A DNA stretch of 34,059 bases from a virus. The DNA lies in the IMG/VR virus record IMGVR_UViG_3300046336_000017, positions 1 through 34,059 of that record; one strand, written 5' to 3'. Below, piece after piece: positions 1 through 34,059 of the stretch; position 1 is the stretch's first letter; every line of letters begins with the position of its first letter. The notes below the pieces were generated by a model. It did not search any database, was not told where the DNA came from, and saw only the letters and a program-made list of their open reading frames with translations. The position numbers and the translations under genes were made by a program.

Positions 1-1
1 T

Positions 2-406
2 GGTCAGATTGCCAACGAAGAGCCATCGACGCTTATTTCGCGTGAAGTCCAGACCGCCGCAATCACTTTCGGTAAGGTAGTCAAGCAAGGTACGGCTGAT
101 CGCCAAATCCAAGCTGCAACCGCCGCCGTGGACGTGTATCGCGGTATTACCGTTCGTGATCGTTCGGTTAACCCTGCAACCCCAGAAGGCTGGGCGGTCA
201 ACGAGACTTGCCGCGTCATGACTAAGGGTGTGATCTGGGTAACTGCGGGCGCTACCGTGGCCGCCGGTGCTGCTGTCTATATGGTGGTGGGTACTGGTCA
301 AGCTGGTAACTTCACGTCATCGGCAGCGTCTAACCTCATCATTCCTAACGCGATCTTCGAAAGCTCCGGCACCGTCGGCACTCTCGTTCGTATCCGCTTG
401 AACTAA
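2..406 (+). CDS. Phage structural cement / head decoration protein (partial, 5' end outside window)
   Basis: The frame is open from the first bases of the window to TAA at 404-406, so the N-terminus lies outside. The visible 134 residues are Ala/Gly/Val/Thr-rich beta-type sequence; the stretch around 'TFGKVVKQGTADRQI', followed by a region beginning 'VDVYRGITVRD', resembles phage cement proteins of the Gp24 type, which sit on the outer capsid and stabilise it. Its position directly before the major capsid protein (12 bases apart) fits that role. An internal ATG/GTG near 128 could be miscalled as the start, but coding continues upstream of it with the same composition. Family assignment is from recall of sequence style and context, not a search. 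Confidence 0.75.
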   Translation, partial: GQIANEEPSTLISREVQTAAITFGKVVKQGTADRQIQAATAAVDVYRGITVRDRSVNPATPEGWAVNETCRVMTKGVIWVTAGATVAAGAAVYMVVGTGQAGNFTSSAASNLIIPNAIFESSGTVGTLVRIRLN

Positions 407-417
407 GGATTAAGTTA

Positions 418-1344
418 ATGCCAACTTTTAACGACCAAACTGCAATGGGGTTTGTCGAAAGCCAAACCTCCTACATCGAAAAGCAGGTAAACGAAACCGT
501 TTACCCTGACATTCAATACCCTAAACTCATTCCAGTGGATACTTCCGCTGGCCCAATGGCGCAGACCGTCACTTACTACTCGTCCGATAAATTTGGGCGC
601 GCTGAGTGGATTAACGGTAACTCCGACGATATTCCGCTGGCCGGAACTGAGATGTCGCAATTCCAGACCCCCGTTTATACCGCTGCTATCGGTTACGGCT
701 GGGGCTGGGAAGCTGTTCAGCAAGCGCAAGCCTTGGGGATCAACCTCAAAGCCGACGACGCCATGGCAGCACGTCGCGCCTATGAAGAAATGGTTGACCG
801 TGTGGCTTTGTCGGGTGATACCGCCAAGGGTTTCCAAGGCATCATGAACTATTCGGGCATCGGCACGGCTAACGTTGCTAACGGCGCTTGGGATGACTTG
901 GTAAACACGACCGCAGACGAAATCCTTGCGGACATTAACGCGGCGATCTTGGCTAACGCGACGGCCACGCTGTACACTTCGATCTCCGACACGCTGCTGT
1001 TGCCGTTTACCAAGATCAACACCTTGGCAACCCGCCGCCTTGGTGACACGACCATGACTGTGCTTGAGTTTGTGCGGATGAATAACACCTACACCGCAAT
1101 GACTGGTTTGCCGCTGACCATTCGCGGCGTTCGTGGTCTGGAAACTGCTGGTGCGGGTTCGACTAACCGGATGATTGCTTACCGGAAAGACCCTAGCGTG
1201 TTGAAGTTGCATATCCCTATGCCGCATCAATTCATGCCAGTGTTCCAGAAGGGGCCTCTGCGTTGGGAAGTCCCTGGCGTGTTCCGACTGGGCGGCTTGG
1301 ATATTCGCCGCCCTGCCGAAGTTAAGTACCGCGATAACATCTAA
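418..1344 (+). CDS. Major capsid protein (DUF2184-type)
   Basis: 308 residues. The protein that would form the icosahedral shell. The N-terminal part (motifs 'QTSYIEKQVNETVYP', 'KLIPVDTSAGP', 'GYGWGWEAVQQAQ') and the middle ('AARRAYEEMVDRVALSGD', followed by 'GFQGIMNYSGI') match what I know of the DUF2184 family of phage major capsid proteins, which have the HK97 fold. The C-terminus is typical ('RRPAEVKYRDNI'). Start at ATG 418 is supported by AAGGA about 8 bases upstream. The upstream gene is a cement protein. The stop codon overlaps the last codons of an antisense gene, and an intrinsic terminator follows at 1392. No protease or scaffold is visible downstream, so those are presumably left of the window. 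Confidence 0.9.
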   Translation: MPTFNDQTAMGFVESQTSYIEKQVNETVYPDIQYPKLIPVDTSAGPMAQTVTYYSSDKFGRAEWINGNSDDIPLAGTEMSQFQTPVYTAAIGYGWGWEAVQQAQALGINLKADDAMAARRAYEEMVDRVALSGDTAKGFQGIMNYSGIGTANVANGAWDDLVNTTADEILADINAAILANATATLYTSISDTLLLPFTKINTLATRRLGDTTMTVLEFVRMNNTYTAMTGLPLTIRGVRGLETAGAGSTNRMIAYRKDPSVLKLHIPMPHQFMPVFQKGPLRWEVPGVFRLGGLDIRRPAEVKYRDNI

Positions 1345-1574
1345 TCAAGTCGCGGTGGCGATAATTTGATAAGATCGCTATGGTAATAATAGGTCGTCCC
1401 TTTGGGGGCGATCTTTTTATATCCAACACATGCTTTTCTTCCATCTCTTGATGTAGATGTAAACAAAACATTTTCTTCATCTTCCGTTTCAACGATAGTA
1501 GCATTGTCAAAAACATCACGATATTTCATAATGAATACCTGCATGGCATCTATTGCAAGATATCTTTCACGCAT
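1341..1574 (-). CDS. Hypothetical protein, last gene of the antisense module
   Basis: 77 residues if translation starts at ATG 1574, which overlaps the stop of the preceding small gene as TGATG; a longer form from 1613 is possible but would overlap that gene by about 40 bases. Charged, with a beta-rich middle ('ATIVETEDEENVLFTS') and basic C-terminus; no domain recognised. It is the fifth gene of a leftward operon starting near 2505. Its stop overlaps the stop of the capsid gene by four bases, tail to tail. Its coding sequence also contains the + strand terminator hairpin of the capsid gene, an unusual double use of the DNA. Confidence 0.6.
   Translation of the reverse strand: MRERYLAIDAMQVFIMKYRDVFDNATIVETEDEENVLFTSTSRDGRKACVGYKKIAPKGTTYYYHSDLIKLSPPRLD
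1392..1418 (+). terminator. Intrinsic terminator of the capsid transcript
   Basis: GGTCGTCCC (1392-1400) pairs over nine positions, two of them G-U, with GGGGCGATC (1405-1413) around a TTTG tetraloop and is followed by TTTTT. It lies 48 bases after the capsid stop and inside the antisense gene 1341-1574. It would end rightward transcription before the antisense module, making the + strand promoter at 2559 necessary for the connector and tail genes. Confidence 0.8.
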
Positions 1575-1699
1575 CACATCGCCGCCATGAACATAATCGT
1601 CAACACTGGCCATACAGCGCAGAAAGCCACGGTTGCGATTGCGTTGATGATAATCTCGCCACGGGATAGGCCGCGAAGGTCTTCGAGTAGGTCTTTCAT
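1574..1699 (-). CDS. Small membrane protein (41 aa)
   Basis: 41 residues. An amphipathic acidic/basic N-terminus ('MKDLLEDLRGLSRGE') is followed by one hydrophobic segment at about residues 15-40 ending at Met41, so it is probably a single-pass inner-membrane peptide. Supported by position: its ATG lies one base after the TAA of the upstream gene, and its stop overlaps the next ATG as TGATG. Function unknown; small membrane proteins in antisense cargo modules of phages are sometimes superinfection-exclusion factors, but nothing here proves that. Confidence 0.55.
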   Translation of the reverse strand: MKDLLEDLRGLSRGEIIINAIATVAFCAVWPVLTIMFMAAM

Positions 1700-1700
1700 T

Positions 1701-1955
1701 TTACAGCCCCATTTCATCTAGGCTTTTTGTTATTGCGATGCCCCACTCTGAATTTGGGTCAAGTGGTGTTAATCCCTTGTTTACTGATGAATATTCAACA
1801 TCAAAAATAAGATCAGCCGCTTCCTTACTAAGGCCACTATATGAAAAATTCCTACTTTCATCAATGCTATCAGTAATTGACACAAACCAGCCGTTTTCGT
1901 TTTGGTATTTGTCAAAACCACGATTTACTGCACGTTCACTCATTTCAAACTCCAT
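1701..1955 (-). CDS. Hypothetical acidic protein
   Basis: 84 residues from ATG 1955 (a second Met at residue 5 is an alternative start). Acidic and polar, with 'GLSKEAADLIFDVEYSS' in the middle; no domain recognised. The first codons overlap the end of the upstream HTH gene by 16 bases, as expected in a compact operon, and the stop is one base from the next gene. Third gene of the leftward module 1341-2505. Nothing marks it as a structural protein. Confidence 0.6.
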   Translation of the reverse strand: MEFEMSERAVNRGFDKYQNENGWFVSITDSIDESRNFSYSGLSKEAADLIFDVEYSSVNKGLTPLDPNSEWGIAITKSLDEMGL

Positions 1956-2245
1956 TGCAGGTTAAATGATCCATCACGTTTGATCATGCCTAGTTTTTCC
2001 ATGCGTTGCAATCGATTATATGCGTTGTGCTGTCCTGTTTCGACATATTCCGCGATTGATGCGGTGGTATAGCAACCGTCTTGGATTGCTTCGATGAACT
2101 CGTGATCATGCTTAGGCCGCGCTTTCATATGGCCTTCACGTATTGCACCTTGACGCATTGCAAGTGCATATTCGGCTTCTGTGTATTGGCGGGGTGATGG
2201 TGTTGCGCCAAGGACAGGTTGCGGGCGTTTGGATAAGGTTAGCAT
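1940..2245 (-). CDS. Putative winged-helix DNA-binding protein
   Basis: 101 residues starting at ATG 2245, which overlaps the upstream stop as TAATG. The N-terminal half is basic with 'TEAEYALAMRQGAIREGHMK'. The C-terminal half reads as a helix-turn-helix with wing: 'TTASIAEYVETGQHNAYNRL' then 'QRMEKLGMIKRDG', the usual pattern of winged-helix proteins ('...L..LG.I.RDG...W.L'). Could be a local transcription regulator of this antisense module or of the overlapping promoters at 2541-2587; that role is inference. A longer reading from 2323 would overlap the upstream gene by 79 bases and is less likely. Confidence 0.65.
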   Translation of the reverse strand: MLTLSKRPQPVLGATPSPRQYTEAEYALAMRQGAIREGHMKARPKHDHEFIEAIQDGCYTTASIAEYVETGQHNAYNRLQRMEKLGMIKRDGSFNLQWSLK

Positions 2246-2505
2246 TATTCGAGTACCTCGCGGACGTGGATAGCGGCAGGGCTTGGGTTGTATATTTCGG
2301 ATGCATAGCCATTGTAAATCCAAAACTCACGCGGCTGGGTTTTGATGTCCCATTGCTCATTCAGTGACACTGACTTTCCTTCTTGCGTCCATACGTATGC
2401 GACATCATTGTCGCTGTGCTTAAGCCACGCATGGGTTTCCGTAACCGCGATGCACTCGAACTCGCCGTTGGCTTTCGTTTCATATGTCTTGCCTACTTCA
2501 AACAT
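2245..2505 (-). CDS. Hypothetical protein, first gene of antisense module
   Basis: 86 residues. Starts with 'MFEVGKTYETKANGEFECIA', a beta-strand opening common among small phage proteins of unknown function, then 'AYVWTQEGKSVSLNEQWDI'. A GGAG motif lies about ten bases before ATG 2505, in a purine-rich leader. First gene after the leftward promoter at 2541-2569; the four genes behind it overlap or abut. No function can be assigned from sequence. Confidence 0.65.
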   Translation of the reverse strand: MFEVGKTYETKANGEFECIAVTETHAWLKHSDNDVAYVWTQEGKSVSLNEQWDIKTQPREFWIYNGYASEIYNPSPAAIHVREVLE

Positions 2506-2540
2506 CTTTCAAACTCCATTTGTGTTTCGTCTTGCAGATA

Positions 2541-2569
2541 CATCTACACCGACCCAAATTGCCTGTCAA
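2541..2569 (-). promoter_or_regulatory. Leftward promoter of antisense module
   Basis: On the minus strand TTGACA (2569-2564), a 17-base spacer and TAGATG (2546-2541). The -35 is perfect, the -10 is weak. It points into the operon starting at 2505. It overlaps the rightward promoter 2559-2587, so the two polymerases would compete. Confidence 0.6.
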
Positions 2570-2587
2570 CAGGTTTTTCGTTATGAT
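2559..2587 (+). promoter_or_regulatory. Rightward promoter restarting the structural operon
   Basis: TTGCCT (2559-2564), 17-base spacer, TATGAT (2582-2587), 25 bases before the GTG start at 2612. The capsid transcript is terminated at 1392, so this promoter would supply the connector and tail-completion genes. It shares ten bases with the leftward promoter. Confidence 0.6.
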
Positions 2588-2611
2588 ACTACAAAATCCA
2601 AGGGGTGAGCC

Positions 2612-3142
2612 GTGGCACTAATCGTTGAAACAGGCGCGGGCGTTGCAGGTGCTGAATGCTATGCGGATGTAGCAGCTTGCACGGCCTATGCAACGGCGTT
2701 CTACGGCGCATCACTGTCGGGCACGAACGCTGATAAGGAAGCCGCAATCAGGCGCGCTACGGCCTATCTGAATGGGCTAGCGTGGAAAGGTACTCGCACC
2801 CTAGGACGCGCTCAATCCCTAGCATGGCCGCGCGCTGGTGTGACAGACTGCGAAGGTCTTTCCATCGGGTCAAACGAAATCCCAACCGACCTTATCAATG
2901 CGCAACACGAACTCGCCCGCGCTGAATTTCAAACGCCGGGTTCGCTTACCCCGTCACTATCCAAAGCAACCGCCACAGTATCTAGCGAGAAGGTGGACGT
3001 GATCCAGATCACATACGACACTGACAACCTGACAGGATCAATCGAGGATGCGCGCTTAATCGTCACCGCCGCGATGGACAAGATTAAGTGCTATCTGTCG
3101 TCACCCGTTGGCGCAACTCGCATTGTCGCGGTTGTCGTGTAA
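2612..3142 (+). CDS. Head-tail connector (DnaT-like domain, adaptor type)
   Basis: 176 residues, GTG start at 2612 behind AAGGGGTGA. The arrangement 'CYADVAACTAYATAFYG', 'KEAAIRRATAYLNGL', 'SLAWPRAGV', 'EIPTDLINAQHELARAEF' is typical of phage proteins annotated as putative DnaT-like or head-tail adaptor, a short helical protein between portal and head-closure ring. Its place as first connector gene after the capsid gene agrees. No DNA replication role is implied by the family name. The stop overlaps the next start as TAATG. Confidence 0.75.
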   Translation: MALIVETGAGVAGAECYADVAACTAYATAFYGASLSGTNADKEAAIRRATAYLNGLAWKGTRTLGRAQSLAWPRAGVTDCEGLSIGSNEIPTDLINAQHELARAEFQTPGSLTPSLSKATATVSSEKVDVIQITYDTDNLTGSIEDARLIVTAAMDKIKCYLSSPVGATRIVAVVV

Positions 3143-3501
3143 TGTCGATCAATTATCAGCGACTTGCGGAAACGGCCAAGCGGTTGCTAACCGATAACGC
3201 GCAAGGCACTGTTGAAATAGGCCGATCAGTATCAACGCCCGGTGCGCAACCTTGGGACGCGCCAACCATCGCGACGACATACACGACCATCAAGGCGGTT
3301 GTGCGGGGGGTATCGTCGCAATTCGTGGACGGTGTGACAATTCTCGCAACCGATTTACAGGCTGTCGCATACATAGCGGATTACGTGCCGTTACCGGGTG
3401 ATATTATGCGGATAGACGGTGCGCCCGTGACTATCATTCGTCAAGATAAGATCCCCGGCGCTGGTATTATCGCAGCTTGGCGATTCATCGTTAGGGCCTA
3501 G
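3142..3501 (+). CDS. Putative head closure / head-tail joining protein
   Basis: 119 residues from ATG 3142 (TAATG overlap with the previous stop). N-terminal helix 'INYQRLAETAKRLL', then beta-rich sequence with 'YVPLPGDIMRIDGAPVTI', the kind of barrel sequence seen in small phage head-closure proteins. Position between the connector and the gp30-like protein supports this. The family assignment is weak from sequence alone; a minor tail protein is the alternative. Confidence 0.6.
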   Translation: MSINYQRLAETAKRLLTDNAQGTVEIGRSVSTPGAQPWDAPTIATTYTTIKAVVRGVSSQFVDGVTILATDLQAVAYIADYVPLPGDIMRIDGAPVTIIRQDKIPGAGIIAAWRFIVRA

Positions 3502-3502
3502 C

Positions 3503-4534
3503 ATGGACCTAAAAAAGCTAGTCAAATCATTCCTAAACGGCACATCAGACATAGCAGATAACGCTAGGCTTGCCGAAATTGAACGCGCTATGCAGTTCGG
3601 GCCAGAAGAAGTCATTCGCATCATGAATATTGACGCGACGGCTTTTAACGAGTTTCGTGCGGAATTATTGCAGGTCTACGGCAATGCCGGGATTGATACC
3701 ATTGCAGGGCAAACGTGGCGTTATCCAAACGGCGCGCGGGCTGTTGTGCGATGGAATACACTTTCGCCACGAGTTGAAACATACGCGCGGGAACGTATTG
3801 GTGGGCTAATCCAGAATATCACTGAGGAAACCATCGGCAACGTGCGCAATACTATTGCGGATGGTTACGCATTGGGGCGCAGTCGAAATAGGATTGCGAC
3901 GGACTTAATCGGGCGATTGCAGGACGGCAAGCGCATTGGCGGCGTGATTGGTATTTCAGAACAACAGCGTGTTTGGGTTAACGGCGGGTTCGTAAAAGAC
4001 GCAGATGGAGTTCTGATATGGCGCGACGGTATGCGCCAACACTTACGTAATGATCCTAAACGCGCGCTAGAATACACCAAACGCGACCGCCGTTTTGATA
4101 AGCTAGTCAAGTCCAGTGTTGCAACGGGTAAGCCATTATCATTGGCGCAGATTGATCGGATAACCGCGCAGTATTCTGACAAGCTGTTAAAATCACGCGG
4201 TTTGACTATTGCCAGAACTGAGGCGGCAAAGGCAGTCGAGGAAGGCAAGTATGAGGCGTGGAAACAGGCTTTAGAAAAGACTGGTATTCCTGAACAATTC
4301 GTTATTCGCACTTGGAACCATCGAGGGCGCGGGGTTAAGGATAGGCCGTCACACGTTGCGATGAATGGCACAAGTATTCGCGGGTTGACGTTTCCTTTTG
4401 TGCTGAATGATGGCACTGCAATGTTAACCCCTCACGATACGACATATGGTGCATCCGCGAACAATATTATAAATTGCGATTGTGTTGCGGATTACTCGAT
4501 TGATCGAAAGGGGATTGCATCTTGGCGCGCGTAA
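3503..4534 (+). CDS. Phage head morphogenesis protein, SPP1 gp7 / Mu gp30-like
   Basis: 343 residues. The C-terminal 70 residues carry the SPP1 gp7 / Mu gpF-like signature: Arg-containing 'WNHRGRGVKDRPSHVAMNG', then 'FPFVLNDGTAMLTPHD' and a terminal 'NIINCDC'. The middle is helical with 'GRSRNRIATDLIGRL' and 'TIARTEAAKAVEEGKYEAW'. Members are minor head proteins associated with the portal. It lies downstream of the capsid gene, whereas in many phages it directly follows the portal, so the head module is rearranged here. ATG 3503 is one base after the preceding stop. Confidence 0.8.
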   Translation: MDLKKLVKSFLNGTSDIADNARLAEIERAMQFGPEEVIRIMNIDATAFNEFRAELLQVYGNAGIDTIAGQTWRYPNGARAVVRWNTLSPRVETYARERIGGLIQNITEETIGNVRNTIADGYALGRSRNRIATDLIGRLQDGKRIGGVIGISEQQRVWVNGGFVKDADGVLIWRDGMRQHLRNDPKRALEYTKRDRRFDKLVKSSVATGKPLSLAQIDRITAQYSDKLLKSRGLTIARTEAAKAVEEGKYEAWKQALEKTGIPEQFVIRTWNHRGRGVKDRPSHVAMNGTSIRGLTFPFVLNDGTAMLTPHDTTYGASANNIINCDCVADYSIDRKGIASWRA

Positions 4535-4983
4535 ACGGGAACGTCGGAACCACTCGCGGGTTTAGCAATCAGGTCAACGCGTTTGTCAAGAAAGCGCAGG
4601 CGGCACGGCAAGAGGCTTACCACGAAGGGCTAAAGGACTTTCGGGACGCATTACTGGCCGCGACACCTATCGACACTGGTAACTTGCGCGCATCGCTGCA
4701 AACAAGCAACGCGGGCGAGATCAAAGCCGGACCATACAAAGAATACGGGTCACAATACAACGTGGCGTCAAGTAACGCGATAATCAACGCGGCTGGCGAT
4801 GGTGACAGGGTTTCATTCGTTTACCGCGCGCCATACGCTAGGCGGCTTGAGTACGGTTTCACGGGCATTGATAGCTTGGGGCGTCATTACAATCAGCAGG
4901 GGCGTTTCTGGATCAAAGCAACGTCCAAGCGGTTTGTTTCAATCATGCGCGCTGCTGCAACTAGAGTTAGGAATAAATCATGA
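4522..4983 (+). CDS. Tail completion protein, HK97 gp10-like
   Basis: 153 residues with a TTG start at 4522, overlapping the previous gene by 13 bases. 'FRDALLAATPIDTGNLRASL' is the hallmark 'P.DTGNLR.S' motif of HK97 gp10-like head-tail joining proteins, and 'FVYRAPYARRLEYGFTG' is the usual 'Y..P..Y...E.G' segment. The C-terminus is basic. Such proteins sit at the head-tail junction. Stop overlaps the next start. Confidence 0.8.
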   Translation: MARVNGNVGTTRGFSNQVNAFVKKAQAARQEAYHEGLKDFRDALLAATPIDTGNLRASLQTSNAGEIKAGPYKEYGSQYNVASSNAIINAAGDGDRVSFVYRAPYARRLEYGFTGIDSLGRHYNQQGRFWIKATSKRFVSIMRAAATRVRNKS

Positions 4984-5384
4984 TCACGGATATTGACGCT
5001 AAAATCTATGAGGCACTGAAAGCGCGGATTGCATCAATGCCGGGTGGTTATGCGATTGTGTATCCGGGGCAGGTTTACCCGACGAACGTTACAGTGCCGT
5101 TTATCCTAGTGACTGACGTGCATTTTGGCAATGATCGGCGATATCTTGGTTCTGATGCGGACGATTGGCACACTGGCGACTTCATGCTTGACGCGATGGT
5201 GCCGATTAGTTGGACGCATACGCAATTGCTAGGCGTTGCGGGTGATATTCGCGCGTGGTTTACCAAGGATTTAGTCTTGGGTGGATTGGTGCGTATTGAA
5301 AAGACGCCCGCCGTCACTGTTGCATATCGTGACGGCGGGTTTATGCGATTGCCAGTTGCGGTTAATTGGCGGGCTGTGGGTTAG
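4980..5384 (+). CDS. Tail terminator protein (DUF4128-like)
   Basis: 134 residues. 'ITDIDAKIYEALKARIASM', 'PFILVTDVHF', 'WTHTQLLGVAGDIRAWF' and the C-terminal 'GGFMRLPVAVNWRAVG' fit the small alpha/beta tail terminator proteins that cap the tail tube before head joining. Position directly before the tail tube gene (apart from the antisense insertion) supports this. ATG 4980 overlaps the preceding stop as ATGA. Its own stop overlaps tail to tail with the antisense gene 5381-5719. Confidence 0.7.
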   Translation: MITDIDAKIYEALKARIASMPGGYAIVYPGQVYPTNVTVPFILVTDVHFGNDRRYLGSDADDWHTGDFMLDAMVPISWTHTQLLGVAGDIRAWFTKDLVLGGLVRIEKTPAVTVAYRDGGFMRLPVAVNWRAVG

Positions 5385-5719
5385 ACAGAGTAAGAGTAGC
5401 GCGGCAATACAGATCCGATAAATTCTGTACCGTAAAATTCTAGTTGCGTAACACCGAAACCATTATCCGCCGCAAACTCACTGATCGCTAACATGAAATC
5501 ATCGGGGTGCATTTTTCGGGGCGGGGTGGTTTTTTGTGGGGCGCGTGATACTAGATACCATTCGGCAGTATTCGAAAGATTACAATAACTTTCACTGCCT
5601 TCTTTGTAATAAAGTCCATTATCACGAACGCCACCAATCATATAACTAATTTTATTGTTCCAACTAACCACGTCGCCCGCTTTCACGTCTAATTCCGCAA
5701 GTGTTTTTCCGCTTTCCAT
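5381..5719 (-). CDS. Hypothetical antisense gene between tail terminator and tail tube
   Basis: 112 residues from ATG 5719, chosen because GGAG sits seven bases upstream; a longer reading from 5815 would run through the promoter at 5753-5781. N-terminal 'LAELDVKAGDVVSWNNKISY' is a beta-rich opening like that of gene 2245-2505; 'TAEWYLVSRAPQ' follows. No domain recognised. A single-gene cargo unit with its own promoter, inserted on the opposite strand in the tail operon. Confidence 0.6.
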   Translation of the reverse strand: MESGKTLAELDVKAGDVVSWNNKISYMIGGVRDNGLYYKEGSESYCNLSNTAEWYLVSRAPQKTTPPRKMHPDDFMLAISEFAADNGFGVTQLEFYGTEFIGSVLPRYSYSV

Positions 5720-5747
5720 ATCCCGCACTCCATCGTTTGCGCCTATT

Positions 5748-5776
5748 TTGCATCGGTACACCATAAGCGCTATACT
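5748..5776 (+). promoter_or_regulatory. Rightward promoter for the tail tube and tail genes
   Basis: TTGCAT (5748-5753), 17-base spacer, TATACT (5771-5776), 50 bases before ATG 5827. It overlaps the leftward promoter 5753-5781 almost completely. The layout repeats that at 2541-2587. Confidence 0.6.
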
Positions 5777-5781
5777 GTCAA
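5753..5781 (-). promoter_or_regulatory. Leftward promoter for gene 5381-5719
   Basis: Minus-strand TTGACA (5781-5776), 17 bases, TACCGA (5758-5753). The -10 is poor. The plus-strand string TGTCAACAG at its -35 is shared with the promoter region at 2564. Confidence 0.45.
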
Positions 5782-5826
5782 CAGTTAATTTCACGCCCCA
5801 TTGCGGGCTAAACAAAGGCTAGCAAT

Positions 5827-6294
5827 ATGGCACACGATACCTACGCAGGCGGCAGAGTTTACGTTTCCAGCACAACCCAAGGCGCGGACCTGCTGCAAGC
5901 TGGTTTCGAAGCCCTAACTTGGATTGAAATCAAACCAGTCGTCACGCAACCCGGTCTTGGCATCGACTACAATCCAGTCGATCAAACATACCTGACCGGA
6001 CTAACCCAAACTAAGCCGGGTAGCGGCAAGGTCAAAGGCGGCGATCTTGTGTGTGGTAACATTCCAGACGACGCTGGACAGGTTATCCTCAAGGGCATGG
6101 CTGGCACTGCTGTTGAGCGGGCATACAAGGCCACTCGCGCCACGACTAACACGGCAGGCGCGTTCCTCACTGAAACCGTCTATTCCCGTTGCGTTGTTGT
6201 CTCTCTTGGCGACGAAGGCGGCGGCGTGGACGATATTAACGCGCCTAAGTATACCATCGCGTTCAATCAAAAGCCGATCTACGTAGTCGCCTAA
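5827..6294 (+). CDS. Major tail tube protein
   Basis: 155 residues. 'GGRVYVSSTTQGADLLQAGF' and 'LTWIEIKPVVTQPGLGI', a central 'PGSGKVKGGDLVCG', and the C-terminal 'DDINAPKYTIAFNQKPI' follow the layout of short siphovirus tail tube proteins, which stack as hexameric rings. Place between tail terminator and the frameshifted chaperone gene is the normal one. The purine-rich leader before the start is weak as an RBS. Confidence 0.75.
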   Translation: MAHDTYAGGRVYVSSTTQGADLLQAGFEALTWIEIKPVVTQPGLGIDYNPVDQTYLTGLTQTKPGSGKVKGGDLVCGNIPDDAGQVILKGMAGTAVERAYKATRATTNTAGAFLTETVYSRCVVVSLGDEGGGVDDINAPKYTIAFNQKPIYVVA

Positions 6295-6322
6295 TATCAC
6301 TGATGGGCGATAATCGCTAAAC

Positions 6323-6338
6323 ATAGCTGGAGGGCTAT
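6323..6338 (+). promoter_or_regulatory. Hairpin displaying the gpG ribosome binding site in its loop
   Basis: ATAGC (6323-6327) and GCTAT (6334-6338) pair around TGGAGG, so the Shine-Dalgarno GGAGG lies in the loop, eight bases before ATG 6342. The same design recurs at 14926 and 15774. Such a loop can keep the site accessible or tune translation; the effect is not known. Confidence 0.5.
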
Positions 6339-6341
6339 TAA

Positions 6342-6749
6342 ATGGACTTGTCTAAGCGCGTTGTTTATGACGCTGAGTTTCCTATCGTTATCGTTCCTCC
6401 TAGTGGGGACGATAAAGGCGTGGTGTTTTATGTCACGTCATTGCAGTCTAAGAATATCCAAAAGATTGAACGTGATGAGCGTAACAAGCTATTGGTTATG
6501 AAAAACTCACGCGGCGATAAGGGCTTGGCATCGACCGACCTTGACGCCGTGGAAACGATTGAGCGGTCAAAGATCATGGCCACTCTTTCGCGGTGGGAAT
6601 GGAACGGCAATTCGTTTGGCGACCTTGGCAAAGACCCTGAGTTTACGCCTGAAAACGTTGCGGCTATTGTTGACCATGAAAATTCAGGCTGGATTGTTGA
6701 TTTGCTTTATGCCGGGGCGGCTAACATCGGAAATTTTACGCAGAAATAA
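6342..6749 (+). CDS. Tail assembly chaperone, gpG-like short form
   Basis: 135 residues. Cytoplasmic chaperone of tail tube and tape-measure assembly, by analogy with lambda gpG. It follows the tail tube gene and precedes the tape measure gene. Its last codons contain the slippery heptamer A-AAT-TTT (6731-6737) in the right reading phase; the frame ends five codons after the slip site at TAA 6747-6749. Most ribosomes would make this form; a fraction would shift to the GT product. The sequence ('KRVVYDAEFPIVIVPPSGD', 'RSKIMATLSRWEWNG') has no strong motif, so the call rests on position and the frameshift. Confidence 0.8.
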   Translation: MDLSKRVVYDAEFPIVIVPPSGDDKGVVFYVTSLQSKNIQKIERDERNKLLVMKNSRGDKGLASTDLDAVETIERSKIMATLSRWEWNGNSFGDLGKDPEFTPENVAAIVDHENSGWIVDLLYAGAANIGNFTQK

Positions 6750-7114
6750 CGCGGCAATGCGTTAACTACGTAACCGTTTACACCAAGTACGACATATCGG
6801 ACGGGGTGGCATACGGTAACAAGCCCGAAGGTATGACGCAGCGAGAACTAAGAACACTCGCTGGCATGGCTGACAAAATCCCAGATAATCACGTTGATAT
6901 TGAATATCATTATTTGATTGAATGGTTCTGGGATTTGCGGTCATACGTTGCGGATAATTACACGCCGTTGACGCCTGATTGCGTTCCTAAATGGTTGCCC
7001 GATAAATACCCAAGCCGAGAAGAATGTGATATAATCCTAGCAATGGATTTGGCATTCCGTAAAGGAATGGCGGCAACGGTTGCAGCTAACGAACAAAAGA
7101 GGCGTGATAAATGA
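6342..7114 (+). CDS. Tail assembly chaperone, gpGT-like -1 frameshift product
   Basis: Joined product: frame of gpG to 6737, then -1 shift, reading from 6737 to the stop at 7112-7114, about 257 residues. The downstream frame is open from the slip site, and the sequence after the shift ('YAEITRQCVNYVTVYTKYD') looks like real protein continuing into 'REECDIILAMDLAFRKGMAA'. The only in-frame early start is a GTG at 6806 with no convincing ribosome binding site, so the T part is best explained as frameshift-only. In lambda the T domain binds the tape measure. Stop overlaps the tape measure start as ATGA. Confidence 0.8.
6731..6737 (+). promoter_or_regulatory. Programmed -1 frameshift site AAATTTT
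   Basis: Read in the gpG phase as A-AAT-TTT, this matches X-XXY-YYZ with X=A, Y=T, Z=T. It lies 9 bases before the gpG stop. After slipping, the -1 frame is open for 125 codons. Position and arrangement equal the G/GT signal of lambda-like tails. Confidence 0.8.
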
Positions 7115-9057
7115 CTGATGTAGCGTCTCTTAGTGTATCGGCAACGGAAACAGGTGTTGCAAAGGTCGATAGCGCGCTGTTGGGTCTTGCTAAAAGCGCG
7201 GGCGTAGCAGAGGCGGCAACTGGTCGGTTCTCGGCGGCATCGCAGAAGGCGGCATCGGAAAACTACGCGGCGTGGCAGTCGGCTGGATCGACATTGCCCG
7301 CGTTTTCTATGGCGATTGGTAAGTCGTCGCCAATCGTGCGTAGTGCTGGCGTTGAGATGAAAAACTACGGGATGCACACTGCTAACGTTTTCGCACAGTT
7401 AAACGATATAGGCATGATGATGGCGGCGGGACAAAACCCGTTGCAGTTAGCTTTGCAGCAAGGTACGCAGCTTAACCAAGTCTGGGGGCAGATGGGCGGT
7501 AAGGTTAGCACTGTAGGTGCTCTGCTACGTGGCGCATTCATGCAACTTCTAAACCCATTGAACCTAGTCACCATTGGCGTCATTGCTGGCGGCGCGGCTT
7601 TGATGAATTACTTCACATCGGCGGGGGCTGGCACTAAGACGTTCAAGGAAAACCTAGACGAACTAGAAAGCTCAATCGGCACTCTGAACGATGTAACCAA
7701 CATGTATTCAGAGGACGGTCTTGCCAAGCTGAAAGAAAAGTACGGGTCGCTAAACGCTGAAATCATGGAGTTGATTGAAAATCAGCGAATATTGGCTATT
7801 GCTGACGCTGCCGCAAAACTAAAGGCAACGCTTGATACTATCGGTGAAGGTCTTGGCGATGGCATGTTCAATACGGCTTATGGTGAGATAGAGCGTGTAT
7901 TCGAAACATCCGCAAACCAAGCGCAAGTACTTTACGGGGTTCTGGAAAATATCGGCAAGCTAGATAGCTTGGAAAAACAGATATTTGCAATTACAAATCT
8001 AAAGGATCAGCTTTCACTTGCCACTAACGGTTTTACCGTTATGACAAAAGAGCAAAGAGAAATGTTCTCTGCCATTGTGGCGGCTGAAAGCCAAATGCGA
8101 ATTCTCGAACAATCAACGCGCAAGGCTGAAAACGCGGCTATTGATCTAACCGCGTCGGCACCGGGCGCGGGGTGGATGGCGTCGGCGATCAGCGAAACAA
8201 ACATGCTTATCGGCAAGCTGACAAAAGCTAAAGCGGTTTCGGATGGATTGCGCAACGTTAAAATGGGCGATCTTGCGTCTCAATACGGGCAATATGGCGC
8301 GGGAAGAACATCGGGCGAAAAGCTAAACCGTGACGCTGGCGCGCTATACGGCGGAACGGGTAACGTTCTTGACGGCATGGGGTACTACGACACTTCTGGG
8401 GGCGCTAGTGGTGGCGGCGGCGGGTCTGACCCATATCAAGCTAATCTTGATCGGCTTATGTCGTCGCTAATGACTGAGCGCGAAACCGTTGAAAAGTGGT
8501 ATGCTGACAACGAGGTCATTCTAAATGACCGTCGGGCAATGGAGTTGCTAGGCGCGGCTGGACACAAAGAGGCCATGCTTGATCTAGAACGGCAATACCA
8601 TGATAAGTTAAAAGGCATCCGTGAAACAAGTGATCAATTCAGCTTAGACAGCGCGGCAAGCCTATTCGGTAATCTAAATTCAATGGCGGGTGGAGGTTAC
8701 GATGGACTATTGCGCGCGCAACGGTCATTCGCGGCTGCATCGGCACTGATTAGCACATATAAGGGCGCGGCTGATGAATTGGCGCGACCTACCGCAACGC
8801 CTTGGCAGAAGTTTGCATCAGTTGCTAAGGTTATCGCCACGGGCATGGGTTTTGTAAGCGCAATCAAGGGCGGTGGGTCTGGCGGTGGCGGCGGTTCAAG
8901 CAAAGCCCCTACATCGGTTGGTGGTGCAGCGGCTGAACCTACGCGCACGACGACGGTTAGTTTCCAAGGCGATCCGTTCATGGTCGCAATCGCTGAAAGT
9001 GTTATGTCGCAGATGTATGAGGCTAGCGGCAATGGTAGGGTGTTGATCAAAGCATGA
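7111..9057 (+). CDS. Tail tape measure protein
   Basis: 648 residues; sets tail length and is ejected with DNA. Residues about 94-130 ('FAQLNDIGMMMAAGQNPLQL', then 'ALQQGTQLNQVWGQMGG') match the conserved core of the TMP_2 family of lambda gpH-like proteins. A hydrophobic segment at about 147-168 is expected for membrane insertion. Gly-rich linkers near 430-438 and 590-600. At 648 codons it is rather short, which predicts a tail of roughly 100 nm using the usual rule of thumb of about 1.5 angstroms per residue (inference). Start overlaps the GT stop. Confidence 0.9.
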   Translation: MTDVASLSVSATETGVAKVDSALLGLAKSAGVAEAATGRFSAASQKAASENYAAWQSAGSTLPAFSMAIGKSSPIVRSAGVEMKNYGMHTANVFAQLNDIGMMMAAGQNPLQLALQQGTQLNQVWGQMGGKVSTVGALLRGAFMQLLNPLNLVTIGVIAGGAALMNYFTSAGAGTKTFKENLDELESSIGTLNDVTNMYSEDGLAKLKEKYGSLNAEIMELIENQRILAIADAAAKLKATLDTIGEGLGDGMFNTAYGEIERVFETSANQAQVLYGVLENIGKLDSLEKQIFAITNLKDQLSLATNGFTVMTKEQREMFSAIVAAESQMRILEQSTRKAENAAIDLTASAPGAGWMASAISETNMLIGKLTKAKAVSDGLRNVKMGDLASQYGQYGAGRTSGEKLNRDAGALYGGTGNVLDGMGYYDTSGGASGGGGGSDPYQANLDRLMSSLMTERETVEKWYADNEVILNDRRAMELLGAAGHKEAMLDLERQYHDKLKGIRETSDQFSLDSAASLFGNLNSMAGGGYDGLLRAQRSFAAASALISTYKGAADELARPTATPWQKFASVAKVIATGMGFVSAIKGGGSGGGGGSSKAPTSVGGAAAEPTRTTTVSFQGDPFMVAIAESVMSQMYEASGNGRVLIKA

Positions 9058-9848
9058 GCATAGTCATTGTATCAGGTGCGCAAGGTACAAGCGGGGCTAA
9101 CCTGCTATATCGAAACCTATTTCTTGAGGGTACTCTTTCTGCGGTAGCTGAAAGTGCTGCAAATCCAGTAGAAAACGCATTAAGCGGTGAAACGTGGGAC
9201 TATTGGTCGCAATCTTCAGCTGGTGGCGAGTTGCGTATTGATCTAGGTTCCGCGCGAACATGTGACGGATTTGGGATATCGTCACATGACGCAGGAACTA
9301 AAGGTTCTAGGATAGTTTTGGCATATTCAACTGATGAAATTTCTTATCCAACGGCGGCAAGTCACACTCCGACTGACGATTCAACTATATTCATCGCCTT
9401 TCCGCCAATAACTGCTAGGTATTGGGTTATAAGTGTTCAGCTTGCTATATGCAATATTGGTGTAGCAATCCTAGGCCAGCGTTTACAGTTTCCGTCGGGG
9501 GTGCTGACTGGTCATACTTCAATGCACAACGCCAAGAAATCCAAGCTAATGAATACGACGACTGTTTCAGGGCAGCATAGAAACAACCGTATTACCCGCA
9601 TGGGCATCGAGGGCAAGATTGACTTTGGTCTAGTTGCCACGTCTTTCGGTGATGGTGCATTCCAAGAATTTAAGGACCATTACAATGCGGGGAAGATCTT
9701 CTTCTACGCCGGGTCGCCACTGAACTACCCCAAGGACACGGCGCTTTGCTGGCGTCCAGAAGCTGCGGGCGATATATCACCGTCATACCAAGAGGGTGGA
9801 ACGTTGATGGACTTGTCTATGGAGGTAAGTGCGTTTGTCGATACGTGA
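9054..9848 (+). CDS. Distal tail protein with discoidin-like segment
   Basis: 264 residues. The N-terminal 150 residues look like an F5/8 type C (discoidin) jelly roll: 'ETWDYWSQSSAGGELRIDLG' then 'ARTCDGFGISSHDAG', 'RIVLAYSTD' and 'ARYWVISVQ'. The C-terminal part ('GHTSMHNAKKSKLMNTT', 'RITRMGIEGKIDFGL') resembles distal tail proteins that link tube to tip. A discoidin-like domain could bind carbohydrate and help adsorption. Located immediately after the tape measure, start overlapping its stop. Domain call is by eye. Confidence 0.6.
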   Translation: MSIVIVSGAQGTSGANLLYRNLFLEGTLSAVAESAANPVENALSGETWDYWSQSSAGGELRIDLGSARTCDGFGISSHDAGTKGSRIVLAYSTDEISYPTAASHTPTDDSTIFIAFPPITARYWVISVQLAICNIGVAILGQRLQFPSGVLTGHTSMHNAKKSKLMNTTTVSGQHRNNRITRMGIEGKIDFGLVATSFGDGAFQEFKDHYNAGKIFFYAGSPLNYPKDTALCWRPEAAGDISPSYQEGGTLMDLSMEVSAFVDT

Positions 9849-11595
9849 ACCTTTTGACCTAATCGAACTCGATATGGACTATTGCAGCCGGACGTTCGGG
9901 ACTGCACCTTGCACGGCTGCTTTGGGTGGCGTTGTTACTCGCAAGTGTTTCAATACGTTTGCGACGTGCAAAGACTTGGCGAACTTCAACAAAACCGTGT
10001 TGACTTACAAGTTTGTAACTCCAACGCCTAGCTATCCAAAGGGCGGAACGGTTTTTCCTTACTTGGTGTCAGTGTCAGGGGCCAGTGCGACTGTTAACAT
10101 TGCGGGCAGCGATGATAAACTTGATGCACTCGGGTCGCGCGGTACTGTATCTGCCACATTCAGCGATCACCCTTACCATGACAGGTTCATGGATAAGTAC
10201 GCAAGGGAGCGAGTTACAGGGGCGGCGGTTCTTGGTGGCGTGGGATATAACCCGAACGACAGAGGCACGTTCTGGACTAAATTCAAGGCGCGCAATCCTA
10301 ACTATGCGGGCCGTCCTATGCGTAGGATTAACGGTTACATTGTTGACGGCGTTGTAACGATTGTATCAACTCGGCATTTTGTGATCAGCGAGATCGTCGG
10401 GCCGGATGATAACGGGTCGGTCGATATCAAAGGCAAGGATATTCTTTTCTTGGCTGATAACGACAAGGCAGTCGCTCCTAAAACTAGCCGGGGTATTCTG
10501 CTAACGGCGGTAACTGCGGCGGCTGGGCAGGTGTTTACACTCAATCCGGCTGGTATTGGTTCGGAATACGCGGCCAGTGGTTTTGCGACTATCGGGTCGG
10601 AGTTGGCGGCGTTCACGCGGTCGGGGGACGTGGTAACGCTAACAGAGCGAGGCGTTAACGGAACTGTGGCAGCTGTTCACGGTATAAATGACGCATTCCA
10701 GCAAACATATTCGCCGCGACGTGTTCGGATTGATCTAGCTATAGCCGATCTATTGATCAACTATGCGGGCGTTAGTGCTTCGTTTGTACCAACGGCGACT
10801 TGGGCGGCTGAGGTTGCGCGGTGGGCACCTACTTTGACTGTCACGACCGACATTCTAAAGCCTGAGGGGGTTAGCAAGCTAATTGGTGAACTTGCGGTTC
10901 TTGGGATTAGCATTTGGTGGGACGATGTATCGCAAGAAATCGGCCTAAAGATCAATAGGCCGCCTGACACTGATATTGTGAAGGAAATCACTGACCGAAA
11001 CAACATCGTTTCAATCTCGCAAGAGGACCGCGACGAAGACCGCTTGACTGAGGTTGTGTTCTATTCCCGCGTAATTAATCCAACGCAATCGACAACCGAC
11101 GAAAAGAACTACTATTCAGGCGCAAAGCTAATTGATGCAGACGCTAAATCACCAAATAGCTATGGCGATACTAAGATCAAGACCATTCATTGCCGATGGT
11201 TAAACCACGGTGACGATGCGTTAGTTAAGATCATGTCAAAGCGTTTGCTTAATCGGTTTAATAAGCAACCCGTGCGCTATGAGATTACAGTCGATATTAA
11301 CGACGACACGGAATTGACTGAGATTATCAACACGACTTCTTATGTGTTGACTTCGGACGATGGCGGCGGTCGTGCTCAATTAATGCAGGTTATTAAGCGC
11401 GAGGAGGTTATCAACGGGCATCATGTTAAACTGACAGCCCAGTCATTTGCGTTTGACCAAAGATATGGGTATATTACAGAGAACTCGCGGCCTGTTTATA
11501 CGTCAAGTAGCACGGCGCAAAAAAATAGGGGCGCATATATGGTAGGGCCTAGCTTGGTATTCGGTGACTTCCTCGGCGCGTATAGGTTTATCTGA
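9835..11595 (+). CDS. Tail tip / baseplate hub protein with gpL-like cysteine motif
   Basis: About 586 residues. I chose TTG 9835 since GGAGG ends nine bases before it; GTG 9829 in the same frame is only three bases from GGAGG. Residues about 15-45 have 'MDYCSRTFGTAPC' followed by 'RKCFNTFATC', giving C17-x8-C26-x11-C38-x6-C45; lambda gpL-type tail-tip proteins bind an iron-sulfur cluster with four cysteines whose first and second pairs are, as I recall, also x8 and x6 apart. The rest is beta-rich with a hub-like central portion ('GISIWWDDVSQEIGLKINRP'). It would form the distal tail end where host recognition and DNA release take place. Confidence 0.7.
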   Translation: MSIREPFDLIELDMDYCSRTFGTAPCTAALGGVVTRKCFNTFATCKDLANFNKTVLTYKFVTPTPSYPKGGTVFPYLVSVSGASATVNIAGSDDKLDALGSRGTVSATFSDHPYHDRFMDKYARERVTGAAVLGGVGYNPNDRGTFWTKFKARNPNYAGRPMRRINGYIVDGVVTIVSTRHFVISEIVGPDDNGSVDIKGKDILFLADNDKAVAPKTSRGILLTAVTAAAGQVFTLNPAGIGSEYAASGFATIGSELAAFTRSGDVVTLTERGVNGTVAAVHGINDAFQQTYSPRRVRIDLAIADLLINYAGVSASFVPTATWAAEVARWAPTLTVTTDILKPEGVSKLIGELAVLGISIWWDDVSQEIGLKINRPPDTDIVKEITDRNNIVSISQEDRDEDRLTEVVFYSRVINPTQSTTDEKNYYSGAKLIDADAKSPNSYGDTKIKTIHCRWLNHGDDALVKIMSKRLLNRFNKQPVRYEITVDINDDTELTEIINTTSYVLTSDDGGGRAQLMQVIKREEVINGHHVKLTAQSFAFDQRYGYITENSRPVYTSSSTAQKNRGAYMVGPSLVFGDFLGAYRFI

Positions 11596-12116
11596 TGTCA
11601 ACTTATACTCCAATCCTAGACACTCAATTAGACCCTGATGCGCCATTAACGTCGCTGCTTATGTATCAGTTGCGGGATAATGCCTTAGCGATTGCTGAGA
11701 GCGATACCACAGTCCCCGCCGCTTATCAGATCGGCCATAGGTTGCTTGGGACATTGACCACAACTAGCGGAACGACTGTTACGTTGTCGGGTTTGGTGTT
11801 GACGCCTTATCGGTTTTTGAAGTGCGTGTTTAACGGTACTGGGTCAGGTAGCAACTCTACAACTCACCAAATAGGCGGTGCTGCTGTTGTTTCATTACCT
11901 CTATCATCTGATAGGGCTTGGGGCGTTGTGGAGATTGACTTGTTTAATGGAACGGGTTTTGCCGCAATGTCTATAAATAATGCCAATCCCGGTGGTACAA
12001 TCGGTGGTGTTTACGGGATTAGAACGTCAATCACAACGGCATCAACTGCGGTTAGTGCTGCGTGTGGTGGTGGTTCTTTCGGCATTGGATCAATCCGCAT
12101 CTATGGGGTGCAATGA
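11595..12116 (+). CDS. Putative small tail fibre / receptor-binding protein
   Basis: 173 residues. N-terminal 'YTPILDTQLDPDAPLTSLLM' is a segment often seen at the start of alphaproteobacterial phage tail-fibre proteins; the remainder is Gly/Ser/Thr-rich beta sequence ('SGTTVTLSGLVL', 'GTGSGSNSTTHQIGG'), typical of trimeric fibre tips. Two cysteines only. Start overlaps the preceding stop (TGATG). Receptor binding is inference from composition and position at the end of the tail genes. Confidence 0.55.
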   Translation: MSTYTPILDTQLDPDAPLTSLLMYQLRDNALAIAESDTTVPAAYQIGHRLLGTLTTTSGTTVTLSGLVLTPYRFLKCVFNGTGSGSNSTTHQIGGAAVVSLPLSSDRAWGVVEIDLFNGTGFAAMSINNANPGGTIGGVYGIRTSITTASTAVSAACGGGSFGIGSIRIYGVQ

Positions 12117-12427
12117 TGGGAACTGAAATCATCATCGACGCCAATACGGGCGAAGTCACAACGCGGGAATATACTGACCCGCCAATTAACATCGTAGCAT
12201 GGCGCGCAACACTCCAATGCACCCCCGCGCAAATGCGTCTAACTTTACACCGGGCTGGACTACTTACCACAGTGCAGGCAATCGCGGACAGTGATCCAGA
12301 GGCAAAAATTCTATGGGAATACGCGACGCAAATCATTCGCAATTCGCCATTCATTGACGCGCTAGGATCGGCATCATTCACGCCAACGCAAATTGACGAT
12401 CTGTTTGTCGCGGCAATGTCGGCATGA
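12113..12427 (+). CDS. Putative tail fibre assembly-type protein
   Basis: 104 residues from ATG 12113 (ATGATG, a start three bases later is equal). 'CTPAQMRLTLHRAGLLTTVQ' followed by 'LWEYATQIIRNSPFIDALG' and 'TPTQIDDLF' is a pattern I recognise from small phage proteins next to fibre genes, where residues alternate between helices and a final 'T..QID.LF'. Such proteins may be fibre chaperones or tail components; the biochemical role is unproven. Cytoplasmic, no membrane segment. Confidence 0.55.
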   Translation: MMGTEIIIDANTGEVTTREYTDPPINIVAWRATLQCTPAQMRLTLHRAGLLTTVQAIADSDPEAKILWEYATQIIRNSPFIDALGSASFTPTQIDDLFVAAMSA

Positions 12428-12720
12428 TTGATCTAATTACCCCCGACGACTTCGCGTCAGACCCCTACACGGGCGGGCTTAATCAGATGGGCCATGCCGT
12501 ACTAGGTGGCGCTCTAGCGCTGTTTCTGGGCTACTGGGCGGGCGTTCTGATTATCGGGTGGGAAGCGTGGCAACTAAAGCGCAAGGGCGCGCTACGGGCC
12601 GATTACTGGGCCGATCTAACGTTCTGGGCCATTGGCGTGTTTATGTTTCAATGGGAGTACTTCTTGCCGTTCATTGCTGGTTTGGGCTTTACATGGATGA
12701 TCTATCTTGACCGCCGCTGA
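12424..12720 (+). CDS. Small membrane protein
   Basis: 98 residues with hydrophobic segments at about 26-47 and 65-95. 'DPYTGGLNQMGHAVLGGALA' at the N-terminus includes a conserved-looking His. Overlaps the preceding stop (ATGA) and the following TTG start. Lies between fibre-type genes and the lysis genes; could be a holin-like or lysis-accessory protein, or an inner-membrane exclusion factor. No family recognised. Confidence 0.55.
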   Translation: MIDLITPDDFASDPYTGGLNQMGHAVLGGALALFLGYWAGVLIIGWEAWQLKRKGALRADYWADLTFWAIGVFMFQWEYFLPFIAGLGFTWMIYLDRR

Positions 12721-13123
12721 ACTGTCATACCAGCTAGGCGCGAGGGTTAATTACATCGACAGGCATCGGCCTTTGTTGCTACAGGTTCAATACGCGCTAT
12801 TCGCCGTGGGGTTATTCTTCTACACGGCAGGACGCGCGCAACCGGGTGTATTTCAGGCGTCAACGTGGGGCAATCTAGCCCATGAAATGCCAGCCGCATT
12901 TTGGGGCGCATTTAATGCACTCGCTGCCATGATCACAATTCTAGGATTGCTAAAACCCGTCAATTCTAAAATGATTGCAGTCGGTGCTAGTTTCCAAGTC
13001 TTGCAATTCGGCGCAATCGCTACATCGTGCATTCTATATCAAGGCGATTACGGAATAGGCATCTATTCAATCTGTCTGGTATTGCTGCACTCCAAAATAC
13101 TATACGAATCGGCAAGGTACTAA
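12707..13123 (+). CDS. Multi-pass membrane protein
   Basis: 138 residues, TTG start at 12707, overlapping the previous gene by 14 bases. Hydrophobic segments about 25-42, 66-83 and 88-133 indicate three to four membrane passes. No motif recognised. Together with gene 12424-12720 it forms a translationally coupled membrane pair before the lysis genes. Function unknown. Confidence 0.55.
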   Translation: MTAAELSYQLGARVNYIDRHRPLLLQVQYALFAVGLFFYTAGRAQPGVFQASTWGNLAHEMPAAFWGAFNALAAMITILGLLKPVNSKMIAVGASFQVLQFGAIATSCILYQGDYGIGIYSICLVLLHSKILYESARY

Positions 13124-13125
13124 AT

Positions 13126-13344
13126 ATGCCAATTATTGACGGTGACTTTGCAAGATGGTTTATTGACGCATACGGGCTACCCGCCGCTTTGGCGGTTTTT
13201 GTCTTGTGGAAATCAATGGGAAAGACTGACACCAAACAAGACGTGGCCCGCGAATTGATTACCAAAATTGACAGCCTGTCATCTAACGTGCAGGATGTAA
13301 GGGAACGAGTTGCTAAGATCGAGGGGAAGTTAGATGCTAAATGA
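13126..13344 (+). CDS. Small membrane protein with coiled coil, holin-like
   Basis: 72 residues from ATG 13126. One hydrophobic segment at about 12-25 ('GLPAALAVFVLW'), then a charged coiled coil ('LITKIDSLSSNVQDVRERVA' and on to the C-terminus). This layout resembles XhlA-type or holin-associated proteins next to endolysins, and the stop lies inside the lysozyme gene (11-base overlap). It could also be a spanin-like component. The sequence does not decide. Confidence 0.55.
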   Translation: MPIIDGDFARWFIDAYGLPAALAVFVLWKSMGKTDTKQDVARELITKIDSLSSNVQDVRERVAKIEGKLDAK

Positions 13345-13879
13345 CGCATCTCTAAATCTAATAAAGAAGTGGGAAGGGTTCCGCGCCAAGGCTTATCAAG
13401 ATAGCGTTGGTGTTTGGACTATCGGTTATGGAACGACTGTAAACGCGGGCGTGGGCATTGATCCTAGGGAAGGCATGTGCATCACTGAAGCGCAGGCTCT
13501 GGGGTATCTTAACGCCACTGTCACCAAGTTTGCGGCTAATGTGTCCAAATCACTTACGGCATTGGCTAACGAAAACGAGTTCGGCGCTATGGTTTCATTG
13601 GCTTACAATATCGGGCCAACGGCATTTAAGCGGTCTAGCGTGTTGCGTCTATTCAATAGCGGCGATAAGAAAGAAGCGGCTGATGCGTTCCTTCTCTGGA
13701 ATAAAGCGGGCGGCAAGGTTCTCAAAGGTCTTAGCAATCGTCGTGCAGATGAAAGGTTGCTATTCCTAACGCCCGTTAAGTCGTTTGCACCATCCGCGCC
13801 ACTACCGCAACCGCCCGGCAACAACTGGCTTGCGGTGATTATCGCGGCTATTCTACGCATGTTTGGAAAGGTTAAGTGA
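13334..13879 (+). CDS. Endolysin, T4-type lysozyme (GH24) with C-terminal hydrophobic tail
   Basis: 181 residues. Muramidase that cleaves peptidoglycan between MurNAc and GlcNAc. The catalytic triad pattern E-x8-D-x5-T is present as Glu14, Asp23, Thr29 ('KWEGFRAKAYQDSVGVWTIG'). No N-terminal signal or SAR segment is present, so it would need a holin. Unusually, after the catalytic domain (to about 147) there is a Pro-rich linker ('FAPSAPLPQPPG') and a hydrophobic segment at 165-177 ending in a basic tail, which might anchor it to the inner membrane. Start overlaps the preceding gene; stop overlaps the next as TGATG. Confidence 0.9.
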   Translation: MLNDASLNLIKKWEGFRAKAYQDSVGVWTIGYGTTVNAGVGIDPREGMCITEAQALGYLNATVTKFAANVSKSLTALANENEFGAMVSLAYNIGPTAFKRSSVLRLFNSGDKKEAADAFLLWNKAGGKVLKGLSNRRADERLLFLTPVKSFAPSAPLPQPPGNNWLAVIIAAILRMFGKVK

Positions 13880-14145
13880 TGGACTTTGGCGATGCTATCC
13901 GTGCAATGAAAGATGGAAAGAGAGTTGCTCGTGAAGGGTGGAATGGTAAAGGTATGTTCTTGTTTTTGGTTAACGGGTCGACGTTTACTCTAAACCGTGA
14001 GCCCTTGCTATCAATCATGGGTGAAGGAACGCAAATTCAATATCATGCGCATATTGATATGAAAACAGCACAAGGCTATGTCGTCCCTTGGCTTGCAAGT
14101 CAATCGGATATGCTTTCAGATGATTGGTGCGAGGTGTGTTTGTGA
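13879..14145 (+). CDS. DUF2829 protein, Tad2-like anti-Thoeris sequestering protein
   Basis: 88 residues from ATG 13879 (a GTG three bases earlier is possible). 'DFGDAIRAMKDGKRVAREGW' followed by 'GKGMFLFLVNGSTFTLNR' and 'YHAHIDMKTAQGYVVPWLAS', then 'SDMLSDDWCEV', are the conserved blocks of DUF2829. Members of this family (Tad2) are established to bind and sequester the cyclic ADP-ribose isomer signal of the bacterial Thoeris defence, preventing NAD depletion. Whether this copy is active is inference. It sits in the lysis cluster, translationally coupled on both sides. Confidence 0.85.
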   Translation: MDFGDAIRAMKDGKRVAREGWNGKGMFLFLVNGSTFTLNREPLLSIMGEGTQIQYHAHIDMKTAQGYVVPWLASQSDMLSDDWCEVCL

Positions 14146-14324
14146 TGGACTACGCACCGATTGCGCGCATCATTATTCGTTACGCTGTGGGATTGATCGT
14201 GGGCGCTGATGCGGCTGGGTTGATGGCCGCTGACCCTGATATGGTAACGGTTGCCGCTGTTGCTATCGGTGGCGCTGTGGAGGTTCTATATTCACTCGCC
14301 AAGAAAAAAGGATGGGCGACGTGA
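14145..14324 (+). CDS. Small two-pass membrane protein, holin-like
   Basis: 59 residues from ATG 14145 (TGATG overlap). Two hydrophobic segments, about 8-28 and 36-52, with basic ends ('SLAKKKGW'). Size, topology and place within the lysis genes resemble small putative holins of cyanophage Pam3 gp28 type. It could compete with or complement the 3TM protein at 14544. Confidence 0.6.
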   Translation: MDYAPIARIIIRYAVGLIVGADAAGLMAADPDMVTVAAVAIGGAVEVLYSLAKKKGWAT

Positions 14325-14557
14325 AACGACTAACCCCCGTCCTATTCCCCGTCGCGTGGCCCGGTCCTGATTATGCCGAGGGGCTATATATCGGCAAGGA
14401 TGGCGACGCATACGTGGTATGGGCGGAAATCCCAGACGGTAGCGGCTGGAAAGTGCAGGCGGTTTATGAGGTATCACCAATGGCCTATGCGCATATGTCG
14501 GAACAACTGCGGCGGCAACACGTTAGAATGAGTGGGGTGGACGGTGATTTGGTTTAA
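14321..14557 (+). CDS. Hypothetical protein
   Basis: 78 residues from GTG 14321, preferred because AAGGA lies eight bases upstream; ATG 14312 in frame is the alternative. 'PVAWPGPDYAEGLYIGKDGD' and 'YVVWAEIPDGSGWKVQ' suggest a small beta protein. No family recognised. Overlaps the genes on both sides in the lysis cluster. Confidence 0.55.
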   Translation: MKRLTPVLFPVAWPGPDYAEGLYIGKDGDAYVVWAEIPDGSGWKVQAVYEVSPMAYAHMSEQLRRQHVRMSGVDGDLV

Positions 14558-14894
14558 CGTCCTAGGCGGGTTGGCTGGAAAGTTGGCCGATGCTTACACG
14601 GCAAAGGCCGCTGCGCAGACTGATGAGGCGCGGATTGCGGCAGGTGTGACAATTGAGCAACTACAGGCAAGGCAAGCTGCGGTGATTGCAGGAGGGCGAT
14701 GGATTGCGCCAGTTCAGGCGGCGTTCGCGGTTATGTTCTTGATTTACTACGGTAAATTACTGATTTGGGATAAGGTTCTAGGGTTAGGCGTCACTGATGG
14801 ATTGTCGCCAAGTCTGGAAAATCTGGGAATGATTGTAATTTCTTTCATATTTTTGCAGGCGGGTGTAAAAGGTGTGTTGACAGGTCGGCATTGA
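14544..14894 (+). CDS. Holin of the 3TM gene-transfer-release type
   Basis: 116 residues from GTG 14544; a GTG at 14532 gives four more residues. The start 'WFNVLGGLAGKLADAY' followed by 'TAKAAAQTDEARIAAG' is the pattern of GTA_holin_3TM proteins, with membrane segments at about 60-78, 90-100 and 94-112 by eye. Holins open the inner membrane and release the endolysin. Last gene of the lysis cluster; the TTGACA of the next promoter is in its final codons. Confidence 0.7.
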   Translation: MIWFNVLGGLAGKLADAYTAKAAAQTDEARIAAGVTIEQLQARQAAVIAGGRWIAPVQAAFAVMFLIYYGKLLIWDKVLGLGVTDGLSPSLENLGMIVISFIFLQAGVKGVLTGRH

Positions 14895-14905
14895 TGGGGT
14901 AGAAC
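14877..14905 (+). promoter_or_regulatory. Promoter of the small ORF and structured RNA
   Basis: TTGACA (14877-14882), 17-base spacer, TAGAAC (14900-14905). The -35 is perfect. It is at the 3' end of the holin gene and points to the non-coding region 15053-15660. Transcription would start near 14912, before the hairpin at 14926. Confidence 0.7.
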
Positions 14906-14925
14906 GAATGCACTGAAACAAACAA

Positions 14926-14939
14926 AACCTTGGAGGGTT
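14926..14939 (+). promoter_or_regulatory. Ribosome binding site in a self-complementary 14-base repeat
   Basis: AACCTTGGAGGGTT can fold as AACC/GGTT with the Shine-Dalgarno in the loop. The identical 14 bases recur at 15774-15787 before another gene. It decides the start at 14945. Confidence 0.55.
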
Positions 14940-14944
14940 TAGAT

Positions 14945-15052
14945 ATGGTCTTCGCTTTTATCGCGCTTTCGTTCTTCGCTGCAATCGACGCTGGCATGGT
15001 TCCACCTGATGCAAACTGGCATCCGACTAAGGGCGTTTCCGCGTCCGAGTGA
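14945..15052 (+). CDS. Small leader ORF (35 aa)
   Basis: 35 residues with a hydrophobic N-terminus ('MVFAFIALSFFAAIDAG') and a polar end ('NWHPTKGVSASE'). A strong GGAGG lies about nine bases upstream. The N-terminus could be a signal anchor or uncleaved signal. It is the only translated-looking part of the transcript ahead of the structured region 15064-15656. Could be a genuine micropeptide or simply a translated leader. Confidence 0.5.
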   Translation: MVFAFIALSFFAAIDAGMVPPDANWHPTKGVSASE

Positions 15053-15063
15053 TTAAGGCAGGG

Positions 15064-15659
15064 GCGCGACTGTAACGCGCAAAACTATCCGCATTTGTGG
15101 CGGGTTGCTGAATGTAGGGTCTAGCCCGCGACATCGCCTAAGCGGTGCGGCAATCTACCAGAAACGCGGTATCATAGATTGTATGTATGCGCTTGACGTT
15201 GCCATCGGCGGTTCCGACGAGTTAATTCTGCGCTACTCCAAAATATCGGAATAAGGCAATATGCCGCGTTTCCACTTATAGTCTGAAACTGATCAAAATC
15301 AGTTAGTAGGACTATTCCGGGTGCAGAATATCGCATCCCTATTTTCTACCGCGCTTGATCCGTCGCGGGATATAAGTCTGTATGGACCGGAAGTTGTAAG
15401 CCGGACATCTCACAGGGTAAAATGCATCGGGTCCAATCGGTGTTGCTAACGGATCGCCAATCAGAATAGCAGCGTCACGGAATAAACCGTGAAACTGTTA
15501 TTGCATCGCAAAAGGTGAGTTGTCTACCTTGCGAATGTATGAAAACGGCAACTTACGGCCATGCTACCCGTCGGCTGGCAAGAGATAAACCTAACTGCGT
15601 AGCGGGTGGGTTATGGCGGCCAGTGTTATGATAACCCCGTCTTTTTAGGCGGGGTTTTT
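15064..15659 (+). ncRNA. Candidate large structured non-coding RNA (about 590 nt)
   Basis: No reading frame of useful size on either strand, yet dense perfect inverted repeats. Helices read by eye: 15064-15068/15076-15080; 15100-15104/15125-15129; 15132-15137/15142-15147; 15151-15157/15175-15181; 15225-15231/15323-15329; 15247-15253/15313-15319; 15287-15293/15298-15304; 15383-15388/15430-15435; 15442-15448/15467-15473; 15475-15480/15487-15492; 15506-15509/15531-15534 with 15512-15516/15526-15530; 15558-15562/15613-15617; 15564-15570/15603-15609; and a long-range pair 15198-15203/15547-15552 that could close a central domain. Terminator at 15633. Size, nesting and phage location recall the ornate large RNA classes GOLLD and ROOL, but I cannot match either. 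Group I and II intron hallmarks are not seen. Confidence 0.65.
15633..15659 (+). terminator. Intrinsic terminator ending the structured RNA
   Basis: AACCCCGTC (15633-15641) pairs with GGCGGGGTT (15648-15656) around TTTTTA, followed by TTTTT. Confidence 0.85.
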
Positions 15660-15685
15660 CATGTTACAATGCACATGCGGTTTTC

Positions 15686-15729
15686 CCGATTGTATCCCGT
15701 GATGATACCTCCTAGTCAAAGACAATCGG
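15686..15729 (+). promoter_or_regulatory. Structured 5' leader of gene 15790
   Basis: CCGATTGT (15686-15693) and ACAATCGG (15722-15729) form a perfect 8-bp arm enclosing GTATC/GATAC (15692-15696/15704-15708). The open part contains CCTCC (15708-15712), complementary to the GGAGG before the gene, so an alternative fold could mask the ribosome binding site. The rest of 15660-15789 shows only a weak promoter-like TTTACA at 15734. Confidence 0.4.
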
Positions 15730-15773
15730 AACCTTTACAACCTTGATAAAATGTGATTAGGTGTAAGCATAGC

Positions 15774-15787
15774 AACCTTGGAGGGTT
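15774..15787 (+). promoter_or_regulatory. Second copy of the 14-base ribosome binding site repeat
   Basis: AACCTTGGAGGGTT, identical to 14926-14939, with GGAGG in the loop of an AACC/GGTT hairpin, immediately before ATG 15790. Confidence 0.55.
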
Positions 15788-15789
15788 AA

Positions 15790-16053
15790 ATGCTTAAAAT
15801 CGCCGCACTATTAACCATCATTGCCGCGCCAGCTTATGCGCTGGAATGTATGCCACGCGCTGACGCATACGAACAACTGGACGCAAAGGGATATGAACCT
15901 GTATTCATTGGTGACGCAGACGCCGCTACAATGGTCGTTTGGGTGCATCAAACAGAGGGATGGATTACGATTATTGACACGCATGACGGGCAGTCTTGTC
16001 TAGTTGCAGCAGGTCTTGACTGGCAGTTTCGCGCGTTGGGTGATCCGGTATGA
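15790..16053 (+). CDS. Small exported protein
   Basis: 87 residues with a clear Sec signal peptide (residues 1-17, 'KIAALLTIIAAPAYA', predicted cut after Ala17). The mature part has two cysteines (20 and 70) that could form a disulphide in the periplasm, plus 'GYEPVFIGDADAATMVVWV'. Function unknown; periplasmic phage proteins of this size are sometimes superinfection or lysis factors. Stop overlaps the next ATG. Confidence 0.65.
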   Translation: MLKIAALLTIIAAPAYALECMPRADAYEQLDAKGYEPVFIGDADAATMVVWVHQTEGWITIIDTHDGQSCLVAAGLDWQFRALGDPV

Positions 16054-16274
16054 ACGCAGATGATGTAACGCCAGCCCCGACAATCAATTACGCAACCGAC
16101 CCCGTATTCCAGCAATTCCAATACTTCATGAGATTGGCATTTGAGGAAGGTTATCGCGCGGGTAACTTTGGAGTAACTACACCAAACGAGTGGCGCAATG
16201 ACTGGATGAATAGCACAGGGCGTAGGTTCCTGCTAGATAACGGGCTAATCTCTGGTAAGGATTATTACAAATGA
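16050..16274 (+). CDS. Hypothetical protein
   Basis: 74 residues, polar and aromatic-rich ('FQQFQYFMRLAFEEGYRAG', 'NEWRNDWMNSTGRRFL'). No domain recognised. Overlaps the preceding and following genes by four bases each (ATGA pattern), so it is translated together with the exported protein and the phosphoesterase. Confidence 0.6.
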   Translation: MNADDVTPAPTINYATDPVFQQFQYFMRLAFEEGYRAGNFGVTTPNEWRNDWMNSTGRRFLLDNGLISGKDYYK

Positions 16275-17374
16275 TTGATTACAATGAAGAATACCTAACA
16301 AGTCCAAAGAAGTCATTCAACGTTAACGAATACGCCGCGCATCATGGTATTACAGTGCAAGCCGCATGGTCCAAGCGTAAACGCGCCAAAAAACGCGCTA
16401 CAGTTGATCCGGCAATCACCCGCGCAATGTCAGCTATCGGCACGAACATGGTTCCTAGCGTCGTTTGGGATAAGACACAGCCGGGTTATAGTGTTCTGTT
16501 GCGTCCATCGGTTGCGGACGCGGCTAACGTGCTTGAATTGGTCAAGGATGCGTTTACCGATATTCCAGCTTATCGGCCTAATCCAGTTTCACCTATCGGC
16601 AATGATCTATTTGCCGTGTATCCACTCTATGACGCTCATATCGGCATGTTGGCTTGCGGCAAGGAAACGCGCGGGCAAAACTATGATCTAAAACTTGCTG
16701 CAAAGGATATGCTTCAAGCATTTATTGACGTGTCTTCCCTAGTCCCTAGCGCGGATCGGGCGATGGTTATTCTTGGTGGAGATACATTACACATTAATGA
16801 CGGTAGCAATGAAACGCCCGCTAGTCACCACAAGCAAGACACAGACGGTAGATATGAGAAAGTAATTGACAGCGCAATCGAAATGGTTTGTCACTCCATC
16901 GAATACCTTTGCGAAAGACATGCCAAAGTCGAAATTGTAACTATTCGGGGCAACCATGATGAAAATTCCCACGTAGCGTTGAAAGTCGCACTAAAGCAGC
17001 GTTACCGACTAAGTGATCAAATCAGCTTTCCAACTGTTTCTGGCATGGAACAATCGGAAGTATTCTGGACACGGCACGGCAAGTCATTGGTCGCTATTCA
17101 TCACGGCGATAAGGCCCCGCCACAGCGCCTTTGCATGATCATTGCAGACAAGTGCGCAGAATGGTCTAACACAACTGACAGGCACGTTTTAACTGGCCAC
17201 AAGCACACGTTGCACGTACAGGACTTCCCCGGCGTTACTCACCACACATTGCGCGCGTTTGCACCTCCAGACGCTTACGGCTCTATGTTTGGCGGGCGAC
17301 GGTCTTTGACTGCAATGGTTTTTGACGCTAAGAAGGGTTTGATCTTAACAGCACAGGAACCTATTCTAAGATGA
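16271..17374 (+). CDS. Calcineurin-like metallophosphoesterase with N-terminal HTH
   Basis: 367 residues. All metal-binding motifs of the family are visible: Asp121/His123 ('YDAHIG'), GGD 169-171, GNHD 227-230, 'HHGD' 277-280 and GHKH 309-312. The two-metal centre hydrolyses phosphoesters or phosphodiesters; the substrate is unknown. An N-terminal segment ('NVNEYAAHHGITVQAAW') plus a basic stretch to residue 43 suggests DNA binding. Relatives are common in tailed phages with unclear roles. Starts overlap the gene before (ATGA). Confidence 0.8.
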   Translation: MIDYNEEYLTSPKKSFNVNEYAAHHGITVQAAWSKRKRAKKRATVDPAITRAMSAIGTNMVPSVVWDKTQPGYSVLLRPSVADAANVLELVKDAFTDIPAYRPNPVSPIGNDLFAVYPLYDAHIGMLACGKETRGQNYDLKLAAKDMLQAFIDVSSLVPSADRAMVILGGDTLHINDGSNETPASHHKQDTDGRYEKVIDSAIEMVCHSIEYLCERHAKVEIVTIRGNHDENSHVALKVALKQRYRLSDQISFPTVSGMEQSEVFWTRHGKSLVAIHHGDKAPPQRLCMIIADKCAEWSNTTDRHVLTGHKHTLHVQDFPGVTHHTLRAFAPPDAYGSMFGGRRSLTAMVFDAKKGLILTAQEPILR

Positions 17375-17499
17375 CATGGCACCTAATCAACAATGAAATC
17401 CACGTCATGCGCGGTTATGAGCGCGTGGCATTGTTCAAGCGAGACGACTTCCCCGATATGATTTTGGCAATGTGTAAGGTATTGAAAGAGGTGAAATGA
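17371..17499 (+). CDS. Small hypothetical protein (42 aa)
   Basis: 42 residues, starting with ATGA overlap with the phosphoesterase stop and ending in an ATGA overlap with the next gene. 'WHLINNEIHVMRGYERVALF' followed by 'KRDDFPDMILAMCKVLKEV' looks like a beta hairpin plus helix. Too short to name, but the coupling on both sides supports translation. Confidence 0.5.
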   Translation: MTWHLINNEIHVMRGYERVALFKRDDFPDMILAMCKVLKEVK

Positions 17500-17870
17500 T
17501 GGCAAAGTGGAGCGCGGACACGATGAAATTCCAGATTGACGACTTTTGCAGCAGGCGTTTGCCCGGTGAACCTATATCTCCCGTTGCAAGCGATGGTGGT
17601 CCATCTTCATACTATGACTTCCAGCCGGGTTGGTTGACGTTCAATGACTTCATGGAATACAAGGCTAAGACGCAATGGCATGGATATTCCCTGCACCTGA
17701 AAGACATTGGCAAGGCTATCTGTCGTTTCGGCGTCAAGGCTGGCACAACAGACGCATATGATGCGCGCAAAATCATCTATAGCGGTTTGAGGTTGTTAGG
17801 AATGATTGCAGGTAAGGATGCAATGCGCGCGGAATTGCTAAAGCTTCTAGATGATCCGCAGTTTAAATAA
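17496..17870 (+). CDS. Hypothetical protein
   Basis: 124 residues (or 123 from the second ATG at 17499, better spaced from GAGGT). 'SYYDFQPGWLTFNDFMEYKA', then 'GKAICRFGVKAGTTDAYDAR' suggests a soluble helical protein. No domain recognised. Last gene of the rightward run that begins at 15790; a strong terminator follows. Confidence 0.6.
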   Translation: MMAKWSADTMKFQIDDFCSRRLPGEPISPVASDGGPSSYYDFQPGWLTFNDFMEYKAKTQWHGYSLHLKDIGKAICRFGVKAGTTDAYDARKIIYSGLRLLGMIAGKDAMRAELLKLLDDPQFK

Positions 17871-17873
17871 ACG

Positions 17874-17887
17874 CTAGTATGTACTAG
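17874..17887. repeat. Perfect palindrome CTAGTA-TG-TACTAG
   Basis: A 14-base inverted repeat just after the stop at 17870 and before the terminator. It could be an operator half-site pair, but no promoter is seen beside it. Confidence 0.35.
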
Positions 17888-17910
17888 TATTTGCTATTAG
17901 TTGTTAGAAA

Positions 17911-17945
17911 ACCCCGGACAGTCTTTCGAGTTGTCCGGGGTTTTT
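17911..17945. terminator. Strong bidirectional terminator
   Basis: ACCCCGGACA (17911-17920) pairs with TGTCCGGGGT (17932-17941), with A-run on one side and T-run on the other. It separates the rightward genes from the leftward gene 17947-18144 and can serve both. Confidence 0.9.
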
Positions 17946-17946
17946 G

Positions 17947-18144
17947 TTACAGTTGAATAGTCTCGCCGTATCCGGCATACTGAACTGCATAATCACAATC
18001 AACTTCATTCAACCAGTATTCGCGGATTGTCTTGTTTTTTACATTAACGTCGAAAAACTTAACTTCCCCATTCAAATACTTTCGGAAGTAACGTCTAGCA
18101 ATATCTTTTTCGTCAAACTTAACTGATTGGTATATAATATTCAT
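17947..18144 (-). CDS. Hypothetical protein
   Basis: 65 residues from ATG 18144, chosen because AAAGGAG lies eight bases upstream; longer readings to 18204 run into the terminator of the DnaN gene. 'QSVKFDEKDIARRYFRKYLN', then aromatic C-terminal half. No domain recognised. Ends at the bidirectional terminator. Confidence 0.6.
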   Translation of the reverse strand: MNIIYQSVKFDEKDIARRYFRKYLNGEVKFFDVNVKNKTIREYWLNEVDCDYAVQYAGYGETIQL

Positions 18145-18184
18145 GGTCATATCTCCTTTACCCATACCAAACACTAGCCCATAA

Positions 18185-18218
18185 TAAAAAAGCCCGCAAC
18201 ACATTTCTGCACTGCGGG
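18185..18218 (-). terminator. Terminator of the sliding clamp operon
   Basis: Minus strand CCCGCA/TGCGGG (18218-18213 and 18198-18193) followed by a C and six T. Located 11 bases beyond the DnaN stop. Confidence 0.8.
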
Positions 18219-18228
18219 ACTATTTATT

Positions 18229-19314
18229 TTACACCCTTGTAGGCATCACGACAAACACAACACCATCATCATCACTCGGAATAATGATGATAGGATCACT
18301 ACTTCCGCCCATTTTCAGCGTTACGTCATCGCCGTTGCAAAGCGTCAAGCACTCAGCTAGGTACTTCGAGTTTACCCCAATCACCAGCGCATCGCCCGTG
18401 TATTCAGCGTCAACAAACTCTTCCGCATCGCTTCCGTTCGAACCTTTAACAGTCATAGAAATCTGTGCATCACTCGCCGTCAAAGTAACCGCCCGCGAAC
18501 GTTCATCAGATACCAATGACACACGGTTAGCTGTCGACTTCATAACCGAAGCACTGGCAATCAATACGTTGCGGTTGTTCTGTGGAATAACGCGGGTATA
18601 GTCTGGAAACACGCCGTCAATAACCTTAGACACTACAGTCGTACTGCCATGCTGAAACTTGATCTTGGTTTCGCTGATAGACAATGAAACATCGCCAATA
18701 TCAGACAAACCGCTAATCAGCATAACGGTTTTAGTCGGAACAATAACTCCCGCAAACGCATCGCTATGACCGTCATAGTAAGCCAATGCCAATCGATGAC
18801 CGTCGGTTGCTACGGCTTTCATTTTTCCGTCTGCGTTGTGAAGATAAACGCCGTTCAGGTAGTATCGCGTTTCCTCTGTGGACATTGCAAACTTGGTTTT
18901 ATCGAATAGGCGTTTAAATTCAGCGGCTGGAATGTCAAACTCGCTTTCGTATTCATTTGACGCCATGACCGGATAATCTTGGACATCTAGCGTTGCCAGG
19001 TTAGTTTTAAACCGCCCCGCCTTAATTGTAAGCTTGTTGTCAAACAACGTCATATCAATCAACGCGCCCGACGGTAACGACTTCACGATATCAAATAGCA
19101 TGGCCGCGTTAACGGTTGTTTCGCCCGGTTGCAGTACCGTTGCCGCGCAACTGCCAGTGACTTCGATGTCAAGATCAGTCGCGCGGGCTTTTAGGTATTC
19201 GTCCGCTGAAATAACGATATTCGCAAGGATTGGAATAGTGTTCCTGCGGTTGACTACCGGGATAAGTTTAGCCAGTAGGTTTAGCAGGTCTTGGCGTTCT
19301 GTGGTCAGTTGCAT
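18229..19314 (-). CDS. dnaN: DNA polymerase III beta sliding clamp
   Basis: 361 residues, normal bacterial clamp length. Three similar domains. N-terminal 'LLAKLIPVVNRRNTIPILAN', 'ATDLDIEVTG', middle 'VATDGHRLALAYY', 'FPDYTRVIPQNN' and the C-terminal 'VVFVVMPTRV' (bacterial clamps usually end in MPMRL). The ring tethers polymerase to DNA. A clamp encoded by a phage is unusual; it may serve the phage or the host polymerase. RBS GGAG before ATG 19314. Last gene of a leftward operon starting near 21830. Confidence 0.95.
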   Translation of the reverse strand: MQLTTERQDLLNLLAKLIPVVNRRNTIPILANIVISADEYLKARATDLDIEVTGSCAATVLQPGETTVNAAMLFDIVKSLPSGALIDMTLFDNKLTIKAGRFKTNLATLDVQDYPVMASNEYESEFDIPAAEFKRLFDKTKFAMSTEETRYYLNGVYLHNADGKMKAVATDGHRLALAYYDGHSDAFAGVIVPTKTVMLISGLSDIGDVSLSISETKIKFQHGSTTVVSKVIDGVFPDYTRVIPQNNRNVLIASASVMKSTANRVSLVSDERSRAVTLTASDAQISMTVKGSNGSDAEEFVDAEYTGDALVIGVNSKYLAECLTLCNGDDVTLKMGGSSDPIIIIPSDDDGVVFVVMPTRV

Positions 19315-19538
19315 GTTTGGTACTCCATGTTCAATTCTAGTAACTTCTGCTTTCGTTTGTCTTTTACTTGCGAATACATATGGTTATTGAAACCATTGTA
19401 AAGCCACTGATCTAGTGACTTATCCCAAGCTTTGCACCATGCAATCGCGTAATTCATGGTTAGGATTTGATCATCTGACTTAGGTTCAATACCTGTTTTC
19501 TTGATATATGCCTCTTGATCTGGTGTTGCATTTTTCAC
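19305..19538 (-). CDS. Hypothetical protein
   Basis: 77 residues from GTG 19538, with GGGGA upstream. 'QILTMNYAIAWCKAWDKSLD' is helical and aromatic. Overlaps thyX by four bases and dnaN by ten. No domain recognised; coupling suggests co-expression with thymidylate and clamp genes. Confidence 0.6.
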   Translation of the reverse strand: MKNATPDQEAYIKKTGIEPKSDDQILTMNYAIAWCKAWDKSLDQWLYNGFNNHMYSQVKDKRKQKLLELNMEYQTCN

Positions 19539-20308
19539 AAAATATCCCCTTCTACATATGAAGCGTAACTCATTGGAAACGCTTGCTTGACCTTATCAGC
19601 AATCAATCCAGCAAGCAAGCGAGTTTGTGATTGAGTGTGCGGGTCAAGTCGCATCTTTAGCATATTCATGAAAGCGTCCAAACTGCCGGACCAACGCCAC
19701 CGGGTCATATGGCACAACGGCAAAACCATGCGCGCCTCTTCTGGGGCTACTAAGTGCAATAGCGCGTCGTACTCATCCCCGGCAGTATGAACGGCCTCTA
19801 ACCATGCTAGGTTGGCGCGGTTTTGACCCCAGTTATCTAGATATCCACCCGCGCCCTGCTTTACATTATCCGCAATGCCACTCCACTGATCAGGCTTGAA
19901 GTAAACAGGTTCGCCCTTAATATAACGGCGGCTAACCTCCGACATGCGTAGGTATTCGTGCTTAACCATTTGACGCGCAACAAAAACAGGGGCATCAATA
20001 ACAAACGACAAAAAGCAATGACCAAACGGCGCGGCATGTGGTGCAGCGGTTCGCCACTTCCATAGGTTAGCGGGTGTTGGATTATCCAGAATATACAGAT
20101 ATTCCGACTTGGTCATGCCGCGCACAAGGTACTTGATCAGGTTTTTTTGCGCGTCAGTCAGTATCGGTTGATAACGTAATACGCCTTCAAGATAATCGTC
20201 ATACCATCCTTGAGGTTCAACGTCCGCGTCATTATCAAATGATACCTTTGCGGCCTTGACCACTTCTAGGTCATTGCCCATCACGTCAACTAGTTTTGCG
20301 GTTATCAT
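19535..20308 (-). CDS. thyX: Flavin-dependent thymidylate synthase
   Basis: 257 residues. Converts dUMP to dTMP using methylene-tetrahydrofolate, FAD and NADPH. Residues 112-129, 'RQMVKHEYLRMSEVSRRY', correspond to the ThyX signature RQ..RHR..S.NE.S.RY: the dUMP-binding Ser is kept (Ser126), but RHR is KHE (116-118). C-terminal 'APEEARMVLPLCHMTRWRW' and 'FMNMLKMRLDPHTQSQ' fit the second conserved half. GAGGA precedes ATG 20308. The altered motif may change flavin binding, so activity is not certain. Works in the same pathway as the dUTPase and reductase upstream. Confidence 0.9.
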   Translation of the reverse strand: MITAKLVDVMGNDLEVVKAAKVSFDNDADVEPQGWYDDYLEGVLRYQPILTDAQKNLIKYLVRGMTKSEYLYILDNPTPANLWKWRTAAPHAAPFGHCFLSFVIDAPVFVARQMVKHEYLRMSEVSRRYIKGEPVYFKPDQWSGIADNVKQGAGGYLDNWGQNRANLAWLEAVHTAGDEYDALLHLVAPEEARMVLPLCHMTRWRWSGSLDAFMNMLKMRLDPHTQSQTRLLAGLIADKVKQAFPMSYASYVEGDIL

Positions 20309-20311
20309 TTA

Positions 20312-20530
20312 TCATTCCTCAATAAGTGAAAGTAGGTTTTTAATTCCGCAAACTAATTCTTCGTTTATTGCTGTTAGTTTTCGCAATTCCATGAATTTAT
20401 CATTGTCGTTTTTGGGTAAGTTATTCAAATTATCACATAACCTGTTATTGATAGATTTTAGACGTTCAATTTCCATCTGTAGGTTTTTTATTTGTTCAAG
20501 CATTGCGTCGTGCATATCATCGTACATCAT
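20312..20530 (-). CDS. Small coiled-coil protein
   Basis: 72 residues, almost entirely heptad-like helix ('LEQIKNLQMEIERLKSINNR', then 'NNLPKNDNDKF', then another helix). A dimeric coiled coil is likely; function unknown. Starts with ATGATG overlapping the stop of the 19-codon ORF; RBS GGCGGTGA. Lower GC than neighbours. Confidence 0.55.
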   Translation of the reverse strand: MMYDDMHDAMLEQIKNLQMEIERLKSINNRLCDNLNNLPKNDNDKFMELRKLTAINEELVCGIKNLLSLIEE

Positions 20531-20586
20531 TCACCGCCTTTCGGGATAGCTGCGAGGATAGCGGGTGACGTCCTTGATAATTCCAT
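20527..20586 (-). CDS. Possible 19-residue micro-ORF
   Basis: ATG 20586 follows GAGGTAAATA and comes three bases after the previous gene's stop; its own stop overlaps the next gene's ATG. The peptide is 19 residues. It may be a leader that carries ribosomes to the coiled-coil gene rather than a functional protein. Confidence 0.35.
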   Translation of the reverse strand: MELSRTSPAILAAIPKGGE

Positions 20587-20589
20587 TAT

Positions 20590-20961
20590 TTACCTCATTC
20601 CACTTTCAAGCATCAAACTAGCCGCTTTCTTCATCCCCCGCGCTTCGGCATCCGCAATCATCCGATCAAGCGCGGCCTTGCTGTCGGCTGGGGTGAGGGC
20701 GCGGATTGCAAGCCATGTTCTGGAAGTCCAATCAATTGAAGTATTGCAATATGTTTTTGCCGCCACCTCATAAGCCGCAGCCGTTTCAGCTTGGGATCGT
20801 TCTAGGGCGGCAGATAGGGCGCGCATAACCTCTATTGATTTTCTCGCGCGGTTTACCAAGGTGAGGATGTGGCCGTTCGTGCTGTTTTTGAAAACCTCAC
20901 ACGCGGCATTTGTCCTCGAGATGTGGCGTTCAACTGCTTCCGGTGTGATGTCTATGGTCAT
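20590..20961 (-). CDS. Hypothetical protein
   Basis: 123 residues from ATG 20961, with AAGGA eight bases upstream (a reading to 21009 would overlap the upstream gene). Helical, 'VMRALSAALERSQAETAAAY', with a C-terminal 'ALTPADSKAALDRMIADAEA' followed by 'RGMKKAASL', a tail I associate with Ea22-like or other phage early proteins in alphaproteobacterial phages. No enzymatic motif. In the leftward operon ending at dnaN. Confidence 0.55.
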   Translation of the reverse strand: MTIDITPEAVERHISRTNAACEVFKNSTNGHILTLVNRARKSIEVMRALSAALERSQAETAAAYEVAAKTYCNTSIDWTSRTWLAIRALTPADSKAALDRMIADAEARGMKKAASLMLESGMR

Positions 20962-20989
20962 TTGCATTATCCTTGTGCGGTCGCCGCAC

Positions 20990-21451
20990 TCATTCTTGCA
21001 CCCAATCATCCGCAGCTATAATCCGCGCTTTCAAATCAGCAGGGCAATCCTTAATCAATGCGCCTGACTTCACTTTCGCATCAGCCTCGGCCTTTGCCGC
21101 GTCAAGGTGTTCCTGCGTCATAACCAAACGGGCGGCAGCATGATAACGAACAACGCCATTAACTCGGCATACAAATCCATTGTGAACCTTTTTCGGTGGA
21201 GTAGCGGGGTCGCGGTGTTCCGGTGGTTCATGTGGTGTGTCTGGAATGCCCGTTTCATGGCATTTCTCGCTGTAGCACTCTGGGTTCGGGTTTCCATTCT
21301 CATCAGTCCAAGGGGTTGCCAATGCCTGACCCACGCTAAAACCAATCACAATCAGCGCGCCAAGCCACATTAAAACCTTGCGTTCATGACGCGCTTGTTC
21401 GCCATGATCTCGGCGGCGGGTTTCGTAACGATCATCTGTCAGCTTATTCAT
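20990..21451 (-). CDS. Membrane-anchored or exported protein with four cysteines
   Basis: 153 residues. Basic cytoplasmic N-terminus, one hydrophobic segment at about 27-45 ending in 'VGQALA', so it is either a signal anchor or cleaved after Ala46. The outer part has Cys59, Cys64, Cys95 and Cys136, possibly two disulphides, and a Pro/His-rich linker ('IPDTPHEPPEHRDPATPPKK'). Function unknown. Overlaps the gene before by eight bases. Confidence 0.55.
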   Translation of the reverse strand: MNKLTDDRYETRRRDHGEQARHERKVLMWLGALIVIGFSVGQALATPWTDENGNPNPECYSEKCHETGIPDTPHEPPEHRDPATPPKKVHNGFVCRVNGVVRYHAAARLVMTQEHLDAAKAEADAKVKSGALIKDCPADLKARIIAADDWVQE

Positions 21452-21830
21452 TGTCGTATTCCTCTACATAAATGTTTTTCACGTCCGACACATACCAAAC
21501 GCCATCGCCGTTGTCAACAACTTTGCCGTTTGAATATGCCGTTAGTTTATCGCACAATCCAGCCGCATAAGCCATCTCGCACACGTCTGAATATCCATGA
21601 AATACACCAAGCGGCGGCTTAATGTCTTCTGGTTTGATCTGCGATGATGGTCTAAGACGTACAGCAAACCACTTAGGATATGATCGGCGGTTTTCCGTCA
21701 CTACAGCCGTAAATTCAGTGCCTTCGCGGTTATGAATTGCGCCGTATGGAATATAGCATTCCGACTGGTCTGGTAGTGTTCCAATCCAGCCATCGCCAGT
21801 GTCGCGGGATAGTGTTAGGGTTGTGATCAT
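21444..21830 (-). CDS. Hypothetical protein
   Basis: 128 residues from ATG 21830, with TTGGAG upstream. Beta-rich: 'GWIGTLPDQSECYIPYGAIH', 'KWFAVRLRPSSQ'. The sequence has the feel of an OB-like cold-shock domain but lacks its RNP motifs, so I do not claim it. First gene after the promoter at 21863-21891. Confidence 0.55.
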   Translation of the reverse strand: MITTLTLSRDTGDGWIGTLPDQSECYIPYGAIHNREGTEFTAVVTENRRSYPKWFAVRLRPSSQIKPEDIKPPLGVFHGYSDVCEMAYAAGLCDKLTAYSNGKVVDNGDGVWYVSDVKNIYVEEYDNE

Positions 21831-21851
21831 TTGTCATATCTCCAATAAATA

Positions 21852-21877
21852 AGCCTGCCCTATTTCTAAGGCAGGCT
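21852..21877 (-). terminator. Hairpin after the reductase gene
   Basis: Minus strand AGCCTGCC (21877-21870) pairs with GGCAGGCT (21859-21852) around a 10-base loop, followed by a T-rich but interrupted run. It would end the dut-nrdJ transcript. The -10 of the next promoter lies in its loop. Confidence 0.6.
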
Positions 21878-21891
21878 AGGTAGGTTGTCAA
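21863..21891 (-). promoter_or_regulatory. Promoter of the leftward operon 21830-18229
   Basis: TTGACA (21891-21886), 17-base spacer, TAGAAA (21868-21863). The spacer and -10 overlap the terminator hairpin 21852-21877, so the new transcript starts about at the hairpin's end. Confidence 0.6.
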
Positions 21892-21902
21892 GTGTTAGTT
21901 TT

Positions 21903-23681
21903 CTACTCGCAAGACCTGATCAACTGCCCGGTTTCAGGATCAACGCGCATCTCACATGCGCCGTAATCATGCTCTGGTTCCGGTTCTTTAACGCTCAACA
22001 CACTGCCAGTCACGTCATTGGGGCGGTATGTCGTGCAGCCCTTGCAACCCAACTCCCACGCCTGCAAATACACATTCTTAAAGTCATCGAATGAAATATC
22101 CTCGGGGCAGTTGATGGTTTTGCTGATAGAGCTATCAACCCAACGCTGAGCAGCAGCTTGCATACGTACGTGATCAATCGGCTTTAACGTTTGCGCAGTC
22201 ACAAAACTGGCTGGCAATGGTTCACCCGGTCTTGCGCGTTTCCACTTATCAACGGCATAATCGCGCACTGTTTCAGTTACCTTTGAACCGTCTTTCTGCA
22301 AAACCTTGCGATCATATTCAAGCGCAAAAATAGGCTCAATACCGCTTGATACGTTGCCAGCATAAAGCGAGATAGTCCCAGTTGGCGCAATCGAAGTCAA
22401 CAAAGCATTGCGAATGCCGCAAGTCTTAATCAAGTCGCGAATGTCTTGATCCATGCCGAGCATATTACCGCTGTCAAGATATTTATCAGCGTCAAACAGC
22501 GGAAACGCGCCTTTTTCAATAGCGAGATCAATGCTGGCAAGGTATGATTGACGCGCGACAAACTTCATAAGTTCGTCAATCCATTCCATGCCTTCATCGG
22601 ACCCATAAACAATGCCACCAAGCGCCATTGCATCCGCAACGCCTGTTACACCTAGTCCAATGCGCCGCTTGGCCTTGGCCTCGGCTTCCTGCTCGGGCAA
22701 TGGAAACCGAGATACGTCAACGACGTTATCCATCATGCGAACGGCAGTCCAAATCGCATCGCCTAGCATTTCCCAGTTGATTGAAAAATCATCATTCAAG
22801 AATGCCGGAATATTCATACTGCCAAGCAAGCAAGCACCATAGGGCGGCAATGGTTGCTCGCCGCACGGGTTAGTTGCCGCAATGGTTTCGCAGTATGACA
22901 GGTTATTCGCCGTGTTAATCCGGTCAATAAAGATCACGCCGGGTTCTGCATAAGCATATGTCGCTTGCGTGATATGATCCCACAACCCCCGCGCTGAAAC
23001 AGTGCGATAAACCTTTCCACCAAACACAAGATCAAACTTCGCGTTATCCTTGACCGCCTGCATGAAATCATCCGTCACCAATACAGACAAGTTAAACATG
23101 CGCAGTCGGTTAGGGTCGCGCTTGGCGTCGATAAACTTGAAAATGTCGGGATGATCAACTCTCATGGTTGCCATCATTGCGCCACGTCTAACGCCCGCTG
23201 ACATGATGGTTTTGCACATTGCATCCCACACGTCCATGAACGACAATGGCCCGCTAGCGGTTGATGCAACACCCTTTACAGGCGCATCGACAGGCCTCAA
23301 CGTGCTGAAGTCATAGCCAATACCTCCGCCTGCTTGCATGGTAATGGCGGCTTCTTTCAACGCGTCCATAATGCCTGACAAGCTATCTTGCACCGTACCC
23401 ATGACAAAACAGTTGAATAGCGTCACGTTCCGATCAGTACCAGAGCCTGCATTAATCCTACCAGCCGGGATAAACTGAAAACGCTCTAAGACTGAATAGA
23501 ACTTATCAGCCCATAGTTGACGATTTGTTTCAGGTTCTGCCAATGCCCACGCAACACGTCGCCAAGTGTCTTGCACGGTGTTGTCGATTGGCGTTCCGTC
23601 TTGTTCTTTTAGACGGTATTTCATATCCCAGATTTGTTCCGCCATTGGGTTTTTGAATGGGTTGTAGTTTGCAATTGTCAT
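21903..23681 (-). CDS. nrdJ: Ribonucleoside-diphosphate/triphosphate reductase, adenosylcobalamin-dependent (class II)
   Basis: 592 residues. Makes deoxyribonucleotides from ribonucleotides using a cobalamin-generated thiyl radical. Active-site triad N-x-C-x-E at Asn271, Cys273, Glu275 ('NPCGEQPLPPYGACLLGSMN'), redox Cys91 ('LFNCFVMG'), 'PTGTISLYAGNVSSGIEPIF' and 'KGCTTYRPND' near the end, and C-terminal cysteines ('YGACEMR', 'IRSCE'). No ATP-cone is seen at the N-terminus. Oxygen-independent class, so it serves in aerobic and anaerobic cells but needs host B12. Start overlaps dut stop (ATGA). Confidence 0.95.
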   Translation of the reverse strand: MTIANYNPFKNPMAEQIWDMKYRLKEQDGTPIDNTVQDTWRRVAWALAEPETNRQLWADKFYSVLERFQFIPAGRINAGSGTDRNVTLFNCFVMGTVQDSLSGIMDALKEAAITMQAGGGIGYDFSTLRPVDAPVKGVASTASGPLSFMDVWDAMCKTIMSAGVRRGAMMATMRVDHPDIFKFIDAKRDPNRLRMFNLSVLVTDDFMQAVKDNAKFDLVFGGKVYRTVSARGLWDHITQATYAYAEPGVIFIDRINTANNLSYCETIAATNPCGEQPLPPYGACLLGSMNIPAFLNDDFSINWEMLGDAIWTAVRMMDNVVDVSRFPLPEQEAEAKAKRRIGLGVTGVADAMALGGIVYGSDEGMEWIDELMKFVARQSYLASIDLAIEKGAFPLFDADKYLDSGNMLGMDQDIRDLIKTCGIRNALLTSIAPTGTISLYAGNVSSGIEPIFALEYDRKVLQKDGSKVTETVRDYAVDKWKRARPGEPLPASFVTAQTLKPIDHVRMQAAAQRWVDSSISKTINCPEDISFDDFKNVYLQAWELGCKGCTTYRPNDVTGSVLSVKEPEPEHDYGACEMRVDPETGQLIRSCE

Positions 23682-24106
23682 TTCCCTGTTGATCCCATTC
23701 CGTTCGCGCCGCGTTTAGTTTCGCTCAATTCGTCCACCTCAATAAACTCCACTTGATCAACACGCCGCAACATAGCTTGTGCAACACGCTCACCGACTTC
23801 CGGCATCTCTGGATATTCGTCATCGCGGATTAATTTTACCACCACTTCGCCGCGATAATCGCTGTCAACAATGCCAACCGAGTTGGCTAGTCTGGTGTGA
23901 TGATTAAACCCATGCCCGCTACGGCTGTAAACCTCTAGGACGTGACCTTTTGGAATGTCGAAAGCTAGCCCCGTGTTGTAAAACGCAATACCCGGCCCTA
24001 CTTCAGTTCGATCAATCGCCACAAGGTCAAAACATGCCGCGCCGTCTGATTGGTATTTCGGAATAACAGCGCGCGGATCAAGCCGCTTTACTTTCAATTG
24101 CATCAT
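23678..24106 (-). CDS. dut: dUTP diphosphatase (dUTPase)
   Basis: 142 residues from ATG 24106, trimeric-type length. Removes dUTP and supplies dUMP to ThyX. Five motifs: 21-30 'DGAACFDLVA', 61-66 'SRSGHG', 78-91 'GIVDSDYRGEVVVK' with catalytic Asp81, 105-113 'GERVAQAML', and 132-141 'RGANGMGSTG'. Motif 2 has Arg-Ser-Gly instead of Arg-Ser-Ser. A longer open frame to 24385 is out of keeping with the family. Co-transcribed with nrdJ from 24134-24162. Confidence 0.93.
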   Translation of the reverse strand: MMQLKVKRLDPRAVIPKYQSDGAACFDLVAIDRTEVGPGIAFYNTGLAFDIPKGHVLEVYSRSGHGFNHHTRLANSVGIVDSDYRGEVVVKLIRDDEYPEMPEVGERVAQAMLRRVDQVEFIEVDELSETKRGANGMGSTGK

Positions 24107-24133
24107 ATAGTGTCCATATTGGGGTGAATTGTC

Positions 24134-24162
24134 ATTATGTAGTGTTTTGGGGGCGGTGTCAA
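24134..24162 (-). promoter_or_regulatory. Promoter of dut-nrdJ
   Basis: TTGACA (24162-24157), 17-base spacer, CATAAT (24139-24134). The TGA stop of the upstream gene lies within the -35. Start site would be about 20 bases before ATG 24106. Confidence 0.7.
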
Positions 24163-24695
24163 TCTGTGGGCGGTGCATATGTGATCTGTTCAGACTTGAT
24201 TGTTGCCAATGACATTCTTGATCGGCTAATCTTAATAGCAAAATCAGGCCGGATGCGTTCCAATGTATCAACAGCCGCCACAACCCGCCGATAGTCGTGA
24301 ACCATGCGCCTCGCCCAGCATTCCATGCGATAAGCAATAGCGGCGATAGCTTCCTCCTGTGTAAGCTTTGCCCACGACATGCCACTTCCGTTCAAAACAA
24401 AGCGGCCCTTACTTCCGAAAGTGTTCCAGACGTATCCCGGCGCGCCTTGTTCCCATGGCTGTTTTGTGGCGTCGCGGTAAGCATGTTGCGCAACCCATGC
24501 CCCTTTTTGCGTTAACTTAACAACTGGATGTGCTGTCAAAACAATGCAGTCCGGGTATCCATCACAATCATTTTCCCAACTTGCGCGCCACCGATGCAAT
24601 TCAGGTGCATCTCCAAGATCTTCATGCCCATAGTATCTGATGTCAGTTGGGTAAACCTTTGTCAGTGTATCGCATTCACTAAAATCCCAATTCAC
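24159..24695 (-). CDS. Hypothetical protein
   Basis: 178 residues from GTG 24695, overlapping the previous stop (GTGA). Contains 'LHRWRASWENDCDGYPDCIV', 'AYRDATKQPWEQGAPGYVWN', 'FGSKGRFVLNGSGMSWAKL'. Trp-rich and soluble. I do not recognise a family. Its stop lies within the -35 of the dut promoter. Confidence 0.6.
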   Translation of the reverse strand: MNWDFSECDTLTKVYPTDIRYYGHEDLGDAPELHRWRASWENDCDGYPDCIVLTAHPVVKLTQKGAWVAQHAYRDATKQPWEQGAPGYVWNTFGSKGRFVLNGSGMSWAKLTQEEAIAAIAYRMECWARRMVHDYRRVVAAVDTLERIRPDFAIKISRSRMSLATIKSEQITYAPPTD

Positions 24696-24937
24696 GCCAT
24701 CACCCCCCTATAGCTAAACTTGCCACCATCAATGCGCGCCTGACACAGTACAATCAGGCCCAACTCGTGATAAGCCCATGCCTGCTTGCCGATCTTGGTA
24801 TTGCCGATCAAATCAGCCCAATCGCCTTGATGATATTCAATCACCGTTCCGCGCGGGTTTTGTCGAATGCCGTCAATCCCCATCACCGCATTCTTAAACG
24901 CGCGGGACTTTTCTTTGTGTGTGATGATGCTGATCAT
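24692..24937 (-). CDS. Hypothetical protein
   Basis: 81 residues from ATG 24937, preceded by AGAGGTGA and coupled to the upstream stop (ATGA). 'AFKNAVMGIDGIRQNPRGTV', 'KQAWAYHELGLIVLCQARID'. No domain recognised. A longer reading to 25033 would duplicate coding already used by gene 24934-25092. Confidence 0.6.
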   Translation of the reverse strand: MISIITHKEKSRAFKNAVMGIDGIRQNPRGTVIEYHQGDWADLIGNTKIGKQAWAYHELGLIVLCQARIDGGKFSYRGVMA

Positions 24938-25092
24938 TTCGTCACCTCTGGATAAAAACCGTGGCAATCTTCGCCGCCGGGATATGCGGAATATGCTTGA
25001 TATGTAGCGTGGCCCGGTATTGTGCGGCGGCACTTATCGGCTAGTAAGCACGGTGTTGCGCATCTGGCGTAGTCGTATGGTAGTGGGGTCAT
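24934..25092 (-). CDS. Small cysteine-rich protein (52 aa)
   Basis: 52 residues with four cysteines at 11, 15, 21 and 43 ('YARCATPCLLADKC' and 'GGEDCHGFYP'). The cluster C-x3-C-x5-C with a distant Cys could bind zinc. Compact, Pro/Gly-rich. I believe I have seen relatives among small alphaproteobacterial phage proteins, but cannot name one. Coupled at both ends: its ATG follows the upstream TAA directly and its stop overlaps the next ATG. Confidence 0.6.
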   Translation of the reverse strand: MTPLPYDYARCATPCLLADKCRRTIPGHATYQAYSAYPGGEDCHGFYPEVTK

Positions 25093-25326
25093 TTATTCAA
25101 ACTCCTCATATGCGGCCTCAATAAGTGCCGACTTGGTTTTTCCAGTTAGTCCGACGATCTTATGGCCGAAAATCTCGATGTAGTCAATCTCAATCTCATC
25201 TATTTCAGTCCAAGGCGGTTCGTCTGTGTATCCCCCGGCGCTGTAATATCCACCAGATTCAATATGGGCGCGGGCATGTACTGTAACTTCAATAGTGAAC
25301 GTGCGATCTTCTGTGTGGCGTGGCAT
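25093..25326 (-). CDS. Hypothetical acidic protein
   Basis: 77 residues from ATG 25326 (ATG 25329 also possible), with GGGAG just upstream. Strongly acidic middle ('PPWTEIDEIEIDYIEIFG') and beta-strand N-terminus ('RTFTIEVTVHARAHIESG'). No domain recognised. First gene of a leftward operon of four, with promoter 25352-25380. Confidence 0.55.
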   Translation of the reverse strand: MPRHTEDRTFTIEVTVHARAHIESGGYYSAGGYTDEPPWTEIDEIEIDYIEIFGHKIVGLTGKTKSALIEAAYEEFE

Positions 25327-25351
25327 CATGTACTCCCTTGTTTCTACACAA

Positions 25352-25380
25352 CCCATAACACCTCACAAACAGCCACGCAA
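25352..25380 (-). promoter_or_regulatory. Leftward promoter of operon 25326-24159
   Basis: TTGCGT (25380-25375), 17 bases, TATGGG (25357-25352). Back-to-back with the rightward promoter at 25395; both have the same -10 context TTATGGGTT. Confidence 0.5.
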
Positions 25381-25394
25381 CAACTATTTATCAG

Positions 25395-25423
25395 TTGACA
25401 CGGGGTTTTCGTTCGTTTATGGG
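25395..25423 (+). promoter_or_regulatory. Rightward promoter of the ParB/PAPS-reductase cassette
   Basis: TTGACA (25395-25400), 17-base spacer, TATGGG (25418-25423), 24 bases before ATG 25448. The RBS AGAGGAG follows. Confidence 0.65.
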
Positions 25424-25447
25424 TTAGGGACACAAGAGGAGTTTAGC

Positions 25448-26152
25448 ATGTGTAAAATTACTGACATTCAGTCCAAAACTGAGGCGCTCGATAAGATCAT
25501 GAACGCTGCAAAGTCTATGGATGGTGCATCATTACCTGAAATGGTCGATTTCCTCAATAAAGCTAGGGGAATGCTTCACCAAGTTAGCCCGTTTAAAAAT
25601 GAACCTATTGACTTTGTGAAGTGGGTCATCACGGATCAAGTACACGCCAATGACTACAACCCCAACAGCGTAGCGCCGCCTGAAATGATCCTTTTGGAGC
25701 ACTCCATTGAGCATGACGGCTACACGCAACCAGTAGTAGCTTGGCCTGATAGTGATAGCACTTTTGAAGTTGTGGACGGGTTTCACCGTACAACCGTAGC
25801 AAAGCGCTCCGACATGGTTCGAACAAGGCTGCAAGGATACATGCCACTTGTTACTATTCAGAACGATAATGCGGATCGTAACGACCGAATTGCCGCAACT
25901 ATTAGGCACAACAGGGCGCGCGGTAAGCACAATGTAAACTCAATGTCAGACATTGTAATTGAGTTGAAAAAGCGAAACTGGTCTGATGACCGTGTAGCCC
26001 GCGAATTGGGTATGGATGCGGATGAAGTTTTGCGCCTATGCCAAGTGTCTGGGCTTGCTGAGGTGTTTGCCGATGAGGAATTCAGCAAATCTTGGGATGC
26101 TGGAATTTTTGCAGAAGAAGATTTAGAGGCATTGTCAGAGGATGATATTTAA
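25448..26152 (+). CDS. ParB-like nuclease domain protein, IbrB-like
   Basis: 234 residues from ATG 25448, RBS AGAGGAG. Central ParB N-terminal-type domain: 'ANDYNPNSVAPPEM' at 67-80, 'HDGYTQPVVAWP' at 89-100, 'EVVDGFHRTTVAKR' at 107-120, then 'IRHNRARGKHN'. The C-terminus has an HTH-like 'SDDRVARELGMDADEVLRLC'. This pairs with the PAPS-reductase family gene two downstream, the combination known as IbrB/IbrA in prophages, described as co-activators of immunoglobulin-binding genes in E. coli. The biochemical role is not established. TAATG overlap with the next gene. Confidence 0.8.
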   Translation: MCKITDIQSKTEALDKIMNAAKSMDGASLPEMVDFLNKARGMLHQVSPFKNEPIDFVKWVITDQVHANDYNPNSVAPPEMILLEHSIEHDGYTQPVVAWPDSDSTFEVVDGFHRTTVAKRSDMVRTRLQGYMPLVTIQNDNADRNDRIAATIRHNRARGKHNVNSMSDIVIELKKRNWSDDRVARELGMDADEVLRLCQVSGLAEVFADEEFSKSWDAGIFAEEDLEALSEDDI

Positions 26153-26574
26153 TGGAAAGAATTTACCACACTTGGGATAAGTGGGAATGCTACCCAGCGG
26201 GTTTTTACGCTGAAAAGCCGCCAAAAGGAATGGACAACGACGAATGCGAGTTGGCTTATCGTGACTTTTTATCAGACCTAACGGCTTTCGCATCTGGACT
26301 TGAGGGTGTGACAAAGGAATGGGTTAATTCTTGCGAACATTACCTGACAAACGAAAGCATGAACAGGATCGCATGGCTAGGGCAAGCTGCAATGTGCTAT
26401 GTAAACAATATTCCATCTAGGTTTAGGGGTGGTTACAATCTTCTGTCTGATGATCAAAAAGATGCGGCGGATAATCTCGCATTAGAATACCTAAACAAGT
26501 GGCGCGCGCAATACGGACAGCCGCCTCTAGATACTACTGCCGTTAAATCACGCACGGAGGCTAATCTTTACTGA
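26152..26574 (+). CDS. Unknown protein encoded between IbrB-like and IbrA-like genes
   Basis: 140 residues; overlaps both neighbours by one base (TAATG and TGATG), so it is obligatorily co-translated. Aromatic-rich: 'YHTWDKWECYPAGFYAEKPP', 'MNRIAWLGQAAMCYVNNIPS', 'SDDQKDAADNLALEYLNKW'. Helical C-terminus. I recognise no family. Its fixed place between two functionally linked genes marks it as a component of the same system. Confidence 0.65.
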   Translation: MERIYHTWDKWECYPAGFYAEKPPKGMDNDECELAYRDFLSDLTAFASGLEGVTKEWVNSCEHYLTNESMNRIAWLGQAAMCYVNNIPSRFRGGYNLLSDDQKDAADNLALEYLNKWRAQYGQPPLDTTAVKSRTEANLY

Positions 26575-27803
26575 TGCAACATAAAATTTACCGGGAACAA
26601 AATGTTTTGGATGCGGCGCGTGATCGTATTTCATACACTTTTGACAAATTTGAGCGTATCTTTATCAGTTTTTCAGGTGGGAAGGACAGTAGCGTCATGT
26701 TTCATCTAGTAATGGATGAAGCAATCAAGCGTAACCGCCGTGTGGCCGTTATGATTATTGACTTTGAGGCTCAATATAAAAAGACTTCTGATCATGTGGA
26801 GGAAATGCTTGATCGCTACAAAGGCAACATTGAGCCATTTTGGTTTTGTTTACCAATTAAGCTGCGTAACGCCGTGTCAACATTTGAGCCAGTTTGGTGC
26901 GCTTGGGATCCTGATCGAAAGGATGATTGGGTAAGACCTATGCCTAAGCATCGCGCAGTTGTTAACATGGATAATGCGCCTGACTGGTTTCAGCCACGCA
27001 TGGAGTTTGAAGAGTTTATCATCCTTTTTGCTGACTGGTATTCCGGCGAACAAGAGACAGCAGGTTTCATTGGTATCAGAGCCGATGAAAGCCTAAACCG
27101 TTTCAGGACGATATGCACATTCAAAAAGGAAACGTATGAAGGCAAGCGTTGGACAACTAAGGTTACTGACAAGGCATATAACATTTACCCTATATATGAT
27201 TGGAAAACACAAGACATTTGGAAGTATCACGCAGCGTTCCCAGACCGTGAGCATAACACTATATATGACCTTATGCACCAAGCTGGTGTTAAGCCATCTC
27301 AGCAACGGCTTTGCCAGCCGTATGGCGACGATCAGAGGCGCGGACTATGGCTTTATCATATCCTAGAGCCAGAAACGTGGTATCGTGTCGTGGCCCGTGT
27401 AAATGGCGCGAATAGTGGGGCTTTGTACATCAACGAGACAGGAAACATCACAGGGTATAGCAAGATCACACTACCAGAGGGGCATACTTACAAATCCTTC
27501 TGCAATCTTTTGCTTGCAACCATGCCTAAGATCACGCGGGATCACTATGTGGAGAGGTTTCGCGTCTTTATGAAGGGATGGAAAGGCCGTGGATATATGG
27601 ACGGAATGCCTGACTTTGCACCCAAGGTTTTAGAAGATAAACAATGGGCACCATCTTGGCGTAGGTTGTGCAAGGTCTTGCTACGCAACGATTGGTGGTG
27701 CAAGGGTCTTGGTATGCAGCAACCAAAAAGCGTAGCCTATGGAAAATATCTCGACATGAAGAAGGCAAAAAAAGATGCCGCAATGATGTCAACAAGTCTT
27801 TAG
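26574..27803 (+). CDS. PAPS reductase / ATP-pyrophosphatase family protein, IbrA-like (DUF3440)
   Basis: 409 residues. PP-loop 'SFSGGKDSSVMFHL' at about 33-46 binds ATP and adenylates a substrate. 'GFIGIRADESLNRFRTI' and the following 'KAYNIYPIYDWKTQDIWKYH' are the second block of the family, and the DUF3440-like C-terminus has 'GMPDFAPKVLEDKQWAPSWR'. Relatives include CysH, DndC and IbrA. Here there is no visible sulfur carrier or desulfurase, so DNA modification, tRNA modification or regulation are all open. Followed by a terminator. Confidence 0.85.
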   Translation: MQHKIYREQNVLDAARDRISYTFDKFERIFISFSGGKDSSVMFHLVMDEAIKRNRRVAVMIIDFEAQYKKTSDHVEEMLDRYKGNIEPFWFCLPIKLRNAVSTFEPVWCAWDPDRKDDWVRPMPKHRAVVNMDNAPDWFQPRMEFEEFIILFADWYSGEQETAGFIGIRADESLNRFRTICTFKKETYEGKRWTTKVTDKAYNIYPIYDWKTQDIWKYHAAFPDREHNTIYDLMHQAGVKPSQQRLCQPYGDDQRRGLWLYHILEPETWYRVVARVNGANSGALYINETGNITGYSKITLPEGHTYKSFCNLLLATMPKITRDHYVERFRVFMKGWKGRGYMDGMPDFAPKVLEDKQWAPSWRRLCKVLLRNDWWCKGLGMQQPKSVAYGKYLDMKKAKKDAAMMSTSL

Positions 27804-27813
27804 GGTAACTCAA

Positions 27814-27850
27814 CCCCGCGCATCATTTAGTTGTTGCGCGGGGTGTTTTT
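27814..27850 (+). terminator. Terminator closing the cassette
   Basis: CCCCGCGCA (27814-27822) pairs perfectly with TGCGCGGGG (27835-27843), followed by TGTTTTT. It lies ten bases beyond the stop of the PAPS-reductase gene. Confidence 0.9.
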
Positions 27851-27896
27851 ATGTGGTTATGTGTGGGTATGGAAACGCAAACGAAGGAATGAGATT

Positions 27897-28076
27897 ATGG
27901 AAAAAGCAAAAGCATATGACAACCGCATTGACCGCAAAGCATACATTCTTGATACAGGCCGCCCGTTTGTCGCAGTGAAACCAAAGGGATTTTTTAACCC
28001 AGTAATCGGCCACTATGAAAGCATGAAGTCTGCAAAAGCAGCCGCAAAACGTTGGAATGAAAAGGGGTGCAAATGA
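27897..28076 (+). CDS. Small hypothetical basic protein
   Basis: 59 residues from ATG 27897, with AAGGA eight bases upstream. Basic, 'VAVKPKGFFNPVIGHYESMK' and 'SAKAAAKRWNEKG'. No domain recognised. It follows the cassette terminator and is coupled to the next ORF (ATGA). No promoter of its own is obvious; read-through may express it. Confidence 0.55.
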   Translation: MEKAKAYDNRIDRKAYILDTGRPFVAVKPKGFFNPVIGHYESMKSAKAAAKRWNEKGCK

Positions 28077-28189
28077 AAGAAGTTTTGATATTTTGGGTTG
28101 TCTTAGGTATCCCCATGTTGCTAGTTATTAAATGGATTGCAATTAGGCAACAAAAGCAGCATGATAAATGGAATAAACTCAGTAAGTAA
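28073..28189 (+). CDS. Small membrane peptide (38 aa)
   Basis: 38 residues: one hydrophobic segment (about 4-23, 'VLIFWVVLGIPMLLVIKWIA') and a basic polar tail. Starts with an ATGA overlap with the upstream stop; terminator follows at 28200. Likely inner-membrane, N-out or N-in not decidable. Confidence 0.5.
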   Translation: MKEVLIFWVVLGIPMLLVIKWIAIRQQKQHDKWNKLSK

Positions 28190-28199
28190 CATTATGTTA

Positions 28200-28230
28200 A
28201 ACCCGCGCCTTTCAAAAGCGCGGGTTTTTT
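28200..28230 (+). terminator. Terminator after small rightward genes
   Basis: AACCCGCGC (28200-28208) pairs with GCGCGGGTT (28218-28226), followed by a six-T run to 28230. Its loop holds the stop codon of the leftward gene 28212-28457. Confidence 0.85.
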
Positions 28231-28457
28231 ACATCAGCGCGCATAGGCCATAGCCTCTTGATATGCGCCTCAACCATTAACCGCATGGCCTGTGGAATAC
28301 GTCCTAGCATGGCCTTGCGCCTATCAGGCGTATCACCTTCACGGATGATCTGCAAAGCCGCCTTGTAGCACTCCCTGTCAACCATAGGCCGGATATCAGG
28401 CTCAAGCGTTGCCTTCCCCATCATGACATCGCGCGCACGTTCACTTGGCTTGAGCAT
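28212..28457 (-). CDS. Hypothetical helical protein
   Basis: 81 residues. 'PDIRPMVDRECYKAALQIIR' and 'RRKAMLGRIPQAMRLMVEAH' give two amphipathic helices. Overlaps the VRR-NUC gene by 17 bases. Stop lies in the loop of the rightward terminator. I do not recognise a named family. Confidence 0.6.
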   Translation of the reverse strand: MLKPSERARDVMMGKATLEPDIRPMVDRECYKAALQIIREGDTPDRRKAMLGRIPQAMRLMVEAHIKRLWPMRADVKNPRF

Positions 28458-28848
28458 CCCAATACCTCACCGCTGTAATAGCCGCCTCATAGCCTAAAGC
28501 AATACAAGCATAAGCCCCCGCCGCCTGTGCCGCGCGTAGGTACTCAACCTGTCCCGGTTGCCAAGTACTTTTCGTGTGGTCTTTCCTCTTGATCTCCATC
28601 ACCAACGGCACACTGGCCGGGATAATCACATCAACTGTGCCAGCCGTCATACCCTCGGCCTTTTGCCACTTGGCTTGTCCGATAGTCCTAACGCCTTCAT
28701 TGCGCGGATGAAACGCCAAGACGCCCCACGTCTTTGGATACTGCGCGCGGATAAATGCAAAAAGCGTAACTTGTGCTGCATTTTCAACAGCACATTTACC
28801 GCGAAACGTGGGGTCGCCCCATAATGGTATATCAGGTGGCAGGATCAA
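28441..28848 (-). CDS. VRR-NUC domain nuclease
   Basis: 135 residues from TTG 28848, chosen for the AAGGA about eight bases upstream. PD-(D/E)XK-like fold: 'HPRNEGVRTIGQAKWQKAEG', then 'MTAGTVDVIIP' with catalytic Asp, and 'VMEIKRKDHTKSTWQPGQVE' with E-x-K, then 'AQAAGAYACIALGYEAAI'. VRR-NUC enzymes of phages are often encoded next to an SF2 helicase, as here; the pair may process branched or single-stranded junctions. Confidence 0.85.
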   Translation of the reverse strand: MILPPDIPLWGDPTFRGKCAVENAAQVTLFAFIRAQYPKTWGVLAFHPRNEGVRTIGQAKWQKAEGMTAGTVDVIIPASVPLVMEIKRKDHTKSTWQPGQVEYLRAAQAAGAYACIALGYEAAITAVRYWDAQAK

Positions 28849-30622
28849 TGTCGGCTTCCTTATTAAACGTGATGAACTTGAAAAAACCGCTATCTTCCTT
28901 CTTATAGCTGATCGTTTTAGGCTTGTCTTTAATGCCGTTAGTCGCGGCCATAAGTAACTCATAATCGCGCCACTGATATTGACTATCAGGCTTAGAACTG
29001 GTCCAAGTGGCAAATGATCTGTAAGGCGTCTGCCAATCTATTTTCCATTGTTCCCGCCCGCGCTGGCTAATCGTTTTAGATACAGTCCAATCCGTCACAA
29101 TGTCAGTTTGTAGTTTTGTCGGGTCGCGCTTTAGTTGCTTGAACTCCATGCGCAACTTTTCGTTCGGGTCAACTAATTCCGCCTTGCACTCGCCACAATA
29201 CCGAGCCGCTATGTCATTGCCGTGTTGGCATTGGGGGCATTCCTTAAACGTCCACCTGTAGGAACACTGATTATAATCACCCGTCTTTCGGTCACGGATT
29301 AAACACTGGCACCTGCGCCCGCTGTGCGCCGGAATAGGGCCGTGGTCTGTTTCAATACGCAATCCCCTTAGATCAACAAAATATCCTTCCTTGTCGATCT
29401 CATATCCATCTGGGTTTTTTCGCGCCTTAAACAGGTTTTCACCGTCACACAACGGACATTGGCAATCAATCGGCTGGCTTTCACCTACCGACATTCCAAC
29501 CCTAATTTCAGGCGCGAATACGTCACCATCTGGAAAATGGCGTTCAATGTTTTCGGAATAGTCCAGAAACAAACAATCCGTTTTATCATCACACAATCGC
29601 AAGCCACGGCCAATGATCTGTTGCAATAGGCCGGGGCTTTCAGTCAATCGAAGCATTGCCACAATATCAACGTGAGGCGCGTCAAAGCCTGTGGTAAACA
29701 CCCCAACGCTTACAAGGTACTTAATCTTTCCAGCCTTGAACCGCGCAACAATAGACTTGCGCATATCCTTGTCAGTTTCACCGTCCACAACGGCGCTAAT
29801 CTCTGGCGGCAAGCTGGCGTAGGCTTCTTTGGCGTGTTGAACTGTAGCGCAGAACAACAGCGCACCTTTACGATCACTGGCCTGCGCCACAATATCCGCA
29901 ACGATTTCAGACGTTAGCCTGCCATGCCCATTGTATGCACGATCAACCGCATCCTTCTTAAATGACTGACCGTTCAATTCAGCCGTGTTATAGTGTCCTG
30001 ATCCAATGCGACCAATAGTCACGGGCGTTAGATATCCAAGATCAAGCAAGTATCTTGCCGTTACCCGATAAACCAGCTTAGTGAAGTATGGGTCTTTTGT
30101 TTGAAAGTCAGGAACTGGTTTATCTTTTTCGTCAATTTTGTAAATATATCCCGTGCCTAATCTATAAGGCGTAGCAGTTAATCCAACCACTCTCACGTTA
30201 GGGTTTTTAGACCTAATAGTGTCGATTATATGAATAATGGTCGGGGTAATCCCGTGGCATTCATCAACGATTATAAGACCAAATTTATCGCCAAATCTGG
30301 ATAATTTGTTCTTTACAGAAACAGGCGTACCAAAAACAACGGGAAACCTTGTGCTAATTGATCCTACAGCCGCGCTAAAAATAGATGCGCGGTTGCCAGT
30401 TGCTTCATATTTCTCATGGTTTTGTTTTACCAATTCCTCGCCGGGTTGTAATACCAAGACGGATTTACCGTTGCTAATATCATGGATTGTTTTAGCTAAT
30501 TCGGCAATGATATGGCTTTTACCTGCACCAGTTGCGGCCTCAACTACGCAAGGATCACGGGACAAGCGAATGTGTTGCACGACAGCATCGTGCGCGGCCT
30601 GCTGATATGGGCGCAATGTCAT
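28832..30622 (-). CDS. SF2 DEAD/DEAH-type helicase with zinc-ribbon C-terminus
   Basis: 596 residues from ATG 30622, which overlaps the upstream stop (ATGA); ATG 30637 lies within that gene. Walker A 'TGAGKS' 31-36, 'VDECH' 119-123, 'GLTATPYR' 147-154, motif V-VI 'GVFTTGFDAPHVDIVAMLRL', 'QIIGRGLRL'. Uses ATP to unwind DNA (UvrB/RecG/T5-like helicase group). The last 200 residues have Cys clusters ('CQCPLC', 'CQCLIRD', 'CPQCQHG', 'YCGECKAEL') suggesting two zinc ribbons for DNA contact. Probably works with the VRR-NUC product. Confidence 0.9.
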   Translation of the reverse strand: MTLRPYQQAAHDAVVQHIRLSRDPCVVEAATGAGKSHIIAELAKTIHDISNGKSVLVLQPGEELVKQNHEKYEATGNRASIFSAAVGSISTRFPVVFGTPVSVKNKLSRFGDKFGLIIVDECHGITPTIIHIIDTIRSKNPNVRVVGLTATPYRLGTGYIYKIDEKDKPVPDFQTKDPYFTKLVYRVTARYLLDLGYLTPVTIGRIGSGHYNTAELNGQSFKKDAVDRAYNGHGRLTSEIVADIVAQASDRKGALLFCATVQHAKEAYASLPPEISAVVDGETDKDMRKSIVARFKAGKIKYLVSVGVFTTGFDAPHVDIVAMLRLTESPGLLQQIIGRGLRLCDDKTDCLFLDYSENIERHFPDGDVFAPEIRVGMSVGESQPIDCQCPLCDGENLFKARKNPDGYEIDKEGYFVDLRGLRIETDHGPIPAHSGRRCQCLIRDRKTGDYNQCSYRWTFKECPQCQHGNDIAARYCGECKAELVDPNEKLRMEFKQLKRDPTKLQTDIVTDWTVSKTISQRGREQWKIDWQTPYRSFATWTSSKPDSQYQWRDYELLMAATNGIKDKPKTISYKKEDSGFFKFITFNKEADIDPAT

Positions 30623-31284
30623 CTTACTAAATACCAACCTTTAAATGATTTTCTTACTCCGTTTACTATTCTTCCAACGCTTCCACCTGTTAGGTTATAT
30701 TTATCTCTTAAACCAATAGAAGTACCTATAAAAGAACCATGATTGATATTCTCAAAGTGATATATATTCTTATCAGAGCTTGGGTTATCTATACCTTTCA
30801 ACTTTCCAGTTCTAGATACTGAAATCTTATCCTTTTGATCTTTACTCATGACCCTACCCTTATTTGCATTAGATATGGCTTGATTATGTTCTTTACTGTT
30901 TGTTCTTCCAACTCTAGAAATTTTTAGTGCAGATATTATATCACTACTTACTAAAATTAGTTTCTTTGATTTACTCATTTTTGCTTTAGATATTTCACTA
31001 TGCTTTAGTCCACTAACACCATCACCGCCATCCGTATGGTTACACAGATTTTCCCTACCATATAATTTAATTAATGCACGTTCAAAAGAAAATGCACAAT
31101 TTTCATTGTTAAATGAAACTACTATATGTGATGTGTACCCATGTTTATTAACAACCCTATCCCAATATGAATTTCTATCTGATCTACTATAAGCCCTTTT
31201 ACCGCTACCCTTTACTACATAGAAAACAGTCCCATCCGTAGATTTACGGTGGACATATACATAGAATTTCTTTTCAAAAGTCAT
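30619..31284 (-). CDS. GIY-YIG homing endonuclease with NUMOD-type DNA-binding region
   Basis: 221 residues. N-terminal GIY-YIG domain: 'FYVYVHRKSTDGTVFYVVKG' with Arg in 'KRAYSRSDR', Glu in 'FSFERALIKLYGRENLCN', Asn at the end of that segment. The canonical Gly of YIG/YVGKG is Val here (FYVVKG). Then 'GLKHSEISKAKMSKSKK' and repeats of NUMOD3 type, and a C-terminal winged part 'GGSVGRIVNGVRKSFKGWYL'. Strikingly AT-rich compared with flanks, a sign of recent transfer. Its stop overlaps the helicase start. Confidence 0.85.
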   Translation of the reverse strand: MTFEKKFYVYVHRKSTDGTVFYVVKGSGKRAYSRSDRNSYWDRVVNKHGYTSHIVVSFNNENCAFSFERALIKLYGRENLCNHTDGGDGVSGLKHSEISKAKMSKSKKLILVSSDIISALKISRVGRTNSKEHNQAISNANKGRVMSKDQKDKISVSRTGKLKGIDNPSSDKNIYHFENINHGSFIGTSIGLRDKYNLTGGSVGRIVNGVRKSFKGWYLVR

Positions 31285-31311
31285 AAGCTACCCTCTAGCT
31301 GATCCTATAAA

Positions 31312-31367
31312 ATGCAGGGCAGGCAGTAGGATTGTCTGCGGTTCGTCTGGCCGGACTAGCCCTGCAT
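31312..31367 (-). other. Three-way-junction-like structured element before the homing endonuclease gene
   Basis: ATGCAGGGC (31312-31320) and GCCCTGCAT (31359-31367) are a perfect 9-bp pair enclosing hairpin GCAG/CTGC (31323-31326/31336-31339) and hairpin GTTCG/CGGAC (31341-31345/31352-31356). On the minus strand it is followed by TTTTAT, so it could terminate the exonuclease transcript; it also would be the 5' end of the transcript from 31372-31400. Confidence 0.5.
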
Positions 31368-31371
31368 GTTT

Positions 31372-31400
31372 AATATAGGTGTTTATGTAAGGTAAGTCAA
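31372..31400 (-). promoter_or_regulatory. Promoter of homing endonuclease and helicase genes
   Basis: TTGACT (31400-31395), 17-base spacer, TATATT (31377-31372). Start near 31365 places the structured element 31312-31367 at the 5' end. The -35 overlaps the last codons of the exonuclease gene. Confidence 0.65.
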
Positions 31401-32263
31401 GACAAACGCCAATATTCGCTAGACTTACCAGTATAAGGAGAAAGATCAGCTTTTGGCAATAGGTCTTTGATTGCCTTCGCATAGCTTATAGCGCCCGCTT
31501 TTTGCACTTTGGTTAGTTTCCGCCCGCATATCAACGCATCCTTAAATCCTGAAGCCTCTTGCATGGCGTCCATGATTTCATCAATACGCTCTTTGGCGCG
31601 GTCCTGAGCCTCTTTCATATCGTCATATTCGGCAATCAATTGCGAAAGTCGTGGCGTGTTAATCTCTCGGCGCTTGGGTTCAAGGTGTTCTGGATTGTCC
31701 AGCTCGGATAGATACAGGTCATAAAACGCGCGCAATTCCCACAAGTAACAATCTAACCAAGCCTGATCTTGAGCAACGTGTTCAACGTATTCGCCATGCG
31801 GCGTCCATTGCGCAAAGATAGCTTTAGTGCGTCCAGATGCAAGCATCTCAATCTGAATTTGACCGTAATAATGTGTTTGATCTAACCGCTTAAACGGAAC
31901 GGGTTCTGGTTTGTTTCGGATACCATAAGGGCATTTGAACTCTAGGATTGTGTCATCGCCAATCAATCCATCAGGACTTGCACCTAGCCAATCTTCATAC
32001 GGAAAAAACCCGCATTTCTTTACATCAAGACCAGTCGATAATTCAAACAAGCCAATCGCATTTGCTTCATTCGCGCGACCCCATGCCATAGCCGGATTAT
32101 CAGGGAACTCACTTTCTACACCGTGATAATCACGTACCATAGCGCGCAATACATCATCCGCCGTGCGATAAGGATCATCGCCCAAGATTGCAGCAACGTT
32201 TGATCCTGTGACCCGGCCCTTGCGTTGGTTAAACCATGCGGGGGAACGTTGTTCTATTTCCAT
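31397..32263 (-). CDS. YqaJ-type viral recombinase / lambda-exonuclease family nuclease
   Basis: 288 residues. N-terminal 'QRSPAWFNQRKGRVTGSNVA' motif, Glu66 ('WGRANEANAI'), 'GASPDGLIGDDTILEFKCPY' with Asp98, Glu108 and Lys110 making the metal site. Such 5'-3' dsDNA exonucleases generate the single-stranded ends used by annealing proteins. C-terminal coiled coil ('YDDMKEAQDRAKERIDEIMD'). Upstream genes encode an SSB-like protein and a Sak4-like ATPase, so a complete recombination set is present. Promoter 32299-32327. Confidence 0.9.
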   Translation of the reverse strand: MEIEQRSPAWFNQRKGRVTGSNVAAILGDDPYRTADDVLRAMVRDYHGVESEFPDNPAMAWGRANEANAIGLFELSTGLDVKKCGFFPYEDWLGASPDGLIGDDTILEFKCPYGIRNKPEPVPFKRLDQTHYYGQIQIEMLASGRTKAIFAQWTPHGEYVEHVAQDQAWLDCYLWELRAFYDLYLSELDNPEHLEPKRREINTPRLSQLIAEYDDMKEAQDRAKERIDEIMDAMQEASGFKDALICGRKLTKVQKAGAISYAKAIKDLLPKADLSPYTGKSSEYWRLS

Positions 32264-32290
32264 ATCATCAATCCTATCTATACAATATAA

Positions 32291-32312
32291 GAGCGGCCAT
32301 TATAGCCGCCCT
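32291..32312 (-). other. Hairpin with the -10 box in its loop
   Basis: GGGCGGC and GCCGCTC, on the minus strand, pair over seven positions (one G-U) around TATAATG. The -10 TATAAT of the promoter 32299-32327 is exactly the loop. Could act as weak terminator for the SSB gene and as promoter for the exonuclease. Confidence 0.45.
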
Positions 32313-32327
32313 TGTGTTATCTGTCTA
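32299..32327 (-). promoter_or_regulatory. Promoter of the exonuclease gene
   Basis: TAGACA (32327-32322), 17-base spacer, TATAAT (32304-32299, perfect). Located between the SSB stop at 32330 and the exonuclease ATG at 32263. Confidence 0.75.
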
Positions 32328-32329
32328 TA

Positions 32330-32908
32330 TCAGAAAGGTATCTCTGAATCATCATAGCGTGACGAACCACCAACGCTAGACTTTTGATCCTTTGGCGCGG
32401 CCTTTGTTACCTTGCTGGCATCAACACTCACAGCTTTGCTTGATGGGCTTACAGCCTGCACCCAATTGCCTTGCTTGCCGTCCAAATCCCACAAGCCCAA
32501 TCGAATAACCATTGGCTTATTGGTCAAGTGCATCGCAAAGTCTTCGTCGCTAGGCTTGCGTTGCAGTTTCATCAATCCACCGCCGCAATTCGCGTCAATT
32601 GCCGCAAGCATCCGCTTAGCAGTATCGCCCTTTTTCTTAGCCTTGGCCGGGTCAGTATTTCGCGCGGCGTCACCCTCTGGGTACATCTTTTGAAAAATCT
32701 TGCGGCCCTGATATTCTTCCGGCGCTAGGATATTCCAGCGCGCTGAAATATGCTCCTCACCCCCTTGGAACGATTGCCACTTGCATTCATCAATCGAAGC
32801 CATAACCGAACTGCCGTCTGGCAGAATAAGATTACCGCCCCCGCTGGGGGCCTCATATTCCTTTTCAGTGCTTACCTGATCGCCGTCGCTAAGATCCCAG
32901 AAACTCAT
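32330..32908 (-). CDS. Single-stranded DNA-binding protein (DUF669-like)
   Basis: 192 residues. Middle part has 'ARWNILAPEEYQGRKIFQKM' and 'MVIRLGLWDLDGKQGNWVQA', an OB-fold-like arrangement seen in phage DUF669 proteins. The C-terminus is a Ser/Lys linker ending in acidic 'YDDSEIPF', closely resembling the DDDIPF tip by which bacterial SSB recruits partner proteins. GGAGTTA precedes ATG 32908 and overlaps the Sak4 stop (ATGA). Likely partner of the Sak4-like ATPase. Confidence 0.8.
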   Translation of the reverse strand: MSFWDLSDGDQVSTEKEYEAPSGGGNLILPDGSSVMASIDECKWQSFQGGEEHISARWNILAPEEYQGRKIFQKMYPEGDAARNTDPAKAKKKGDTAKRMLAAIDANCGGGLMKLQRKPSDEDFAMHLTNKPMVIRLGLWDLDGKQGNWVQAVSPSSKAVSVDASKVTKAAPKDQKSSVGGSSRYDDSEIPF

Positions 32909-33699
32909 TTTGTAACTCCATCTTTTGTTTCAATTGCCGGAATAAAAGGCACAAGCCCAGACAATGGGTTTAAACCCAATTCAACAGTGATTGCATCCGT
33001 AATTCCAAAACGGTTTTTTGACACATTGCTAGCCGTGGCAAAGCAAATCAACTCACGCGCACCTGTTGACATTGCTTTCTTGACTTCGCCTTCCGCCCCC
33101 TTGGCAAAGGTCTTCAGCTTGATAAATCCAACCAAATCAACGTCGTTGATATACGGATCAGCGCAGTTGACTTTGTTATTCGCCGTGATCTTCATCACAT
33201 ACTTGGAATAACCCGCCATATCAGGCGGTTCAATCTTATCAACGTCCGCATGGGCCAAGAAAACAATATTCATGCCTTTCTTGTCCTGCAAAACCTGACA
33301 AGCCTTGCGCAACCTTTGGTGCATCCCGAACAACACCTGAAAGCCTGCGCCATAGCCGCCCGCACATTGCGCTAGGTTGTTTTTACCGTCAACTTTCATG
33401 ATTTCTTCTGTAAACAGAACATCAAGTTTTGACACGCTATCAATGACAAGCGTTTCAAATTCATGATCTTCTTTGATCAATGCCGTAATCTGATCCCACA
33501 AGTCTTGTGCGGATTTAAGCAATGGAAAAGCCTTTGGTCGCTTTTCACTCGGCACAGCCTTCAATCCATCCTCGGCACGGATGAAAATAGGCTTTGGGAA
33601 TGTCGCGGCAAGGCTTGTTTTGCCGTTGCCCGCATCGCCAAAGATAGTCACAAAACCCGGACCGTCGACGGGTGTTTCAATGTCGTCTAAACTAGCCAT
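32905..33699 (-). CDS. Sak4-like RecA-fold ATPase (AAA_24)
   Basis: 264 residues from ATG 33699, where AAAGGAG lies about six bases upstream (starts at 33729 and 33753 are possible but lack an RBS). Walker A 'GDAGNGKTS' 21-29, Walker B 'TLVIDSVSKL' with Asp87. Short RecA-like annealing proteins of the Sak4 type promote single-strand annealing with SSB; the neighbour encodes an SSB-like protein. Also related to phage recombinase-type ATPases, so 'AAA_24 ATPase' is the safe call. Confidence 0.85.
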   Translation of the reverse strand: MASLDDIETPVDGPGFVTIFGDAGNGKTSLAATFPKPIFIRAEDGLKAVPSEKRPKAFPLLKSAQDLWDQITALIKEDHEFETLVIDSVSKLDVLFTEEIMKVDGKNNLAQCAGGYGAGFQVLFGMHQRLRKACQVLQDKKGMNIVFLAHADVDKIEPPDMAGYSKYVMKITANNKVNCADPYINDVDLVGFIKLKTFAKGAEGEVKKAMSTGARELICFATASNVSKNRFGITDAITVELGLNPLSGLVPFIPAIETKDGVTK

Positions 33700-33730
33700 T
33701 AGTCGCTCCTTTTCCAATGTTAAACCCATA

Positions 33731-34059
33731 TCACGCTTTCTTGTACCTTGCAACTACTTTCTTCGATTTAGAATGCACCTTTTCTTCTTTGGAAACATGG
33801 CCTTCACTACATAGAGCCGCCAATGCTGTTTCAATGTCTGCCCTCTTGTATCCCCGGCACCTGTTTATAATAACCCCGGATGTTTCCCCGTCATCTCCGC
33901 TAACAAGTCCCAAAATCCTAGCCTTCAAAGCCAAAGCTGGTGCATCCTTCGCGCGATCATTAGACACAACAAGAGCAATCTTTTCCTCAATATCATTCCG
34001 CACCAACGCAAACGCCCATCTAACATGTTCGGCCGTGCGCAACCCCTCACCAACTGACA
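33731..34059 (-). CDS. Hypothetical protein with winged-helix-like C-terminus (probably partial)
   Basis: At least 103 residues from a TTG at 34042, but the frame is open to the window edge and the upstream codons (Ser-Val-Gly-Glu-Gly) read as normal protein, so the true start is likely outside. 'TAEHVRWAFALVRNDIEEKI', then 'YKRADIETALAALCSEGHVS' and a Lys-rich end suggest a winged helix. No specific family. It precedes the recombination genes in the leftward block. Confidence 0.55.
   Translation of the reverse strand, partial: SVGEGLRTAEHVRWAFALVRNDIEEKIALVVSNDRAKDAPALALKARILGLVSGDDGETSGVIINRCRGYKRADIETALAALCSEGHVSKEEKVHSKSKKVVARYKKA

Follow-up and report, generated by a model that had tools for sequence, protein, structure and literature searches.

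A stretch of about 590 nt between the lysis genes and the exonuclease gene of a siphophage raises the question of whether it specifies one large ornate RNA, as the initial annotation had suggested by likening it to GOLLD and ROOL, or a series of smaller RNAs made and used separately. The window analysed here is the whole 34,059-nt (34-kb) virus record, whose genes include those for capsid, tape-measure, endolysin, beta-clamp-like, ribonucleotide reductase and PAPS reductase proteins. Its exonuclease (16271–17374) matched nothing in a search of bacterial genomes, and its best phage matches were in Sulfitobacter phages (40% identity), from which we take the host to be probably a marine alphaproteobacterium.

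A bounded, structured non-coding locus

The expectation that the stretch has no reading frame was borne out, with zero ORFs of at least 60 aa between 14894 and 15790. The sole frame ahead of the non-coding region has 40 codons (likely 35 aa from the ATG at 14945); its leader, AAACCTTGGAGGGTTT, is kept in relatives L002–L005 and L007 (L-numbers are our labels for compared sequences), and no such small ORF was seen ahead of the L008 and L112 arrays. The + strand folds to −215.6 kcal/mol against −192.7 kcal/mol in dinucleotide shuffles (z −3.96; 0 of 20 shuffles as good), and the − strand is less marked (z −2.83). Both signals proposed to flank the region were located: the intrinsic terminator was called at 15633–15656, and the promoter at 14877–14905, though missed by a consensus promoter scan, stands at the same place and spacing before the array in eight relatives, with the TTGAC core in all and exact TTGACA in every one except L002. 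Nine of nine arrays, the window's included, thus begin behind TTGAC[AC]-N17/18-TA..., and a terminator-like hairpin, of several different sequences, ends seven of the nine. The locus is a real structured non-coding phage RNA locus, probably expressed, and bounded by the promoter and the terminator (15633–15659). Its elements, including six cassettes that we call M1 to M6, are as follows.

14877–14905, + strand: sigma-70-type promoter, TTGACA-N17-TAGAAC, ahead of the array
14945–15052, + strand: small ORF of 35 aa in the transcript leader, with a hydrophobic start and a GGAGG site
15059–15080, + strand: M1, CAGGGGCGCGACTGTAACGCGC, a hairpin, possibly a small H-type pseudoknot (CAG/CUG + GCGCG/CGCGC)
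15089–15169, + strand: M2, a hairpin with a 1 × 1 mismatch ladder (CCGC.UUU.UGG.GGGUUGC) and a hypervariable apex
15161–15272, + strand: M3, closed by GAAACGCGG (15161–15169) with CCGCGTTTC (15264–15272)
15278–15338, + strand: M4, two hairpins, 15278–15315 and 15319–15338 (GGGTGC AGAATATC GCATCC)
15349–15461, + strand: M5, a new RNA family with P1, a kissing loop or pseudoknot, P4 and the 3' end ...GCUAACGGAUCGCCA
15466–15536, + strand: M6a, two hairpins (fold z −4.19, 0 of 200 shuffles)
15537–15632, + strand: M6b, an element common to the window and L112 (78% identity over 67 nt)
15633–15659, + strand: intrinsic terminator, AACCCCGTCTTTTTAGGCGGGGTTTTT, at the end of the array

Rfam returned nothing at gathering score on the 34-kb window and noise only at E 10, and when window and relatives were scanned at gathering and relaxed thresholds, nothing except tRNAs reached gathering; none of GOLLD, ROOL, OLE and HEARO, the families named beforehand, appeared between 14800 and 15900 even at E 10. 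No group I or group II intron model matched, and no ribozyme or intron core was detected. Neither ARAGORN nor Rfam RF00005 found a tRNA cloverleaf in the window, and the array DNA had no match in 50,697 phage records.

One slot, changing contents

Relatives were found by searching with the exonuclease, and share 55–93% protein identity and the same neighbourhood. All eight that we read hold a non-coding array upstream of the exonuclease, filled with differing combinations of shared cassettes, true tRNAs (Leu, Trp, Tyr) and tRNA-like RNAs, the order M1-M2-M3-M5 being mostly retained; three more distant relatives (L114, L116, L117) have mostly genes in the slot and no such array. Cassettes that pass the cloverleaf test (ARAGORN/Rfam RF00005) lie in L002 (tRNA-Leu(tag), tRNA-Leu(taa) and tRNA-Trp), L005 (tRNA-Trp), L112 (two tRNA-Leu) and L113 (tRNA-Tyr). 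L007 matches the window at 98.5% over 195 nt and 98.8% over 169 nt in the flanks and differs inside, where it has gained a tRNA-like insert, carries a different M2 apex and M4, and lacks M6. In this fixed slot, related phages exchange cassettes along with genuine tRNAs and tRNA-like RNAs.

The same relatives bear on the helices first put forward as the frame of a single molecule. All four (15225–15231/15323–15329, 15247–15253/15313–15319, the hairpin at 15287–15304 and the long-range 15198–15203/15547–15552) are present and perfectly complementary in the window, yet as parts of one conserved large RNA they do not hold up, both strands being kept in no relative; even L007, otherwise very close, retains just the first strand of three of them. 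The helices with homologue support are others, namely the M2 stem and the P1, P4 and kissing loop of M5.

Some tRNA-like occupants of the slot are unusual in themselves. One, at 2266–2362 in L002 and 859–951 in L112 (91% identity between the two phages), combines a tRNA-Tyr anticodon loop (CUGUAAA), a 7-bp end stem and CCA with a non-cloverleaf body, and was not called by ARAGORN. Another (L007 2873–2956, also in L004, L005 and L002) has a normal acceptor stem and T-arm with an abnormal anticodon arm; its L002 version carries the same ends around a different body. The tRNA-like RNAs of L007 and L004 score just under the Rfam tRNA cut-off. In L112 (1027–1129) and L113 (2778–2880) the M3 slot is taken by a tRNA-Ser-like RNA with an end stem of 10–11 bp (10 bp in L112), the 5' strand of which could instead pair with the M2 hairpin ahead of it.

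M2 and M3 share a strand

M2 was found in ten copies across nine arrays (two in L113), always as a mismatched ladder of 4 bp, mismatch, 3 bp, mismatch, 2–3 bp, mismatch and a 7–10-bp inner stem below a variable apex, a layout on which independent minimum-energy folds agree; in L005 only one of the three mismatches stays unpaired, and L008 is without most of the 3-bp step. In a hand alignment scored with our own script, 184 of 186 helix cells were paired, with 16 both-side changes against 4.5 in shuffles (0/2000). The closing helix of M3 is likewise kept with base changes (L003 CUGUGUUUC, L112 UCGCGCUC, L135 CCACACUC). Since the 3' strand of M2 is the 5' strand of M3, the two pairings are mutually exclusive, and both are conserved. 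Each of L134, L135 and L139 holds two tandem M2-M3 copies in which the shared strands are written in other letters (e.g. CCAC/GUGUGG/CCACAC vs CCGC/GCGCGG/CCGCGC) with both pairings kept. The unit shows the construction by which we define it: a hairpin with mismatches that lends its 3' strand to the following closing helix as the 5' strand. Outside this phage group, a pattern scan for the inner stem of M2 picked up just three unrelated sequences.

The apex appears to be separable from its stem. L134 and L135 share a ~39-nt apex, with a G-C to A-U compensatory pair within it, that tops an inner stem of either GAUGCAG/CUGCAUC or GGGUUGCG/CGCAAUCC, and for this reason M2 heads appear to have been swapped between stems. 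A tRNA-like reading of M2, from NCCA after its end helix, was dropped: L112 and L008 have no CCA there, and the CCA pairs with UGG.

M5 is a new RNA family

M5 is a previously unlisted, covariation-supported RNA family with a clear consensus and no Rfam entry. It is compact (about 100 nt) and in the window comprises P1 (15349–15353/15364–15368), P4 (15424–15429/15438–15443) and a kissing loop or pseudoknot (15357–15363/15449–15455, GAUCCGU/ACGGAUC). We define it by P1 with a UUGAUCCGU loop, a 6-bp P4 with a UCCA loop, and the 3' end GCUAACGGAUY-GCCA, all of which window 15349–15461 displays; its covariance score of 87.1 bits is that of one of the eight training sequences. P1 varies widely (CGCG/CGCG, CGGG/CCCG, CCGUC/GGCGG, CGUGUC/GGCACG, CCGCU/AGCGG), and P4 is a 6-bp stem of nearly free sequence under an 8-nt loop around UCCA. 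Across eight sequences 99.4% of cells pair, with 20 both-side changes against 6.9 in shuffles (0/500), and slid-alignment controls drop to 0–6. The kissing loop pairs in all eight and barely varies (one G-U); it is backed by invariance, not covariation, and that invariance is partly due to its letters having been in the search patterns, as positions so fixed cannot show variation.

The family extends well beyond this phage group. The exact pattern CGCGCTTGATCCGTCGCGG, kept in the window, L004, L005, L007 and L113, was run on 2.9 million viral contigs and found eight further contigs with the same 3' part, CUAACGGAU[CU]GCCA (CCAACGGAUCGCCA in L132), about 45–145 nt downstream, this 3' part being absent from the search pattern; a match in one coding sequence common to L129, L131, L133 and L138 was rejected as M5. 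The converse pattern, UUGAUCCGU...UAACGGAUYGCCA, which leaves the P1 and P4 stems outside it, found six more, giving 14 viral contigs outside the group. Several contigs come from the same samples and the M5 of L128, L136 and L140 are close relatives, so that independent events are fewer than entries; on the other side, the family is probably larger than counted because these were exact-pattern scans. A covariance model built from eight sequences recovered seven held-out members (E 4.5e-14 to 8e-6) and nothing besides members better than E 0.009 in the 1.2 Mb searched. The M5 pattern in 84,980 bacterial genomes gave four chance matches without M5 features, apparently inside genes, and blastn of four members against 50,697 phage records gave no credible match, those in mycobacteriophages being a 24-nt chance match inside a gene.

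M5 adjoins tRNAs in L113, L134, L135 and L139, and sequences judged tRNA-like by eye in L132 and L145, an association that is frequent and not universal. L004 and L005 have retained its P1 and lost its 3' half. The NCCA that follows its end helix (GAUCCGU/ACGGAUC then GCCA) prompted a tRNA-like reading of the window copy, and this pseudoknotted end with CCA is shared with the tRNA-like structures of plant viruses; unlike those, M5 is not at a genome end, has no Rfam match, and has a linker from P4 to the end helix that does not fit a tRNA.

A proposed processed array of stable RNAs, and its alternatives

We lean, by a modest degree, towards reading the locus as a transcription unit of stable RNAs, organised like a tRNA array, composed mostly of non-tRNA cassettes and cut into separate RNAs. 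The units are regarded as separate because they turn up singly, in tandem and in changed order, and because the long-range helices named at first are not conserved; at least two, M2-M3 and M5, keep their structure by compensatory change. The transcript would arise late, from the array's own promoter, and RNases of the host, those for tRNA processing among them, would cut it into separate stable RNAs acting in trans, transcription and processing in the manner of a tRNA operon being the simplest and most likely mechanism. Given the shared strand, M2 would be the first to fold as the transcript emerges, and its outer stem would be displaced once the 3' strand of M3 appears, exposing the products one after another. 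M5 would fold by pairing of its P1 loop GAUCCGU with the 3' loop ACGGAUC, giving a compact RNA in which a partner would meet the conserved UCCA loop of P4 and the joint UAUA-AAGU. The RNA may in part be integrated, in that the minimum-energy prediction for the whole region allows a single fold to be drawn and the order M1-M2-M3-M5 is largely preserved.

Non-tRNA RNAs among phage tRNAs have a precedent in the T4 tRNA cluster, which contains the stable RNAs C and D; from these M5 would differ in its kissing loop and in having P1 and P4 stems that covary. Phage tRNA arrays are reported to replace or shield tRNA when host defences cleave it (PMC10264068, PMC11555353, PMC13096335). The present locus is like such arrays in its one transcribed slot, its RNA units gained and lost, its tRNA-Tyr, Leu and Trp, and the homing endonucleases near some copies; it differs in that the window is without a true tRNA and its units are new structured RNAs. 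A role in countering host tRNA-cleaving defences, or one otherwise related to tRNA, is suggested by the neighbouring tRNAs and tRNA-like RNAs, by homing or HNH endonucleases near some M5, and by constant stems with variable interiors. The likeliest use would be to sustain translation or counter defence in the infected cell as replacement, decoy or inhibitor RNAs; this step, drawn by analogy with phage tRNAs, is the weakest of the scheme, and would explain why stems stay constant while interiors change fast. A bolder version, which we regard as speculative and rather unlikely, is a modular RNA counter-defence island, with constant stems as chassis, swapped variable heads and M5 as a trans-acting RNA binding a host tRNA-handling or defence factor. 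The arrays show phages exchanging structured RNAs as cassettes within a slot that tRNAs also occupy, and the presence of M5 in many unrelated phages suggests interchangeable RNA tools carried alongside phage tRNAs, making directly testable the long-standing question of what phage non-coding RNAs beside tRNAs do.

Strand exchange between M2 and M3 is attenuator-like, and the downstream genes run in the same direction, so the array might be a cis-regulatory leader for the genes from 15790 onward with the exchange as its switch. We consider this unlikely: the array has its own terminator ~130 nt before the next gene, its cassettes are tandemly repeated and replaced by tRNAs, and in L142 the gene after M5 lies on the opposite strand, so that M5 is not simply a leader.

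A single ornate RNA of the GOLLD or ROOL type, with a tRNA-holding variable region and perhaps assembling into a cage, is quite improbable. GOLLD and ROOL are phage or prophage RNAs near tRNA islands, and GOLLD linkers sometimes contain tRNAs (PMC12286853); size, complexity, variable parts and a large non-coding phage locus with tRNAs beside or within it are common ground, and kissing loops could join molecules. What stands of the first comparison is thus a structured non-coding phage locus with tRNAs near in relatives. The single ~590-nt RNA does not stand, because cassettes are gained and lost independently and replaced by tRNAs and the long-range closing helices are not conserved; there is moreover no Rfam or other sequence or covariance match and no conserved 3' domain, and the units are separate and shuffled, M5 occurring alone in unrelated phages and M2-M3 being missing at many M5 loci and tandem in others.

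We are more doubtful still that these are mobile or homing-endonuclease-linked RNA elements spreading between phages, M5 especially. HNH, endonuclease VII-like or homing endonuclease genes do lie near M5 in L128, L137, L145 and L141, and a cassette of phage phiM9 (below) is near a GIY-YIG gene, but a constant link was not borne out: most copies have no nuclease gene nearby, none adjoins the window's array, and no catalytic core was found. Least probable of all is a decaying tRNA cluster of functionless leftovers of old tRNA genes, which true tRNAs in the relatives' slot and the near-threshold RNAs of L007 and L004 would fit and which could hold for single cassettes such as M6, but which the covariation contradicts for M2 and M5, their compensatory changes and the recurrence of M5 in unrelated phages requiring selection, as it is opposed by the kept promoter and terminators.

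Other cassettes and neighbouring elements

M1 occurs in 46 viral contigs outside the group, mostly AT-rich, where it lies nearly always past a stop codon and shortly ahead of an ATG; its rare variants, CAGGC...CCUG in L088 for instance, are consistent with a tiny H-type pseudoknot. Among 19 M1 contigs scanned no Rfam family matched M1, and in two M1-carrying contigs Rfam found abiF and one tRNA. M4 folds more stably than all 200 shuffles (z −4.25, 0/200), and its second hairpin is also in L113. No homologue of M6a was found. M6b is the window array's 3'-terminal element and lies at the opposite, 5' end of the array in L112, its stability does not exceed shuffles, and a pattern scan returned L112's contig only.

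Another cassette, at 9406–9503 in L139, has 84% identity to the isolated Sinorhizobium phage phiM9 (L152 5001–5098), where it lies between annotated genes. It has a T-arm-like hairpin and GACAGC-CGGAGAGACGGC, and 23 nt of it also match a stretch of Mannheimia phage 587AP2 that carries the annotation 'promoter'.

Between the array and the ORF at 15790, a conserved inverted repeat (15679–15735) sets CCGATTGT...ACAATCGG around ATACCTCCTA, with counterparts in most relatives read, including the array-less L114 and L117; a CCTCC in this region resembles the 3' end of 16S rRNA.

Follow-up and report, generated by a model that had tools for sequence, protein, structure and literature searches.

An IbrAB-type phage gene cassette with a third protein outside the known family libraries

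The 34,059-base window (positions 1 to 34,059 of the IMG/VR virus record IMGVR_UViG_3300046336_000017) carries, among its open reading frames, a plus-strand cassette of an ibrB-like, a middle (M) and an ibrA-like gene, whose three proteins very probably form one functional complex. IbrA and IbrB themselves are already known, their chemistry is not, and the fixed third subunit is absent from the family libraries and from the papers found. Judged by its sequence, the cassette appears to be a variant of the IbrAB kind and neither CysH nor Dnd. Many phages carry genes of the IbrA type, and genes with a PAPS-reductase domain are regularly reported as sulfur-metabolism AMGs. In several large lineages, IbrA travels with a ParB-like protein and an obligatory third protein that lies outside all family libraries searched. 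The outcome is a three-subunit hypothesis, with a likely contact between M and the C-terminal domain of IbrA and with cultured phages as test material; a common phage gene pair of unexplained function would then be a three-part machine, now directly testable. The cassette has the following features.

25395..25423, plus strand: putative promoter, placed by gene orientation; TTGACA at 25395-25400, 17-nt spacer, weak TATGGG at 25418-25423
25434..25441, plus strand: ribosome-binding site AAGAGGAG, 5' of the first ATG, recognised from the sequence
25448..26152, plus strand: ibrB-like gene, 234 aa, ATG start; ParB-CTPase-like domain and HTH; phrog_2159 match, E 1.7e-67
26152..26574, plus strand: middle gene (M), 140 aa, ATG start; all-helical; defined by alignments, an AF2 model and adjacency to the ibr genes
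26320-26388, plus strand: conserved M motif W57..SCEHYLTNxxMNRIAWLGQA, from alignments
26574..27803, plus strand: ibrA-like gene, 409 aa, ATG start; PP-loop ATP pyrophosphatase domain and DUF3440; PAPS_reduct E 1.9e-14, DUF3440 E 2.5e-32, phrog_2302 E 3.4e-82
27312..27314, plus strand: Cys247 codon, in RLCQPYGDDQ of IbrA; near-invariant outside the A-B-M-CTD lineage
27537..27755, plus strand: IbrA C-terminal domain, residues ~322-394; encoded separately, 3' of M, in one lineage; co-varies with M
27813..27850, plus strand: intrinsic terminator with a GC-rich stem of 10 bp and a T-run behind it; folding energy -23.7 kcal/mol, z -5.0

The initial annotation described a three-gene cassette with one-base overlaps, oriented against its neighbours, and the coordinates, the junctions and the strands of the flanking genes all bear this out. 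At the junctions TAATG (ibrB/M) and TGATG (M/ibrA), one base belongs both to the stop codon of one gene and to the ATG of the next, and the flanking genes at 18229-25356 and 28212-34042 run leftward, opposite to the cassette. Since many intact homologues exist for all three frames, chance ORFs are excluded. The cassette was also said to have its own terminator and its own promoter. The former stands on its folding energy and z score; this strong terminator is missing from the terminator scan because the loop limit of that scan is 8 nt. The promoter is a weaker case. Gene orientation implies one, plausibly located in the 91-nt divergent gap 5' of the cassette, where the -35 box TTGACA is perfect; the -10 box at 17-nt spacing matches at 3/6 positions, which explains why the putative promoter is missing from the consensus promoter scan. 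Two further small plus-strand ORFs 3' of the terminator (27897-28076 and ~28074-28189) extend the rightward island slightly beyond the cassette itself. Within 27897-28229, these two ORFs are followed by another hairpin, likewise GC-rich and with a T-run (AACCCGCGC..GCGCGGGTTTTTT).

The window derives from a tailed phage, with rightward genes for major head, neck, tape-measure, tail-fibre and endolysin proteins. The cassette sits between two leftward blocks, one containing clamp, thymidylate synthase, ribonucleotide reductase and dUTPase genes and the other containing helicase, homing-endonuclease-like, RecE-like, SSB, Sak4 and primase genes. Its neighbours are replication and recombination genes, with no defence-gene neighbourhood around it. 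The homing-endonuclease-like gene at 30619-31284 has the helicase gene on one side and the RecE-like gene on the other. Scans of the window for Rfam families and tRNAs gave no match, and no near-identical DNA was found in phage records.

The linkage of M to the ibr genes was assessed in 306 fetched loci containing 251 middle genes (210 distinct M ORF sequences); from each scan the best 80 were taken and some contigs overlap, which introduces a sampling bias, and the tallies count loci, not independent events. When the middle-gene sequence was the only query, each of the 125 IMG/VR loci fetched had ibrA as well as ibrB next to M, so the co-occurrence of the middle gene with its two flanking genes, proposed earlier as a check, was borne out. 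In 247/247 cases in which the sequence continues, the next ibr gene 3' of M, on the same strand and within 900 bases, encodes either IbrA or its C-terminal domain alone, the three remaining cases being contig or locus ends. This adjacency is seen in several gene orders: B-M-A (165), A-B-M-CTD (45), M-A-B (24) and rarer forms. The stand-alone C-terminal-domain gene, which corresponds to profile positions ~322-394 of IbrA, was seen only together with M. Moreover, 60 ORFs are ibrB-M fusions, which place M at the C-terminal side of IbrB, with at least six changes between fused and split states on the tree. In a quick tree of 124 IbrA rows, the A-B-M-CTD rows form a single clade with full support, the IbrA of the window falls in a 35-row B-M-A clade, and the presence of M changes at least seven times. 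Loci of the A-B-M-CTD type (L124, L128, L130 and ~45 further loci) encode a full-length IbrA with Ala in place of Cys247 and a separate C-terminal-domain gene after M. The IbrA proteins of L124, L128 and L130, the three that were aligned, have an extra Cys near residue 92 (CCLPITLPC).

In a diverse sample of IbrA loci, 28/75 are without M, and therefore M is obligate in several lineages and not in all IbrAB. The whole records behind loci without a nearby M were searched in two rounds, one of them without a positive control, and 44 of the 47 records contain no M. The remaining three have an M match: L082 and L103, in which the operon is split by contig ends, and L124, a known A-B-M-CTD member. 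In L082 and L103, ibrA lies at one contig end and a fused ibrB-M gene at the other, as in circularly permuted or circular genomes cut within the operon. A divergent M concealed in the A-B loci was found neither by profile at maximum sensitivity nor in whole records. About 15 A-B loci of one clade have a different small protein (~125 aa) encoded directly 5' of ibrA (the ORF just 5' of ibrA in L109, L110, L111, L112, L113, L114, L131, L189, L193, L194, L202, L205 and L223). This protein matches phrog_26647 in the two members tested, and its being a hidden M homologue was ruled out (hhalign probability 0.1). The distribution is suggestive of M and the phrog_26647-type protein being interchangeable accessory subunits. 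The suggestion that M may be an essential subunit holds in part: adjacency, fusions, retention across gene orders and co-variation strongly support M as a true subunit, and the 28 loci without M limit the word essential to those lineages in which it occurs.

The co-variation concerns the C-terminal domain of IbrA. In a mirror-tree comparison, M distances follow those of this domain (r 0.79, partial 0.63, bootstrap 0.56-0.71), with partial values of -0.13 for IbrB, 0.09 for the IbrA N-domain and -0.05 for its mid-part. In sliding windows, the correlation with M peaks at the IbrA C-terminus in close and distant subsets alike. This holds even though no other part of ibrA lies at a greater distance from M in the DNA. 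Together with the fixed adjacency and the occurrence of the stand-alone domain only with M, these data, in which the distance correlation is an indirect indicator, point to a likely contact between M and the IbrA C-terminal domain.

The middle protein was considered unrecognised in the initial annotation, and indeed searches of Pfam, PHROGs, NCBIfam and PADLOC with E values up to 1 gave no matching family; no paper on it was found in the literature. The AF2 model is all-helical (pLDDT 92.7) and has no clear solved match among PDB folds (Foldseek best E 0.48, VIA best Z 3.7). The only significant match in a BFVD fold search is A0A649V0K8 (116 aa), which has the same length as the relative in phage XCL1123 and is probably that very protein. 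A PDB sequence search with all three cassette proteins gave chance matches only. In alignments, residues E12, N71, A74 and G77 of M are invariant among distant members, and R3, H6, W57, S60, E62 and W75 are nearly so. A degenerate scan of IMG/VR yielded at least 556 confirmed middle-gene stretches. Elsewhere, M was found in 6 of ~85,000 prokaryote species genomes, all of these being MAG contigs, in 6/50,697 phage records representing five phages, and in 0/72,556 plasmids when one distant member served as query. From these comparisons, the middle protein appears to be a large family new to these libraries and common in uncultured phages. The cultured phages with the cassette are the Mycobacterium phages Gaia, in which M is gp106, and Nebkiss (M. 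smegmatis mc2 155 is the host of both), Pseudomonas phage Amjad_SA, Pseudoalteromonas phage XCL1123 and Microcystis phage Mwe-JY13. In the deposited record of the latter (5576-6001 of locus L127), the middle protein is labelled ParB/sulfiredoxin, a label that suits the adjoining ibrB instead.

IbrA has the PAPS_reduct and DUF3440 domains of Pfam, the latter at 112.5 bits against a cut-off of 25. The PP-loop SGGKDS occupies residues 34-39 (26673-26690), and S[GA]GKDS is present in 286/295 relatives. IbrA shares its PP-loop fold with the CysH PAPS reductase. However, the catalytic C-terminal motif of CysH (EC-G-[LI]-H) occurs in 0/295 IbrA, and the CysH-type equivalogs are missed at 27-30 bits against cut-offs of 154-254, for example 29.6 against 254.2 for the NCBIfam PAPS-reductase equivalog and 27.3 against 165.1 for the cysH subfamily equivalog. 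A sulfate-reducing CysH is therefore rejected. The initial annotation also pointed to DndC. Here kinship at the superfamily level stands and membership does not: IbrA scores 27 bits against the cut-off of 290.4 for DndC (NCBIfam TIGR03183), and PADLOC gives only weak DndC/BrxP similarity. Sulfur transfer through Cys247 could be a candidate role for IbrA. This residue is near-invariant, but it is Ala in 49/50 IbrA of the A-B-M-CTD lineage, and the sulfur-linked part of the reading is thereby weakened and not universal.

IbrB is recognised by its phrog_2159 profile match and by adjoining IbrA in the gene cluster; against Pfam ParB_N it scores 18.5 bits, below the gathering score of 26.3. A model of the natural IbrB-M fusion of locus L057 matches Noc, KorB and ParB structures in Foldseek (E ~1e-5), with weaker matches to sulfiredoxin and free serine kinase. 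The former matches indicate that IbrB consists of a ParB-type NTP domain and an HTH. It resembles KorB, Noc and ParB in this NTP-binding domain and HTH fold. In contrast to them, it has a DGFHR motif (25775-25789 in the window), which is family-specific and present in 292/295 IbrB, and its chain ends soon after the HTH, at the end where many relatives have M. No ParA partner gene was found among the replication-region ORFs scanned.

The closest known system is the IbrA/IbrB pair (COG3969/DUF3440 and a ParB-like protein; ibrAB of E. coli ECOR-9 and ybdNM of K-12), which likewise combines PP-loop and DUF3440 with a ParB-like domain in adjacent genes. The cassette differs in its reversed order (B-M-A) and in the third gene in between; E. 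coli phage PhiR5_2 has the A-B order, and no M was found in its record. A ParB-superfamily protein beside a modifying enzyme is also found in DNA-modification systems, namely DndB/DndC and SspE/SspD (PMC10853773) and DpdB/DpdA (PMC12839542). As in Dnd/Ssp phosphorothioation (PMC10853773), the cassette joins a ParB-superfamily protein and a PP-loop enzyme from the superfamily of PAPS reductases; it differs in that IbrA falls far below the DndC cut-off, and DndD, DndE and cysteine desulfurase were not seen among the 25 commonest neighbour families. Dpd, in which the ParB-like ATPase DpdB accompanies the TGT DpdA, offers a parallel in that an enzyme which modifies DNA is assisted by a ParB-like NTPase (PMC12839542), but no TGT was seen among the window genes scanned and the enzyme superfamily differs.

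Our best explanation overall, to which we give about as much credence as doubt, is a three-subunit clamp-adaptor-enzyme machine that would modify phage DNA or a nucleotide. IbrB, with its NTP domain and HTH, would be an NTP-binding clamp of the ParB/KorB type that is loaded on DNA, and IbrA would be a PP-loop ATP pyrophosphatase activating its substrate by adenylation. M would be a small helical adaptor docking on the IbrA C-terminal domain and on the C-terminal side of IbrB, and would bring the enzyme to the clamped DNA. While the phage replicates, the machine would then chemically modify its DNA or a nucleotide, probably as a protection from host nucleases; DNA as the substrate and protection as the purpose are the least certain parts. 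For modification of DNA or a nucleotide as such, our doubt slightly outweighs our belief. Phage DNA or its nucleotides would be the likeliest substrate, given a clamp subunit with an HTH, the location among replication genes and the parallels to DndB/DndC, SspE/SspD and DpdB/DpdA. Early phage modules hold many unrelated genes, and therefore the context is weak evidence for a DNA substrate. The model of the IbrB-M fusion has a pTM of 0.52, so the domain packing is uncertain. It is a tentative and rather doubtful extension that, beside Dnd/Ssp and Dpd, hundreds of uncultured phages carry a further, phage-borne ParB and PP-loop nucleic-acid modification machinery, with a helical adaptor not seen before that links clamp and enzyme, and with a new DNA or nucleotide modification.

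An unlikely alternative function is transcription control, in which IbrB would act as a CTP-gated clamp like KorB or VirB, spreading on DNA and displacing silencers with IbrA and M as partners, and its true role would be to activate the prophage eib genes. In the original 2002 report on IbrAB, the phenotype was reportedly such an activation of prophage eib genes. The match of IbrB to the KorB and Noc structures, with ParB-CTPase domain and HTH, agrees with this, as do the existence of ParB-like CTP-dependent regulators (VirB and KorB; PMC10653881, PMC11790492) and the description of IbrA/IbrB as co-activators of prophage gene expression (PMC4490671). However, it leaves unexplained why M has to be accompanied by the conserved PP-loop enzyme and the C-terminal domain of this enzyme, and the cassette is located in replication modules. 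The location in replication modules, with no defence-gene neighbourhood, and the weak PADLOC similarity likewise count against a machine for counter-defence or superinfection, whose targets would be nucleotides, tRNA or DNA of the host or of a rival and not the phage's own DNA. We assign this a low probability, even though roles as effectors of conflict systems, degrading NTPs or nicking, have been discussed for ParB-superfamily proteins (PMC10853773, PMC5512222) and M is phage-borne, given its near absence from the species genomes and its absence from the plasmids.

Two further readings fare much worse. The PAPS_reduct domain and the reports of phage PAPS_reduct genes as AMGs (e.g. PMC10434257) might suggest that IbrA serves as a PAPS reductase, a cysH AMG by which the phage boosts the sulfate assimilation of its host; given the missing catalytic motif, the missed equivalog cut-offs and the fixed ParB-like and M partners, which are unexpected for CysH, we find this highly improbable. 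That M is an independent passenger sitting by chance between two Ibr genes is scarcely credible: the diverse IbrA loci without M would fit, but the ibr genes present at every M-selected locus, the adjacency kept through at least three gene orders, the ibrB-M fusions and the co-variation with the IbrA C-terminal domain effectively refute it.

Finally, in Fusobacterium phage phiFN37 (locus L133, 9754-11039), a second ParB-like gene lies directly before a queuine tRNA-ribosyltransferase gene, 3 kb from IbrAB. This is possibly a DpdB/DpdA-like pair in an IbrAB-bearing phage.
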